Shown here: piece by piece, positions 1 to 64,000 of the stretch
How the letters are laid out: each line of letters begins with the position of its first letter
Numbering within the stretch: the stretch's first letter is position 1
Assembly: GCA_024224155.1 (NCBI GenBank)
Contig: JAAENP010000364.1
Location: 62,001-126,000, forward strand
DNA length: 64,000 nucleotides
DNA from: a bacterium
GTDB lineage: Bacteria; Acidobacteriota; Thermoanaerobaculia; Multivoradales; JAHEKO01
Reading direction: 5' to 3'
The notes under the pieces: generated by a model
Databases searched by the model: none
The model's input: the letters and a program-made list of their open reading frames with translations, nothing else
Told to the model about the DNA's origin: nothing
Position numbers and translations under genes: made by a program

Positions 1-1043
1 AGAATCACCTGCGCCTGCCCGGTGATCGTTCCATCCGTCGGCGACACCGAGACGAACACCGGTGGCGTCAGGTCGATCTCGAAGCTGACGGTCTTCGTCG
101 AGCTGTTGCCGTAGGCGTCGGTGGCGACCACCGCCAGGGTGTACACCCCGTCGGTCTCGACCGGCGTGCCGGAGACGAAGGGCGCGCCGTCGAGGGTGAC
201 CATCGAGGTGAACGGCGAGTCATCGACGATCACGATGACCGGCACCACGGACTGGTTGGTCAGCAGGCCGTCGGGCAGCGGCGCGCCGCCGTCGAGAATT
301 GCGATCACCGGTGGCGCGTTGTCGCGCAGGACGCCCAGGTCGTCCCAGTACTTGGCGCCAGGATCCTCGCCCCACAGGCCGATCCAGGGGCCGGCGCCCG
401 GGAACGGCAGCGGGTTGGCGAGGTCGAGAGCGTCGATCACCCAGGTGTCGGGCTCCGGCTGGCCGTCGGCCCACACACGGGCCCGGATCCGCACGCCGTC
501 GCTCTCGGCATGCGCGCGGAGGGCAAAGCGGTACCAGACGTTGGGCGCCATCGTCACGTCGGCTTCTACGTCACCCGAGAGCGGTCCGCCCCCCTGGGCG
601 GTCAGGAGCACGCTGCCGTTGTCCGTTGTCTGCGCCAACCGATAGTAGGCATCGGGGTTCGGGTACCCGGAAAGCACCGTGACGCCCATGTGGGCGGTGT
701 CCTTGGTGCGCAACATCCGCCCCTCGAAGCGGAACAGGTCGCCGACGCCGATCTCGAGGCTCCGGTAGTGTGTGAACGAGTCGGAGGCCCCCTTCTTGCC
801 GAAGACGGTGTTGCCGCCGTCCACCGGATCGGGCCAGGTCTTGTAGAGGCCGGGGGCCCCGTTTTGCGGGTTGCCGGAGCTCGAGTCGAACCAGCCGGGT
901 GGATTCGCCTCGGTGCCGTAGGACTCAAAATCGTCCGCGAAAACGCCGGTCTGCGCGACCGCCGGCGGCGGCACGAGCAGCGCCGCAGGCAGCCAGCAGA
1001 CCGCCGCCAAGAGCCAGAACAGGGATCGAAGTCTCGTCGTCAT
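1..1043 (-). CDS. Secreted LamG-like/Ig-like protein, 3' end outside window
   Basis: The frame is open from an ATG at 1043 to the window edge, giving 347 visible residues. Residues 1-30 form a signal peptide: MTTR, a hydrophobic LFWLLAAVCWLPAALL core, then AVAQ. The next ~230 residues begin with VFADDFESYGTEANPPGW and look like a concanavalin/LamG-type jelly-roll domain as found in secreted adhesins. From about residue 285 the style changes to bacterial Ig-like strands (PPVIAIL, TPPVFVSVSPTDG). The start lies 7 bases after the stop of the giant gene upstream, so the two are probably one operon. A secreted or surface structural role is inferred; no enzyme motif is visible. Confidence 0.75.
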   Translation of the reverse strand, partial: MTTRLRSLFWLLAAVCWLPAALLVPPPAVAQTGVFADDFESYGTEANPPGWFDSSSGNPQNGAPGLYKTWPDPVDGGNTVFGKKGASDSFTHYRSLEIGVGDLFRFEGRMLRTKDTAHMGVTVLSGYPNPDAYYRLAQTTDNGSVLLTAQGGGPLSGDVEADVTMAPNVWYRFALRAHAESDGVRIRARVWADGQPEPDTWVIDALDLANPLPFPGAGPWIGLWGEDPGAKYWDDLGVLRDNAPPVIAILDGGAPLPDGLLTNQSVVPVIVIVDDSPFTSMVTLDGAPFVSGTPVETDGVYTLAVVATDAYGNSSTKTVSFEIDLTPPVFVSVSPTDGTITGQAQVI

Positions 1044-1050
1044 GCCGTCC

Positions 1051-4000
1051 TTATCCGAAGCCGGAGAAGTCGTCGTCCGGATCGAGAGGATCTGTGCCGA
1101 ACAGGACCTCGTCGCCGTCCCAGAGCCCGCCGTCGTCGGTGTCGGGGTCGTTGGGATCGGTCAGGTGAACGTTGACCTCGGCGGCGTCGTCGAGCTCGTC
1201 GGAGTCCGAATCCTGCTGCCGCGGGTTGGAGAAGTGAACCGTGACCTCGTCGCCGTCGCTCAAGGTGTCGGAGTCGGTGTCGGAGTCGGAGGGATCGGTG
1301 AAGGCGGCGTCCTCCTCGGCGTTGGTGAGGCCGTCGCCGTCGCCGTCGAGGACGCCGTCGCCGGCGTTCAGCGGATCGAGACCGAAAGCGACCTCGAAGC
1401 CGTCGCGGGCGCCGTCGCCGTCGCTGTCCGGGTTGGTGGGATCGGTGCCGAGGACCAGCTCCTCGGCATCTTGCGCGAAGTCGCCGTCGGTGTCCGCGCG
1501 CCGCGGGTCGGTGCCGTGGACGTCCACCTCGTCGCCGTCGGTGAGACCGTCGCCGTCGCTGTCGGAGCTTGTGGGATCGGTGCCGGCGGCCTCCTCTTCG
1601 ACGTTGGTCAGGCCGTCGCCGTCGAGGTCCAGCGCGCCGTCGCCCGCGTCCAGCGGGTCGAGCCCGAAGCGGTGCTCGAAGCCGTCCCCGGCGCCGTCCC
1701 CGTCGCTGTCGGGGTTGGCGGGATCGGTGCCCAAAAGGGCCTCCAGCCCGTCCGACAGACCGTCGCCGTCGAGATCGGGGTTGATCACCCGCAGCACGAC
1801 CTCCAGCTGGCCTCCACCGTCGTCCGCCCAGGCCACGAAGGTGCTGTGGTCGCGCACCGCGACCGCCGGCGCCGCCGCCAGGAACGGACCGCTTGCGGTG
1901 CGCCCGGACGTCAGCGGCTGCCGCGGCAGGACCTCGGTGCCCGCATCGTCCAGCGCGACGAAGAAGGCGTCGCCGCGCTCCCCGAACTGCAGGTCCTCGA
2001 GCCAGGCTACGTGCAACACCCCCGCCGGGCTTACCGCCGCGGCGGGAAGACCCGAGGCCAGCCCGTCGACCGGGGTAATCACGGCGGCCGGGGCGATGGT
2101 GATCACGTCGGCCGCGGCGGGGCTGCCGTCGCGGTCGTCCTGTGCCGGATCGAGCCGCAGGCGGAAGACCGCCGCTTCGCCCTCGCCCTCGCCGCTGAAC
2201 GGCCTCTCGTCGTAGACGATCGTCACCACGTCGAACGGGTCGACCCCGATCGACGGGGAGCTACGGGTCAGCGCGTCGCCCTGGATCGGGATCGGCGTCA
2301 CCCGGGTGGAATCGATCAACGGCTGTCCGGTGTCGCCGTCCAGCATGCCGTAGTGGATCACCTGGTACTCGACGAAGTCGAATTGGTCGAGGTCTAGCTG
2401 GGAGATCGCTGCCTCGAAGGCCACGTGCAGATCGTCCTGCGAGTCAACCGCCACCACCGGCAGTACGGCGGCCTCGGTGACGCCGACGTCGAAGGCCACC
2501 TGGGCGGGCACAACCACGCTGCCGCCGACGTCGAGCTGCGCGTAGTGGACGGAGAAGAACCCGTCGTCCTTCCACACCACGTGGACGCGGTCTTGCCCGT
2601 CCACCGCCAGGTGCGGATGGCGGCCGCTCTCGAAATCGTCATCCGAGACGCGCAGGTCGTCGACCACGGTGATCGCCACGTCGGTGGACGGTGAGCCGTC
2701 CTGGTCGTCGAGCGCCGGCGAGAGCTTGCTGTAGAAGATCTCCCCGGCCTCCCACACGACGTGGACGTCACCCGCACTGTCGACCGCGACCGCCGGCCCG
2801 ACCGCCTCGGTCAGGCCGAAGGTCAGCTGCGTGGCCGCCATCAGCACGGAGCCGGCGGAGTCGAGCATCGCGTAGTAGATCTGGTTGTCGCCGTCGCGGT
2901 CGTCCACCCAGGCGACGTGGGCGTTGCCCAGGGAATCGGAAGCCACCGTCGGCTGGAACGAGATGCCGGTGCCGTCGGTCAGCGGGATCGGGAAGACATC
3001 GTCGGCCGGATCGGTGGGATCCGTCTGGTCGAAGTTGACCTCCTCGCCGTCGCTGCGGCCGCCGTCGTCGGTGTCCGGGTCCAGCGGGTCGCTGAGCCAG
3101 ACGTTGACCTCGTCGCCGTCGACGACGCCGTCGTCGTCGCTATCGGGATCGTTCGGATCGGTGGTGTGGACGTTGACCTCGTCGCCGTCGTCGAGGCCGT
3201 CGCCGTCGGTGTCGGGATTCTGCGGATCGGTGAGATGGAGGCTGAGCTCGTCGCGGTCCAGCAGCCCGTCGCCGTCCGAGTCGACGGTGCCGTCGGCCGG
3301 GTCGTTGGGGTCGAGGCCGAATTGGACCTCGTAGTCGTCGGGCAGGCCGTCGCCGTCGGTGTCCGGGTCCAGCGGATTGGTGCCGTGGACGTTGACCTCG
3401 TCACCGTCGGTCAGCCCGTCGTCGTCGCTGTCGGGATCGTTCGGATCGGTGCCCTCGGTCACCTCGTCGCCGTCGATCAGCCCGTCGTCGTCGCTGTCGG
3501 GATCGCTGGGATCGGTGCCCAGCGCGTCCTCCTCGGCACTCGTGAGCCCATCCGCGTCCGGGTCCTGGCCGCCGTCGGCCGGGTCCAGCGGGTCGAGGCC
3601 GAACCGTACTTCGAAGCCGTCGCCGGCGCCGTCGCCGTCGGTGTCGGCGTTCTTGGGATCGGTGCCGAGACCGATCTCCTGGCGGTTGCTGAGCCCGTCG
3701 CCGTCGGTGTCGGGGTTGACGATCCGCAGCACCGCTTCGAGGGAGCCGCCGCCGTCGTCCGCCCAGGTCACGTAGGCGGTCTCGCCGCCGACGGTCAGGC
3801 CCGGCAGCGTGTAATCCCCGGAGGTCGTTGCGGTGAGGCCGTCCGAGATCTCGACCGGGGCGATGAGCTCCGTGCCCGCCTCGGCCAGCGCTTGGAGGAC
3901 GATGCGGCCGCGCCCGCCGGTGATGGTGGTGAGCTCCTCGTACCGCGCAAGGTGCAGGTTGTCCGCGGCGTCAAGGGTGGCGGCCGCCTGGCCCGAGCCG

Positions 4001-7000
4001 ACGCCGTCGTCGGCCGACAGGAATTGCGGCGAGCCGACCACGATCACGCCGCGATCCGCGGGGCTGCCGTCCTGGTCGTCCAGGGCGGGATCGAGCCGGA
4101 GCTTGCTCACCTCGAACGCGCCGCTCGCCTGGCGGGTGTGGTAGACGAGCGTCACCGTATCGTCGAGACCCACCGCGATCGACGGGAACTCGTCCTCCCA
4201 GGAGAAGGTCTCCGTGACCCGGGTCGTCCCGATGAGGGCCTCGCCGGTGTCGCCGGAGAGCATCCCGTAGTGGAGCCGGCGGCCGAACTGGCCGAAGTCC
4301 CGGAAGGCCACGTGCACGTTGCCCTGGCTGTCGACGGCGATCGCCGGCACCGTCCGCGAGGAGAAGCGCGGGAGCTCGTACGAGGGCGCGAGGTCGAGGC
4401 TGCCGTCGGCGGCGAGTCGCACGTACCCCACCGCGCTCCAGCCGTTGTCTTCCCAGACCACGTGGACGCGGCCCTGCCCGTCGATCGCCAGCCGCGGGCT
4501 GCCGCTGAGCGAGAAATCGTCCTCCGACAGCAGCTGGTCGTCCACCAGTGCCAGGGTGGCGTCGTCGCCGGCGGTGCCATCCTGCGGGTGCAGGCCCGGG
4601 TCGAGCACGGTGTGGAAAACCTCGGTGTCGAAGAGCCGGTCGTCCTGCCACACCACGTGCACCCGGCCCTGGGTGTCCACGGCGATCGCCGGCCGCGAGG
4701 ACTCGGCGAGGTCCGCGGTGAGCCGCGTGTCGTCGATCAGCGTCGCCCCGTTGCGCCACAGCATCGTGTAGTAGATCTCGCGGTTGCCGTCGCGGTCGTC
4801 CATCCACACGACGTGGACGTTGCCCTGGAGGTCCACCGCCGGGGCCGGCTGGTCGGAGATCCCCGCGCCATCGACAAACGCGATCGGCAGCAGGTCGTCG
4901 GTTCCGTCCAGCGGGTCGGTGAAGTCGATCAGCAACTCCTCGCTGTCGCTGCGGCCGCCGCCATCGGTGTCGGCGAGCAGCGGATCGGTGCCGTAGACGT
5001 TGACCTCGTCGCCGTCGCCCAGCCCGTCGTCATCGCTGTCGGAGTCGAGCGGGTCGGTCAGGTGGATGTTGACCTCGTCGCCGTCGTTCAGCCCGTCGTC
5101 GTCGCTGTCGGGGTCGAACGGGTCGGTTCCGGCGTCCTGCTCCTCGACGTTGGTGAGGCCGTCGCCGTCGCTGTCGTTGGCGCCGCCGTCCGAGGGATCC
5201 AGCGGGTCGAAGCCGTTGTTGACCTCGTAACCGTCCAGGAGACCGTCGCCATCGGTGTCGGGGTTGTCGGGGTCGGTCCCGGCGAGAGCCTCGTCCGCGT
5301 CCGACAGCCCGTCCAGGTCGGCGTCCGGATAGGCGAAGAAGTTGACGATCTCCGCCGGCTCGTTGGGCAACAGGGCGAACAGCGCGTCGCCGGTCAGCGC
5401 CTCGATCGCCTGTGCCCGGGCGATAGCCGTGGCGCGGTCGTTCTCCTGCACGGCGAAGTGCTGGATGATGACGCGCTCGCCGGCCGGCACCACCATCTCC
5501 CAGCGCACGTCGAGACGGCCACCGCCGGGGCTGGTGGTCACGATCTCGACCGGGTCCAGCCTCGAGTTGAAGCCGGCGAAGATGCTGGCCACCGCCGCCA
5601 AGCCGCCGTTGTCGGTGCCGTCGTCGGTGACCAGGAAGCGGTCCTCGGCGTCGAGCACGAGGTCGCCGGACGAGGTCGCTACGATCTCGGTCGCCGCCCC
5701 CGATCCCGCCTCGTTCCTGACCAGGAGCGCGACCGTCTGGTCGGTCGCCGTCCGGTTGTCCAGGATTTCCAGGTAGCGGATGAAAGTCTCGGTCTCCGAG
5801 ACGTGGACCTTGCGGGTGAGCTCCACGCCGTCGGCGGCGACCGGGCCGATGACGTTGGGCCGGTCGTTGGGACCTACCACTCTCGGGCTGGAGGGCAGGA
5901 GGTCGTTGTTGAAGAACAGCTGGGCACCGAAGGCGAACGCGTTGCCGGTGGTCAGGTCGAAGGTGCCGTTGCGGCCGATCGCCCACTGGTAACCGCCGCC
6001 GTCGAAGACCAGGACGCGGAGGCTCGTGTCGACCACGAAGTCGTCCGACGGGTCGGCGGGGTCGGTGCCGTCGACCACCACCTCGACGCCGTCGTGACGG
6101 CCCGCCGAGTCGGTGTCGAACAAGCGCGGGTCGCTGCCGTGGACGAGCACCTCGTCGCCGTCGCTCAGCCGGTCCGCGTCGGTGTCGGCGTCGTTGGGGT
6201 CGGAGCCCGCCGCCTGCTCCGCGAGGTTGTCGAGGCCGTCGCCGTCGGGATCGCCGGTCTCCTCGCCGCCCGCCAGCGGATCGAAGCCGTGCTCGGCCTC
6301 GAAGCCGTCGGTGAGGCCGTCGCCGTCGCTGTCCGGGTTGGCCGGGTCGGTGCCCAGCGTCGCCTCGTCGTCGTCCGACAGCCCGTCGGCGTCGGCGTCG
6401 GGAAAGGCCCTGAAGTTGACGATGGCGTCGATCTCGTCGGCCGACAGCCCGTCGAGCGCGCTGCCGCCCAGGATCAGCAGGTCCTCGGCGTCGAGGATAA
6501 GGTCGGCGCGGTTCGTGCCCTGGATCGCGAAGTGCATCAACGCCGTGCGGCTGCCGCCCGGGACCACGATCTGGTAGAAGACGTCGACGTCGTTGTCGGC
6601 GGGCGCAGTCGTCGTCGCCAGGGTGGCGGCGACCTCGCCGCCGGGACCGGAGGAGATGAGCGCCACGGCCGGCGCGCCGCTGCCCTCGGCATCGTCGGTG
6701 ACGATGTAGCGGTCGTTGGCGTCGAAGATCAGGTCGCCGCTCGAGGTGGTGACGATTTGGGTCAGCGCCCCGGTTCCCACGTCGGTCTCGATCCGCACCA
6801 GCGCCTGGATGTCCTCGCTCGTGGGGTTGTCGAAGAGCTCGAGATAACGGGCGAAGGAGTCGTCGGCGGGGACGAAGACCTTGCGGCTCACCGTGAGGCC
6901 GGTGATCTCGTCCTCGGGGATCCGCACCTCGCGCCCGAAGTCCTCAGCCACGCTGTCGGGGCTGCCGTCGAAGCTGTCGCTGTTGACGTAGAGCCGCATG

Positions 7001-10000
7001 CCCGACTGGAAGGCGTTGTCGGTGCCGTCTCCGATCGTGCCGGTGCCGAAGACGTCCCAGCGAAAGCCGGAGGCGTCGAAGAGGATGTACGGGAAGTCGG
7101 CGAAGATCAGGTCGTCGGTGCCGTCGAGCGGGTCGCGCCCGGCGCTGGCCTCGTCGCCGTCGCCCTCGCCGCCGCCGTCGGTGTCGAAGGCCAGGGGGTT
7201 CGTCAGGTAGACGTTGACCTCTTCGCCGTCGAGCAGCCCGTCGCCGTCGGTGTCCTGAACCAGCGGCCGGGTGCCGTGGGTGAGGACTTCCTCGCCGTCG
7301 TCCAGCCCGTCGCCGTCGGTGTCCGGGTTGAGCGGGTCGGTCTCCGCAGCCTGCTCGTCCACGTTGTTGAGGCCGTCGCCGTCGAGGTCGTCGAGCCCGT
7401 CGAACGGATCCAGCGGGTCGAGTCCGTAGAACGCCTCCCAGCCGTCTCGCAGGCCGTCGCCGTCGGTATCGGGGTTCTGCGGGTCGGTGCCGAGGGCCGT
7501 CTCGTCCGCATCCGAGAGGCCGTCGCCATCCGCGTCGGCCTCGGCGAAGAAGTTGCTGATGAGCTCCCGCTCCTCGACGGACAGGCCCTCGAGGGTGCTG
7601 CCCTGGAGGGCCAGGACGTCCTCGGCGCGGGCGATGGCCTCCGCGCGGCTGCCGGCCTGTACGCCGAAGTGCATGAAGATCTTCTTCCCGCCCGGCGGCA
7701 GCACGATGCGGTAGGTGAACTGCACGTCGTCGTCGCCGGGCGCATTGGTGAAGACGGACTTGGGGCGCTGCAGCCCCGGCCGGTTGGCGCCGCGGAAGAC
7801 GTGGACGACGGCGGGGTCGAAAGTGCCGTCGGCATCGTCGGTGACGATCCAGCGGTCGAGGACGTCGAAGACGAGATCGCCGTCGGATGTGGCCACGAGG
7901 TCGGTCGCTGCGTTTGATCCCAGATTGGTTTGCACCAGGACGTCGGCGCTGCGGCTGAACAAGGTCGAGGGATTCTCGAAGATCTCGAGATAGCGGACGA
8001 AGCCGTCGTCCTCTGGCACGAACACCTTGCGGGTGACCAGGAGGCCGCTGCGCGAGAACGGCCCGATCGCCAGCTCGCGCTCCCCCTGCTCGGGCGCCGC
8101 GGTGTTGATCCCGAACAGTGACGAGCCGTTGACCCGCACCTCGTAGCCGCCATCGAAGGCGTCGCTCGTGCCGTTGCCGATCTCGCCGTTGGCCTGGATG
8201 TCCCACGAAAAGCCGGTGCCGTCCACCAGGGTGACGGGCAGCACGACCACGTCGTCGGCGGGATCGTTGGGGTCGGTGCCGTCGGCGATCTCCTGGTCGT
8301 CTGTGCGGCCGCCGCCGTCGGTGTCGACAAGGGTCGGGTCGGTGTTGTGGACGTTGACCTCGTCGCCGTCGCTCAAGGTGTCGCCGTCGGTGTCGGTGTC
8401 CAGCGGGTTGCTGCCGTGGACGTTGACCTCCGGGCCGTCGTCCAGGCCGTCGCCGTCGGTATCGGGATCGAGCGGATCGGTGCGGGCGTTCGCCTCGCCG
8501 AGGTTGTCGAGCCCGTCGGCGTCCAGGTCGCCCGCCGCGTCCGCCGGGTCGATCGGATCGAGCCCGTTGCGGACCTCGAAGCCGTCCTCCATGCCGTCCC
8601 CGTCCGAGTCGGGGTTCGTCGGGTCGGTGCCGGCGGCCGCCTCGTCGTCGTCGGCAAGGCCGTCGCTGTCCATGTCCGGGAAGGGGAAGAAGTTGACGAC
8701 GTCGGCACGCTCGGCCTCGCTCATTCCCACGAAGGCGTCGAGCTCGAGCGCCGCCACCTGGGTCGTGCGGTCGATCGCGAAGGACGAGAGGAAGTCCTGC
8801 ACGCCGAAATGCATCACGATCGCGCGGCCGCCGGCGGGGACGTTTACTCGGTAGCGGAAGACCGTGCGCCCGCTCGTGAACGACGCCTCGAGCGGCCGGA
8901 TCGGGGCACCCGGACCCCACACCGCCAGACCCACCGCCGGCTTCGGCCCGATGCCGTCGTCGAGCACCACATAGCGATCCGTGGGGGTGAGGAACGGATC
9001 GCCGGACGAGGTGGTCGTGATCGCCCTTCCGGAGCCGAAGCTGGTTGTCACGTCGACCAGCGCCCGGATGACCCCGGCGGTCGGGTTCTCGAGGATCTCC
9101 AGATAGCGGATGAAGCCGTGGTCCGTCGGCACGTAGGCCTTGCGGGTGACCTCGAGGCCGTTGGCGCGCGTCCACGTGCCCAGCACCAGCTCGCGCACCC
9201 CCTCTTCGGTCATCGCGGTGTCGAAGTCATCGAAATTGTCGGCGAAGGTGAACTCCTCGGTGAAGCCGACCTGGAGGTCGAAGCCGCCGAACACGGCGCC
9301 GTTGCTGCCCTGGGACACCCGCCCGTCCGTCTGCACGTCCCAGCGGAAGCCCTCGCCGTCGAACAGATCGAACGGCAGCGAGACCACGTCGTCGGCGGGA
9401 TCCAGCGGATCGGTGCCCGCGGCGATCTCCTCGCCGTCGGGGCGGCCGCCGCCGTCGGTGTCGGCGAGCAGTGGATCGGTGCCGTAGACGTTGACCTCGG
9501 CGCCGTCGGTGAGGTCGTCGAAGTCGGAGTCCGGCCGTGTCGGGTCGGTCAGGTGGACAGTGACCTCGGCGCCATCCTGGAGCCCGTCGCCGTCGCTGTC
9601 GGGATTGGCCGGGTCTGTGCCGTTGGCATCCTCCTGGGCATTGCTCAGGCCGTCGGCGTCGGGGTCGAGCGGGCCGTCCGCCGGGTCCAGCGGGTCGAGC
9701 CCATTGGCGACCTCGAAGCCGTCGCGGGCGCCGTCGCCGTCGGTGTCGGGGTTGTCCGGGTCGGTGCCGGCCGTCGCTTCGTCCGCGTCGCTCAGGCCGT
9801 CGGCGTCGGCGTCGGGGAAGGCGAAGAAGTTGACGATGTCGGCCTGCTCGTCGGGCGCCAGACCGTCGAGAGCCGAGCCGTGCAGCGCCTGCAGCTGGCC
9901 GGCGCGCAGCGCCGCTCCCGCCCGCGTCGCGCTCTGCACGCCGAAGTGCATGAAGATCACACGCCCGCCGGCGGGAACGTTGAGCGTTGAATCGACGGAG

Positions 10001-13000
10001 AACTCGTCGCCGCCCGGGATGTCGGTGAACACCGCGGACGGTCGCTCGCGCGCAAAGGGACCGGCGAAGACGTGGGTGACGGCCGGGTTGCCGGCCGCGT
10101 CGACGTCGTCCACCGTCACGGAGCGGTCGTTGACGTCGAGCAGTGTGTCGCCGTTCGAGGAGGCGACGATCTGCGTGTCCCCCGCGCGCAGGTCGGTGCG
10201 TAGCGTGACCGTGGCCTCGACGTCCACCGCACCGAGATTCTCCACGATGTCCAGATAGCGCACGAATCCGTCGTCGACGGGAACGAAGACCTTGCGGGTG
10301 AGCTCGAGCCCGCCGACCGACCCGGGACCGATGCGCAGCTCGCGGTCGAGGTCCTCGACGAAGGCCTCGGAGAAGGCCGGGCCGTTGCCGTTGTTGATTC
10401 GGATGTCGTAGCCGTCGTCGAAGACCTGGCCGTCGTCGATCTGGCCGTCGCGGTTGATCCGCCAGTCGAAGCCGTCGCCATCCGTCAGGATCGTCGGCAG
10501 CGGCACCGTCTGACGGTCGTCGGAGGGGTCGAGCGGGTCGGTGCCGTCGGAGATCTCGCCGCCGTCGGTGCGGCCGCCGCCGTCGGTGTCGGGATTGAGC
10601 GGGTCGGTGAGATGGAGGTTGACCTCGGGCCCGTCGTTCAGCGCGTCGTTGTCGGTGTCCCGATCGTTGGGGTCGGTGCCCGCCGCCTGCTCGCCGAGGT
10701 TGTCGAGGCCGTCGAAGTCCCCGTCTTCGTCCTCTTCGCCCGGCACCAGCGGGTTGAAGCCGTTGAACACCTCGAAGCGGTCGTTGAGGCCGTCGCCATC
10801 GGTGTCCGGGTTCAGGGGATCGGTGCCGGCGGACAGGACCTCGGCGCCGTCGCTGAGGCCGTCGTCGTCGGTGTCCGGATCGAAGGGATCGGTGCCCAGC
10901 GCCGCCTCCTCGGCGTCGGAGAGCCCGTCCTCGTCCGAATCGGCGACCACGTTGGCGCGGATCGGCGGCGTCTCGCTGATGTTGCCGGAGCGATCGGTCG
11001 CCCGCACTACGACGTCCACGAAGGCGGCGTTCGGCGGGTCGGGGAGCAGGAAGCCGCGCTCGTAGGGTGCGTTCGTCGCGCCCAGCGGCAGGATCGTGAA
11101 CTCGGACGTCACGCCGCCGGTGACGAAGATGCGAATCTCCTCGGCGCCGCTGGCGTCGCTCACCGTGCCGGAGACGGTGAACACGTCGCCCGGGAGCAGG
11201 CCCGTCGTCGGGTCCACCGCCGCCGTGACCACCGGCGGTGGATCGGGGTCGACCTGGCGCGTGGCCTCGTCAGGCGGTCCGATGTTGCCGGAGGTGTCGG
11301 TGCCGGCAGCGGCCAGCACCACCGAGCCGGTGGCCGCGTCGGACGCCGAGGGAATGTAGGTCAGCGCATAGGGCGGATCGGCGTCGGTGCCCAGGACGGT
11401 GTCGTCGCTGAGGAAGGTAACCGCCGCCAGGTCGGGGCTGGCCACCCCCATGGCGGAAAGCACGTAGAGCGAGCCCTCCATCAGGGGGCCGGCCGGCACC
11501 GTGATCGCCACGTCCGGCGGCACGTCGTCGAGGCTGTTGAAGACGGCCACGAAGGGCACCATGACGTTGCCCGCCCGGTCCTCGACCCCGCTGACGCTGA
11601 GCCGGTAGCCGTTGAGCGGCTGCAGCAGCACCTGCGGATTGATCAGCACCTCCCGCTCGTTGGGCTGCAGCAGGAAGGTGGTCGTCAGCCCGGTGCCGGC
11701 GCTGAGGTCCTCGAGCTGGATCGCCGGCCCGGAGAGCGACTCCAGCAGCACCGGCTCCGAGAACACGAGCCGCAGCTGCACGTCCAGCGGCACCTGCACC
11801 TCGCCGTCGTCGGGGAAGGCCTCGATGATCTGGGGCGGCAAGAAGTCGGCGGTGGTGAAAGTGACCTGGATGATCCCCTGGAGGTCGCGGCCGGCGAGGT
11901 CGGTGATCTCGCTCCCCACCCGCACCCGGTAGCCGGTGAAGCTCGCCAGCGGCTGGACGGGAACGAGCGTGAGGGTCGAGTCACCGTCGCTCCACGCGTA
12001 GGTCACCGCGACCGGCGTCCCGTCCGTGAGCTTCAGGGTGACCGCGCCCTGGCCCTCGCGCAGGACGGTCTCGCTGAAGCGGATGACTATCTGGGTGGCC
12101 GCTCCGGCGCCGATCGCCCCCTCGCCGGGCTCGATCGACACCACCTCCGGATCCTCGTTGTCGAGCACCCGGTCGCCGAAGTCCACGACCTCTGAAGCGC
12201 TCGTAATCTGGCCCTCCAGTCTCAACGCTCCCGGTCCGAGGTTCTCCTGGAAGTCGAGCACGAACTGATCGATGGGTATGGCCGGGAACTCGAAGAACCC
12301 GTCCGCCCCGGTCAGGGTGGTGAAGCTCTCGCCGTCGTCGGTCTGCAGGACCGCCAGGGCCTCCGCCGCGGGAGTCACGCCGTCGGCCAGGAACACCCGC
12401 CCGCGCACCGTTCCCGCAGCCTCGAGGACAATGCTGACCGGCACCGTCTCGCCGTCCACCTGGAGCACGGCGCCGGCGGAGCCGCGCAGCCCGGTGCCGG
12501 GGATGCTGGCGTAAACCGACAGCTCGCCCTCGCCGACGTTGAAGAAGGTGACCTGGTGGTCGCCCCCGGTCTGGCCCTCGAAGAAGCCGCCGTAGAAGCC
12601 GCGGACCCACATCGAGACGTCGGCGCCCGAGACCGGCGAGCCCCCCGAGTCGAATACGGAGACCTGTGCGGAGCCGATCGGCTCCATGCGGATGTTCACC
12701 GTCACCTCGTCGCCTTCGCTCTCGATCTGGCCCAGGGCGCGGCCGCGGTGGAGCCCACCCGGCTCCTCGGCATCGAGGACGAACTGGCGTCCCGCGATCA
12801 CCCCGGCGAAGCTGTACGGGTTGTCCAGGGACGCGCCGATGAGGGAGCCGTCCTGGCGAAGGCGGACGTTGGTGGGGCTGAACGCACCGTCGGGCAGGCC
12901 GGCGGGGTTGAGCACCGTGCCCACGATGCCGCCGCTGTCCTCCAGGAGGAGATCGACCGTCACCCGATCGCCTTCGTTGAGGATCTCCCCCTGGCCGTCC

Positions 13001-16000
13001 GCCCGCCGCCGTCCATCAGGCTCTCGCGCGAACAGGAAGAAGGGGCCCTCCGGGATGCCGCCGAACTCGAAGAAGCCTTCCCCGTTGGTGCTGCTGTAGG
13101 TCGTGAACTGGAAGACCGACTGGGTGAGCAACCGCACCGAGGTGCCGGGGACCGGCAGCAGGGTACCGGGCTCGCGTAGGTGACCGTCCACCTCGCCTCG
13201 CGCCTCGAGCACGAGCTCGAAGTCGATCACCTCGCCGTTAGCGCTTAGCTGAATCTCCTGGCTGCGGCCCAGGCGACCGGTGCGCGGGTCGAGCGCCCGG
13301 ACGAAGTAGTCGCCGAGGGGCAGCAGCTCGAAGCTGAAGCGGCCGTCGGCGTCCGTGGTCACCGCGTCGAACAGGCTCGGGGTATGGAAGATCTTGTAGA
13401 GGCGTACCTGGGCGGACGCGGCCGGCGAGCCGTCCACCGGACTGACGACCGTACCCGTGATCTCCCCCGTCTCTTGCAGCCGGATGACGACGCCGGTCAC
13501 CGCCTGTCCCTCGCTCTCGATCTCGGTGCGCGTCGTGCCGCCCAGACCTCCCAGGGTCAGTGCCCGCGCGCGCAAGTTGCTCGCGCCCTCGAAGACGTTG
13601 GTGAACGAGAACCGTCCCTCGTCGTCGGTCTGCTGCGTCAGCCGCCGCTGCGGGTACTCCGTTTCGGTCAGGGTCACGTCGGCCAGCGCCACCGGTTGTC
13701 CGAAGCTGTCTTCCACCACGCCGCTGACCGACCCCTGCTTGGGGAGCACGATCTCGACCTCGAGCACCTGCCCGAATTGGGTGAAGCAGGCGAAGATCCG
13801 GGCGTTGCGGAAGGCCGCCCCGTCTTCGTAGAAGGCGTCGATCGGGAAGGGCGAGCTCGTCGGTGGCACCAGCGGGAACTCGAACAGCCCATCGGCGTCG
13901 GTGAAGATGAAGGCGCTCAGCCCCGGATGCCGCAGGTCCACCCGCGCGCCTTCGACCCGTGTCACTCCATCTTCAGCCAGCACCGTCCCCCGGATGATGC
14001 CGTTGGACTCGTAGACGAAATCGAGGGTGACGATCTCGCCGTTGGTAACTAGCTCGCCGCTGAAAGCCTTACTGCCGTGGAAGGCGTTGAACGCCGACAC
14101 GCTGTAACCGCCGGCCAGGACGACGCCGGGAATCTCGAAGTTGCCGTCGTCGTCGGTCTCCAGGTCGTGGCTGGCCAGGTCCAGCGACACCAGACCAAAC
14201 TGGGTCCTGGTCGTGCGGTAGCGGATGACCGACTTCACCGGGATGAGGTCGCCGGAGAGCTTGCGCACCTTGGTGGTGCCGCGGATCGTTCCCTTCTTGA
14301 ACCGGATGGTGACGAAAGGGGTGTCCCCGCCGAAGCGGACCTCGGTCTCGCCCACCCCGCCGTCGACCCCGCGCGTCGCGTGGATCTCGTAGTCGTCGGG
14401 CGGCACGTCTGCGAGGGTGAACTGGCCCGCGGCGTCGGTGAACGCCTCGCCGGCCCAACTCGTGGGACCGGCCCGGATGTGCACCGTCGCGCCGGCGACC
14501 GGGATGCCGTCGTAGCCGAGCACCTCACCGGCGATCGTGCCCGTGCCCTCGATGGGAATGACGAGGTCGACGTCCACCAACGCGTCCTCGGTGAGGGTCA
14601 CGCTACGGCTGACCTGGCGATCGCTTTGCGGGTCGTAGCCGACGATGGTCGCCCGCCCGGCGAAGACGTCGTCGAGTCGGTAGGTGCCGTCGGCCGCCGT
14701 CGTCGTGTTGAACGGCGTACCGTGGGCGAAGACGATGGCGCCGGCAATGGGCTCGAGGCCGAGGGCGGTCCGCCGCAGCACCCGCCCCTGGACGCTGCCC
14801 CGCGCGTCGCGCAAAAGGATGTCGACTTCGTTGACCTGGTCGGGGACGATCTCGAAGAAGATCTGGGCTCCCGAGCGCCTCGAGTCCGGGTCGAAGGACT
14901 CGATCTCCGCCAGCTCGGCCGGCACGGTACCGAAGTCGAAGCGCCCGTCGTCGTCGCTCCGGGTCACGGACAGCAGGAAGCCGCGGATGTAGAGCGCCAC
15001 CCAGGCGTTGTCCACCGTCGTCACGCCGTCCGTCTCGAAGACCGTTCCCTTCAGTTCCGCGGTCGGGTCCTCCGGCGGGCGCCGGAAGATCTCGAGGTCC
15101 TTCTCCACCACCGACCCCGACGCCGGGATCGCCACCGTGGCCTGGACGAAGTTGCCCTCCTCGTCCCGCGCCGACAGGCTGATCGTGCCGACCGGCAGGT
15201 CGCCGATCTCATAGTTGCCGTTCTCGTCGACGATGCCGACCCGCCCCTCCTGGAACACCGGGTTGAGGCCGATCAGGCGCAATGACTCGGGATCCGGGAT
15301 CGAGCCGTCCTCGTAGGTGATGCGTCCGCGGATGTTGCCGCGGCCGAGCATCACGATGTCGAGCCGCACGGTCTCGCCGATGAAGCGCACCCGGCCGGTG
15401 GCCTTGCCGGTCTTGGCGCTGAACGGATCGAAGCCCTTCATGGTGAAGGTGCTCGAGCACTTGGTCTGCCGCACGTAGTCGAAGAGGAACTCGCCGTTTT
15501 CGTCGGCTCGCAGCGCCGCCGTCTTGTGGGTCACGCATTTCAGGGTTTGGGTGTTGAGGTCGACCTGGAAGAGCTGCACCTCGGCAAAAGGCAACGGCTC
15601 TCCGTCGGGACCGATGACCTGTCCCTCGACCAGAGTGCCCGGATCCGTCACCGTCGTTACGACCGGCAGCACCTGCCCGACGACGACTTCGCCGCTCCGG
15701 CTCAGGACGCTGTCGACGGTCATGTCCTGTTCGATGTAGGGGCTGATCGGATTGTTGAATACCACCCGCACCACGCGCAGGCTGCGAAGCCCCTGGAAGA
15801 AGCCGCGCTCGCCCGGGATCAGGCCGCCGTTCGAGACCTTGTTGAGGATCTGGAACCGATTGGCGTCGGGCTGCGCCAGGGCCTGCATGTCCACGTCGCC
15901 GGTGAACAGCACCTCGATGACGTGGCCGCTGGGATCCACCTCGGCCTCCTGAACCGCGGCGATCGCCTCGAACGGCCGCGGCGTGAGGATCTCGACCAGC

Positions 16001-18321
16001 GGCGGGATCTGCTGGTCGACCGTACCGTCGCCGTCCTCGTCCAGCAGCAACAGAGGCGTCGGGTCGTCGGCACTGACTTCCACCACGCCCATGCCGCCGG
16101 GCGTGAGGTCGAGGTCGCGCCAGCGCAGCATGCGCACCTCGGGTCCCGGCAGCGTCAGCAGCACGTGCAGATCCGCCATGCCGGCGGTGGTGCGGTCGAT
16201 CGTGACCCGGTAGCCGGCCTCCTCGGCTACCGCCATCATGGCCATCTCGGCGCTGGCCAGGTCGTAGAGCTCGGCAAAAGGCAGCTCGCGGGCGCCCGGC
16301 CGCTCCAAATCGCCGAAGGCCAGGCGCTTGCCCGACGTGCGGCTCGCGACCTCGACCCTCGCATCGGCGCCCGCCGCCATGGCCGCGCCCATTTTCGGAA
16401 GAAAGGCGGTGGTGCGAACGAACCGGTCCAGCGCGGCCTCCGCGCCCATCAGCGCGGCCTCCTCCGCCAACACCTGAGCCACGGTGGCGGCGAAGAAACT
16501 GCCCTTCTCCGTCGTCCGCCGCAGGGTGTCCCAGCTAAATGCCTCGTCGCGGGCGCCGTTCCACTCCGCCGCCAACACCGCGACGCTGTCGAAGAGGTCC
16601 TCGCCGAGGGTCACGTGACGGCCCGCCTGGGCCAGGTTGAACACCTTGGTGTCGACTTCGCCGCGGCTGACGCGCGGCAGGTCCGAGCTCAGCAGCGAGC
16701 TCGGGGCGGTGGCGATCGAGAAACCGAGCCCGACGAGGTTGAGCGCCTGGCGCACCATCTCGTCCGGCAGCACTTCGGTCGATGTGGGCAGCACGATCGA
16801 CGCCGGCGACAGCGGGATGTCGTTCTCGCCGACCCCGACGAAGAGCTCGAAGGTCGGCGTGATGTTGGACGGGCTGCGGGCCGACGTGGCCACGACCCTT
16901 CCGGTCAGGAGCGAGCGCATGCGGAACTCCACGCTCTCGGACTCGCCCGGCAACAGGCTCTCGATCGTCTGCTGGAAGTCCTCGGGGTCGGCCAGCTCGG
17001 CGCCGATCAGCTTGCTCGCCGGGAGCTTGATCGTCACCAGGTTGGCGGGCGCGTTGGAGGTGTTGGCGACCGTCAGGCGCAGCGTGTACTCCTCGTCCTT
17101 GCGCACCACGTCCGGGTGAGAGATGGTGATGCCGAAGGTCGGATCGCGGACGACGACCGCGCCGCGCGCGCCGCCCGCCACTCGCTGCACCTCGTCGCCG
17201 GGCAGGCCGTCGAGGACGCCCTCGATGTCGATGTCGACGATATGGGTCCCCTCGCGCAGCCCTTCGACCAACCATTCGGCCTCGCCGGTCGCCTGCGCGA
17301 TGAGGAAGGTGACGTCGTCGGAAGTGCCGAGGCGCCCGTCGGGACCCGGCACTCGCACCGGCACCGGAACGCCCAACGGGGTCGGCGGCTCGGTCTCGGC
17401 CTCGCGCAACGCCGGCGGGATCGAGATCTTGGCGGTGAGGTCGCGGACGACCAGGGGATCGCCCTCGGGGGCGCCGTTCTGGACCATCAGCACCACCGAG
17501 AAGAACTGGTTCAGCAGCCCGAGATCGGTGGGAAAGATGATCGCGCCCGGGATCGGCGGCGGCTCCGACACCCGGCAGCCGCCGAAGTCGTCGCGGCAGC
17601 CGCCACCGACCGGAGGCGACGACGGCTGGTTCACGCGGTCCAGGACGAATGGCTTGAGCTGCGGCGGCGAGAAGCGGTCGGGTTTGGCCGGGACCAGGAT
17701 ATCCACGAACTCGAACTCGCCTTCGCCGACCGGGGCGAAGACCACCGGTACGTTGTAGTCGACGATCTCTCCCTCGATGGCGAACCCGAAGGTGAAGTTG
17801 AACGCCTGGAAGTTGTCCTCGTCGATGACGATGCCGTAGTTGCGGATCTCGTCGAGGGTGAGCGCGCGCGAAGTCACCCTGGAGATCAGGATCTGGGTTA
17901 CCAGTACGGCCGCGGATCGCGGCTCGGCGTAGGCGATCAGCTCCTCGCCCTGGACCAAGCGGATGTTGTCGAGGACGTACTCGCCCTTGAGCGACAGCCG
18001 CGGGATCCGGAACGGCTCGTTGGGGACCGTCTGCAGCGTCAGGACGCCGTTGATCTCCGGCCCCGTGAAATCGGCCAGGACCAGCAGATCGGCCGGCAGT
18101 GTGCCGAGCGCCGCGTCGAACCCCTCGAGCGTCGTCTCGACGATGGTGGGAGTGTCGAAGGGAACGGTCTGGCTCTCGGGCGAGACGGTCAGCCGGGAGC
18201 CAGCGATCAGTAGCTGCGCCGAGCCGAGCTCAGCGCCGGCTGCCGGCCGGATGGCAAGCGCCTGGGCGCAGAGCGCCAGCGCTATCGCCGGAAGCGCAAA
18301 CCTGCCGAGACCCGATCTCAA
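1051..18321 (-). CDS. Giant secreted multidomain protein (CarboxypepD_reg, Big_5, TSP3-type Ca-binding repeats), 5756 aa
   Basis: A single uninterrupted 17.3-kb frame. The start is TTG at 18321, with GGGGAGG just upstream on the minus strand. Residues 1-29 are a signal peptide ending AAG-AE. Residues ~30-880 are an Ig/DUF11-style N-terminal region. Residues ~890-2050 hold many CarboxypepD_reg-like beta-sandwich units (pattern GxVxxxDGxPVxGAxV). Two Big_5/SbsA Ig-like domains follow at ~2051-2259, then two Ig-like domains to ~2455. From 2459 to the C-terminus, Ca-binding thrombospondin-3-like motifs (DxDxDGLxDxxE, GTDPxxPDTDGDG) alternate with five copies of a ~230-residue cassette and two ~400-residue propeller-like modules. 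There is no visible LPxTG, PEP-CTERM or transmembrane anchor; the protein ends SGFG. It is probably a Ca-stabilised extracellular or cell-surface protein. An adhesin or matrix role is inferred. Confidence 0.9.
1780..4900 (-). repeat. Two copies of a ~400-aa propeller-like module in the giant protein
   Basis: Copies lie at about 4895-3720 and 2996-1780 on the minus strand. Each opens with DGxGIS(D/F)QP and then repeats blades of the form AVDxxGNVHVVWxDDRDGxxxIYY, with Asp-rich 'LDDQDGSP' inserts, and ends [22 protein letters not shown]. The HVVW/DDRDG blades resemble sialidase/BNR-like beta-propeller blades in secreted proteins. The fold assignment is inference; the duplication is plainly visible. 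Confidence 0.7.
5320..10515 (-). repeat. Five diverged copies of a ~230-aa cassette separated by TSP3-like linkers
   Basis: Approximate copies, read on the minus strand: 10512-9830, 9392-8680, 8252-7535, 7108-6400 and 6032-5325. Each starts with a DGxGFxWDI-like strand. Each then has G(L/V)E(L/V)TRKVFVP, DDGFxRYLEI, a TSSGDxxxDxxDRxxVTDD segment, [15 protein letters not shown] and a C-terminal [18 protein letters not shown]. The linkers are Asp-rich [13 protein letters not shown] units. The regular spacing of about 1.1 kb indicates serial intragenic duplication. I do not recognise a named family for the cassette core. Confidence 0.8.
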
Positions 18322-18716
18322 TCCACCTCCCCTCGTCGGCGATCACGCAACGCGTGACCTCTCAGAAAAGCTCAAACCAATTCAACCGAGCCGAGGATAG
18401 ACCATCGGCCGGGGGTTTGTCGACGAAATGTGGAATCGTGAATATGTCGGTGCCTCATGCCAGGGAAGACGCGAGGCAGAGTGAGTTTCTGGCGAAGCGA
18501 GCAGTCTGAACCAGAGCCGTGGGCCGGCGCCCACGGCTCGCGGCAAGGCTTCTGGCCCAGGGACCTGCTTTAGCATGCAGCGGGCCGCAGAACGGCCACG
18601 GTGACCGGTCGACTTCGTATGCGCGCTTGGCCGGCCGATCCGTGTCCCCAGCACCCTGGTGTTGCTAAACAAGATTTGTTAGTCTTCATATTATCGTTAA
18701 TCTTCAGGGTAATGGT
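18322..18716. other. Divergent intergenic region
   Basis: 395 bases separate the giant minus-strand gene from the plus-strand 18717 operon. No coding frame here looks real. The last ~50 bases before 18717 are unusually AT-rich (a stretch near 18665-18705 such as TTGTTAGTCTTCATATTATC), as expected for a promoter, but I could not define clear -35/-10 boxes. Confidence 0.5.
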
Positions 18717-19748
18717 GTGACTGCTTCTGACAGAGGGCCGGAGCTCGAAGTCGAGAAGGTGGACTATGTCCTCGACCTTCTTCGCCAAGAGCAGAGCGAA
18801 CTGAGGCAGACCCGCTGGCAGAGACTCCTCTACGGCCTGCAGGCGGTGTCGACCTTCGGATTCGTGCTGGCCCTCGTCGTTCTCCTGGGGGCGATGTGGC
18901 TGGGTGGCGGTACCGAAATCGGAGAGGAAATCGGAGCGTGGGCGGCCGTCGCGTTTGCGGGCTTCACGCTGGCGGCCTTATTGCTTCTGCTGGTCAACCT
19001 CCTGGTCATGCGCCGCTACCGTGATCGACTCCGGCTGCTCCGGCGTTTCGGGTTGAAGGGCGTGGTCGACTCTTCATGGAGAACGGCCCCAACCGGCATC
19101 GCCCTGGGGAGTGTATGGAGTTCGATCGGTTTCCTCCTGGGAGCCATCTGGATCCTCGTCGGGGCCGCAGCCGTCGTCGGAGGCCTGCTCATTCCGGGCA
19201 CTGCCGAGGACAAGTTCGGGACCGTTTTCAAAGTCTTCCTCGGAACGGCTCCTGGAATGCTCCTCGTTGCCTTCTACATGCTTCGGCGGGCGCACAAGCG
19301 AAACGCCCGACTCACAGACCTGAATCTCTTCGGAAACCTGCTCAAGCAACGCAAAGCGGCGGCCCAGGAAGCGAGCCACGACGCGATCGAGTGGTCGCCG
19401 GGCTTGAGGCGACAGCTCGAGCAGATCGAGCGAGGAAGGATTCGACGACAGCGCTCGGAGGCGATCCAGGAGAGCTTTACGGCACGACCTTCCGATTCGT
19501 ACGGCGTGATCCGTTCGTCTAAGAGCTTGCTGGCTGCGACGCAACTTCCCTCCGAGGCCGTCATCGACTCGGAGACGCTGATCCAGCAACTGGCCAAAGA
19601 ACCGCGACCGGAAGACGCCGAGCAGGACGGTGAGCTCTGGAAGCTAGCTGATCTCGAAGCGGGGATCGAGGTTCATTACGAAATCAACGACGACGACCGA
19701 TTCGTGAAAGTACGTGACGTCGTCGACACGACCCCCTCTGACGGCTGA
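18717..19748 (+). CDS. Four-TM membrane protein, first gene of a TIR operon
   Basis: 343 residues from a GTG start. Four hydrophobic segments lie at about residues 42-63, 73-98, 131-160 and 168-190. Before them is a short charged cytoplasmic helix (residues 8-36); after them a ~150-residue soluble tail rich in Arg, Glu and Gln. I recognise no named family. The gene is followed after 8 bases by a RelE-like/TIR-like gene, then a TIR gene, then a hydrolase-TPR gene, all on the same strand with gaps of 8-19 bases, so co-transcription is very likely. In such neighbourhoods small multi-pass proteins are often the membrane-acting effector or its anchor. That role is inference from context. Confidence 0.8.
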   Translation: MTASDRGPELEVEKVDYVLDLLRQEQSELRQTRWQRLLYGLQAVSTFGFVLALVVLLGAMWLGGGTEIGEEIGAWAAVAFAGFTLAALLLLLVNLLVMRRYRDRLRLLRRFGLKGVVDSSWRTAPTGIALGSVWSSIGFLLGAIWILVGAAAVVGGLLIPGTAEDKFGTVFKVFLGTAPGMLLVAFYMLRRAHKRNARLTDLNLFGNLLKQRKAAAQEASHDAIEWSPGLRRQLEQIERGRIRRQRSEAIQESFTARPSDSYGVIRSSKSLLAATQLPSEAVIDSETLIQQLAKEPRPEDAEQDGELWKLADLEAGIEVHYEINDDDRFVKVRDVVDTTPSDG

Positions 19749-19756
19749 GTTTCGAC

Positions 19757-20515
19757 ATGGGTGAACCAGTACTCCAGGACAGCGGTTACGAGACGGTCTT
19801 CGGCGGAACGACCCTGCAGGCCTACCAAAGGTTCTCGACGGAACTCAAAGTCGAAATTGTCAGCGTGATGGCCAGCCTGGCCCAGAACCCGATCCAACCA
19901 CCGGCCACCAGCGGGCCGATCGACCCGGCCGGCGAGATGTACATCTACCAGCAGTCAGATCCCCATCTCCAGCTGACGTACCGAATCGACGGGCAAGCTA
20001 GTCAGCTCGTATTCGTCCACTTCGCCAGCTCCGTGATCCTCAAGGGCAAGAAGGGCGTAGTTGTCGCACGCTCGATCCAGGCGGAAGACAATGAGTGGTT
20101 CGACAAGGTCGACAAGTTCCTCACGCAGCCGCTCGAAAAGAAGGGTCGCAACGATGTTTGGGACGTGACCCACCGTGAGGATGGTGCGAACCTAGCCGCC
20201 GAGATTCAGGGGCGGATGGACGCGGCCGATATGGCTCTCCTCATGGTCAGCCAGTCCTATCTCAACGGCGACGGCGTACCGCCGGGGTTGGATTTGGACA
20301 GTCTGGTCCAGAAGAACATGGAAGAAGGTCTGGACATTCAGTGGATCCCGACCAGAGCGAGTACGTGGGAGGACCATCCCTTCCTCGAAAGTCACACGTC
20401 ACTCCGGGAGATAAAGGAGCAGCCACACCCATACCTGGAGAACGTTCCCGAGAACCAACTCAACGCTGAGCTTCTGAAGATCTACAAGAAGCTCAAGAAA
20501 CTGCTCGAGGACTAG
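19757..20515 (+). CDS. RelE/ParE-like N-terminus fused to degenerate TIR-like domain
   Basis: 252 residues. Residues ~20-92 resemble the RelE/ParE fold: an amphipathic helix pair (STELKVEIVSVMASLAQNP) then beta strands including LTYRIDGQASQLVFVHFA. Residues ~97-252 align by eye with the standalone TIR protein encoded immediately downstream. Shared landmarks are PLEKKGRNDVWDVT versus PLEKKGLIDVWDDT, a helix ending ALLMVSQSYLN versus AVLLVTQDFLN, and the C-terminal IYKKLKKLLED versus IYKKIKEVLEE. The residue matching the TIR catalytic Glu (E80 in the neighbour) appears to be Asp (D179), and the FISYK motif is replaced by VVVARS. It is therefore probably an enzymatically weak or dead paralogue acting as partner or regulator. 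The RelE similarity is tentative. Confidence 0.75.
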   Translation: MGEPVLQDSGYETVFGGTTLQAYQRFSTELKVEIVSVMASLAQNPIQPPATSGPIDPAGEMYIYQQSDPHLQLTYRIDGQASQLVFVHFASSVILKGKKGVVVARSIQAEDNEWFDKVDKFLTQPLEKKGRNDVWDVTHREDGANLAAEIQGRMDAADMALLMVSQSYLNGDGVPPGLDLDSLVQKNMEEGLDIQWIPTRASTWEDHPFLESHTSLREIKEQPHPYLENVPENQLNAELLKIYKKLKKLLED

Positions 20516-20532
20516 CCTGAGAAGGACTGCCT

Positions 20533-20988
20533 ATGGCCCACAAGAAGCTCTTTATCAGTTACAAGCACCTCGACGACGAATGGCGAGATGAGATCAAGAA
20601 GTGGCTGGCGCCGCTCGAGAAGAAGGGACTCATCGATGTCTGGGATGACACGGAGATCCCTCCCGGTTCAGACTGGAGGGAGGAGATCAAGAAGCACCTG
20701 GCCGAGGCAAAGTTGGCCGTGCTCCTGGTGACCCAGGATTTCCTGAACTCGGATTTCATCGCTCAAAACGAACTGCCGGTGTTGGTCAAGGCATCGAAGA
20801 AGCAGAAGGACCCTCTCAAAATCTTCTGGATCGCAGTCAGTCCCAGCACGTATGAGGACTCCAAGGAGATCGAGCCGCTCCAGGCCGCCAACGACCCGAG
20901 CAGGCCGCTAAGTTCCCTGCCGCCGGCTGAGCTGGACGTGGAGATGCTCGCTATCTACAAGAAAATCAAGGAGGTTCTCGAGGAATAG
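20533..20988 (+). CDS. Standalone TIR-domain protein, catalytic Glu present
   Basis: 151 residues; nearly the whole protein is a TIR domain of the bacterial TIR_2 type. Visible landmarks are KLFISYKHLD (strand A, box 1), the DVWDDTEIPPGSDW loop, LAVLLVTQDFLNSDF (strand D and helix), and QNEL with E80 in the position of the NADase/ADPR-cyclase Glu. AAGGA sits 6 bases before the ATG. Bacterial TIR domains commonly cleave NAD+ or make cyclic-ADPR-type signals; that activity is inferred here. Third gene of the operon, 17 bases after its degenerate paralogue and 19 bases before the hydrolase-TPR gene. Confidence 0.9.
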   Translation: MAHKKLFISYKHLDDEWRDEIKKWLAPLEKKGLIDVWDDTEIPPGSDWREEIKKHLAEAKLAVLLVTQDFLNSDFIAQNELPVLVKASKKQKDPLKIFWIAVSPSTYEDSKEIEPLQAANDPSRPLSSLPPAELDVEMLAIYKKIKEVLEE

Positions 20989-21007
20989 CGCGTTCGAGAA
21001 GCACAAT

Positions 21008-22381
21008 ATGAAACTCCCATTTTCAAGCAGCCCTGACGGTGCCGAGGCGCCCAACGTCCTCGCACATCGTCAGAGTGGCGCCAAAGCAGCGATTTGTTTC
21101 ATCCACGGATTCGGCGGCGACATTCAGAGGACCTGGGGTCGCTTCCCGGACATCCTCCTGGATGAACCGAAGCTCCAGGCATGGGACCTACTCAGCATGG
21201 GCTACAGCACCGGGTTGTCGTTCGACATCACAGGAGTTTGGAAGGCGGCCGCTCCCCTCGACAAGCTGGCGGGGCTGTTGCGCACGGTTAGTTCAATGGG
21301 CGGCCTCGAGGAGTACGAGAGCATCGCGTTCGTCGCCCACAGCATGGGTGGATTGAGCGTGCAGCGGGCTTTGGTCGACGATCACGACCTCGCGGAACGC
21401 GTCGGGCATGTGGTCTTGTTTGGTACCCCGAGCGGTGGCCTGAGGAAGGCGTCGTTCTTCCGCCGGTGGATGAGACAAATCCGCGATATGTCGGTGGATA
21501 GTCCATTCATCACCGATCTCAGGAAACGCTGGCTGAACACTTTTGGCAACGACCCGCCGTTTCGCTTCCTCGCGGTAGCCGGCTCCGAGGACGAATTCGT
21601 TCCCGCCAACTCCGCACTCGAGGCGTTCCCCGAAAGCCAGCGCGCGATCGTATTCGGTGATCACTTGAGCATCGTCAAGCCGACCGACGCCGGAAGCCTC
21701 TGTGTTCAGGTGGTCGTCAATCACCTTGTGGACGACGCGGCCGCCGCCGGCCCTTGGAATTCCGCGCGGGTCGCCGTAGAGATGCGCGACTTCCGGAAGG
21801 CCGTCGATGAACTCGAAGGCCACAAAGACGAACTGGATGACAAGCACCTGGTGTACCTGGCACTCGCGTATGACGAGCTCGGCCGGAGAGACGACGCGAT
21901 CGAGCTGCTGCAAAACGCGGGTAGCACCGACGCAATGGGAGTGCTCGCCGGTCGCCACAAGCGGCTATGGAAGGCGGGGGGTAGGAAGTCCGACGGAGAC
22001 AAGGCGCTCGAGCTGTATCGGGAGGCCTACCGATTGTCGGTCGATCGCGACGTCTCTCAGGCCTTCTACCATGCCATCAACGTCGCATACATGGAGCTCG
22101 AGTACCGTCGTGACGAGTCAGCGGCGCAGAGCTACGCTTCATTGGCGCTCTACCACGCGACCTCTGCTCCACAGGACAAGTGGTCGTTGGCGACGCAGGG
22201 CGAAGCTCATCTGCTGCAGGGCGAGGACGAAGCGGCGTTAGTGCGGTATCGGCAGGCGCTCGCGCAAAGCCCCACCCCGCGCGAGATGTCTTCGATGCAC
22301 ACCCAAGCGACAAGGGTCGCCGAACTTCTCAACCGGAAAGACGTCGTGGAACGGCTCGATCGGCTCTTTCGACCGAGTTGA
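21008..22381 (+). CDS. Alpha/beta hydrolase fused to TPR-S/TRAFs-binding-like domain
   Basis: 457 residues. Residues ~20-240 are an alpha/beta hydrolase. The oxyanion-side motif CFIHGFGGD is at 30-38 and the nucleophile elbow AHSMGG contains S112. A YSTG segment and FLAVAGSEDEFV carry the likely acid, and the catalytic His is probably near IVFGDHLSI. Residues ~275-457 are helical repeats with LVYLALAYDELGRRDDAIELL, DAMGVLAGRHKRLW and AFYHAINVAYMELEY, the style of the TPR-S/TRAFs-binding sensor region. The hydrolase half resembles lipases of the GPI-deacylase/PGAP1-like group. A sensor-gated lipase or esterase effector is the likeliest reading. Last gene of the operon. Confidence 0.85.
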   Translation: MKLPFSSSPDGAEAPNVLAHRQSGAKAAICFIHGFGGDIQRTWGRFPDILLDEPKLQAWDLLSMGYSTGLSFDITGVWKAAAPLDKLAGLLRTVSSMGGLEEYESIAFVAHSMGGLSVQRALVDDHDLAERVGHVVLFGTPSGGLRKASFFRRWMRQIRDMSVDSPFITDLRKRWLNTFGNDPPFRFLAVAGSEDEFVPANSALEAFPESQRAIVFGDHLSIVKPTDAGSLCVQVVVNHLVDDAAAAGPWNSARVAVEMRDFRKAVDELEGHKDELDDKHLVYLALAYDELGRRDDAIELLQNAGSTDAMGVLAGRHKRLWKAGGRKSDGDKALELYREAYRLSVDRDVSQAFYHAINVAYMELEYRRDESAAQSYASLALYHATSAPQDKWSLATQGEAHLLQGEDEAALVRYRQALAQSPTPREMSSMHTQATRVAELLNRKDVVERLDRLFRPS

Positions 22382-22584
22382 CACGCGCTACGGCCCGACC
22401 CCGTTGCTACCCACCCTCGACGCAACCACCGTTCTGAAGCCGCGTGTCCACGAGGGGCCACCAGGCGATGCTGATTCCTAGCGCAAGCTCATGACTGCGT
22501 GAGAGTCGAACTGTTTGAATTTTGGAGAGTTGAAAGGTGCCCAGAGGCACTCGACTCAAAGATCCATTCGCAGGAGGTTAGTCC

Positions 22585-23628
22585 ATGTCCAATGCCGAGC
22601 ACTTGAAGCGACTCAGAGCCGGCCGCAAGGAATGGAACGCGTGGCGCGCGCGGTCTGGAGCTCGTACCGATTTGCGCGGTGCGCGGCTCGAGTACTCAAA
22701 CCTCTATCGCTTCGACCTCTCGAACGCCGACATGCGCCGCGCCAAGCTACGCGGCACGCATCTACGCGAGGCCGATCTCGAAGGCGCGGATCTTCGCGAT
22801 GCCTGGGCCGGTTTCGCTGTCTTGAGCCGAGCGAAACTCGCCGGGGCGCAGTTGACGCGGGCCGATCTCCGCTGCGCCAGTCTCAGGCGCGCCGACCTTA
22901 CCGGCGCCAATCTCGACGAAACCGTACTTCGCTTCACCTCCATGGTCGAGGCTACGGTCGAGGGCGCGACCCTTCGCAAGGCCCAGGTCTACGGCATCAG
23001 CGCCTGGGGACTCAAGGGTGAACCAGCCGACCAGAGCGAGATGCTCATTCAAGCCGACTCCAAGTCGCTCATCACCACCGTCGACGACCTCGATACGGCT
23101 CAGTTGCTCTTTCTTCTTCGTGACAACCCCAAGATCGCAGACGTCATCGAAACGGCCAGCCAACGTGTGGTTCTGCTGTTGGGTCGATTCGCTCCTCGCC
23201 GCAAGCGGGTTCTTGACGGAATCAAGGATCACTTGCTGCGCCGCAATTTCGTCCCTGTCCTGTTCAACTTCGAAAAGCCAAAGGGTCGTGACCTGACCGA
23301 GACCGTCGCCAGCCTCGCGCACATGGCTTGCTTTGTCGTAGCGGACCTCTCCGGCGCCAAGAGCATCCCCCAAGAGCTGAGCTTCATCGTGCCCTATCTG
23401 CCCTCGGTACCGGTGATGCCGCTCCTGGTCGAATCCGACGATCGACCCTACGCCATGTTCGAGCACTTCCAGCGCTATCCCTGGGTCCACGGCATCCTGC
23501 GCTATCGTGATCTCAACCATCTGCTCGAGATCTTCGATACGAAGGTACTCAAACCCGCCTACCGAGAAGCGATGGCATCGCGCGGTGTGGCGAATGTGAG
23601 ACTCCCCCGAACTCCGAAACAGCCTTGA
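22585..23628 (+). CDS. Pentapeptide-repeat protein with C-terminal TIR-like Rossmannoid domain
   Basis: 347 residues; GGAGG lies 8 bases before the ATG. Residues ~28-140 are pentapeptide repeats of the A(D/N)Lxx type (for example [11 protein letters not shown] and [11 protein letters not shown]), forming a right-handed beta-helix. Residues ~190-330 form an alpha/beta domain: RVVLLLGRF, a helix with [39 protein letters not shown] and [11 protein letters not shown]. This arrangement resembles TIR or DUF4062-like Rossmannoid domains, with the Glu of PQEL in a plausible active-site position. The gene is separated by about 200 bases from the operon upstream. Function is unknown; an immune-type effector with a beta-helix sensor or scaffold is inferred from context. 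Confidence 0.75.
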
Positions 23629-23795
23629 TCTGCCAAAGGAAGGCAAGGCGCCCTCCAGCTTGCCCGCAGACTTCGCGGCGGGCTGCGTCGACGCTGGCGG
23701 GCAGGGCCGCGCTCGTGCTAGCTTGAGACCAGAGAAAACATACTGGCCGGGAAAGTTCGGAGGCGCCCGAGCGGCGACAAATTGGAGGTGTCTCG

Positions 23796-25004
23796 ATGGC
23801 GGTACTTAGAATCGGCTGCTGCGACAGCGGATCCATAGCCGACAGAAAGGGCTTCCTGAGCGGCTACCACATGTGGAACCTCACCAGCCGCGGTTTCCGT
23901 GGCGAGAGGGACGGCAAGTGGTACGGCTTTTCCGAGCAGGCGGGAACGCCGGTGCGCCGGCTGCAGGAGAAGCTCCGCGCCATGGGCTTCTACCCGTTCG
24001 GCGCGGTTGACGGCATCTTCGGCTACCGCACCCAGTCCTCGGTGCGGCTGTTTCAGGAGTTCGTGACCGTGGCCGGGGGGATCGACCTGGGCGGTGTCGA
24101 TGGTATGTCGGGCCCCAAGACCCAGGCGATCATCGACTCCTGGGCCAAGGCGGGCAAGAAGGCACCCTGGGGCAAGCCCAGCCCAGAGTACACGCAGGCG
24201 ATGGCCGGGCTGCGTCAGCTCAAGCAGCATTTCTCGGCCTCGCGGCTCCAAGGCATCTCGCTGCTCAACAAGGATGCCGCCGGCAGCGCCAGCCGCGCTG
24301 TAGCCGACTGGACCTTTGACAACAGCGACCTTCACCTAGTGGGCATCCGCCGCAACGAGAACAAGGTGTTCATCGCCGATGACGGCGGCCGTCCGCGGCG
24401 GATGAACGAGGACCTCTTCATCCTGCTGGCGAACGGAAAGCGGCTGGTCTTTCGCGGCTCGACGAACCCGAACCCCCGGGTGGCCGGACGGCCCGACCAG
24501 CCCTTCATCCTGCGCGGACAGCACGAGTTCTACTTCGCCTGGCACAAGTTGGCCTCACTCAGCAATCCGAGCAGCACCCGCGTTTACCGCGCCTTCAAGC
24601 CCTGCGGCAGTGGTCCCCTGATCGTGCGCGCCAAGGACAATCTGCTCAGCGAGAAAAGCTTCGAGTCGGTGAGCGCCAACAACTCGATCAACATCCACTG
24701 GAGCGGCGCCGGCACCGTCAACTGGTCGGCCGGTTGCCAAGTCGTGGCCGGGCAGAAGTACATCGACTACAGGAACGAGGTGGTGGATCTGACCGGCCGC
24801 GCGGCGCGCAGCTACGGCGATCTGAGCGGCAGCAAGACGCGCGGAGCCTACAACGTGCTGCTCGACGCCTTGACGGTCTTCGCCAAGGACGCCCGGACCT
24901 CTGGGGACAGGCTGCTTTACACCCTGCTCTATGAAAAGGACGTCCAGCGCACGAAGGCCGGCGAGCTGGTGGACTTCGACGAGACGATCAAGCGGTTGAG
25001 CTAG
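23796..25004 (+). CDS. Peptidoglycan-binding protein with L,D-transpeptidase-like Cys motif
   Basis: 402 residues; GGAGG lies 7 bases before the ATG. No signal peptide is seen. Residues ~50-118 are a PG_binding_1 domain (VRRLQEKLRAMGFYPFGAVD, then a second-half GGVDGMSGPKTQAII). The C-terminal half contains INIHW(H301), then VNWSAGCQVV with C314; the H-x12-C spacing and SxGCQ recall the YkuD/L,D-transpeptidase signature (S-H-G-C-x-R), though not exactly. It is probably a murein-acting enzyme or lysin-like protein. The lack of an obvious export signal is odd: the first residues MAVLRIGCC are not a classic lipobox. Export by lysis or by a specialised system is possible. Confidence 0.65.
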   Translation: MAVLRIGCCDSGSIADRKGFLSGYHMWNLTSRGFRGERDGKWYGFSEQAGTPVRRLQEKLRAMGFYPFGAVDGIFGYRTQSSVRLFQEFVTVAGGIDLGGVDGMSGPKTQAIIDSWAKAGKKAPWGKPSPEYTQAMAGLRQLKQHFSASRLQGISLLNKDAAGSASRAVADWTFDNSDLHLVGIRRNENKVFIADDGGRPRRMNEDLFILLANGKRLVFRGSTNPNPRVAGRPDQPFILRGQHEFYFAWHKLASLSNPSSTRVYRAFKPCGSGPLIVRAKDNLLSEKSFESVSANNSINIHWSGAGTVNWSAGCQVVAGQKYIDYRNEVVDLTGRAARSYGDLSGSKTRGAYNVLLDALTVFAKDARTSGDRLLYTLLYEKDVQRTKAGELVDFDETIKRLS

Positions 25005-25101
25005 GCGTTAGCCTTTTCTCTGGGTCGGTGGCCGTCTTCAGAGGATCTCCTCTGTGCTTCGTTGTGGTGCCGCGTCCCCCTCTGGGGCGCTCGAAGTCGC
25101 T

Positions 25102-25602
25102 CTACTTCCACATGCGTGGATCGAAGTGAAACGGGCGAGGGCGCCCGATAAGGATCCTCGAAAGCTCCCCGTGTGCGGGGTTCAGAAGGTAGTTCCTCTC
25201 TTCCGGCACGACCGCCGAAGGCACCGAAAGCACGCCCGTCTCGCCTCGCTGAATCCACTCGGTTCCGAGGTCCTGCAGCGCTTCCGGGGCCGGACATGTC
25301 CGCCAGTTCCGGGGCAGGTCCCCCGCCTCGACGACCTCTTGCTCAATCCCTCCCGGAATCTCGACTCGCACCGACACGAGGCCGTCCGGAGCGAGATCCG
25401 TATCGAGATTGACGAAGTACTCAAGAGCGGCGAGCGAGAGACTCTCGGAGGCGTACACCACGCGAACTCCCGGGTGGTTCCAGCGGCCTCCATAGAGCCG
25501 CGCTCCCTCGCCAGCGAACGAGGCGTAGCCAGCCTTGGCGAGCCTCAAGATGATGAGCGGGGGTAATGATGGAGACGGGCCGGTCGCGGCTGCGACCGCC
25601 AT
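25102..25602 (-). CDS. RES-domain toxin of a type II toxin-antitoxin pair
   Basis: 166 residues. Key RES-family features are visible: LAKAGYAS, ARLYGGRWNHPGVRVVYASES with the conserved Arg/Gly-Gly-Arg-Trp-Asn loop, then SLAALEYFVN. RES toxins deplete NAD+ (MbcT-like), which matches the NAD theme of the neighbouring TIR genes. The start codon shares one base with the stop of the antitoxin (TGATG), the usual antitoxin-first arrangement. It is convergent with the 23796 gene. Confidence 0.85.
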   Translation of the reverse strand: MAVAAATGPSPSLPPLIILRLAKAGYASFAGEGARLYGGRWNHPGVRVVYASESLSLAALEYFVNLDTDLAPDGLVSVRVEIPGGIEQEVVEAGDLPRNWRTCPAPEALQDLGTEWIQRGETGVLSVPSAVVPEERNYLLNPAHGELSRILIGRPRPFHFDPRMWK

Positions 25603-26060
25603 CAGCTGACGATGCCGTGCTCGATTCGGCCCAGAACCTGCTCGACCTGGCGCGAGCCCAGGTCGGTGCGGACCAGACGTAGCGGGGGGTGGCCTCCAAG
25701 TGCCCGGTTCGAGCGATGGAGCCAGCTCGCTGCCCTCTCGGTGTCTCCGAACACCTCGGTTGCTCGGGCCGCGATCCGGGCCATCCGGTAGAGGCGATCC
25801 GACTCGTCGGGCTGCAGCCGTTGTTCGACTCTGCGGCGACTGAACGTGCGCGGTGACAGATCCAGCGCCTCACAGACCTCGCTTCGTTCCAAGTGGAATA
25901 TCACCATGACCGACTCGAGAGCTGCGTAGGGTAGTCCGTCCAGAATGCGAGCGCGCAGTTCCGCGCTGGAACGCGGCCTTCTCTCGAGAACAGCCCGGCC
26001 ACCTAGGATTCGCACGACATCGGGGGTCACGGTCGAGATCTTTGCTGCGGTATTCGCCAT
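25602..26060 (-). CDS. Xre/MbcA/ParS-type antitoxin (DUF2384-like)
   Basis: 152 residues from the ATG at 26060; an in-frame ATG 13 codons upstream is possible but adds an atypical MTPSDKWRYH leader. The middle has a helix-turn-helix-like segment (EVCEALDLSPRTFSRRR). The C-terminal half has the DUF2384 pattern (LYRMARIAARATEVFGD...AASWLHRSNRALGGHPPLRLV), which caps the RES toxin active site in the MbcTA/ParST group. It probably represses its own operon. The upstream AT-rich TATCATTT stretch near 26070 is the likely promoter/operator. Confidence 0.85.
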   Translation of the reverse strand: MANTAAKISTVTPDVVRILGGRAVLERRPRSSAELRARILDGLPYAALESVMVIFHLERSEVCEALDLSPRTFSRRRVEQRLQPDESDRLYRMARIAARATEVFGDTERAASWLHRSNRALGGHPPLRLVRTDLGSRQVEQVLGRIEHGIVS

Positions 26061-26195
26061 GTGGCCTAAATGATACCGCCACTTGTCCGACGGCGTCAAC
26101 TACCAGGCATTCTTGAGAGGCCGCCCGACCCGCCGATGCTCTGAAAAGCGAGGCCGTGAGGGTGAAGGAGGCCGCCCCCCGCGAGGGAACCCGCT

Positions 26196-26837
26196 CTAAA
26201 CCTCCAGTATCGGGAGCAATGCACTCGCTCGCTCCGCCAGGTCACTGGATTTCGAGAAAAAGCCTTTCTCTACGGTCCACCATTCCACATACCGAGCGAG
26301 TTGGCGTCTGGTCGATTCGACGGGAAAGAGACTGTCCAGGTCCTCCGGAGATTTCTGTCGGGACTTGACTCGATCGACGAACTCCTCGAGCGCGTGAGCG
26401 GCTTTTTCGTCAGCCTCTGAGCGACCCGCGAAGGGGGCGAGCAGCCACAGCTCGGCGAGTGATCCAAACGCCCAAAATTCCGCTTTCGACTCACAGTCGA
26501 ACTCGGCCGCCTGGAGGGCGGCCTCCCACTGCCCCGGCCGCTTGATCCGCCCCTTGAGCACGGCCTCCAGCGACAGCTGCTGAACACCGTGCCAGTGTTG
26601 CGACATGTTGTGTCGATAGCCCTTGGCGTACCACTGGTGAGCTTTGCGTAGCGCTGCCATCATCTCTTTCCAGTACGGCTTTGAGCCCTTGTTCCGGCCC
26701 GAGCGCAGATACAGCAGCTCCGCCCGTCTCTTCTCAGCACTACCGAGCAGACCGAAGTTCTCCTCCAGAACCCCGGGCCGTAGCCTCGACCGCTCATCGT
26801 AGCCGGGTAGGGAGGACCCTCGCGGTAGGAATTCCAT
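26196..26837 (-). CDS. TPR-like protein, probably an orphan sensor domain
   Basis: 213 residues from ATG 26837; longer starts up to 27002 cross a palindrome and look non-coding. The sequence begins almost directly with the fold motif ENFGLLGSAEKRRAELL, then WKEMMAALRKAHQWYAKGYRHNM, HWHGVQQLSLEAVL, a Trp/Ala-rich helix and STRRQLARYVEWWT. This Tyr/His/Trp-rich helical repeat pattern is the kind of TPR region usually found at the C-terminus of larger multidomain effectors. Having it alone suggests loss of an N-terminal effector, or a free-standing sensor. No Shine-Dalgarno is evident, consistent with truncation. Confidence 0.5.
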   Translation of the reverse strand: MEFLPRGSSLPGYDERSRLRPGVLEENFGLLGSAEKRRAELLYLRSGRNKGSKPYWKEMMAALRKAHQWYAKGYRHNMSQHWHGVQQLSLEAVLKGRIKRPGQWEAALQAAEFDCESKAEFWAFGSLAELWLLAPFAGRSEADEKAAHALEEFVDRVKSRQKSPEDLDSLFPVESTRRQLARYVEWWTVEKGFFSKSSDLAERASALLPILEV

Positions 26838-26890
26838 GCTCTTGCGCTGCGGAGTCGTGGGTCGTGGAGTGACCGGGACCGTGACGCCAA

Positions 26891-26920
26891 CATTCACCCA
26901 CCCCGCCGGGTGGGTGAATG
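26891..26920. promoter_or_regulatory. Perfect 12-bp inverted repeat between divergent genes
   Basis: CATTCACCCACC is followed after a 6-base CCGCCG loop by its exact complement GGTGGGTGAATG. There is no T-tract, so it is not a typical terminator. Its position between the minus-strand 26837 start and the plus-strand 26910-28061 gene fits an operator or a hairpin in a leader. Confidence 0.5.
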
Positions 26921-28061
26921 GCTGACTCCTGCTGCTATACGAAGAGAGAGAGCGCCCGAGGCGGGCGCAGAAGAGAGGTGGGCGTGGCTGTTTCGGCGCC
27001 ACTCTCAGCCTCTCCAGAGGCCGAAAGGTAGCTTGGCCAGGAAAGCTCCGCCGGGTTCAGGGTCTGCAGGGGATCGGCAAGAGCCGAGTGGGGAGGCTTC
27101 GGCCTGGCAGGGGTCTGCGGCTTGTCCGATTCTCGTCATCCTCGGGCTGCTGCTGCTCTTGCTCGTGCTCCTGACGGCGCTGGAGCACTTCGTCGCCTCG
27201 GCACGGCTGAGTTCCGATTTGGACGCTGGTCGGAGCGCGGAGCTGCCAGGTAACGGACTCGCAACCTTGGTCCAGCTGGCGACCCTTCTGATCGCGGTCG
27301 TGGGCGGCGCCTGAGCCTATGCGAGATTCGTGGCCGAGAAGAGCGTTCTTCCGGCAGCGCAGTTCGACATCGATCTGCGGCAGGTCGGCACTCAGAAAGG
27401 GGACCGGGTTCTCGAGGTCGTCGCCGATGTGGAGAACCTGGGCTCGAGTCCCCTGGTTGTTGAGAACCTCTGGATCGATCTGCTCTACATCGAGAAGGGC
27501 GAGCCTCTCAGCGTTTATCAAAACCTCGAGCACGGTGCGGTTTGCGGGAGACTGAGTTTCCCTGAGAAACTGGAAAACTTGATGGATCCAGCCGCCTGGG
27601 ACGCGAATCGGAAGAAGCCGCGCGCGGAGGAAAAGGAGAGGCTAAAGAGGCTGGGAATTCGGCTAGAGAAGCCGAAGCTCGAAACGGCGGAGAGGAAAGC
27701 GGCCGACAAGGAAAAGTCCAAGGGGCGAGGCGCGAAGTCCGACAACAAGCCCAGGGGATTGGCCGTGGCGCCCGGCAGAACCTTCGTCATGCCCAAGGTG
27801 AGACAGCGCTACTCCCTGGTTGCGACGCTACCGGGAAAGGCGACGTTCGCGCTGGTGCATGCCGCCTTCTACTATGCGCCGGGAGGCTCGATTCTCCAGC
27901 GGACGGTGGTTTGGGTCCTCCAATGCCTTGGCTTGACCCGGCATAGCCTTCGGGACCTGAGAGAGCCTCATACCTGCGAACGAGCGTTCCGGCTGGATCC
28001 GCTCCCGCCGTGGGTCGCCCGGCACAAGCGCAAGAGGCTACCTCGCCCTGCCCGTGGATGA
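26910..28061 (+). pseudogene. Membrane-anchored protein interrupted by in-frame TGA at 27312
   Basis: Two open stretches in the same frame are separated only by a TGA at 27312-27314. The N-terminal part has a TM helix (ACPILVILGLLLLLLVLL) and a second hydrophobic helix ending LLIAVVGGA. After the stop the frame continues at once with AYARFVAEKSVLPAAQFDID and a ~240-residue soluble domain with beta-rich and Lys-rich parts. Proteins of this style usually read GGAWAYxxF here, so the TGA most simply replaces a Trp TGG. Read-through, or restart at the GTG at 27330 giving a 243-residue soluble product, cannot be excluded. The true start is unclear: the GTG at 26910 lies inside the palindrome. Function is unknown. 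Confidence 0.6.
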
Positions 28062-28121
28062 CCGCGTGACCGCCGCCCCACGGCCTGAAGCTTCTTTCGA
28101 CGACGGACCCGCTGCGCTGCC

Positions 28122-28152
28122 TTGACCCAAGGAGCGGAAACGGAGGTACAAT
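28122..28152 (+). promoter_or_regulatory. Candidate sigma70-type promoter
   Basis: TTGACC at 28122 and TACAAT at 28147 are separated by 19 bases, in the otherwise empty 254-base gap upstream of the hydrolase/protease pair. The spacing is long and the distance to the start (about 160 bases) is large, so support is modest. Confidence 0.25.
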
Positions 28153-28315
28153 TCAAATAACGCAATCGCATTGGTAAGGAGATATTCGGTGCACGACACC
28201 CTTCCGCGAGTTCGAACGAGCTCTTTGCCCGAGCTGACAATTGTGATCCACACTTAATTAAGATCGGAAACGAGTATGCACCCGCTCAGGGGTGCCACAG
28301 AAAGGAGTTGCCTCA

Positions 28316-29254
28316 ATGCCTCACGTCACTTTCATCCACGGCATAGCCAACAAGCCCGAGGCCGATGCGCTCTTGAGCATCTGGCGAACCTCGCTCGCTC
28401 GCGACGACGGCCTCGATCTCGGTGCTGAAGGCGTCACCTCGAGCATGGTCTATTGGGCCGACGTCATGTATGCCGAGCCTCAGCCCGACATGGCCGAGCA
28501 CGAGAGCAACGACAGCGTCATCGCCAAGACCGACGACGACATCGACATGGGCTGGCAGGAGGAACTCGAGGCCGATGAGAAGAGTTGGGCGGACAGCCTG
28601 GCCAAGAAACTCAACTTCGACGCCGAGCCACCGGAAGGCGACGAAGACTTCGCGCCACCTGAAAGCCAAATGGAGTCGGTCGACTTCGAACGCATCCCGC
28701 TCCCCTGGTGGCTCAAGCGCCGGATCATGAAAGCCTTGCTCAAGGACGTCCATCACTATCTCTTCAACAGCGAAAGCACGCCAAGATCGGGCGAGACCTT
28801 CCGGGTTCAGGATGAGATTCGCCGGCGCTTCGTCCAGGCGGCGTCGGAAGGCGCCCAAAGCGGCGGTCCGCATGTTGTGTTGAGTCACAGTATGGGCACT
28901 GTCATCGCGTACGACTGTCTCAAGAGGGTCGCCGATTGCCCGCAGGTCGACGCGCTGATGACCGTAGGCTCTCCGCTCGGTCTCGACGAGATTCAGGACA
29001 AGCTTCGGCCCGAATGGAGTCGCGACAATGGATTCCCGGCCAAAGTCATGGCCGCGAGCTGGGTCAACGTCTACGACAAGCTCGACCCGGTCGCCGGACT
29101 CGATCCCAAGCTCGCCAACGACTATCGGCGAAACGCCGACGCGATCGTCGAGGACATCAAAGAGCAGAACTACGGCAAGTGGCGCCACAACATCTCGAAG
29201 TACCTAGGCGGCCAGAAGCTGCGCGACGCACTGACGGCCCAACTCGGACTCTGA
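28316..29254 (+). CDS. Alpha/beta hydrolase (lipase-like) coupled to TPR-protease
   Basis: 312 residues. AAAGGAG lies 8 bases before the ATG at 28316, which is preferred over the upstream in-frame GTG at 28292. VTFIHGIANKPEAD is the N-terminal strand and oxyanion loop; VVLSHSMGTVIAYD is the nucleophile elbow (S192); a catalytic Asp is likely in WVNVYDKLDPVAG and the His in KWRHNISKYLG. An acidic insert (residues ~55-120) sits between the first strand and the elbow. The stop overlaps the next start by one base (TGATG), so the two products are made in fixed ratio. The hydrolase is probably an effector whose partner is the TPR-trypsin protein. Confidence 0.8.
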   Translation: MPHVTFIHGIANKPEADALLSIWRTSLARDDGLDLGAEGVTSSMVYWADVMYAEPQPDMAEHESNDSVIAKTDDDIDMGWQEELEADEKSWADSLAKKLNFDAEPPEGDEDFAPPESQMESVDFERIPLPWWLKRRIMKALLKDVHHYLFNSESTPRSGETFRVQDEIRRRFVQAASEGAQSGGPHVVLSHSMGTVIAYDCLKRVADCPQVDALMTVGSPLGLDEIQDKLRPEWSRDNGFPAKVMAASWVNVYDKLDPVAGLDPKLANDYRRNADAIVEDIKEQNYGKWRHNISKYLGGQKLRDALTAQLGL

Positions 29255-30930
29255 TGGCCCCGCCCATGACCTGGAACGACAAGAAGTTCGAAAAGGAGTT
29301 CGCAGCGGCGGTCGAGAAGTTCGATCGGCTGGAGACGGAAAACGAATGCCGTCGCCTGATCGAGCACCTGCGAGCCACTGTCGAGCCGTATGACGCGGGC
29401 GCCGCGAAGAAGATCCTCGGCCATCTCCAACGCAAGCGCTACTTCGACCTCCTCCAGCGGGTGGCTGACGCGTTCCAGCAGACCGGCCTGCGGACGCCGA
29501 GAGTCCGGCGCCAGTACGCCCAGGCCTTGCTCGATCAGGGCGGTCTGAGCGCCGCGCTGCCCTTCCTTGAGAACCTGGCCCAGGAAACCGCCAAACAGCC
29601 CGACATGGCCTTCGAGCACTCGGAGGCGAGGGGCCTCCTGGGCCGCGCCTACAAACAGATCTATATCGACACCGACAACCCCAAGAGCCCGGAGGCCCGC
29701 GACGCCCTGAAGAAGGCCATCGACGCCTACCACTCCGTCTACGAGATCGACAAGTCCGAGCACACCTGGCACGGCATCAACTCCGTCGCTCTGCTGCGCC
29801 GAGCGGCCACAGACGGGGTTCCGATCGCGGGTTTTGATGACCCCGAGAAGGCGTCGAACGAGATTGCCGAGAAGATCCTCGAGGGAATCGAAACCAAGTG
29901 GGATGAACGCAAGGCCTCGATGTGGGACTCCGGCACCGCACTGGAAGCCTGCGTCGCGCTGAGTGCGAGCCGCCCCGAAGACGAGGCCCGCGTGTGGCTC
30001 AATCGCTACGTCCGCGAGCCGAACGCCGACGCCTTCGAACTGGCGAGCACGCTACGCCAACTCGTGGAGGTCTGGCGGCTCGACGTGGAGAGCGAACCCG
30101 GAGCGAGCCTCTTGCCGGTGCTCCGTGCCGAGCTCTTGGCCCGCGAGGGCGGCGGCTTCGAGGTCAAGCCAGATCAGCTCAAGGCCGGCAAACTCGAGGG
30201 GCAGCCCGACGCGAACCTCGAGAAGATCCTCGGCAAGGTCCGCTATGTGAGCTATAAGTTCATGCTGCGGGCAATCGAGCGGGCGCGCGCGGTCAGCCGT
30301 ATCGAGCATCAGCCCGGGCAGGGATTCGGCACCGGCTTCATTGTTCGCGGCGGCGACCTTCACGACAGTCTCGGCGACGAGTTGATGTTGCTCACGAACT
30401 CGCATGTCGTAAGCGAAGACCCTCTCAACATGGACGCCCTGCGCCCCGATGCCGCCATCGTCACCTTCCAGCTGCTCAAGGAAGAGGACCGAGCCGACGA
30501 CGAGTACGCGGTCACGGAGCTGGTCTGGAGCTCACCTCCCGGTGAACTCGACGCCAGCCTTTTGCGCCTGGAGAAAGTGCCCGACGGGCTCGAGGCCTAC
30601 CCGGTAGCTCCGAGGCTGCCGCTTGCCGACGGTGACCAGCGCGTCTATGTCATCGGCCACCCCAAGGGTGGATCGCTCTCCTTCTCGATTCAGGACAACG
30701 TGCTGCTCGATCACGAGGCTCCGCGACTGCATTACCGAGCTCCTACCGAGGGCGGTAGCTCCGGCAGCCCGATCTTCAACTCGCAGTGGAAGCTCATAGG
30801 ACTCCACCACGCCGGCGGCAAGGAGATGCTCAGGCTCAACAGGAAAGAGGGCACCTATGACGCCAACGAGGGTCTCTGGATCCAGTCGGTCCGCGAGAAG
30901 ATGAAGGCAGATCCACAGAAAATTCTCTGA
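29254..30930 (+). CDS. TPR-S-like domain fused to trypsin-like serine protease
   Basis: 558 residues from the ATG at 29254. Residues ~20-285 are helical repeats including FEHSEARGLLGRAYKQIY, DALKKAIDAYHSVYEID and the diagnostic-looking TWHGINSVALLRR, matching the TPR-S/TRAFs-binding style. Residues ~350-550 are a trypsin-fold protease: GFGTGFIVRGG, NSHVV with H384, ELDASLL with D433 and TEGGSSGSPIF with S503, then GLHHAGG. The triad looks complete. Such TPR-protease proteins are inferred to be caspase-like executioners or activators in conflict systems; the adjacent lipase is a plausible substrate. Confidence 0.88.
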   Translation: MAPPMTWNDKKFEKEFAAAVEKFDRLETENECRRLIEHLRATVEPYDAGAAKKILGHLQRKRYFDLLQRVADAFQQTGLRTPRVRRQYAQALLDQGGLSAALPFLENLAQETAKQPDMAFEHSEARGLLGRAYKQIYIDTDNPKSPEARDALKKAIDAYHSVYEIDKSEHTWHGINSVALLRRAATDGVPIAGFDDPEKASNEIAEKILEGIETKWDERKASMWDSGTALEACVALSASRPEDEARVWLNRYVREPNADAFELASTLRQLVEVWRLDVESEPGASLLPVLRAELLAREGGGFEVKPDQLKAGKLEGQPDANLEKILGKVRYVSYKFMLRAIERARAVSRIEHQPGQGFGTGFIVRGGDLHDSLGDELMLLTNSHVVSEDPLNMDALRPDAAIVTFQLLKEEDRADDEYAVTELVWSSPPGELDASLLRLEKVPDGLEAYPVAPRLPLADGDQRVYVIGHPKGGSLSFSIQDNVLLDHEAPRLHYRAPTEGGSSGSPIFNSQWKLIGLHHAGGKEMLRLNRKEGTYDANEGLWIQSVREKMKADPQKIL

Positions 30931-31291
30931 GCGAGATCGGGCTGGCGCGCGGTGAAGGCTCCCCGGTCTCGAGAGCCTCCCTGGTCTCTTTCTCGAAGAC
31001 CAGGCGGTTCGAGATCCATCTCCACGCCGGAGCACAGGCGCGGCTCTCGATCTTCCGTCCAGCCATGAGATCAGGACGTGGCTTTCCTACGATGTCTTCT
31101 CGGACCGTAGGGGGCCAACGCTAGCAACTTACGCTACGCTGGTTCACGGTGTAGCCGTGCTTGCTTCGTCGCACCGAGAGACGGTTCCTCCGGCGGTAAG
31201 CGCACCCATCCAAGTCAGCTAACCGATAAAGCACTGCGTCTCAGGTTAGCGTGATGCTCTTCTCGATACCGTCAGCGCCCAGAACGGGGCT
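30931..31291. other. Convergent intergenic region, no feature seen
   Basis: 361 bases lie between the convergent protease and TIR genes. I see no convincing frame, RNA or terminator with a T-tract; only a weak CACGG/CCGTG stem near 31148. Confidence 0.4.
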
Positions 31292-32602
31292 TCAATTCCT
31301 CGCTAGCCCCGCCTCGCGGCAGATCTCGAACGTCATGACCATGTCGCCTTCGTCGTTCATCGAGAGGTTTGTCCTGCTGAGGCGATAGTTCCGGCCGCTC
31401 TTTGTCAGCACGTGCGGAATCCCGAGGCCCATCAAAAGGCCCCACTGATCGTCAGGCGCCACCGATTCGATCAGGTTCTTCACGCCTATCCGACTAAGGT
31501 CTCGGCCAGTTTTGACATCCTTTCGTGCCGCAAAAAAGACATCCAGGACCGCCGGGGCCCAGTCTCCGAGCCGAGGGCTCGAGCCGGGGACGACCGCGAG
31601 ATAAGCGAACAGGGCTTCCGGCTCGGGTTCGTCCAGATCAACTTCTACCAACTGCCCCTCATAGACAGTGAATCCGCCCACCTCATCGCATTTCGGTAGC
31701 TCATCGCTGACGCTTGCAGCCAACGAGCCGGCCCGTTTTCGAAACTCGGTTTCCCACTGTTCAAAGATCGGCAGGTACGCTCGGTACTTGTCGAACTCCT
31801 GCAGGATCTCCAACAGCCGGGCTTCTGTCCGAGCCCTCGCCGCCTGGCCCTCGATTACCCGGGTCTGCACCAATTGATACGCGGCTTCCGCTTCCCCGCG
31901 AGCGACGTTTGCCTCGACGGTGGCTTCGTCGGCCGCCAACGCAGCTTCGTCGGCGGCCTCTTTCAAGGTGAAGATCCAAGCAGCCAATGCAAGCACGGCC
32001 AAGAAGGCCACAGCCAAGCCAATCGCAAACCTGCCTGTCCGCCGGAGGCGAGCAGCCCGCTGCTTCTCCTGTTCCAGCTCCTGTCGATAGAAACTGTCCC
32101 CACTCGGGATGATCGCGCCGAGGAACCGGGCCCGCACCCGCTCGTCGAGTGAGCGGCGCTCCTCGTCCGACAGACCGTCCCATTCCTTTTCGATGAGCTG
32201 GATCCGCTGGGCGTTGGGCCATTTGTTGGCGATGGAGTCTGGGACATAACGTGCTTCCTCGTCCAGGGGGTCGACGAGGATCGGCGCCATCTGCCGATGC
32301 TCGAGCCACCAGTCGAGTTCACGATGCACCCAGTCCTCTCGGCCTTCGTTGAGCTTCGCCCCTGGCGTACAGATAACGATGATCGCGCGCGCGCGCTTGA
32401 GATAGGGCTCGTGAACGGCCGTCCAGTCCTCTACCCCGGGGGCCGCTTGATCAAAATAGACGTCCAGTTTCGGAGGCGCGTCTTGCGGGTCGGCCTCCTT
32501 GGGCAGGGGGACAGCCCGATCTTGCAGAAGCTCGTAGATCCGAGCAGCGGCCGTCATGCCGTCAGCCTGACGATAACAAATGAAGACCGGCCAGTTGTTC
32601 AT
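31292..32602 (-). CDS. TIR domain-TM-coiled coil protein
   Basis: 436 residues. The TIR domain spans ~3-115: PVFICYRQAD, the LDVYFDQAAPGVEDW loop, ARAIIVICTPGA and DWVHREL with E95 as probable catalytic Glu. A charged linker follows. One TM helix lies at ~191-212 (FAIGLAVAFLAVLALAAWIF), followed by an Ala/Glu-rich coiled coil (~215-290) and a ~140-residue C-terminal domain of unknown family with a GxxVLTKSGRNYRL segment. The TIR is predicted cytoplasmic with the C-terminal part across the membrane: an outside-in or envelope sensor driving TIR activity (inference). The gene stands alone, convergent with the protease gene. Confidence 0.85.
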   Translation of the reverse strand: MNNWPVFICYRQADGMTAAARIYELLQDRAVPLPKEADPQDAPPKLDVYFDQAAPGVEDWTAVHEPYLKRARAIIVICTPGAKLNEGREDWVHRELDWWLEHRQMAPILVDPLDEEARYVPDSIANKWPNAQRIQLIEKEWDGLSDEERRSLDERVRARFLGAIIPSGDSFYRQELEQEKQRAARLRRTGRFAIGLAVAFLAVLALAAWIFTLKEAADEAALAADEATVEANVARGEAEAAYQLVQTRVIEGQAARARTEARLLEILQEFDKYRAYLPIFEQWETEFRKRAGSLAASVSDELPKCDEVGGFTVYEGQLVEVDLDEPEPEALFAYLAVVPGSSPRLGDWAPAVLDVFFAARKDVKTGRDLSRIGVKNLIESVAPDDQWGLLMGLGIPHVLTKSGRNYRLSRTNLSMNDEGDMVMTFEICREAGLARN

Positions 32603-32900
32603 GAGATCCCGAACTTAACAGGCGACGCGCGGCGCCAGCCGGACAAGCTCAAACGGGCGAGCCTTTGGTCCTAGGAGCCGCGCTTCTGGGACGTCGCCCG
32701 TGCCAACGCCAGAGACAAAAGCGGGTTCACGGGATCAAGCCGTTTTGCCTTTTCCCGCCACCGCGCGAGAAAGCATGGCAGCGGCCGCGGCTGTCAGCAC
32801 AAGGTGAGGGCTCTGCTGCGCGGCCCGATGTCGGGCAGGAGTCATCCAGACTCAGGACCGTAAGCCGCTGACAATGACGAGGTTCGGCTGGTACGGGAAA

Positions 32901-34145
32901 CTAGGCACCCAGCCGTCGAAAATCGCTGCCGCTGGGGTTCTGGAAGATGCGCAGGTCGAACTCCGGTAACACCGCCAGGAGGTGGTCAAAGACATCGGCT
33001 TGGATGGACTCGTAGGCCTCCCAGTCCTGGTCAGCGCTGAAACAATAAACCTCGAGGGGAAGGCCGCTGGACGTGGGAGCGAGTTGCCTCACAAGCAGGG
33101 TCATCTCCTGATGGATCTTGGGGTGGTTCTTCAGATAGGCGAGGATATAGGCGCGAAAGGTGCCGACATTGGTAATGCGACGCCCGTTGACGATGTTAGT
33201 GTCATCGACGCCGCGCTCCTTGTTCCAGGCCGTGAGTTCCCTCTGCTTGGTCTCGATGTAGTCGGCAATGTAGAGAATCTTGGAGTGACGCTCGATCATC
33301 TCGGGCGTGCAGAGTCTGATGGTGTTCATGTCGATGTAGACCGATCGCTTGATCCGCCGGCCTCCGGACTCCGACATCCCGCGCCAGTTCTTGAACGAGT
33401 CGCTGATCAGCGCGTGAGTGGGAATGGTGGTGATCGTCTTGTCCCAGTTCTGGACCTTGACGGTGGTGAGAGCGATGTCGATGACGTCGCCATCGGCCCC
33501 GTGGCTGGGCATCGCGATCCAGTCCCCTTTCGACAACATCCGGTTCGTCGAGAGCTGGATGCCGGCGACAAAGCCGAGAATGGGGTCCTTGAAGACAAGC
33601 ATGAGCACCGAGGCGAGAACACCCATGCCGCTGAGCAGGAAGACCGGCGACTTGCCGAGGAGGGTGGCCAGAATGACGATGATCGCGGCGATGTAGAGAA
33701 CGATCTTGGCCACCTGGACGAAGCTCTTGAGGGGTACCTGCTTGGAGACGGGAAAGGTGCTGTAGATCTCGAGTACGGCATTGAGCAGCGAGTCGAAGGC
33801 AAGGAGAACAACGACGACCATGTAGATCATTGCGGCGCCGCGGACTCCAGCGATCAGCTGCCCGGCGCCCCGAAGCGCGCTAGGTGCGAGGAGGAAAAGA
33901 ACGATGCCCGGGGCGAGGTGGGCGAGCCAGAAGAAGACGTGGTGCCGGAGCAGGCGGTCGTCCCAATCCGTCTTGGTTCTTTGGACCACGGCCGCGGCGA
34001 CCTTGAGCAGCAGACGCTTGGCGACAAAGAAGGCCGCAGTCGCGAGGAGAGCGAGAAGGAGCGAAATGACGGCGAGTGCGACTGCCACCTCCGCTCGCTC
34101 GCCGAGGCCGAACTGCTGGATGAATTGATTGATTTGTCCGAGCAT
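32901..34145 (-). CDS. ybdG: MscS-family mechanosensitive channel, YbdG-like
   Basis: 414 residues, close to the ~415 of Escherichia coli YbdG. There are five hydrophobic segments (about 15-45, 70-90, 100-120, 142-165 and the pore helix 168-195 with LLSGMGVLASVLMLVFKDPILGFVAG). The C-terminal MscS beta domain follows: GDWIAMPSHGADGDVIDIALTTVKVQNWD and TTIPTHALISDSFKNWRGM. It sits in the inner membrane and releases solutes on hypo-osmotic shock. This is an ordinary core-type gene embedded between accessory blocks. A small ACCAC/GTGGT inverted repeat lies just upstream of its start (about 34147-34160). Confidence 0.92.
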   Translation of the reverse strand: MLGQINQFIQQFGLGERAEVAVALAVISLLLALLATAAFFVAKRLLLKVAAAVVQRTKTDWDDRLLRHHVFFWLAHLAPGIVLFLLAPSALRGAGQLIAGVRGAAMIYMVVVVLLAFDSLLNAVLEIYSTFPVSKQVPLKSFVQVAKIVLYIAAIIVILATLLGKSPVFLLSGMGVLASVLMLVFKDPILGFVAGIQLSTNRMLSKGDWIAMPSHGADGDVIDIALTTVKVQNWDKTITTIPTHALISDSFKNWRGMSESGGRRIKRSVYIDMNTIRLCTPEMIERHSKILYIADYIETKQRELTAWNKERGVDDTNIVNGRRITNVGTFRAYILAYLKNHPKIHQEMTLLVRQLAPTSSGLPLEVYCFSADQDWEAYESIQADVFDHLLAVLPEFDLRIFQNPSGSDFRRLGA

Positions 34146-34208
34146 TGACCACGGCGGTGGTTCAGACGGTTCGGTGAAACGATAGCGTAGATTCGCGTAC
34201 GCTGCGCG

Positions 34209-34567
34209 ATGCCCCAGAGGGTGCGAAGAAGAGGCCGTGAGAGCTTTGTCCTACCAGAGGCTTCGGTGCGACATTGGGAAGTTGGCCGTCATCAACCTAC
34301 AGTACGAGCCTGGCCCGCGATAATTGCCTTTCTTGGCGCTGATCCCACTGATCAATACTCACCTGCCGGGCGGATCAAAGCTGCACGCAGAGCTCTAGGG
34401 CTCAGGCAGAGAGAGTGCGCAGCAATGTTGGCCGTGGATCAGAAATCGATTTGGGAATAGGAAACAGAGTCCCGCGACCCATCAACGAGGTCGCTGCGGA
34501 AGCTCGAGGTCCTGTTCCAAAGGGCGTCTAACGAATCGAGGTGCTGGCTTCCGCCTTCTTGGGACTA
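34209..34567 (+). pseudogene. Degenerate Xre-like HTH regulator, in-frame TAG at 34458
   Basis: The open part encodes the tail of one HTH-like repeat (SVRHWEVGRHQPTVRAWPAI) and a second repeat (GRIKAARRALGLRQRECAAM...DQKSIWE), then a TAG. The same frame continues after the stop as ETESRDPSTRSLRKLEVLFQ to 34567, exactly the expected C-terminus of this family, where a Trp (TGG) normally follows IWE. The first HTH repeat also lacks its N-terminal half. This is a decayed DNA-binding protein next to IS110 debris. Confidence 0.65.
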
Positions 34568-34650
34568 GCGAAGCTCAACACTCGATCTGAGACACCCATG
34601 ACCGGTAAGTGATGGGATGGACTCCTTCCACTTAGAAAGGAGGAGCCCTC

Positions 34651-34863
34651 ATGAAGCTCACTTTCGCCGTCGACCTGGCCAAGAGCGTCTTCCACGTAGC
34701 TGTCGGTATCCCTCCGGTGCGTCGGCCAGCTGCACTACCGCGGCGCAGTCCGCAGTCGAGCGCAAACCCACAACGTCCCGACGGACGGTGCCGTGCCTCG
34801 CGGCCCACCCCAAAGGGTGTTGTCGAGTTCGCCATTTCACTCGTAATCTTCTTATGTTCTTGA
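34651..34863 (+). mobile_element. IS110-family transposase, 5' fragment
   Basis: A strong AAGGAGG ribosome site precedes ATG 34651. The first ~19 residues MKLTFAVDLAKSVFHVAVG are the typical IS110 N-terminus with the DEDD-nuclease Asp. After residue ~21 the frame loses family resemblance and stops at 34863, so only the start of the gene remains. A later portion of the same family lies in opposite orientation near 44745-44930. Confidence 0.6.
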
Positions 34864-34964
34864 CAAGGGCCACCTGGGGAACCCGGAGCCGCTTGTCACG
34901 GGCTGGGAATCACCTAGTCGCCTGAAGCTCGCTGGCTGGATGAAGCGAGAACAGGAGGTTGAGC

Positions 34965-37391
34965 ATGAGCAGGATGGCTGGAAGGAACCAGCTCGCCCGA
35001 GAAAAGCTCATTGGGTTTTTCGTCACGGCCCTGCTACTGTCCACCCCGTTCTGCCTCGGCGATTCCGGCCACAGCTTGGCCGGTACCGTGATCGACCGCG
35101 AGGGACAGCGCATGGCCGGAGTGCGGGTGGCTCTTGGCGGACAGACCACTCTGACCGACACCACCGGCAGGTTTGCCTTCGAAGGTGTGCCGCCCGGCAA
35201 GCACCTCCTCGAGCTGCAACAGGCCGGTCGTACCGCGACTCGAGAGGTCACGATTCCCTGGCAAAGTCCGGACGAGTGCGTGCTGACTCTGGACTGGCCG
35301 CGCGCCTTTCAGGAGAGCCTCACCGTCTACTCGGTGTCGAGGCGCCGGGAGCGACTGGTAGAGGCGCCCGCGGCGGTCACCTCCCTGCTCCCCAGCGAGC
35401 TGGCTGCGCAGAGCTCTTCGGGACAGCTGCCACGCCTTTTGGCGTTCACGCCCAGCGTCCAGATCGCCCAAAGCGGCCTCTATGACTTCAATCTCAACAC
35501 CCGAGGCTACAACTCCGCGATCAATCGGCGAGTCTTGACTCTGATCGACGGGCGTCAGACCTCGGTGCCCGAGTTCCTCGGCGTTCAGGAGTGGGGCGCG
35601 CTGTCCATGCCACTCGACGAGTTCGACAATGTGGAGCTGGTTCGCGGCCCGAGCTCGGCCCTTTACGGCGCCGGCGCCATCTCGGGAGTGCTCGACATCA
35701 CCACCAAGAGCGCAAAGGACACGCCGGGCTACAAGTTCCGGCTCAGTGCGGGAGAGCTCGGCACAACGCGCCTCGAGGGTCGCGCGGCCGGGCCGGTCGG
35801 ATCCTCCTGGTACTGGCGACTGGCGGGAAGCCACCAGGAGAGCGACCACCTGACCCGGTCCCGGGTGGACTCGGTCGAGTACCAGCCCGAGCTCCTGCCG
35901 AAAGAGCTGGTGGCTCCACCTTTCGACAAACTCGAAACCACGTTTGCTTCGCTTCGCTTCGACCGTTTTCGAGAGCAATCCGCGCTCACCCTGGAAGGCG
36001 GCTCCGGGAGCTTTCAGGGTGGCACCACGACCGCGCCGCTCGGACGCACCCAGGCGGACCGGGTCCGGCGCCCCTGGATGCGCGTCAATTACAACACCGG
36101 CGACTGGAATCTGCTGGCGTTCTACAGCGGTCGAGATGGCGACAACCAGGTCGGACTGTCCTCGGGTGCCTCGCTGTACTCCGAGGGCTACAACACGGGC
36201 ATCGAGCTCCAGGGAAGCCGGACGATCCTCGGAGGACGCGGGTTCGTCGTCGCCGGCCTGGCGCACCTTCGACAGCGGATCGACTCCTCCGACCCTTCCG
36301 GCGTTCACGGCATCTTCGCCGATGTCGCCACCGCCGAACAGAGCTCCGCGTTCGCCCAGGTCCGCTCCGATCTCCGAAACAACCTCTCGTTGGTTGCCTC
36401 CGGCCGGCTGGATGACAACAGCCTCCACGATGCCCAGTTGTCGATGCGGCTCGGCCTCGCCTACGCCCCGGGCTTCCGCCATCACCTCCGCCTGACCTTC
36501 AACAACTCCTTCCAGAGTCCGACCCTGGTCGAGTTTGCCGTCCGCACTCCGGCCGGCCCGGTGCTCGATCTCTTCACCGACCTTTCGCTGGCGGACCTTC
36601 TGGGAGACCGGACGCTCGGATTCGATCGGGTGCCGCAGCTCGCGCTCGGCAACCCGGACCTCGAGGTCGAAGAGATCCAATCCTGGGAACTCGGCTACCG
36701 GGGCGGCGTGGGCAAGACGTTCCTGTCGGCGAGTCTCTACCGCAACGACCTGACCGATTTCACCACCAGCATCCTGCCGCAGGTGGGCACCAGCCTCGGG
36801 CGACTCAACCCCACCTATGGTCCCTATCGCCCGCCGAGCGGCCTGCCGGCTGCCACCGCATCCGCCCTGCTCTCCGCGCTCCAGGCGGGCCTCTCCCCGA
36901 GACTTCTTACCTTCCTCTCCAACGACGCCGACGGATCGCCCATTCTGGCGATTCTGTCGCTCACCAACTTCGGCAAAGCCGAGGCCAAAGGCCTCGAAAT
37001 CGAGCTGCACCATTTCTTCTCCGATGCCTGGCAGCTGAGCCTGTCCGCGGCGCACTCGGCGTATCGCGTCGTCGACAGTCCACCGGAGAACCCCCTGCTG
37101 CCCAACGCCCCCGAGCTGCAAGCGGCCGCGAGCCTGATCGGGTCGCCAGCTCCCTGGTCGAGCGCCCTTCGGCTGCGCTGGGTCGAAGGTTTCGATTGGA
37201 GCTCGGGCCTCTTTCGCGGACCGGTACCGTCCTACATCGTCGCCGACCTTCATCTCGGCCTGAACGTCGGAAGCCACCTGCGTTGGGGGCTCGACGTCGC
37301 CAACCTCACCAACAAGCGCCACTACGAGATCTTCGGAGGTAGCCTCCTGGATCGTCGCGCACTCGCCCACATCACCTACACACGGGAGTAA
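34965..37391 (+). CDS. TonB-dependent outer-membrane receptor with N-terminal CarboxypepD_reg domain
   Basis: 808 residues; AGGAGG lies 6 bases before ATG 34965. It has a signal peptide (about 1-33), then a CarboxypepD_reg domain (~38-110: LAGTVIDREGQRMAGVRVALG). The plug domain (~125-245) contains VTSLLPSEL, VLTLIDGRQ and NVELVRGPSSALYGAGAISGV. A 22-strand-type barrel ends in ANLTNKRHYEIFGGSLLDRR and a short terminal strand. It imports or binds an unknown ligand; no siderophore or sugar genes are nearby. The TIR gene starts 5 bases after its stop, an unusual coupling. A housekeeping receptor inside the island is also possible. Confidence 0.88.
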   Translation: MSRMAGRNQLAREKLIGFFVTALLLSTPFCLGDSGHSLAGTVIDREGQRMAGVRVALGGQTTLTDTTGRFAFEGVPPGKHLLELQQAGRTATREVTIPWQSPDECVLTLDWPRAFQESLTVYSVSRRRERLVEAPAAVTSLLPSELAAQSSSGQLPRLLAFTPSVQIAQSGLYDFNLNTRGYNSAINRRVLTLIDGRQTSVPEFLGVQEWGALSMPLDEFDNVELVRGPSSALYGAGAISGVLDITTKSAKDTPGYKFRLSAGELGTTRLEGRAAGPVGSSWYWRLAGSHQESDHLTRSRVDSVEYQPELLPKELVAPPFDKLETTFASLRFDRFREQSALTLEGGSGSFQGGTTTAPLGRTQADRVRRPWMRVNYNTGDWNLLAFYSGRDGDNQVGLSSGASLYSEGYNTGIELQGSRTILGGRGFVVAGLAHLRQRIDSSDPSGVHGIFADVATAEQSSAFAQVRSDLRNNLSLVASGRLDDNSLHDAQLSMRLGLAYAPGFRHHLRLTFNNSFQSPTLVEFAVRTPAGPVLDLFTDLSLADLLGDRTLGFDRVPQLALGNPDLEVEEIQSWELGYRGGVGKTFLSASLYRNDLTDFTTSILPQVGTSLGRLNPTYGPYRPPSGLPAATASALLSALQAGLSPRLLTFLSNDADGSPILAILSLTNFGKAEAKGLEIELHHFFSDAWQLSLSAAHSAYRVVDSPPENPLLPNAPELQAAASLIGSPAPWSSALRLRWVEGFDWSSGLFRGPVPSYIVADLHLGLNVGSHLRWGLDVANLTNKRHYEIFGGSLLDRRALAHITYTRE

Positions 37392-37395
37392 CACT

Positions 37396-38769
37396 ATGCC
37401 CAGCAGAGAGCCCACCGAAAACTGCCGCATCTTCGTCAGCCGCAAACAGAGCGATCGCGACGTGTTCGGCAAAGAGATTCAAGAAGATCTGGAGACCATC
37501 GGGGCCGGACGCCTGGAGTTCTTCGACGACACCGACATCGAATTCGGCGACAAGTGGCGACAGAAGATCCGGGAAGAGCTCGACAAAGCCAACGTCCTGT
37601 GGCTGGTCTTGACCAAGCCCGCCAAGAAAGAGTTCGATTGGCCGCTCTATGAAGCGGGCCTGTTCGAAGACCTGGAAGACGGAAGCCAGGAAAGGGTGGT
37701 CTGTCTGTTCCCCGACGAGGGGAAGTGCCCGTCCCAGCTCAACGAGCGCCAGGCCGTCAAGGCCAACCCCGACAGTCTCTTCAAGCTGCTCAAGGACCTG
37801 TTTACGAAGAAACACTTCAGTGGCACCGTCCAGCCGCTCAATCCCAAAGCAAAGGACAAAGACCTCCAAGCAATCGCAAAGAAGATCAGCGATCTGGTCA
37901 ACGGGATCGCCGACCCCAACGAGATCAGGAGCGTCTCCCACGGCAACAAATGGATTGAGCTCGTCTGCCCCAAGAGCCTCGATTCCCTGAGCCCCGACGT
38001 CGAGGTCGAATCGGACGAGCGCTCCCTCGGAGACCTCTTCGATCTCCAGCCGAAGCCCGTTCGAGGGGAGACCTGGAAATGGTCGCAAATTGAAGAGGCG
38101 GCCAAGCTGGAAGGCGACCCCAAGGGATACAACCTGCTCTGGATCGAAGAGCTTCGAAACGAAATCGCGGCCAAAATGAACCCAGACCCAAAGCATCGGC
38201 ACCGCTCGAAGCAGCTCACCGGACGCTATCTCGGCAAGGACGGGAAACTCTATCGGCCGGAGATCGAGCTCTGTCGAGAATACGCGGACGGCAGATTGAA
38301 ACTCGAGCTGACCTTCTCGGAGCAGGTGCACGGTTCCTGGCTCCGGCCCACCCCGCTCGTGGCGCTCGCTGCCATGATCAACCTCGCGAGCCGCATTCGA
38401 CACGACCTCATCGAGCCGCATCTCAAGAAGCTCCCGCGGTGGCAACTGCGCGACGACAACCAAGCCCGATTCGAGCAGCTCAACTCGCTCAAGGAGTCGA
38501 TCGAGCGGGACGGCTTCTTCATCAACATGTTGACCCAGGAGGCCTTCCTGGAGGCCTTCGACGGACACCCGGATGAGAACCTCAGGGTCGCCAAGCTCCA
38601 ACAGGAGTTTGGCAAGACCATCGAACCTCAGCTCAGGAAGGCGGTGAGTGACCTGGACGTCGAGCTCACCCAGAAAGCCCTCCGGGCATGGAAGGAGAAC
38701 AACCGAGAGTTTCTCGATATCGGGATCAACGTCTACCGGAGGGGTCTGGGCCTCGAGGAGGCCGCTTAA
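37396..38769 (+). CDS. TIR-domain protein with unknown C-terminal domain
   Basis: 457 residues; GGGAGT sits just before the start. Residues ~9-150 are TIR-like: CRIFVSRKQSDRD, the RLEFFDDTDIEFGDKW loop, NVLWLVLTKPAK and DWPLYEAGLF with E86 as candidate catalytic Glu, then VVCLFPDEG. Residues ~165-457 are mainly helical and of unknown family (TWKWSQIEEAA, GRYLGKDGKLYRPE, PTPLVALAAMINLASRIRHD). The C-terminal domain probably senses or oligomerises. It follows the TonB receptor by 5 bases and precedes the protease-nuclease gene by ~190 bases. Confidence 0.83.
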   Translation: MPSREPTENCRIFVSRKQSDRDVFGKEIQEDLETIGAGRLEFFDDTDIEFGDKWRQKIREELDKANVLWLVLTKPAKKEFDWPLYEAGLFEDLEDGSQERVVCLFPDEGKCPSQLNERQAVKANPDSLFKLLKDLFTKKHFSGTVQPLNPKAKDKDLQAIAKKISDLVNGIADPNEIRSVSHGNKWIELVCPKSLDSLSPDVEVESDERSLGDLFDLQPKPVRGETWKWSQIEEAAKLEGDPKGYNLLWIEELRNEIAAKMNPDPKHRHRSKQLTGRYLGKDGKLYRPEIELCREYADGRLKLELTFSEQVHGSWLRPTPLVALAAMINLASRIRHDLIEPHLKKLPRWQLRDDNQARFEQLNSLKESIERDGFFINMLTQEAFLEAFDGHPDENLRVAKLQQEFGKTIEPQLRKAVSDLDVELTQKALRAWKENNREFLDIGINVYRRGLGLEEAA

Positions 38770-38879
38770 ACGAGCTTGGAGAGTCTCTGGAACCCGAGTT
38801 CCGTGGCGATGTGGCCGAGGAGCTGAGCGCCAAGTTGGGTCCTAACTACAAGTTGTTTCGCAAGGAAGGGGATCTGTAG
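38688..38879 (+). other. Coding-like extension overlapping the TIR gene in another frame
   Basis: After the TIR stop, a different frame runs NELGESLEPEFRGDVAEE and ends KLFRKEGDL at 38879. Its acidic/hydrophobic periodicity looks like real protein rather than shadow. It could be the displaced C-terminus of the TIR protein after a frameshift near 38755-38769, or a small separate gene starting at the overlapping ATG 38688. Confidence 0.3.
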
Positions 38880-38960
38880 AGCCTCGGAACACAGAGCAAG
38901 TCAGCCCGCGGCGTCTGCCGCATGTCAACTCACTTTCGCAGACGGGATATAGCGACTACC

Positions 38961-41087
38961 ATGACTGCCAAGCACGACTTTTCTACTCTCACCATCGCTG
39001 ACCTGCTCGAGGCCAGAGACGCCTACCACCGCCACACGACCCATCTCCCCACGATCGTCGGCACGGGTATCGGGCGCTACCTGATCCGTCGCGACGATCC
39101 GGACTTCAAAGAGCCGTCCACCGGGCGCGAGAAACCCAGAGACGAGGTCCGCACGCTCCAAAACTCGGACCTTACGTCCTGGTCCGACCCCTGCGTTCTG
39201 GTCTTCGTAAATAAGTGGAAAACACCGGCCGAGCTCCAAGACAAGCCCGAGCAGTACGTTCCATCGAGGCTCTACCTGCCCGACGATCGGGTGATTCCGA
39301 CCTGCGTCGTACTCGCCACGCCGGAGGCGGTTCCGGGCGAGGCGATTGCCGATATACATTTCGCGCCGCAGCTTCTGGGCGGCGGCTATCCGATCCTCTC
39401 CGAAGTGCAGGGCCAGACCCGGATGGGCTCGGTGGGCTGCCTGGTGACCGACGGACACAGCGTTTTTGCCCTCACCAGCCGGCACGTCGCCGGGCCCGAG
39501 AATCAGCCGTCCTACACCGTGATTCACGGCGAGCCCTATGAGGTCGGCGAGTCGAGAGAGCCCTCGGCCGCCCTGATCAAGTTCTCGAAGGCCTACCCGG
39601 GATGGCCCGGCTTTCGGACCCTGCTTCAGCTCGACGCCGGGCTCGTGCGCGTTCACAACCTCAACGAGTGGACCTCCCAGGTCTACGGAGTGGGCGAAAT
39701 CGGCCCGTTGGTGGATCTCGATCCGGACTCCTTCTCGCTCGACCTCGTCGGCCGCAACGCTAGGGCTTTCGGCGCGGTCTCCGGGTCGATGACCGGCCGG
39801 ATCTATGCCCTCTTCTATCGCTACCGCTCGCGCGCCGGGATCGATTTCGTTACCGACTTTCTGATCGGTCCGGCGGTGGCCGGCGGCTCGCTCGGAACTC
39901 ATAGGGGCGACTCGGGCACGCTCTGGTTCTTCGATCCTCCCGAGGACGACGGCAAGTACCGGCCCTTCGCCGTTCAATGGGGCAGCTCGAGCTTCGATCT
40001 GGCGGAGGAAGAGAGCACGTCGTTTGCCCTGGCGAGCAATTTGACGATCATCAGCCGCGAGCTGGGCGTGCGGCTGGTCTCCGACTGGGAGACCGGTCTC
40101 CCCGAAACTTGGGGAAAGCTCGGGCACTACGAGGTGGGTGCCAAGGCCTGCGACCTGGTCGCCCACCCCAAGCTCTACAAGCTGCTCCAGGAGAACAAGG
40201 AGCTGATCGGGCTTTCCGACGACGACCGCTTGACCAAGAAGTTCCCCAAGAGCAAACAAGCGGCCTTCATTGCGCTCGCCGACGTTCCCGACCTGTGGTG
40301 GAAAACCTATCGCGGCAAGGAAAAACCCAGCCACTTTGCCGACATGGACGAAGAGGGCCAGGGCGACTTCCAGGGCGAAACGCTCATGAGCAGGTACCTC
40401 GACGACCCCACGACCCTCGACCCGGCGACCTGGCTCGCCTTCTACCAGAGCATCGGCACCGAGCAGAAGTACCAGGGATCACTGCCGTTTCGCGTCCAGC
40501 AGTTCTACGAGGAGATGGTCGGTTTCGTTCGCGACCGAAAGATCGCCGAGTACGTGGCGGCGGCGGGTATCCTCGCCCACTACATCGGCGACGCCGCACA
40601 GCCGCTCCATACCTCGCGTCTTCATCACGGCCATAACGAGAGCGAGGCCGGCGTGCACGCGCAGTACGAAACCAGCATGGTCGAGCGATATCGCTCGGAG
40701 ATCGTCCAGAAGCTCAACGAGAGGCTCGAGGGTTGGCAGATCGCCTCGAGTTTCAGCGGCGGACGGGCGGCGGCTCGAGCGACGATCGATCTTGCGTACG
40801 ACGCCATCGATCTGTTATCTCCGGAGGAGATCATCGATTCCTACAACGCGGCGGGCGAGGGCCTGCGGCGAAACGAAGATCTCTGGAGAGACCTCGGAGA
40901 GGCGACGCTCGACATACTCGAGCTCGGGGCGTTCTATCTCGCAGAGATCTGGGAGAGCGCGTGGCTTGAGGGTGGAGGCAATCAGGTCGCGCAGGCCGAG
41001 CTCAAGAGAATCTCCAAGACCAGGCTCATGAGCCTCTACAAGAGGAAGACCTTCCTCGAATCGAAGTGGCTCGAAGAGATGGTCTAG
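38961..41087 (+). CDS. Trypsin-like protease fused to S1/P1-nuclease-like domain
   Basis: 708 residues from ATG 38961; an in-frame ATG at 38922 adds 13 residues and cannot be excluded. Residues ~135-375 are a chymotrypsin-fold protease: MGSVGCLVTDG, LTSRHVAG with H175, LLQLDAGL with D225 and HRGDSGT with S318. Residues ~381-640 carry the zinc-ligand pattern of the S1/P1 nuclease/phospholipase C fold: TWGKLGHYEV, ALADVPDLWW, SHFAD (H458) and LAHYIGDAAQPLH (H540, D544, H550). The order protease then nuclease suggests self-processing or joint destruction of protein and nucleic acid (or lipid). No signal peptide is visible, so both act in the cytoplasm unless released. Confidence 0.85.
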   Translation: MTAKHDFSTLTIADLLEARDAYHRHTTHLPTIVGTGIGRYLIRRDDPDFKEPSTGREKPRDEVRTLQNSDLTSWSDPCVLVFVNKWKTPAELQDKPEQYVPSRLYLPDDRVIPTCVVLATPEAVPGEAIADIHFAPQLLGGGYPILSEVQGQTRMGSVGCLVTDGHSVFALTSRHVAGPENQPSYTVIHGEPYEVGESREPSAALIKFSKAYPGWPGFRTLLQLDAGLVRVHNLNEWTSQVYGVGEIGPLVDLDPDSFSLDLVGRNARAFGAVSGSMTGRIYALFYRYRSRAGIDFVTDFLIGPAVAGGSLGTHRGDSGTLWFFDPPEDDGKYRPFAVQWGSSSFDLAEEESTSFALASNLTIISRELGVRLVSDWETGLPETWGKLGHYEVGAKACDLVAHPKLYKLLQENKELIGLSDDDRLTKKFPKSKQAAFIALADVPDLWWKTYRGKEKPSHFADMDEEGQGDFQGETLMSRYLDDPTTLDPATWLAFYQSIGTEQKYQGSLPFRVQQFYEEMVGFVRDRKIAEYVAAAGILAHYIGDAAQPLHTSRLHHGHNESEAGVHAQYETSMVERYRSEIVQKLNERLEGWQIASSFSGGRAAARATIDLAYDAIDLLSPEEIIDSYNAAGEGLRRNEDLWRDLGEATLDILELGAFYLAEIWESAWLEGGGNQVAQAELKRISKTRLMSLYKRKTFLESKWLEEMV

Positions 41088-41178
41088 ACCGGATACCGGT
41101 TCAGATCCTCGGGACCGGCCCCGGATGCGCATCCTACGCAACGCTCCCCGGATGGGAGGCGAGGGGAGAGGCCGACTG

Positions 41179-43938
41179 TCAGCTCGTCGGCCGCGGCACG
41201 ACCGCGTCGAACTGCGCAAGCGGCTCCTCCCAGTCCTTGCCGAGCCAGCTCCAGAGGGTCGCTGCCTCCTCTTCCTGGAGCCATTGGTTCCGCGCGGGCT
41301 TGCAGAGTGCACGGCTCGAGCGTTCCTTCTGATCGGCGGCAAAGACCAGATCGATCACGTCGAGTATCTCTGTGGTGTCGAGCGCGATCGGCTTGCTGGA
41401 TCGGTACCAGAGGTCGGGGTCGGAGACTTTGATCTTCTTCGGCATCTGCCAGTGCGTCCCGAAGGCGGTGCGCAAAGCGGTGGGCATGGGCAGATAGACG
41501 ATCTCGACTCGGGCGCCACCCCCCTGCTCTCCGTAGGCCTTGCCGACGTCTCTCAGAAGCTCCGCAATCAGCTTATTGGCCATCTTGGCCTTCGCCGCAC
41601 CCACAGCGCCGAGGCCACGGTCTTCTTTGTAGAGCGGGCTCGACAGACCGGAGGCCTCAGCCACCAGAATCTTGAGGTCCGGAAGCTCGTAGGCCTGCCC
41701 CTCGGCCTGTTCCAGCTCGGCCTTGAGAGCCAGGAGCAGGCTGACGACGCCACGGTTCTCGACGGCGCCGCCATCGGTCACCCAGTAGCGGTTCGCGGTC
41801 TTCCCGGACCCCACCTGCACCAGGGCGTTGGAAAAGACCGGCGGGAAATTCGCCGAGAGCGAAGCCGCGGTATTCAGGGGCACGTCGGCGTTCTTGACGA
41901 CCACGTATTCGAAGTCGAGCGGCCAGCCTCGGCCGCTCGCGGCAGGGCCGTTCCTCTTCGCCTCCTCGCAGGTCCGGTAGCGCTCACGCGTTCCCGTCAT
42001 CGAACCGACGTTGGTCAGAACCAGGCGACTTCCGGTCCGCCTCAGGGTGCCACACTTGTGTTTCGGCCGATCGGCCGCCACGCAATCACAGTCCGCCGAC
42101 ACCCCCTCTTCCCACGAGCCGGTGATGGCGGTGTTGAAGATCACTCCGAGCTCGTCGAGGCAACCCAGGTGCGTACACGCTCCGCCCGGGGCTGACGCGC
42201 CAAAGAACTTCCTTTCGAAGCTCTCGGTCAGAAGCTCTCCGAGCCGGGTCCCGGTTACCATGCGCCACTCGCCGACTCCGGAGAGCACCTGGTGAATGTA
42301 GCGCTCGGCCATTGCCTCACGAAAGCCGCACCAGTCCGCTGGGCTCCCTTCGAGAAGCTCGTCGCGGTGGCCGGCAAAGTAAGCCACTCCGGCGCTTCCG
42401 CCCGAAACGCTGCTCAACAGCACGACGCGCTCCAGAGCGTCTCGGCGGTGGAGCTCCCGCAGTACCTCGTACGCCCAAAGGGCGGCGCGCGTGCCGCCGC
42501 CCGAGGCCGCCACCGCAAAGGAGGTCTGTCCCTTCGGAGCCGATTCGAGGGCTCGAAGCAGCTCGAAAGAGCCCCCTTGGGTCTCGGCGGCCACAGCCTT
42601 GGCCCCGTACGCCGGCTCCTGACCGAGGTTGAACACCAGCCAACCACTGCCCACGATCACTGTGGCGACCACGAGGGCCGGAACGGCGGTATAGAGCCGG
42701 ACCTTCTCCTCGAGCGTATCGAGGCACACCGCGACGTTGTCCGCCTCCCGCCAATTCGCCGGCTCCGTACGCGCACGACCCACGAGCTGCCTGTGAATGC
42801 GCCTAAAAACCTCCAGGGGCTGGTAGCTCTCGAACTCCCACTCGTGGCCGCTGGTTTCGCTCGCCGGCCGAATCGCAATGAAGCGGCCCGCGCCATGAAT
42901 CTGCAGATGACCGGCGCTATGGACTTCATCTTCCTTCCCGTAGGGCAGCCGATGAGGATGCTCGTCCTCGCCCTTGTGAAGAAGGCCCAAGAGCACCTCC
43001 GCCAGTGCTCGCTGCCGCCAGTAATCATAGAGTCCGAAGATCAAGTAGAAGATGACGACCAGACCGACGATGATCGTCCACGATGCCTGGTCGAGTACCG
43101 TGGTCACATAGCTCACGCCGGCGATTCGAGCCGCGGCGAGAATGATCACAAGAAACGACACCGCTCCCGGCCAACCCACGAGAAACGCCTGCCGAAGCAG
43201 GATCTGGAAGTACTTGAGCCGGTCCTCGTAGTGGGCGGCCGCAAGCAGCGCCCAGGTCACGACGAGCGTGCTAATAGAAACCAGCTTGACGGCTCCGACC
43301 GGTGCGACCAGCAGTGAGAACGAAGGAAACAAGACCAGCAGAAGCGGTGACGTAAGCGGCACCAAAAGGAATGCGCGGAGAATCCGAACCGGGCGATTGG
43401 GCGGCTTCACCGACGGGGGCTTGACGTAGAGCTGAGTCTTCCCGAGGTGCGGAACGAAGCACTTACGGAACGTTTCTCGCAGGCCCTTGCGCGCGATCAG
43501 CCAATCGGCCCACCAGCGGCACGCCGGCATCCCGAGGGCAAGAACGAAGACCGCGAAAGGACCGAAGACGTGAAAGTACGGATCCGAAGACCACGCGCGG
43601 TTGCTGCCGCCGAGAGATAGCAGCCCGACCGCCACAACCAGGAGGACCACCAGAACCCACTGGATCTGCGGCATCAGTCGCTTTTTCAGCCAACGGCACG
43701 CCAGCACGTGCGCGGCGATGACGGCGGCACAGAAAAGGCCGAGCAGCCATCCGCGCGGGCGAAGAGCGCCGTAGGCCAGCGCCACCAGGAGCGGGATCGG
43801 AAGCCACAAAGCGAGGGGTGAATACCCCTCGAGGAACTTCCTTCGGTGAAGAGCGGTGTGGTCGATCCGGCTATGCCGCAGATCGAGCCAACGCAGGGCG
43901 GCATCGAGCTTCTTGGGAAACAAGTAGATGAAAGACAC
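41179..43938 (-). CDS. Multi-TM protein with C-terminal patatin-like phospholipase
   Basis: 919 residues from GTG 43938, with GGAGGAG 4 bases upstream. The N-terminal ~350 residues hold several hydrophobic segments (for example PLLVALAYGALRPRGWLLGL, WVLVVLLVVAVGLLSL and LLLVLFPSFSLLVAPV), and another lies near residue 430. The patatin domain follows: oxyanion GGGTRAALWAYE at ~477, nucleophile SGGSAG at ~512 and catalytic DGGAVENRG at ~721. It is likely a membrane-embedded phospholipase able to degrade the cell's own inner membrane when activated. Convergent with the protease-nuclease gene. Confidence 0.88.
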   Translation of the reverse strand: MSFIYLFPKKLDAALRWLDLRHSRIDHTALHRRKFLEGYSPLALWLPIPLLVALAYGALRPRGWLLGLFCAAVIAAHVLACRWLKKRLMPQIQWVLVVLLVVAVGLLSLGGSNRAWSSDPYFHVFGPFAVFVLALGMPACRWWADWLIARKGLRETFRKCFVPHLGKTQLYVKPPSVKPPNRPVRILRAFLLVPLTSPLLLVLFPSFSLLVAPVGAVKLVSISTLVVTWALLAAAHYEDRLKYFQILLRQAFLVGWPGAVSFLVIILAAARIAGVSYVTTVLDQASWTIIVGLVVIFYLIFGLYDYWRQRALAEVLLGLLHKGEDEHPHRLPYGKEDEVHSAGHLQIHGAGRFIAIRPASETSGHEWEFESYQPLEVFRRIHRQLVGRARTEPANWREADNVAVCLDTLEEKVRLYTAVPALVVATVIVGSGWLVFNLGQEPAYGAKAVAAETQGGSFELLRALESAPKGQTSFAVAASGGGTRAALWAYEVLRELHRRDALERVVLLSSVSGGSAGVAYFAGHRDELLEGSPADWCGFREAMAERYIHQVLSGVGEWRMVTGTRLGELLTESFERKFFGASAPGGACTHLGCLDELGVIFNTAITGSWEEGVSADCDCVAADRPKHKCGTLRRTGSRLVLTNVGSMTGTRERYRTCEEAKRNGPAASGRGWPLDFEYVVVKNADVPLNTAASLSANFPPVFSNALVQVGSGKTANRYWVTDGGAVENRGVVSLLLALKAELEQAEGQAYELPDLKILVAEASGLSSPLYKEDRGLGAVGAAKAKMANKLIAELLRDVGKAYGEQGGGARVEIVYLPMPTALRTAFGTHWQMPKKIKVSDPDLWYRSSKPIALDTTEILDVIDLVFAADQKERSSRALCKPARNQWLQEEEAATLWSWLGKDWEEPLAQFDAVVPRPTS

Positions 43939-44252
43939 GGCTCTCCTCCTTGATCAGAACGTGCTCTCTCTGGTCGGAAACCTCCTACGACTGCGAATCG
44001 GGGCTCACGCTTGCGCTCCGGAGCCAGCTCGAAAGCGGGTTTCCTCGTCCCACTCCCGGCGCTCCGATTCCGATGAAGCTCAACACGCTGACCTCCCCGA
44101 TTGCTGCCGCCAGTCTTTTCTCTGTAACACGATGACGAAGAAAGAGCACCACCCGAAAAGAGGGGCAAGGCGCACCTTGTCTAAAGTGCCCGAGTCCCTT
44201 ACGACCGGTCCCGAATCCGAATCTCCCGTAGCGCCCTCCGAGTGGGAGGCGA

Positions 44253-44405
44253 GTACCAGAGATCGAGGAATCGCTCAATCCCGGTCCCGACATCACGCAG
44301 GCCCAGACACGACAGGCCGTCGAGCAGGCCTTCGCCCTCTGGGCGGCCGAGACTCCGCTGAGCTTCACTCGCATCGGCGACGCATGCGGCTCGAGGATCT
44401 CGTGA
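44253..44405 (+). pseudogene. Matrixin-like metalloprotease fragment
   Basis: The frame reads VPEIEESLNPGPDITQAQTR, then QAVEQAFALWAAETPLSFTRIGD. This is the helix-strand pattern upstream of the zinc motif in matrixins (xQAFxLWxxxTPLxFTxxG). No HExxHxxGxxH follows and the frame stops at 44403. Fragment only. Confidence 0.35.
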
Positions 44406-44574
44406 AGCCAACCGCTCCACTCGCCCTCCTCGAGGCAGACGTACGAGGCGATGCGTCCAGCCGAGGACGACCGCGTGACAGGGTGAGCATCTCAACCACA
44501 ATGTATACAAGATTTACGCATTATTCGGAGGACCGATCACCTCGGCAGGTCGTCTATTAAGATCGGTTCACGCG

Positions 44575-44712
44575 TTCATGGGGCGTCCTACGCTCCGGCT
44601 TCCATTCAGCGGAAGCTGTCGGTATTCAGTGCCTTCTTCAGCTACTGCGAAGCGGCGAAAGGCAGTCCCGCGATCACCGATGGGCTTCGTTCGCGGACGC
44701 CAGGTGTGATGT
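44575..44712 (+). pseudogene. Tyrosine recombinase N-terminal fragment
   Basis: The frame reads SYAPASIQRKLSVFSAFFSY, then CEAAKGSPAI. This matches the SAM-like core-binding domain of XerC/phage integrases (yxPaTIxRrLsalsaFfxyl). Nothing resembling the catalytic R-HxRH-Y part follows. This is a likely relic of the element that brought in part of the island. Confidence 0.4.
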
Positions 44713-44744
44713 GGCTGAAACGGCGACCGATCTTGCCGTTGAGA

Positions 44745-44930
44745 GCCCGGGCCGAATCTCGGAGTCTCGCGCCGCCTCGAGAAGAGCCTCGGCGTCGACG
44801 CGGTCAGTCTTGTTACTGGGCGGGGCGGACGTCCGGCCCGGGGGGAGCAAGACCACTTTGTGCCACAGCTTCTGAAGCTGCCGAGCCCAAACGTGAGACG
44901 GTGAGGAGGCTTTCACGCACTCGGCTGTGC
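44745..44930 (-). mobile_element. IS110-family transposase internal fragment
   Basis: The minus-strand frame contains HVWARQLQKLWHKVVLLPPG, then SNKTDRVDAEALLEAARDSE and IRP. This is the well conserved central part of IS110 DEDD transposases (WAR.L...GH.V.LLPP, NKTDRxDAxALLEA). Sequence on both sides no longer matches. Orientation is opposite to the N-terminal fragment at 34651. Confidence 0.65.
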
Positions 44931-45040
44931 TGGGCCAAGTTGATTTGCCACGTCTTCGAGGTCGACCCGCTCCTGTGGCCGTTCTGCTGGGCCGAGATGA
45001 AGATCTTCGCCTTGATCCTCGTCGTCATCGTAGGTCCGCC
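44911..45040 (+). mobile_element. IS91-like transposase C-terminal fragment
   Basis: The frame reads RLSRTRLCWAKLICHVFEVD, then PLLWPFCWAEMKIFALI. It matches the conserved tail of IS91/IS801-type transposases (WAxLlxrvFEVDpLxCPxCGxxMkIxAxI), with the zinc-type CPxCG degraded to WPxCW. Relic only. Confidence 0.5.
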
Positions 45041-45315
45041 AAGTCGCCCCTATCGGTCATCAGTGGTTGCTCGCGCCAGCCTGACCTAGCTGGGCGCACA
45101 AGTCGACCCGATGCCGCGCCTCTGAGACCTCGGGCAGCTCGTGCGAGAAGCGGCGAGCAGGTCGTTAATTTGACGAGCACCTACTTTGGGAGCCGCTCTT
45201 CGAGCGCTTCCAGCTCGCACAGACAACTGCGCAAGCCGAGCGCTACCCGATCGGACACTCAGTAGAGGCGATGCTGATAACCGAATTCGTAGCCACTCAA
45301 CCAGGGGCGGGGGAT

Positions 45316-45344
45316 TTGGATGGCAGGGGCAAATATGTTAAGAA
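45316..45344 (+). promoter_or_regulatory. Candidate promoter, TTGGAT-17-TAAGAA with extended -10
   Basis: TTGGAT (45316-45321) and TAAGAA (45339-45344) are 17 bases apart, with TGT immediately before the -10. They lie 38 bases before the 45383 start. A near-identical arrangement precedes the 52874 gene, which raises confidence in both. Confidence 0.4.
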
Positions 45345-45382
45345 TTAGCTAAAGACCACAATCATCCACAGGGAGGAGCACC

Positions 45383-48300
45383 ATGGCGCGACTGCCCACG
45401 TCCAACGCTCTCGGGATTCTCGGTAATTCCAAACTCGGCGCGCTCTACGAGAAGGTCGAAGCGCTCGACCGCAACGTCGGCACGCAGGCCTTCGAGCTCG
45501 AGATCTCGGGTTTTGAGAAGGCGGGCTCGGTGTCGGTCTTCGACGAAGTGGTCGACGTGACCGGCAACGTGAGTCTGGAGCCGGTGTTGAAGATCCACGC
45601 CTCGAGCCAGAAGCTGAGCGACCTCTTCGGCAGCGGCGCCGAGTTCAAGGCGCCCACCGGCTCGAGCTTCGCCGACTTCGGACTTACGATCGGCGCGAAC
45701 GTCGGGGCCGAGGGGACGGCGTCGACCGGAGCCCTGAAGATCTCCGCCAAGGGCTCGGTCGAGACCGGGATCGACTACCGGCACCTGCTGCCGGTCAAGA
45801 CAAACACCAAGCGGCTGACGGCGTTCAACAACCTGCTCAAGACGACGCGCCCGCCGCAGCTCGTAGATCTCAGCAAGAACGTGAACAAAGGGGGTTTGGC
45901 CGACGGCGAGATCCACCGGCTGGACGCCACCCTGAACCTCGATTTCGGCCTGGACGCAGAGTTCGGCCACAGCTTCGCGCTAGACACGTCGATCGAGCTC
46001 TTCGACGGCCTGCCGTCGGCGAAGGTCACGGCCAGCGGCGAGATGGCGATCAAGGCCGCCTTGGGGCTGTCGCTGCACGAGCGCATGCTCCTGGCCATCG
46101 GCCGGTCGGATCGATGGGCGCGGGTGCGGCTTCAGCGCGAGCGCGAGCGGCGAATCGGCTTCAGCGCCATGATGGCGCTCCAGGCCGAGTATGACTTCGG
46201 CGGCGGCCTGGCAACGGTGCTCGAGCAGGCGCTGGGCCAATCGCCGATTCCGCGGCTGATCGACTCGCTGCGCGAAGTCGACGCCGTGGCCGCCGGTGAC
46301 TGGGAGACCATCAAGACGAGCCTGACCGGGGATGTGGCCGACGCTGTGGGCGAGTTCGTCAATGACACACACTGGAAGGAGTGGCTGGCGGGCTCGAACA
46401 AGGTGAAGGGCCTACTGGAGGCCAGCCGGGAGATCGTCGAGTTCTACGACAAGGAGGTCGAGCCCTTCGGGGCGAAGCTCGAGAGCTTCTGGGATCAGCT
46501 GCTCGGCAAGGCCGACCTGTCACCGGGCTCCAAGATCCGGACGGCTCTGAGCCGGCTCACCGGCCTCGACGATCCGGACCTGGAGATCGGCGACCTGGTC
46601 GATCTTTCGAGTGAGGCCGCCGAGGCGGTCGACCTGATCGAGACCCTGAGCGGCAAGAGCCTCGAGGAGCTCCTCTTGTCCTCGGACTCCGGCATTCGAA
46701 AGACCCTGGCCGATGTGGCCGGGCTCGCCAAGAAGGCCGAAGAGCTCTTCGACCTGGACAACAAGGTGATTGAGAAGATTCGGGCCTTCACCGAGCGCAC
46801 CGGGATCGCCGGCACCATCGACAAACTGCGCCAGGTGCAGACCAAGGAAGAGCTCGAAGCGGCCATCAGCGCTCGCCTGCGGAAGCTGATCGAGCGCCTG
46901 GCGGGCGAGGCTTGGGACAAGATCAGCGCGGCGGACCTGAAGAAGATCCAGAGCTGGGCGCAGAAGATCAAGAACCTCCTCGACGACGCCGAGGGGCTTC
47001 AGGCCGAGATCCTGCAGAAGATCCGAGAGATCCGCGGCGAGATTGGGTTTTCGCTGGGTCTGGAGATCTCGCGTGTTTCGACGAGCACGGCGCTCATCGA
47101 CGTGGACATCGACCTGGAAACGGAGAAGAAGTTCCGCAACAAGGTGGAGCAGAGGCTCAAGGGCGCCGAGGTGCGCAAGCTGCTTGACACCCTGGCCGAG
47201 CGGGTGAACGAGGAGAAGGCCGGGGCGCTGCCGTTCCGGCTGCGCGAATGCGCGTTCACCTCGCGCCGTGTGCGCACCAGCTCGATGTCGTTCGTCTTCA
47301 AGTTCCTCGGCCCGCTGGGCAAACTCCTCGGAAACCAAAAGGGCGTCAGCCGCCGAGTCGAGGAGGCGAACCTCCGGGTCCGCCAGGACGGCAAGAAGCT
47401 GTTCAGGTCGGCGACCTACAACGGCGGTTTTCAGCGCACCGAGATCTGGAACAAGACGACCAGCGAATCGGCCCTCTGGCTCGAGATTGAGGCGGCGGAC
47501 ACAACGAAAAGCATGCCGAGCCTGGAAGCGCCTTTCGAGAAAGAAACCTCCCGCACACTGCGCGCGACCTATTCGCGCGAGGACAACGAGACCACGGCCT
47601 CGGAGCTCGCGGCCCTCAAGCCCCGGCTCGAGAGCCTAGGCTTCGTCGGCGGTTCCGGTCTGGCCGACGTGCCCGCGCTCGCCCAGACGCGCCTGGCCTT
47701 CGACATTCGGCTGCCGGGCGCGGCGCTGAGCGAATTCTGCGCCGGCGTCGCCAGCGAATCGAGCTGGAATCGGAGCTACTTGGGTGCTTCTAGAAGCTGG
47801 TTCCACGATCAGCTGGTCGACAAGCGCTTCAAGGACTTGAACCTCGGCGACGTCTTGGCAACGGTCGTCAAGACAAACAAGTTCCTCGACAACTGGACGA
47901 AAGACATCAATGCCTTTGGCAAAGCGCTCAAGGGAGAGTGGGACATCCCCGTAGCTGGGCAGCAAGTCGAGATCCAGCCCATCCTGTCAGCCGCCGGCAC
48001 CAATCAGCCGAGATTTGCTCCCAACTTCGATCCGATTCTCCAGGTCTACCGGAGGCGCAAAGGCTTTAAGGCTGTCGGCAAGCTGCGGCTGGCCCTCGGT
48101 ACCGGCCCCACTCCCACACCGGCTGCCTATCGCGAGGCAACTCGCGCCAGCGCGAACGGCTGGCGAAAGGCCACGGCCTGCTCGGTCGAGTGGCCGACGC
48201 CGACCTTCGGCATGTGGCTCTTGATGACCCGGCTGGCGGAGTCCGACACGAGGCAGCTGCTGCGCCAGGCGACCGGGGTGGCCACGCTGCGCTGGAAGCA

Positions 48301-48385
48301 GTCCGACGACTGGAAGGGTCCCGTGACATGGCGCCTCGAGGAGGGCAAGGGAGTCACGCCTCCCGGGACTCTGGTGATCGGATAG
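45383..48385 (+). CDS. 1000-aa protein of unknown family with long helical middle
   Basis: GGGAGGAG lies 5 bases before the ATG. No signal peptide is seen. Residues ~35-230 are rich in alternating Ser/Gly/Ala beta-type sequence (NVSLEPVLKIHASSQKLS, GLTIGANVGAEGTAS). Residues ~330-620 are helical with strong coiled-coil character (DLIETLSGKSLEELLL, KKAEELFDLDNKVIEKIRAF, LDDAEGLQAEILQKIREIRGE). The C-terminal ~380 residues are mixed and contain a Trp-rich end. I recognise no enzyme motif. It has its own promoter-like element and converges with the TIR/patatin operon, 80 bases apart. It could be a scaffold, a large toxin or an envelope-spanning protein; unresolved. Confidence 0.8.
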   Translation: MARLPTSNALGILGNSKLGALYEKVEALDRNVGTQAFELEISGFEKAGSVSVFDEVVDVTGNVSLEPVLKIHASSQKLSDLFGSGAEFKAPTGSSFADFGLTIGANVGAEGTASTGALKISAKGSVETGIDYRHLLPVKTNTKRLTAFNNLLKTTRPPQLVDLSKNVNKGGLADGEIHRLDATLNLDFGLDAEFGHSFALDTSIELFDGLPSAKVTASGEMAIKAALGLSLHERMLLAIGRSDRWARVRLQRERERRIGFSAMMALQAEYDFGGGLATVLEQALGQSPIPRLIDSLREVDAVAAGDWETIKTSLTGDVADAVGEFVNDTHWKEWLAGSNKVKGLLEASREIVEFYDKEVEPFGAKLESFWDQLLGKADLSPGSKIRTALSRLTGLDDPDLEIGDLVDLSSEAAEAVDLIETLSGKSLEELLLSSDSGIRKTLADVAGLAKKAEELFDLDNKVIEKIRAFTERTGIAGTIDKLRQVQTKEELEAAISARLRKLIERLAGEAWDKISAADLKKIQSWAQKIKNLLDDAEGLQAEILQKIREIRGEIGFSLGLEISRVSTSTALIDVDIDLETEKKFRNKVEQRLKGAEVRKLLDTLAERVNEEKAGALPFRLRECAFTSRRVRTSSMSFVFKFLGPLGKLLGNQKGVSRRVEEANLRVRQDGKKLFRSATYNGGFQRTEIWNKTTSESALWLEIEAADTTKSMPSLEAPFEKETSRTLRATYSREDNETTASELAALKPRLESLGFVGGSGLADVPALAQTRLAFDIRLPGAALSEFCAGVASESSWNRSYLGASRSWFHDQLVDKRFKDLNLGDVLATVVKTNKFLDNWTKDINAFGKALKGEWDIPVAGQQVEIQPILSAAGTNQPRFAPNFDPILQVYRRRKGFKAVGKLRLALGTGPTPTPAAYREATRASANGWRKATACSVEWPTPTFGMWLLMTRLAESDTRQLLRQATGVATLRWKQSDDWKGPVTWRLEEGKGVTPPGTLVIG

Positions 48386-48465
48386 GAGGGCGGAAACTTC
48401 CCCGTTTACCTAGGCAGCGCGCATCCCTTCCCGGACGGCGTCCCAGGCGAGATTGAGCGTTCGAG

Positions 48466-49776
48466 CTACCGTTCCGATTTCGTGAACGCCGAAACGAGAT
48501 CGTCCTCCGTCAAACCCAGGTCCGGCACGGTTCCTGTCGTGGCCGGAGCTGTCACGGCAGCGGGCGTACCGGCGACCGTGCCGGCTCCAGCGGTCGTCGC
48601 CGCGCCGGCCTGTCCGGTTGTCGTGGAGGGCGTTCCGAGAGTTGCCGCGGCAGCCGGCGGGCTCGGCGTTGTCGCGGCCGTTGGCTGCGCTTGTGCGACT
48701 TGGCCGGACCGTTCCTGGCGAGCCGCCGTGCTGTCCGGCAGCTTGATGCCCGGTACGAAACTGGCTATGAACCGGAACGTCTTGAACCAGAATGGCGCAC
48801 CAAGACCAATCAATCCGCCGCTCACGAGAACGGAGAACAGCCACCCATAGCCGGCTCGCGACGAAAACACGCGGGCACGGGCGTTATAGAGAGTCTTGTT
48901 GCCTATCGTCAGCAAAGGGCCAACTAAAGGCCACGTACTTTCCCACGAGGTGCTGCCCAACTCCTCGCAGCGCGGATCGATCAGTTCCGCTGTGCCGTTC
49001 GTCGATCGAGCCTCGCAGTACGGGAAGTACTCGAAGCCAATCGGCAGCCCAAGCGCCCGGAGATTCTCCGATTCCTCCTTGATGTCCTGCAGAACCTGCT
49101 TGTACTCGTTCTTGGCCTTCTCGGCCTCATCCGGATTGGCCGCGTTCGCAATTCTTGCCTGGTACGCCGTCTCCAGCTGGTTCACATCGACGCTGGCGAT
49201 GACTTGCTCAGCCAACGTCTCGTCCTCTGCCAAAGCGCCGTAGAGCCTGAACGCATCGATGTTCAAGCCGACAGCCAGAATGAAGGCGACGATGACCGAA
49301 AGAGTCGTGGCTCGCCGCCGAAAGTAATTGCTGGCGGCCTCTCCATAGCGCTCGAACTCGTACGAGAACTTCCCGATCAGGTCCTTGACCACGTCATCCG
49401 CTTCGCCTTTGAGTTTCCTGCCCGCTTCGGTCTGAGCGAACTGCTCCACGAACTGGCGCGTGGTCAACTCCTGAAACGAAGAATCGAACAGATTCTTGAG
49501 CAGAGGTAACTTAGCGAGCCGACCCTTCTTGCTGACGTCGAACGCAGGGTTCTTCATGAGATCCTGGACGAACTGGTCTGCCGTCGCACCGACTTGCACG
49601 CCGGCATTCGCCAATCGCGGTTCGACAGCATCCTTGTACAGCTGGGTCAACAGCTGCTCGAAGTCGCTGGCTCTCTTGCGCATTAGCTTGTGCAGGCCTT
49701 CGACCACAACCGTGGCGAGCGTCGTCAACACGATCATGATCGCCGAAAACGCGAGCAATGCCGTCAGAAAACTCAT
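48466..49776 (-). CDS. Three-TM membrane protein, last gene of patatin/TIR operon
   Basis: 436 residues; AGGAGG lies 5 bases before the ATG. TM segments lie at ~4-26, ~157-177 and ~310-332. A ~130-residue helical cytoplasmic part (ADQFVQDLMKNPAFD, TRQFVEQFAQTEAGRKLKGE) lies between TM1 and TM2, and a helical loop with two Cys (PYCEARS, DPRCEEL) between TM2 and TM3. A low-complexity Pro/Ala/Thr/Gly tail (~350-420) precedes a final charged motif. No named family recognised. Its place behind TIR and patatin genes suggests a membrane effector or anchoring partner. Confidence 0.8.
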   Translation of the reverse strand: MSFLTALLAFSAIMIVLTTLATVVVEGLHKLMRKRASDFEQLLTQLYKDAVEPRLANAGVQVGATADQFVQDLMKNPAFDVSKKGRLAKLPLLKNLFDSSFQELTTRQFVEQFAQTEAGRKLKGEADDVVKDLIGKFSYEFERYGEAASNYFRRRATTLSVIVAFILAVGLNIDAFRLYGALAEDETLAEQVIASVDVNQLETAYQARIANAANPDEAEKAKNEYKQVLQDIKEESENLRALGLPIGFEYFPYCEARSTNGTAELIDPRCEELGSTSWESTWPLVGPLLTIGNKTLYNARARVFSSRAGYGWLFSVLVSGGLIGLGAPFWFKTFRFIASFVPGIKLPDSTAARQERSGQVAQAQPTAATTPSPPAAAATLGTPSTTTGQAGAATTAGAGTVAGTPAAVTAPATTGTVPDLGLTEDDLVSAFTKSER

Positions 49777-49884
49777 CGTTTCCTCCTTCTCGAGATTCGA
49801 ATCACAACATTTCGTTCACTTGCCCTACGACCGAGATGAGCGCCGCTGTTGGTCGCCTCCCGGGTGGGAGATCCTCGCATGGCC

Positions 49885-51168
49885 TCAAGTGCCTGCCTCA
49901 CCCAAGTGACCGAAGGCTTGAGCCACCAGCGAATACTCGTCATCCGAGGGTCCGAGGTGCTCGAGAAGCAGCCTCGCCTGACCCCATGTGCTCGCATGCG
50001 AACCCATCTCTTGCGCGGCCATGCTCACGGCGTCGCGGTAGAGGCGTCCAGCTGCCTGGTAGTTACCCTTGATGAGCTGGGCCTCCGCTACAGTCGCGGT
50101 CATCCAATAGTCGCCGTCCTTCTTTTCCGTACCTACAATTCGCTCGACCTTCTCCGCATAGTCGTTCCCGGCATCGAGCTCATCCAGAAACACACTCTTC
50201 GCGGCGGCGTTGATGCCGGTGTAGTAGTCATTCGGAGCATTCTCGAAGGCCTGTGCGTAGAGGTCCCGGGAGCGGCGCAGGTGGTTCTGGTCCGAGCTCT
50301 TCTTGTAGCTGTCCATCCAGGTCCGCGCCAGAATGCCGAGAGTCTCGGGATCCTGCTCTCCCAGCTCGCGGAGCTCCTCGAGCTCGAGCTGCGCTTGTTG
50401 CCAGTTCCCGGAGCGGGCAAGTGCCAAGCCCTTCAGTTGCTGAACGCGCAGGCTCTTGGGAAAGCGCGCCTTCAAGACCTCCAGGCTCTTGAGTGCCTGC
50501 TCATAGGCGCCGAGCTTGACCAGACCTTCTACTATTCCGCAGCCCAGCGCGGCCGTCGTTTCCCAGGCCAACCCACCGGAGTCCGCCAACTCCAGAAGAC
50601 GATCGCGAGAGCCCGCAGCCACCGCAGCCTTGATTCTCGCCTCCGAGCGCCGAGCTTCCTGGTCCACCTCAGCGGCGAGCCTGACGGCAGCTGCCGGCAA
50701 AGGCTCACCGTGCAGGCCGTAGAGAAGGCGTAGGAGCCCCGCTCCCTGTGGCCCGCCCATCAGATCGGAGAAGTCGATCCAGATCTTCTGACTCGCGAAC
50801 ACCGGCAGGTCAGCGCGGTCGAGTTTGGCAACTACATAGCGAAAGCCGTCACCGCTGCTCTCCCGGGCCTCGAAGGTCCGATACTCCTTCTTGCACCAAT
50901 CCGAGTCGGCGGCGTCCGTTGACCAGATCAAAACGCCCGAAGCGCTATGCTCGAGATTCTCTTCGAGTGCTGCGATCAGGTTCTGATCCGCCGAAAGAAC
51001 GTACTGGTCCAGAAAGACCTCGTACTCGAGGCTCCGCAGCACATCGTAGAGCTGCAGCACCCAGGCGCGATTGACCGATCGATAACTCAGGAACACATGC
51101 CACTGCTGGCCCTCTTCGAGCTCTGGCGGCTTGGGTGCGTGTTCTAACCACTTTTTCAAGGAACTCAT
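49885..51168 (-). CDS. TIR domain fused to TPR-S-like sensor
   Basis: 427 residues; AAGGAG lies 6 bases before the ATG. The TIR is at ~22-130: WHVFLSYRSVNR, YEVFLDQYVLSADQNL, ASGVLIWSTDAADSDWC and CKKEYRTF with E95. Residues ~185-300 are TPR helices. The C-terminal ~130 residues show YYTGINAAAKSVFL, DYWMTATVAEAQLIKGNY and SHASTWGQARLLLEHL, the hallmark style of the TPR-S/TRAFs-binding domain known from bacterial conflict proteins and animal ASK kinases. It is predicted to couple ligand sensing to TIR NADase activity. It lies 42 bases after the patatin gene and 108 before the 3-TM gene in one operon. Confidence 0.88.
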   Translation of the reverse strand: MSSLKKWLEHAPKPPELEEGQQWHVFLSYRSVNRAWVLQLYDVLRSLEYEVFLDQYVLSADQNLIAALEENLEHSASGVLIWSTDAADSDWCKKEYRTFEARESSGDGFRYVVAKLDRADLPVFASQKIWIDFSDLMGGPQGAGLLRLLYGLHGEPLPAAAVRLAAEVDQEARRSEARIKAAVAAGSRDRLLELADSGGLAWETTAALGCGIVEGLVKLGAYEQALKSLEVLKARFPKSLRVQQLKGLALARSGNWQQAQLELEELRELGEQDPETLGILARTWMDSYKKSSDQNHLRRSRDLYAQAFENAPNDYYTGINAAAKSVFLDELDAGNDYAEKVERIVGTEKKDGDYWMTATVAEAQLIKGNYQAAGRLYRDAVSMAAQEMGSHASTWGQARLLLEHLGPSDDEYSLVAQAFGHLGEAGT

Positions 51169-51210
51169 GTCTTGCTCCTTCTCGATCGAGTCATGGCCAT
51201 CGCGGCCGAC

Positions 51211-52368
51211 TCATGGCCGTTGCCTCTCAGGAAGGTCGAAGCCGCGAGGAAAGTCCTGCGGTTCGATCTGCTGGGCCGCCGCCTTATTGCCGATCTCCTC
51301 TAGCGGTGCGAGATTCCTGGGATTGGCCATGTCCGGAAGGCTGCGCTCCTCGGCTTCGGTGATGTCTATTCCCAGATCCTCTTTGAGCCACTTCCGATCG
51401 AACCAGACGTTGTAGCGCTGGTAAGTCACCAGCGGTTGCCCGGTCAAGAGGTCCGCGGACAGGTCGCCTACCTCGGAGTCAATCTTCCAGGGGGTCCGGC
51501 TCTCGGACAACCACTGCAGCAGAGTCTGGTCCAGCCAATCGCAATCCGCCCGAAGAGCCGAAAGCGACGTAATGCCATCATAGAGGGCGAGCTTGGTCTT
51601 GATCGTCGATGGGTTCAAGTTCGGGTTGTCCATCCCGGTCCCCACTGACGTCAGCAGGATCCTGTCGGCGCCCAGCTCCCAATTCAAACGGAACCCCTCT
51701 AGCGTTGCCATCAACAACAGCTGGAGTGCGGGGTTATTGTGTGGAGTGACCCCGCCGTCTACGAACCTCCCCTCCACGCCGCGAGCAATTCGCAGCTTCT
51801 CCGGACGGAAGAACGTCGGCGCAGCGGTGCTGGCCCTGACCACCTGAGCGAGGTTGTACTTGGAGTTGGGCTCGCGCGAGGAGGAGCCCGAGCTGAAGTA
51901 CTTGCCTCTCGGGTTATTGTGGATCACCCAGGGACTACCCGTATCCCAGCGTTTGGTCATGATCATCAGGCCGGTCGTCAGCCTCGAATCACCGAGCTCG
52001 AAGTCGAAATGCTCATCCAGGTAACGCCGTAGGGGTCCGGCTCTGAACTTGGCGAAGACCAGGCCCTTGCGCCACCATTTCTTCCGAAAGATGTCTCTAC
52101 CGAAATCCCGGTAAAGATCCTGGAGTGTTTCCACCGCATAGCCCTTCGCGAGACCGGCTGCGATGATCGCGCCGGTCGAGGTCCCGCCGATGAGATCGTA
52201 GTAGTCGCTCAGCAGGAGGTCCGCGTTTTGGTGACGCTCGCGAAGCTGCTCTTCCAGGAGCTTCAGATACGAAAGTGTCAGCATTCCACGAATGCCACCA
52301 CCATCCAGGGCGAGGATCCGTTTGGGACCCTCTCCAAAGAGATGCTCGTCACGAGATCGCCTCGGCAT
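51211..52368 (-). CDS. Patatin-like phospholipase (CapV-like)
   Basis: 385 residues from ATG 52368, with AGGAGG 6 bases upstream; the TTG two codons earlier is therefore rejected. Complete patatin signature: ILALDGGGIRG (oxyanion hole), GGTSTGAI with nucleophile S64 and FVDGGVTPHNNPA with D204. Length and domain content match CapV/patatin effectors that degrade membrane phospholipids. No cGAS/DncV-like cyclase lies nearby, so activation by the co-encoded TIR-TPR protein is inferred instead. Confidence 0.92.
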   Translation of the reverse strand: MPRRSRDEHLFGEGPKRILALDGGGIRGMLTLSYLKLLEEQLRERHQNADLLLSDYYDLIGGTSTGAIIAAGLAKGYAVETLQDLYRDFGRDIFRKKWWRKGLVFAKFRAGPLRRYLDEHFDFELGDSRLTTGLMIMTKRWDTGSPWVIHNNPRGKYFSSGSSSREPNSKYNLAQVVRASTAAPTFFRPEKLRIARGVEGRFVDGGVTPHNNPALQLLLMATLEGFRLNWELGADRILLTSVGTGMDNPNLNPSTIKTKLALYDGITSLSALRADCDWLDQTLLQWLSESRTPWKIDSEVGDLSADLLTGQPLVTYQRYNVWFDRKWLKEDLGIDITEAEERSLPDMANPRNLAPLEEIGNKAAAQQIEPQDFPRGFDLPERQRP

Positions 52369-52523
52369 ACTCAACCTCCTTTGTCTGCGGAATCTTCTGT
52401 TTCCGGATGACCCGGGTACAAAGACCGGCCATTTCCCACTCCGTACGAAGGTCCAAGGAGCTTCGCAAGCTTCTGTGTAAGAATACCATAGGCTCGAAGC
52501 ACCCCCGTAGCGATGTGAGACTC

Positions 52524-52742
52524 CTACTTCAAGACCGTCTTCAGCCGCTTGGCAAGCTCGGGAGCGAGCTCGGACACCGCCCCGATCTTGTAGGAAAGCG
52601 TGGGCCAGGTCTGAACGTCGAATGGGAGATCGTCGACGCTGATACTGGTCAGCTGAATGATCGGCTTGTTGAGCGCGTGCGCGTAGCCCAGCTTGACGCC
52701 GGCTTTCTTGAGCCGGCTCACGGCTAACGAGATGGCGCCCAT
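52524..52742 (-). CDS. 72-aa half of a TIR-like/nucleoside-deoxyribosyltransferase-like domain
   Basis: A strong AAGGAGG 4 bases before the ATG argues for real translation. From residue 17 the sequence KLGYAHALNKPIIQLTSISV, then DDLPFDVQTWPTLSY, matches the C-terminal half of the common Rossmannoid domain that reads NVxYELGYAHALxKPVILLTQ...DIPFDL. The Glu of YELGYAHA is Lys here, and the N-terminal strand/helix half is missing, replaced by MGAISLAVSRLKKAG. It is either a remnant fitted with a new start or a minimal regulator of the operon (149 bases before the patatin). Confidence 0.65.
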   Translation of the reverse strand: MGAISLAVSRLKKAGVKLGYAHALNKPIIQLTSISVDDLPFDVQTWPTLSYKIGAVSELAPELAKRLKTVLK

Positions 52743-52803
52743 GGCTCCTCCTTGGCGACTAAAGAAAGGCTATCCAAATAATAGCGGATAGTCGCACTCC
52801 CAT

Positions 52804-52833
52804 TTGCGGCCGCCAACGTCCATGTGTTAAGAA
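52804..52833 (+). promoter_or_regulatory. Candidate promoter, TTGCGG-18-TAAGAA with extended -10
   Basis: TTGCGG (52804-52809) and TAAGAA (52828-52833) are 18 bases apart, with TGT before the -10. It lies 40 bases before ATG 52874 and shares TGTTAAGAA and geometry with the 45316-45344 element. It is divergent from the 52742 gene. Confidence 0.4.
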
Positions 52834-52873
52834 CCGGCGTAATTTAGAACCTTTCCTCTTGGAGGTATCGACC

Positions 52874-53710
52874 ATGGGCAAGAAACACTCTCAGCTGCTG
52901 GCTCTCATCGTCGGACTTGCGGCCCTCTCTTTCGGAGCCGTCGAGCTTGCGGCCGACAATCAGAATCACACTGTGGTGCGGAGCGAGCTCTCCTGTCCGG
53001 ACTCGGTCAAGGCCAGGAGGTTCCTGAACGAGGTGAACGGCGACGGCACCTACACCCTGGTCGGCGGCTCGAGCTCCGGCGGCAACATGGCCAGGTGTGG
53101 CTGTCAGGCGAGTAACCAGGGCGACCCGCGGAAGGGCGTCAAGGTCAACTTCGACCGCAGCCTGCTCGATGTGGACGGCAACGAGTTTCCGGCCGGCGGC
53201 GCGAGCGGCAAGACCAACAGATTCGGCTGGTTTGCCACAGACTTCCCGCTCCCACCGGGCATTCCCGGAGCGATCGTCAACAGGATCGGCCTGGGCGGCG
53301 GAAAGGCCATGAACGGCCTCGACTGCTACTGCTCCGCGGGCACGGTCCCTCCGTGCACTCCAAACAACACGACGCTTTGCCTGGTGGACGGACGCTTCAA
53401 GGTCGAGGCTTTTTTCGAAGATCCCTTCGACGACAGCACCCGGCCGTTGATCGTCGACGTCGCCAGGCGCAACGAAGGCACCCTCGTCTTCTCTCCGCTC
53501 AACAACAACGAGCTCCTGGTCCGGCTTCTCGACGTGTGCCGCGACCCCAACTTCAACAGCTTCTGGGTCTTCGCCGCCGCGCAAACCGACGTCGGGTTCG
53601 ACCTCACCGTCACCGACACCGAGACCGGAGTCTCGAAGGTCTACGAGAATCCGCTGGGCAATGCCTTCCAGCCCATCCAGGACACCCAGGCTTTCAGTAC
53701 CTGTCCCTGA
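52874..53710 (+). CDS. Secreted cysteine-containing protein of acidobacterial type
   Basis: 278 residues; GGAGG lies 8 bases before ATG 52874. Signal peptide at ~1-28 (LLALIVGLAALSFGAVELA-AD). The C-terminal ~110 residues, CLVDGRFKVEAFF, RRNEGTLVFSPLNNNELLVR, FWVFAAAQTDVGFDLTVTDT and AFQPIQDTQAFSTCP, form a beta-rich domain widespread in secreted acidobacterial proteins and often near adhesin-like repeats. The middle part has several Cys (CGCQA, CYCSAG, CTP) that may form disulfides. Function is unknown; no catalytic motif. Confidence 0.8.
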   Translation: MGKKHSQLLALIVGLAALSFGAVELAADNQNHTVVRSELSCPDSVKARRFLNEVNGDGTYTLVGGSSSGGNMARCGCQASNQGDPRKGVKVNFDRSLLDVDGNEFPAGGASGKTNRFGWFATDFPLPPGIPGAIVNRIGLGGGKAMNGLDCYCSAGTVPPCTPNNTTLCLVDGRFKVEAFFEDPFDDSTRPLIVDVARRNEGTLVFSPLNNNELLVRLLDVCRDPNFNSFWVFAAAQTDVGFDLTVTDTETGVSKVYENPLGNAFQPIQDTQAFSTCP

Positions 53711-53774
53711 CGGCGCCCTGTCCCCGACGGATGCCGGGCCGAGGCGGCGCCTGCTCACCTCGGTCGTGTCGGAT

Positions 53775-54299
53775 TTAGTCAGCCGGCCGGAAGATCCCGG
53801 TGCTGTCCTCTCCGAGCCGTGGCCGGCGCCTCGCGGCGTGGCGCCGCGCTTCCGACCTGGCTCGGTGCCGCCTGATCGAGAGCTTGAGCTCGTGGACTCG
53901 GGCCAGACACCAGATCGGCAGCCGGTAGCGGAACCCGAGCGCCCGGCGTAGCTTCAGAAGCCCCGGGTGGGCGGCATCGACGGCCAGCCCTTCGACCAGC
54001 GCGTGCAGCGCGCCGCGGCGGTTCTTGAGCAGGAGATAGGTCTGAGCCAGGTTCAAATAGTTGGTGGGCTCGGCCGGCTGGATCGTGACCGCGTGGGTGC
54101 ACCACTCATGTCCCTCGTGCATCCGGCCTTCACAGCGCGCCATCGCGAGCCCGAGGTGGGAATAGAAAACCCCGGGCTGCCGGCCGCAGGCTCCTTCCTC
54201 GTGCTTGAGCAGTCTCAAGTGGCGGAGTCCTTCTTCCCAGTTTCCGTCAGAACAGGCGCGAATGCCGAGATCGAGGGTCTTGTCGCAATCCAGTTGCAC
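53775..54299 (-). CDS. Small TPR-repeat protein
   Basis: 174 residues from GTG 54299 (GGGAGG 4 bases upstream); a TTG four codons earlier is an alternative. Residues ~1-115 form about three TPR units (LDLGIRACSDGNWEEGLRHL, FYSHLGLAMARCEGRMHEGH, NYLNLAQTYLLLKNRRGALH). The tail is basic and Arg-rich, possibly binding nucleic acid or membrane. No partner domain. It is convergent with the 52874 gene and may act with the TPR/coiled-coil gene upstream. Confidence 0.7.
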   Translation of the reverse strand: MQLDCDKTLDLGIRACSDGNWEEGLRHLRLLKHEEGACGRQPGVFYSHLGLAMARCEGRMHEGHEWCTHAVTIQPAEPTNYLNLAQTYLLLKNRRGALHALVEGLAVDAAHPGLLKLRRALGFRYRLPIWCLARVHELKLSIRRHRARSEARRHAARRRPRLGEDSTGIFRPAD

Positions 54300-54549
54300 A
54301 GAGCCTCCCAAGATAGGGTCGAGTCGCTTGTCTCCCGCTCAGACTAGGCGGGCCGTTCCAGTCGGTACTGTGAAATATGTCACATCCGCGGGTAGATGGC
54401 ACCTCTCCGCCCTCAAAACCCCTCGAGCACGAGCCCGATCACCCCCACCGCGCCCAGCCAGGGCAGCACGGCTCCGCAGGCCGACCAGCCCAGAAACGGG
54501 GCGGCCTTGCGCGCACACACGAGCGGGCTCGCGGACCGGCGGCCGGCTA

Positions 54550-55680
54550 CTACTTGGCCCGTGACCGAAAGATGCGCTGGTAGCGGGGATCGCGCCGCGC
54601 GCGGCTTTCCCAGGCGGGCTCGATCTCGAAGGCGGTCTTGAACTCGTCCATGGCGCGATCGCGGTCACCGAGCTCCCAGAGAGTGAGGCCCAGGTAGTAG
54701 TGCCCCTCGGCGTAGTCGGGATGCTTGTCCACCGAACGCATGAGAATCTCCGCCGCCATTTTGTGCTGGCCGTCGAGATAGTAGGCGTTGCCCAGCCGGC
54801 CCATGAGCTCGGGGCTCTCCGGGTTGATCGAAAGCGCCTTTCCATAGGCCAGGATCGCCTCCGGATAGTTGCGGTCCCGAGCGGCTTGCTGCGCTTGCGC
54901 AATCAGGTCCGCTTCCTCGCCGCCTCGGGTGCTGGTCTCTCGCGACCTGCGAATCTGGTAGCTCCAGATCGGCTTGTAGTCCGGCTCGGCGCGCGCCCGC
55001 TCCTCGTAGCCCGGGTCCAGCTTGAACGCCCGCTCGAAGGCCTCGACCGCGCGGTCTCGCTGATCGATCTTCCAGTAGGCGAAGCCCAGGTTGAAAAACG
55101 CCTCGGCGAACTCCGGATCGATCCGGGTCGCCTGGCGCAGCGTTTCCACGGCCTCTTCGAACTGGCCGTTCTTGTAGTAAGCGTAGCCCGCGTTGTTGAG
55201 GGCCGCCGAGTTGTCGGGGTCGAGCGCGAGCGCCCTTTTGAGGGTGTCGATGGCCTGCGGGTAGTCTTCCTGCCTGACGGCGTCGAGCCCCTGGGCTACG
55301 AACTGAGCTTCCTGCCTTTCTTCGGCGGAGAGCTTCTTCTCGAAATGCTCGAAGAGCGCTTGTTGATCGGCGATCTCTTTCTCGAGCCCGGCACGCATCT
55401 CTTGCAGGCCCTGGATGTCGGCGAGCATCCCCTCCCGGCGCCTGCCGACCTCGCGCAGCTCGACTTCGGCTTTCTCGAGCTTGGCCACGACTCTCTTCTG
55501 CTCGTTCCGAGCTCCGGACACACCCACCCAGGCGCTGCCTACGACCAGTAGCCCGACGACGATGGGCGCCATGGTCAGCCACAATGTCTGCTTTCGCGCT
55601 TGCGCCTGCTCGCGCTGAAAGCGAGCCGAGATCTGGTCGAGCTGGTTTTCTTGCTCGTGCTCGTGGCGCTCGCCCGTCAT
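54550..55680 (-). CDS. Membrane-anchored coiled-coil TPR protein
   Basis: 376 residues. TM helix at ~33-54 (TLWLTMAPIVVGLLVVGSAW), coiled coil at ~60-125 (KRVVAKLEKAEVELREVGRR), then two blocks of canonical TPRs (~125-215 and ~255-360; LDPDNSAALNNAGYAYYKNG, GHYYLGLTLWELGDRDRAMD). The start overlaps the stop of the DUF4062 gene by four bases (ATGA), so the two are translationally coupled and probably interact. A scaffold at the membrane is likely. Confidence 0.85.
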   Translation of the reverse strand: MTGERHEHEQENQLDQISARFQREQAQARKQTLWLTMAPIVVGLLVVGSAWVGVSGARNEQKRVVAKLEKAEVELREVGRRREGMLADIQGLQEMRAGLEKEIADQQALFEHFEKKLSAEERQEAQFVAQGLDAVRQEDYPQAIDTLKRALALDPDNSAALNNAGYAYYKNGQFEEAVETLRQATRIDPEFAEAFFNLGFAYWKIDQRDRAVEAFERAFKLDPGYEERARAEPDYKPIWSYQIRRSRETSTRGGEEADLIAQAQQAARDRNYPEAILAYGKALSINPESPELMGRLGNAYYLDGQHKMAAEILMRSVDKHPDYAEGHYYLGLTLWELGDRDRAMDEFKTAFEIEPAWESRARRDPRYQRIFRSRAK

Positions 55681-56504
55681 GCGAACGACTCCCCTCTGAG
55701 CTGGCGCTCGAGGAATGCCTTCACCGCACGGACCACATCGGAGGCCGGAGGCTCCTGCCGCAAGCCTTCTTCGTAGCCGTCGAGGAGTGCCTTTTTCCGG
55801 CGAGTATGGAGCATCGTGTTGGTCGGGAACACGGTGGCGGTACCGACCAGCAGTCCACCCAGGCCGACGAAGAGAAGCTTCATCGCCACTCCGGCGATCC
55901 CGACCGCCACGGCGATGCCGATTAGAACGACGCAGGCTGTGCGGTAGATCTTGATTTGGGAATCCAGCTCACCAGTCATCTTCGACAGGCACTTCAGATA
56001 GAAGCGCTGGGTCGAGGGATCCGGCGCCTCGTCGGACTCGCCGGCCGAGTCCTCAGCCGCGACGTTGGCGACCGACACGCTGACGGCGGCCGCCAACTCC
56101 TCCGCCGTCGAGAAAAACTGGACGATGTGACTCGTCTGAAGCTCGCCGCGCAGCGCCTCGATGGCGGTCCTATCGCGGTCGATAAGAGTGGGCGACCACG
56201 GCGCGTCGTCGTTCAGAAGGAAGATCAACGTCTCCTTGCCGGCATCGAGGGCCTCGCGATACTCGAGCTCGGTAATGGCCCTTGTCTCTTCCGGCGGTAC
56301 GTAGCCGTAGCGCCAGGCAAAAATGCCAACGTAGATGCCGCACTCGCGAACATCAGCCAGGCACTTCTCCGTTGGCTGCCTGCCGGTCGCGGTGTAGTCC
56401 TCCATCGAGATCACGTCATGCCCCATCTGCCTGAGGACCCGGTAGACCGCCTGCCGGTGCTCGGCAAGGTCCTCGTAGGTCGATGAGAGGTAGATCTTGG
56501 CCAT
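55677..56504 (-). CDS. DUF4062 (TIR-like) domain protein with two TM helices
   Basis: 275 residues. The N-terminal ~135 residues are a DUF4062 domain: MAKIYLSSTYEDLAEHRQAV, the conserved MEDYTA, ADVRECGIYVGIFAWRYGYV and ITELEYREA. This Rossmannoid is related to TIR and occurs in STAND-type conflict proteins. Two hydrophobic helices lie at ~188-208 and ~209-228, followed by a charged tail. Unlike most DUF4062 proteins it has no NTPase; signalling is instead probably passed to the co-translated TPR membrane protein. Confidence 0.85.
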   Translation of the reverse strand: MAKIYLSSTYEDLAEHRQAVYRVLRQMGHDVISMEDYTATGRQPTEKCLADVRECGIYVGIFAWRYGYVPPEETRAITELEYREALDAGKETLIFLLNDDAPWSPTLIDRDRTAIEALRGELQTSHIVQFFSTAEELAAAVSVSVANVAAEDSAGESDEAPDPSTQRFYLKCLSKMTGELDSQIKIYRTACVVLIGIAVAVGIAGVAMKLLFVGLGGLLVGTATVFPTNTMLHTRRKKALLDGYEEGLRQEPPASDVVRAVKAFLERQLRGESFA

Positions 56505-56554
56505 GATGGAGACCGCTCTACAGCCTGTTGATCATCTTCTTTCGGGAAATGTTA

Positions 56555-56962
56555 TCACCGTGGGCCTTCCTGTTTGGAGGCCGGCTCGTACATCTCTTCG
56601 AACTTCGCCGCGCTGACCGCGTAACCATCCTTTCGGTCGCGGTCGTTATAGACCAGATAGTCCCCGACTTCGTAGTGCGTGGCTCCTTCTTTGGTCTCGA
56701 TGACGCCCGCTTCCTCGACCGCCTCCGCCCAGACCGGTGTCAACTTCACGTAGACGCCGGCGCCGGCCGGGCGATACGTCGCCTCGAAGGTCTCGCCATC
56801 GATAGTGTAGACGTCGCCCTGGTTGTTCACGAGCCAGTCTCCACGCTTGCAGAACTGGGTATCGCCCCACTTTCGGTAGCTGAATCCCTTGGTGTCGAGA
56901 TCGACCTGAACGGCGGTGACGGCCGTCCCGGCCTTCTTCCGGAATCTTCTCAGCTCGCCCAT
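56555..56962 (-). CDS. PGDYG-like domain protein
   Basis: 135 residues from the ATG at 56962; an upstream start at 57070 adds a poor-looking leader. Two related motifs are visible: KRGDWLVNNQGDVYTIDGET with F-E-A-T-Y, and EVGDYLVYNDRDRKDGYAVS with F-E-E-M-Y, suggesting a tandem PGDYG-type small beta domain. It lies 50 bases before the DUF4062 gene on the same strand and is probably the first gene of that operon. Role unknown; possibly a ligand-binding or adaptor module. Confidence 0.65.
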   Translation of the reverse strand: MGELRRFRKKAGTAVTAVQVDLDTKGFSYRKWGDTQFCKRGDWLVNNQGDVYTIDGETFEATYRPAGAGVYVKLTPVWAEAVEEAGVIETKEGATHYEVGDYLVYNDRDRKDGYAVSAAKFEEMYEPASKQEGPR

Positions 56963-57120
56963 TAGAAGGAGAATACTCCCGATCCGCGGTTTCCTAATAT
57001 TATTGGCGGGCCCAGAGGAGCCAACCACGCCGAAACTCGACCTCCGACCGCTCAAGGACGACGGCTTCAAGAGCTACGACATGATCCTCGAGAACCTCTA
57101 GGACAGAGAAACACGACCGG

Positions 57121-57330
57121 ATGAATCGCAGACAGGCTCACTACGACGAGTTCGAAGCTTCCGAGCTCTTTTGCTCGAAGTGCCGGCAGGCCCAGCCGGT
57201 GCGCAAGCGCCTGCTCCTGGTTCTGCCTCAGGGCAACAAGTACGACTACGTCTGCAGTGTCTGCGGCGATTCGGTCGGATCCAAGATGGACGACGACCGA
57301 GACGCGTTCTCGGTCCTGAGGCCGAAGTAG
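57121..57330 (+). CDS. Small zinc-ribbon protein
   Basis: 69 residues. ELFCSKCRQAQPVRKRLLLV and YDYVCSVCGDSVGSK give two CxxC knuckles ~35 residues apart, a classic zinc ribbon. The N-terminus MNRRQAHYDEFEASE is acidic. Similar tiny ribbons are common in Acidobacteriota. Function unknown. Confidence 0.75.
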   Translation: MNRRQAHYDEFEASELFCSKCRQAQPVRKRLLLVLPQGNKYDYVCSVCGDSVGSKMDDDRDAFSVLRPK

Positions 57331-57410
57331 GGCCGGAGTCGGGACCGGAAAACCGAGGCCGGTCCGGGTACGTAGACCTCTACGTAACCTCAACGAGAGG
57401 AGGCCTTTTC

Positions 57411-57970
57411 GTGCCGAGACAAAACGCGCCCAGAGCGCGAGCTTTCCGGACCCTGGCGCTGACGCTGACCGCGTTCCTGGCGGCCGTTGTGGCCGCGCGA
57501 GCGGAAGTCACGACCTATGCCCTGCCGGGCGGCTCGAACCTGGCGGGCGGAATCAGCGTCGACGCCGAGGGCAACGTCTACTCGGCGGCCTTCGGCGGCA
57601 CCCAGCTGTTCAAGATCGCTCCCGACGGTGAGATCACCGTGTTCGCGACCGGCCTCAACACGCCCTCGGGCAACGCCTTCGACAATCAGGGCAACCTCTT
57701 CCAGTCCAACTACGGACAGCAGGTCCCTGCAAGCGCGGCAAGGCCAAGCTGACCTGGAAGCACAATTCCTTTAATCGCGAAGGCTTCGTGATCGAGCTTT
57801 CCTCCTCGACCATACCTTTCGAGGAGATCGGGCGCGTGGCGGCGACGGCCAAGAAGGCCATCATTCGCGACCTCGTGCCCGGAGAGACCTATCGCGTGCG
57901 CATCCGCGCCTTCAACGGCGTGCGATCGTCGAAGGCTTCGAAGAAGGCGAAGTTCACCGCCAAGAATTGA
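57411..57970 (+). pseudogene. NHL/SMP-30-like secreted protein joined out of frame to an FN3 C-terminus
   Basis: GTG 57411 with AGAGGAGG upstream encodes a signal peptide (FRTLALTLTAFLAAVVAARA) and the first NHL-type blades (GGISVDAEGNVYSAAFGGTQ, NAFDNQGNLFQSNYG). The frame then fails and stops at 57750. In another frame, from about 57725 to 57970, there is a clean FN3 end (AKLTWKHNSFNREGFVIELS, VPGETYRVRIRAFNG, TAKN). The central propeller is missing. The simplest reading is an internal deletion with frameshift in a propeller-FN3 protein. It overlaps the 3' end of the radical-SAM gene by 17 bases. Confidence 0.7.
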
Positions 57971-58967
57971 GGTCCTCCGGCTCTGTACGGTCCTGTGAGC
58001 TGACGCTGCAGGAGCCGCCGCCCAGGACGCAGAACCGGGCGCAATGCGAATGATTGAGGCGCACCGGCCCGAGGGCCTCGGCCAGCGAGCCACCGAGCTC
58101 GAACCTGGAATCGTAGGGCAACAGCGTGCACGACACTACGGCCGGCGAAGTCGCCCCGCGCCGCCGGACGACCATCCGGCTTCTCGCGCACATCATGTCG
58201 GACGGCCTGACGCCCAAAACGCGCCAGCAGTCGACGGTGATCTCGGGCGCGTCCAGAGCTGCGTCCATCTCCGGAAACAGCACGAGCTGGCTCGGATCGG
58301 TCGCGTTCAGCGGCAGATTCTCGGTCGCAAACAGACCCGCATAGCCCTCCCGGGCCACCGGCTCCGTCTCCCCCCAGCAAGTGCGGCCGGCCACCGAAAG
58401 GCGGAAGCCTTCGTCGGCGAGCCAACGAATCCCGCGAACCGTCGAGCTCCAGGAGCCGGGTCCGCGCTCCTGCTCGTGAAGCTCGGGCGTGTAGTGATCG
58501 AGGCTGACCCTCAGATGCAGCCGTCTGCCGTGCCTCCGGCTAAGGCGTTGCAGGCTCTTTTGAACCGCCGGCCTCATCATCGGCCGCATGGCGTTGGTCA
58601 GCACCAGGGCCTCGAAGCCGCGATCCAGCGTGTCCTCGAGCATCGCCGGGAAGTCCGGATTGACGAACGGCTCGCCACCGGTGAAGCCGATCTCGCGCGT
58701 CCCCAGCTGCAAGTCGGCGATCTCATCCAGAAAGCGCGCGACCTCCCGGGCGGTGAGATTGGAGAGCCGGTCGTTCACCGGGCTCGAGTCGATGTAGCAA
58801 CGACGGCACTCGATGTTGCACAGCGTGCCGGTGTTGAACCACAGGGTCTCGAGGCGCTCGAAGTCCACCCACGCTCTCTCCGAGCCGTCGGCGGTAACGT
58901 CGGAGTACTGGAACTTGTCGGAATCCAGGAGCTGCCTCAGGCGCGGACTGTCGGACTGCTCGCACAT
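57954..58967 (-). CDS. Radical SAM protein with C-terminal Cys cluster (SPASM-like)
   Basis: 337 residues from ATG 58967. FNTGTLCNIECRRCYI gives the CX3CX2C [4Fe-4S] motif (C50, C54, C57); GFTGGEPFVNPDF is the glycine-rich SAM motif. The C-terminal third has scattered Cys (DCWRV, MMCARSRMVV, SCTLLPYD, HCARFCVLGGGSC), typical of SPASM/twitch auxiliary clusters in peptide- or protein-modifying enzymes. No precursor peptide or RRE domain is seen nearby, so the substrate is unknown. The 65-base gap to the divergent hydrolase probably holds both promoters. Confidence 0.88.
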   Translation of the reverse strand: MCEQSDSPRLRQLLDSDKFQYSDVTADGSERAWVDFERLETLWFNTGTLCNIECRRCYIDSSPVNDRLSNLTAREVARFLDEIADLQLGTREIGFTGGEPFVNPDFPAMLEDTLDRGFEALVLTNAMRPMMRPAVQKSLQRLSRRHGRRLHLRVSLDHYTPELHEQERGPGSWSSTVRGIRWLADEGFRLSVAGRTCWGETEPVAREGYAGLFATENLPLNATDPSQLVLFPEMDAALDAPEITVDCWRVLGVRPSDMMCARSRMVVRRRGATSPAVVSCTLLPYDSRFELGGSLAEALGPVRLNHSHCARFCVLGGGSCSVSSQDRTEPEDLNSWR

Positions 58968-59032
58968 CCGTAGGGCGAGAAAATACCATGCTCTCGTGCC
59001 GTAACATCCTGCCGATCGTGAGGAGACCCACC

Positions 59033-59812
59033 ATGGAGCCACAGAAACGGACTGTTCTCATCGCTGCTCTTTTCGTCCCGATCGTCTTTGCTGTCGCCGC
59101 CCCTTCGCAGGCGGCGGATGAAGTGACCTGGACCGCTGCCGACGGCATGACTCTGTACGGGAATGTCTATTCGGTCGAAGCCGGAAAAGCCGCCCCGCTG
59201 GTCCTGCTCTTTCACCAAGCCGGTGGCGATGCCCGGGGCGAGTACGCCAACATCATTCCGCGGCTGCTCGAGGCCGGATACAACGTTTTCGCCATCGATC
59301 AGCGTTCGGGCGGGAGCCGATTCGACGGTGTCAATCGCACGGTTGCCGCCCTCGACGGCCGGGACTACGGCTACTGCGACACCTATCCCGATCTCGAGGC
59401 CGCCCTCGACCAGGCCAAGAAGCTCGGCTTCACCGGCCCGCGCGTCGCTTGGGGGAGCAGCTACAGCGCCGCCCTGGTTCTCCGTCTGGGCGCGGAGCAC
59501 GCCCAAGATCTCGCCGGCGTCCTCGCCTTCTCCCCGGCCTCCGGCGGGCCCATGGCCTCGTGCAAGGCGGAGCCGTTCATCCCGAAGCTCACCCTCCCCG
59601 CCCTCGCCCTGCGTCCCGCCTCCGAGATGGAGCGGGACAGCGTGCGGCAACAGTTCCGCTTGTTCGAGGAGCACGGGATTCAGACCTTTGTCGCGCTGAA
59701 CGGTGTGCACGGCTCCTCGATGCTGGACGCCGACCGCGTCGGCGACGATGTGACGCCGACCTGGAATGTCGTTATGGAGTTCCTGGCCGAAGCCGTGTCG
59801 GCTGCGAACTGA
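59033..59812 (+). CDS. Secreted dienelactone-hydrolase-like alpha/beta hydrolase
   Basis: 259 residues; GAGGAG lies 8 bases before ATG 59033. Signal peptide ~1-27 ends SQAAD. PLVLLFHQAGGDARGEY is the oxyanion region, VAWGSSYSAAL the nucleophile elbow, and VHGSSML the probable His. The acid is likely in the PASEMERD segment. This is a DLH/prolyl-oligopeptidase-like serine hydrolase exported to the periplasm. Substrate unknown. Confidence 0.82.
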   Translation: MEPQKRTVLIAALFVPIVFAVAAPSQAADEVTWTAADGMTLYGNVYSVEAGKAAPLVLLFHQAGGDARGEYANIIPRLLEAGYNVFAIDQRSGGSRFDGVNRTVAALDGRDYGYCDTYPDLEAALDQAKKLGFTGPRVAWGSSYSAALVLRLGAEHAQDLAGVLAFSPASGGPMASCKAEPFIPKLTLPALALRPASEMERDSVRQQFRLFEEHGIQTFVALNGVHGSSMLDADRVGDDVTPTWNVVMEFLAEAVSAAN

Positions 59813-59843
59813 TCTACGCGAACCCCTCAAAGCGAGCGCTTCG

Positions 59844-62800
59844 TCATTCGTGCCTGCGTTCGCCCTCTTGCACCTGGCGGCCTGGGAGGCCGCGTGATCT
59901 GATCCACTCGTCCAGCGCCTCGACCGCGGATTCGAGCTGGGAGTCCCTTCCAACCAAGGTCTCCTCGATGGAGCGATCCACATAGATGTCAGGCTCGCGG
60001 CCTCTGCGCTCCATGTCCTCGCCGTTGCTCGTCAACGCCTTCCACGCACCAACAGAGATCCGCGTGCCGTCGAACAATCCGTATCCACGCTGCCCCTTGT
60101 TCCAACCGGATGTTCGAGTTCCGACCACCGGTCCGACTCCCAAAGCCCGAAACTGATGCGAGAGACTCTCCGTGTCGCTCAAGACCTGCTCGTTCTGGAC
60201 CAGAACGACGGGACGATCCAGTACCGGAATGCCATGCACGAGCGCGCCGGGTGCGACGACCTTGTCCTGGAACGCGTTCAAGTGCACGATCTTTCGTCGC
60301 AGGTAGCCGATCGCTCGAGTGGACTCGATGCCACCGCCGTTGTAGCGCACGTCCAAGACAACGCCGTCTTTGCCAAGCGCCGATGCGCCGAGTTGGCGAC
60401 GCAGTGCCTCGGTCGCACCGGTGCCAAAGTGTCTCCGATGCACGTAGGCAAAGCGCCCGCCGCTGAGCTCGTCAACCAGTGCCTCGTTCCAGGCGATCCA
60501 CTTCCGATAGCGCTGCTCCGAAACCTGATTCGTCGATCGCACCCTCGAGCGGACCTCCAGGCGCTTGCCGCCTCGTTCTACCGTCACCGCAATCATCTCG
60601 CCGGCCGCTCCCGTAAGAAGCTCACTCAGATTGACGCCCCGCCCCAGCACGGTTCCCTCGATGGCCTCGATAACCTCTCCTGCGAGAAGCCCGGAATCCT
60701 CTCCGGTCGCAGGAAAGAGGCTAGAAGAAACTACGAACCGGCCGCCTTTCAACGCTGTACCGTCAAAATCGACCCCCAGATCTCCGACAGCTTGGCCGTC
60801 GACGCGAGGATCACCCCACACCTCCGTACGTGAGGCGTTCAGCTCACCAACCATCATTCGGATCACGGTCATGAAATCGAAATCGTTGCGCGCGCCACGC
60901 ACGAACGGCTCATACTCGCTGTACAGAGCTTCCCAGTTCTTGCCGTTGAAGCTCTCGTCTCCGAACCAATCACGAACTACAAGCCAGGCCTCTCGAAACA
61001 AGGCCAGGCGCCTTTTTCGCGGATCGACGTCAAAATCGAACGACAACTCGATCCGATCTGATTCGTTCCCCTCGACGTCGAGTCGATGCAGCTCGCCCCC
61101 GCTCAGATAAAGGACCGAATCATCTCCCAAAACTGTCGCCGATGTGATTCTTCCGGGGGCGATCAACGTGAAACTGCCCAGGTCACCTTCCTCGATTGCA
61201 GAACGCCACAGACCCGAACGTCCGAGGGAGGCGCCGGAGAGGACCGCCGTCTTACCGTTGCGGCCAACCGCCTCCAGCACCAGGCTCTCGTTCGCTGGAA
61301 GAAGGTACTCGACCTCGACGTCCTCCACGGCGTCGTTCCACTCGTCGTCAACGCCGTCGACGAGCCGATCCGGGATCTGAATCCGCGCAACCTGACGCGT
61401 TTCACGCGTCGTCCATGTACCGAGCAACAGAGTCCGACCGTCCTCGAGCCAGCTCAAGCCAGCGGAGTAGACGTCCGGAAGATCCGTCAGCTGGACCTTA
61501 CGCCCTGGGGCGTCGACCTGGACAAGCCAAACGTTGGAGAGCCAGTTCGAGTCGGACGACACGTAGGCAATCAGACGGCCTTCCGGCGACCATGCGAGCT
61601 CGGGCGCCATCATGAGGTCCGTCGCCATTTGAACCGGTCTCTGTCCGTTGGTGTCGACCACCTTGAGCCGATCGGCTCCTTCGACGAAGGCGATCCTTTC
61701 TCCATTGGGGCTGAATCTGAGATGCCGCTCGGTCTCCGGCGTCGAGGTCAACCGCGTTTCGCGCCGTTCGTGCAGGTCGTAGACGAAGACATCAAAAAAG
61801 CCATTGCGCAGAGCCACATAGGCGACACGGCTCACGTCCGGGCTCACTCGAACGTCCTGCTCAGGCGCCGGCGTGTCGGTAATCCGTGCCACATCGCCGG
61901 TGCGAAGGTCGTGCACGAAGACATCACCATGAATCACGACCGCGCAAACAGCAGCCGACTCGTTGACGTGGAACTCCGATACTCGCGAAATGGTCTCGGC
62001 GCGCGTCGGCTCATCGTCAATCTCGTCTTCTGAGAGCGCGAAGTCGACACGCCGTGGAGCGCTGCCATCCCGCACTGTCCAGATCCCGAACTGCCGCTCG
62101 AATGCAATCGTCCCGTCGTTGGCAATCGTAGGCCACGACACGCGCCCTCGTTCGAAGCTCGTTATCGGCCTGCGAGTCCCCGTCAGGTCTTGAAGAACGA
62201 GGTTTTCCGCGCCGCTCCCAGAATACTCGTCGGTTACGACGTAGACGCCATCGCTGTCCGGCGACCACATCGGCCAGGAGTCCTTCCCCTCGAACCTCGT
62301 GACTCTCTCAAAGCGGTTCGAAGACGGATCGGTGGACTTGATCCAGACCTCTGTCGCATCGTCAGTACGCGGGCCCATTCGATACCACTGGCGAACTCTG
62401 TCGTTCGAGTTGAAAGCGAGTCTTTCTCCGTCCGGCGACGCGCTCGCGTTGTACTCGCCTTTGAAGCGTGCTCGACTTACGGGAAAGGGCGTTCCGCCTT
62501 CGACCGGCACCGCGTAGATGTCCGAGTAGCCGCCGATGTCAGCTCGGCTGCTCGAGAAGTAGACAAACGCGCCATCCGGGCTCCAGCTTTCCACGGCGTC
62601 TTCAGAACTGTGGTGGGTGAGGCGGCGCTGAGTCAGCGTGTCAAGGTCGACGAGGTAGACGTCCCCGTTGCCGGAGCGCAGGCTCGTGAATGCAATGCGG
62701 TCGCCGGAGGATGCGAAACGTGGGTGCAGGGCGTGCACAGGATCATCGACGATGCGAGTCGCCTCGCCGCCTGCTACAGAGCCCAAATACAGATCACCGT

Positions 62801-62918
62801 TTGCCATGAAGGCGATCTGACTGGCATCCGAAGAGATCGCCGGTTCCCGAAGCATGAGCGGGGCTCCGAGCGGCGGTATCTGAACGAGGGTGCTGACCAG
62901 GGTCAGAGTGACAAGCAT
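59844..62918 (-). CDS. Tricorn-type protease (S41, beta-propellers and PDZ)
   Basis: 1024 residues, near the ~1070 of tricorn. A short hydrophobic N-terminus (MLVTLTLVSTLV) suggests export. Two TolB/WD40-like propellers (~25-320 and ~330-640: ASPDGERLAFNSND, FSPNGERIAFVEG) are followed by a helical part, a PDZ (FPATGEDSGLLAGEVIEAIE) and the S41 core. The core shows FAYVHRRHFG (His), VVLDVRYNGGG, EQVLSDTESL (nucleophile Ser), VVGTRTSGW and MERRGREPDIYVD (Glu). It degrades peptides downstream of larger proteases. Convergent with the 59033 hydrolase gene; a 51-base gap separates it from the ZIP gene upstream. Confidence 0.92.
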   Translation of the reverse strand: MLVTLTLVSTLVQIPPLGAPLMLREPAISSDASQIAFMANGDLYLGSVAGGEATRIVDDPVHALHPRFASSGDRIAFTSLRSGNGDVYLVDLDTLTQRRLTHHSSEDAVESWSPDGAFVYFSSSRADIGGYSDIYAVPVEGGTPFPVSRARFKGEYNASASPDGERLAFNSNDRVRQWYRMGPRTDDATEVWIKSTDPSSNRFERVTRFEGKDSWPMWSPDSDGVYVVTDEYSGSGAENLVLQDLTGTRRPITSFERGRVSWPTIANDGTIAFERQFGIWTVRDGSAPRRVDFALSEDEIDDEPTRAETISRVSEFHVNESAAVCAVVIHGDVFVHDLRTGDVARITDTPAPEQDVRVSPDVSRVAYVALRNGFFDVFVYDLHERRETRLTSTPETERHLRFSPNGERIAFVEGADRLKVVDTNGQRPVQMATDLMMAPELAWSPEGRLIAYVSSDSNWLSNVWLVQVDAPGRKVQLTDLPDVYSAGLSWLEDGRTLLLGTWTTRETRQVARIQIPDRLVDGVDDEWNDAVEDVEVEYLLPANESLVLEAVGRNGKTAVLSGASLGRSGLWRSAIEEGDLGSFTLIAPGRITSATVLGDDSVLYLSGGELHRLDVEGNESDRIELSFDFDVDPRKRRLALFREAWLVVRDWFGDESFNGKNWEALYSEYEPFVRGARNDFDFMTVIRMMVGELNASRTEVWGDPRVDGQAVGDLGVDFDGTALKGGRFVVSSSLFPATGEDSGLLAGEVIEAIEGTVLGRGVNLSELLTGAAGEMIAVTVERGGKRLEVRSRVRSTNQVSEQRYRKWIAWNEALVDELSGGRFAYVHRRHFGTGATEALRRQLGASALGKDGVVLDVRYNGGGIESTRAIGYLRRKIVHLNAFQDKVVAPGALVHGIPVLDRPVVLVQNEQVLSDTESLSHQFRALGVGPVVGTRTSGWNKGQRGYGLFDGTRISVGAWKALTSNGEDMERRGREPDIYVDRSIEETLVGRDSQLESAVEALDEWIRSRGLPGRQVQEGERRHE

Positions 62919-62969
62919 TCGCCCATACTACGGGGACAGTCAGGTGAGGTTGCCTGTACAACCGCGGTC

Positions 62970-63713
62970 CTAGATAAACCGCTGAAACAACAGCATCGCG
63001 ACCAGGGCCACGCTGGTGACCAGACTCACCAGGGGGCGCGGCGCCTGCTCGTAGGCCTCCGGAAGCAGCTCGACGAAGACCATGTAGAACATCGCACCGG
63101 CGGCAAAGCCGATCCCGTACGGCAGCGCCGGCGCGAACGCATCGACAAACAGAAAGGCGGGCACCGCCATCAGTGGCTGCGGCAGCGAGGAGAAAACGCT
63201 CCAGCCGGCGCACGCCGCGACGCTCGAGCCCCGGGGTCTCATCACCGCGCTGATCGCGAGGCCTTCCGGAATGTTGTGGACCGCGATCGCTACGGTGATG
63301 AGACTCGCAAAGGTCAGGCCGCCGGCGAACGACGAACCGATCGCGACGCCCTCGGAGAACGAGTGCACCGTCATCACGATGACCATGAGGATCATCCGGC
63401 TTGCGCCGGCGCCGCGGACCTGCCCAAACTCCAGATCGTGGTCACCCAGCCAGCGTTGGGCCAGCAGAATAAAAAGAACTCCCACCACTCCGCCGGCGAC
63501 CGTTTGCGTGCTGCCATAGCGAGTCCCCTGCGCCATTAGTCCGAAGCAGGCGCCGAGCATCAACCCCGAAGCGATCGCATTCGAATAGGCGATCACCCTG
63601 GGCGAGATCTCTTTCAAGAAGGCGAACGGCAACGCGCCCAGCCCGGTCGCCAAGGCCGTGATCAGGCCGTAGAGGAACACCAGGAGGACCGGATCGAGGT
63701 CGGCGCCGCTCAT
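62970..63713 (-). CDS. ZIP-family metal transporter
   Basis: 247 residues from ATG 63713. Seven to eight TM helices are visible, with the ZIP metal-site motifs VHSFSEGVAIG and VHNIPEGLAIS in TM4 and TM5. It imports divalent metal (Zn, Fe or similar) across the inner membrane. The gene starts 7 bases after the stop of a second ZIP-like gene, so they form a tandem pair. Confidence 0.9.
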   Translation of the reverse strand: MSGADLDPVLLVFLYGLITALATGLGALPFAFLKEISPRVIAYSNAIASGLMLGACFGLMAQGTRYGSTQTVAGGVVGVLFILLAQRWLGDHDLEFGQVRGAGASRMILMVIVMTVHSFSEGVAIGSSFAGGLTFASLITVAIAVHNIPEGLAISAVMRPRGSSVAACAGWSVFSSLPQPLMAVPAFLFVDAFAPALPYGIGFAAGAMFYMVFVELLPEAYEQAPRPLVSLVTSVALVAMLLFQRFI

Positions 63714-63720
63714 CCGCCAA

Positions 63721-64000
63721 TCATCCGACAAACCCTTGAATGAGAACCACGACGCCGAGCGCGACCACCGTGACCGCGGCAATGCTCGTCTGGCCGGCCT
63801 CGCGGTACGACTCGGGCAGCAGCTCGATCAACACCAGCTGCACCAGTGTGCCGACCGCGAAACCCTGAACCCACGGTAGCGTTGCCGGCGCCGCGATCAC
63901 CACCGAGTAGGTCGCGACCGCAAGAAGAATCTGACTGAGGTTGGTGGCGACCGCGAGACCCGCGATCTGACGCAAGTTCAGACCCCGGCCGTTGAGAACC
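63721..64000 (-). CDS. Second ZIP-like transporter, 5' end outside window
   Basis: The frame is open to the window edge (VLNGRGLNLRQIAGLAVATN reads through position 64000), so the start is missing. The visible C-terminal ~92 residues contain three hydrophobic segments and ELLPESYREAG, which parallels ELLPEAYEQAP in the adjacent complete ZIP protein. It is therefore a diverged paralogue; a heterodimeric transporter is possible. Confidence 0.75.
   Translation of the reverse strand, partial: VLNGRGLNLRQIAGLAVATNLSQILLAVATYSVVIAAPATLPWVQGFAVGTLVQLVLIELLPESYREAGQTSIAAVTVVALGVVVLIQGFVG

Follow-up and report, generated by a model that had tools for sequence, protein, structure and literature searches.

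Listeria broad-range PC-PLC and Bacillus cereus PLC are zymogens, in which removal of the propeptide exposes an N-terminal Trp. The first residue of mature S1/P1 nucleases is a Trp that binds zinc through its main chain. In the S1/P1 nuclease SmNuc1 nine ligands have been described (Trp27, His32, Asp71, His88, His141, Asp145, His151, His175 and Asp179), of which the N-terminal Trp27 coordinates the zinc cluster through its main chain (PMC11705217). In the Hachiman and AVAST systems, partner trypsin-like proteases unmask MBL pro-nucleases (Tuck 2025, PMC12799240), and in the NucA-trypsin conflict systems a nuclease and a trypsin-like peptidase are fused or co-encoded (Kaur 2020, PMC7159879). 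A further protease, NAL1, is described as plant-specific (PMC12915138).

The window analyzed in the present study is a stretch of 64,000 nucleotides from a member of the Acidobacteriota. It carries a gene in which a NAL1-like protease is joined to a zinc hydrolase of the S1/P1 fold (see table). The fusion of a protease to an S1/P1 nuclease, as originally predicted, was borne out by a single intact ORF that matches the Pfam families Nal1_C and then S1-P1_nuclease. The first ATG lies at 38922, and an in-frame alternative (M14) at 38961; inspection by eye revealed no clear ribosome-binding site for either candidate, and a start at 38961 is equally possible, since the conserved sequence begins near residue 20. 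Residue numbers used here are those of the original prediction plus 13 (its H175, D225, S318, H458, H540, D544 and H550 are H188, D238, S331, H471, H553, D557 and H563). The forward-strand stretch between the stop codon of the TIR gene and the fusion gene (38770-38879) looked protein-like by eye in another frame, and is possibly a small gene or a remnant.

Table. Features of the fusion gene and its surroundings (positions in the window)
Feature	Position	Strand	Basis or remark
NAL1-like protease / S1-P1-fold zinc hydrolase fusion gene	38922..41087	+	721 aa, intact ORF, Pfam, 29 full-length homologues
NAL1-like serine protease region	38979..40091	+	aa 20-390; phmmer and Foldseek to rice NAL1
Catalytic His188	39483..39485	+	30/30; aligned with NAL1 His
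Catalytic Asp238	39633..39635	+	30/30
Catalytic Ser331 in GDSG	39912..39914	+	30/30
Predicted disordered linker	40092..40109	+	aa 391-396; proposed cleavage Thr396-Trp397
S1/P1-nuclease / zinc-PLC-fold domain	40110..41084	+	aa 397-721; Pfam, hhalign, AF2, PDB fold matches
W397-G-x-x-G-H402, predicted zinc ligands	40110..40127	+	W397, H402 30/30; counterparts of the Trp1 main chain and of His6 in mature S1/P1 nucleases
D454, H471, predicted zinc ligands	40281..40334	+	29/30 and 30/30; spacing 17 as in SmNuc1 D71-H88
H553, D557, H563, H579, E583, predicted zinc ligands	40578..40670	+	HxxxDxxxxxH ... HxxxE; 30/30 each
TIR-domain gene, upstream of fusion	37396..38769	+	TIR_2 2.6e-7; not shared by other loci
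Convergent patatin-like phospholipase gene	41179..43938	-	Patatin 6.6e-7
Second patatin-like phospholipase gene	51211-52374	-	
TIR-like gene	31292-32602	-	weak, below cut-off
Alpha/beta-hydrolase-TPR-S gene	21008-22381	+	
TPR-S-trypsin gene	28936-30930	+	
TIR-TPR-S gene	49885-51168	-	

The protease half had been labelled trypsin-like. A serine protease with a His/Asp/Ser triad was indeed found, and the label can be refined to specifically NAL1-like. Nal1_C matched residues 160-356 (39399-39989) with an E-value of 1.2e-13 and 51.4 bits, above the cut-off of 26.1, and the sole convincing sequence matches in the PDB were to rice NARROW LEAF 1 (4.7e-11, phmmer). The same half matched rice NAL1 by fold (Foldseek, E 9e-21, TM by target 0.7-0.8). 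In the AlphaFold model of the full-length fusion (pLDDT 84.9) the NAL1 match spans about 390 columns, suggesting that practically the whole chain up to residue 390 is NAL1-like, and the His/Asp/Ser triad is aligned to that of NAL1. By profile and triad, this half is a NAL1-type serine protease, and its proteolytic activity is predicted from sequence. Standalone bacterial NAL1-like proteases were also seen at three of the loci examined (L047, L054 and L067), several of them with signal-peptide-like N-termini.

For the second half, the HMM search did return the expected S1-P1_nuclease match (residues 397-579, 3.9e-5), which begins at profile position 1 with W397, but its 24.0 bits fall under the curated cut-off of 29.5. 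Zn_dep_PLPC matched residues 443-592 weakly (0.0022, 18.4 bits, cut-off 26.8). Across the family, 22 of 29 members match S1-P1_nuclease (best 1.4e-7), and 13 of 29 match Zn_dep_PLPC weakly (best 3e-4). Compared as a family with standalone S1/P1 enzymes, the C-terminal half gave a probability of 97.9 and an E-value of 5e-13 (hhalign). Structure prediction of this half alone (AF2) produced a confident fold (pLDDT 94.6), in line with the domain originally proposed. Its best PDB fold matches were Listeria PC-PLC (4.9e-4, TM by target 0.68) and then SmNuc1 (1.2e-3), followed by AtBFN2, TBN1 and Bacillus PLC; no unrelated fold of comparable probability stood among the nearest Foldseek matches.

Judged by residue and spacing, all nine predicted zinc ligands, including the Trp, are present in the fusion. 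The spacings within the motifs (5, 17, 4, 6 and 4) equal those of SmNuc1, with H553/D557/H563 and H579/E583 corresponding to H141/D145/H151 and H175/D179, and the final ligand is Glu (E583) where SmNuc1 has Asp. The original ligand list was right in H471, H553, D557 and H563, but had missed W397, H402, D454, H579 and E583. Both active sites had been expected to be complete, in agreement with a triad conserved in 30/30 sequences and an essentially complete set of predicted ligands. The zinc domain of the window's protein contains only one Cys (C410), so no intradomain disulfide is possible there.

The 29 homologues collected were all full-length fusions, with 34-42% identity in local alignments. 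A profile (alignment) search of genome contigs recovered homologues; a single-protein search of the contigs had found none. They come from at least seven phyla (Acidobacteriota, Pseudomonadota, Actinomycetota, Bacteroidota, Planctomycetota, Myxococcota and Melainabacteria). Conservation was counted over 30 aligned sequences, i.e. the window's protein plus these homologues: H188, D238, S331, W397, H402, H471, H553, D557, H563, H579 and E583 are invariant, and D454 is replaced by Asn in one homologue. Thus, 11 of the 12 triad and ligand positions are among the 62 invariant columns (hypergeometric P 9e-12). In the tree of the fusions the phyla are intermixed, with Acidobacteriota in several places. 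The distribution is patchy, and four plasmid records carry the fusion, with two apparently broken copies. In Sinorhizobium (L074, 8974-11324) and Neorhizobium (L075, 9001-10975) the plasmid copies are split into several ORFs and are probably decaying. A copy on a Sphingobium conjugative plasmid adjoins anti-phage dGTPase and toxin-antitoxin genes. No match was found in phages, and a phage origin was rejected.

The joint between the two halves falls directly before W397. The fused-domain profile places this Trp opposite the first residue of the mature AtBFN2 and P1 chains of known structure, and also opposite residue 1 of standalone S1/P1 enzymes from Acidobacteriota. Of 27 such standalone relatives from the phylum, 24 have a signal-peptidase-like site directly before the Trp and 25 a hydrophobic stretch before it. 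In the fusions a signal-peptidase-like site before the Trp was found in 0/30. No signal peptide was found either, as no N-terminal 15-mer exceeded a mean Kyte-Doolittle hydropathy of 1.55, and the description of the protein as cytoplasmic-looking is upheld by these non-hydrophobic N-termini. In Mesorhizobium the fusion is immediately followed by a gene for a classical secreted S1/P1 enzyme (L030, 10335-11195), in which the domain begins at residue 29.

Residues 391-397 have a pLDDT below 50 in the AlphaFold model of the full fusion, in which the placement of the two domains relative to each other is uncertain (pTM 0.56). The residue before W397 (P1) is Thr in 15, Tyr in 14 and Arg in one of the 30 fusions, i.e. 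Thr or Tyr in 29/30, and has the lowest entropy in the linker. Part of the linker upstream of P1 is also conserved in Proteobacteria, and the conservation at P1 could have a structural cause instead. Taken together, the position of the Trp, the lack of a signal site, the disordered linker and the constrained P1 suggest that the protease has taken over the part of signal peptidase. With the first metal-binding residue exactly at the joint, activation of the enzyme probably requires a cut by the protease at this point. An internal start giving a Met-Trp nuclease was rejected, codon 396 being a Thr codon in this gene; moreover, Met aminopeptidase is not known to remove a Met that precedes Trp.

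The idea first proposed, that proteolysis unleashes a zinc nuclease or a phospholipase, is plausible, with the exposure of Trp397 as an N-terminal zinc ligand as its candidate mechanism. In the proposed sequence of events, upon a trigger the NAL1-like protease would cut the chain immediately N-terminal to W397, either in cis or between subunits of an oligomer, taking the place of signal peptidase in freeing the Trp. The freed amino group of Trp397 would then complete the trinuclear zinc site. The matured hydrolase would act in the cytosol, which is normally not the site of action of its secreted relatives, and would most likely degrade nucleic acid, or less likely phospholipid. By thus arresting growth or killing the cell, it would serve as an effector against phages or in programmed death. 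We give about an even chance to the fusion being a cytosolic zymogen that is activated by a cut just before W397 within a defence-like program. The fuller statement, that a NAL1 cap holds back an alpha-amino zinc ligand on a single chain, and that one self-cut both frees the domain and completes the metal site of a conflict or defence effector found in at least seven phyla, is given a chance slightly short of even.

The substrate class of the zinc domain is uncertain because the top Foldseek match is a phospholipase C. Sequence profiles favor a nuclease and the fold search ranks phospholipase C ahead. In an alternative reading, the same zymogen logic would release a phospholipase C attacking the inner membrane from the cytosol. 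The slight lead of Listeria PC-PLC over the S1/P1 enzymes, the weak Zn_dep_PLPC matches, the phospholipase-like patatin genes nearby and E583 all point in this direction, Glu being the residue that PLCs have at the last zinc-ligand position. Nevertheless, this reading appears unlikely, since the S1/P1 profile matches are both more numerous and stronger, the Trp-His spacing of 5 is that of S1/P1, and H471-F-x-D474 is similar to the motif at the nucleobase site of S1/P1 enzymes (SmNuc1 H88-Y89-x-N91).

Two further readings were considered. The protein could carry two independent effectors on one chain, with a protease that cuts host or phage proteins, a zinc hydrolase that works uncut and a joint without regulatory function. 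Both active sites are conserved, as this would require, and plant NAL1 degrades other proteins, namely the TOPLESS-like REL2 (PMC12915138). However, the Trp is kept exactly at the joint in 30/30 sequences, and the signal-peptidase-like site precedes the same Trp in the standalone relatives; such a position would be hard to explain without a free amino group, and independent effectors are regarded as rather improbable. We consider it more improbable still that the fusion is an exported or housekeeping hydrolase, which would serve nutrient scavenging after non-classical export and have no conflict role. Its close fold relatives are secreted, and most neighbors at the other loci are metabolic, but there is no signal peptide, and the disulfide-free zinc domain of the window's protein differs from that of secreted SmNuc1, which has two. 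The patchy distribution and the plasmid copies, including the conjugative one described above, also argue against this reading.

The conflict-gene context that had been reported for the window was confirmed, with TIR, TPR-S-trypsin, TIR-TPR-S, alpha/beta-hydrolase-TPR-S and two patatin genes within about 20 kb. It was also observed that within 30 kb the TPR-S sensor domain has another effector partner in each of three genes (alpha/beta hydrolase, trypsin and TIR), i.e. an effector swap around one sensor. Elsewhere in the window, a 1000-aa protein (45383-48385, forward strand) had no Pfam, PADLOC or NCBIfam match, and a single frame of 5756 aa (1051-18321, reverse strand), whose first 1756 aa contain many carboxypeptidase-regulatory-like repeats, encodes a giant repeat protein.

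In most other genomes the neighbors of the fusion are ordinary metabolic genes, indicating that a defence context is no general feature of the family. A partner gene conserved across loci was detected neither by BLAST clustering of neighbors nor among the 103 neighbors scanned against PADLOC and Pfam, and the fusion protein may thus act alone. The TIR gene was rejected as a partner, as the upstream TIR is not conserved at other loci. Matches to a Pycsar cyclase and to phospholipase effectors near fusion loci were single cases. A gene with a nucleotide-cyclase domain (L073, 6079-7656) lies close to the copy in Ensifer, and two copies are directly followed by a DUF3616 gene (L074, 11380-12378; L036, 10271-11305).

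The PADLOC-DB model PDLC03017 ("trypsin-like") matched 29/29 members over both domains (best 9.6e-130), and therefore represents the fusion family. It carries no description in PADLOC-DB; models with adjacent numbers are TIR-TM and MTase_I. A role as retron or DRT effector, considered because of the PADLOC name, was rejected, since a simple motif scan found no RT-like ORF near any of the 30 loci, and no paper that names it was found. The suggested defence role therefore rests on the context in the window, the Sphingobium conjugative-plasmid copy and PADLOC's unnamed model.

With this model already held by PADLOC, and no paper describing a NAL1-S1/P1 fusion found in the part of the literature covered, the family is at most barely described. 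The new point, drawn from alignment, is that W397, the match to residue 1 of mature S1/P1 nucleases, is placed at the joint with a protease. If the proposal is true, it would represent a chemically simple on-switch, in which cleavage of one particular peptide bond creates the backbone amine that serves as the last zinc ligand, and the pro-form would for that reason be intrinsically safe in the cytosol. The whole prediction rests on one bond, 396-397. If true, the proposal would also extend the protease-activated bacterial effectors by a second nuclease fold, unrelated to the first, and would assign NAL1, a developmental protease of plants, to a bacterial conflict lineage.

The fusion resembles each of its closest known counterparts in part. 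The likeness to rice and maize NAL1 covers the whole protease half in sequence, fold and aligned triad, but NAL1 lacks a zinc hydrolase and is called plant-specific (PMC12915138), whereas the fusion is bacterial. In Hachiman and AVAST a pro-nuclease is likewise activated by a cognate trypsin-like protease, as is proposed by analogy for the fusion. There, however, the MBL nuclease is encoded by a separate gene, the protease is fused to a sensor component, and internal cuts after Ile remove gating insertions; the fusion is one polypeptide with another nuclease fold, no MBL nuclease and no sensor domain found. NucA is an HNH-superfamily endonuclease, unlike the S1/P1 fold (Kaur 2020, PMC7159879), and the conflict-system papers of Kaur (2020 and 2021) mention trypsin domains but make no mention of an S1/P1 or PLC domain. 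With the S1/P1 nucleases (P1, S1, AtBFN2, TBN1 and SmNuc1) the fusion shares the fold, the nine-ligand pattern, its spacings and the Trp at domain residue 1. It differs in the disulfide excluded for the window's domain, the Glu at the last ligand and Asp457 at the position of SmNuc1 Arg74, and where the examined standalone relatives carry a signal-peptidase-like site in front of the Trp and are secreted, it has an N-terminal protease and no signal peptide. A parallel to the proposed switch is found in the phospholipases, which are also among the nearest folds of the C-terminal half. Listeria PC-PLC and B. cereus PLC are secreted with a short propeptide that is removed by a separate processing protease, whereas in the fusion the cap would be the protease itself, acting in the cytosol.
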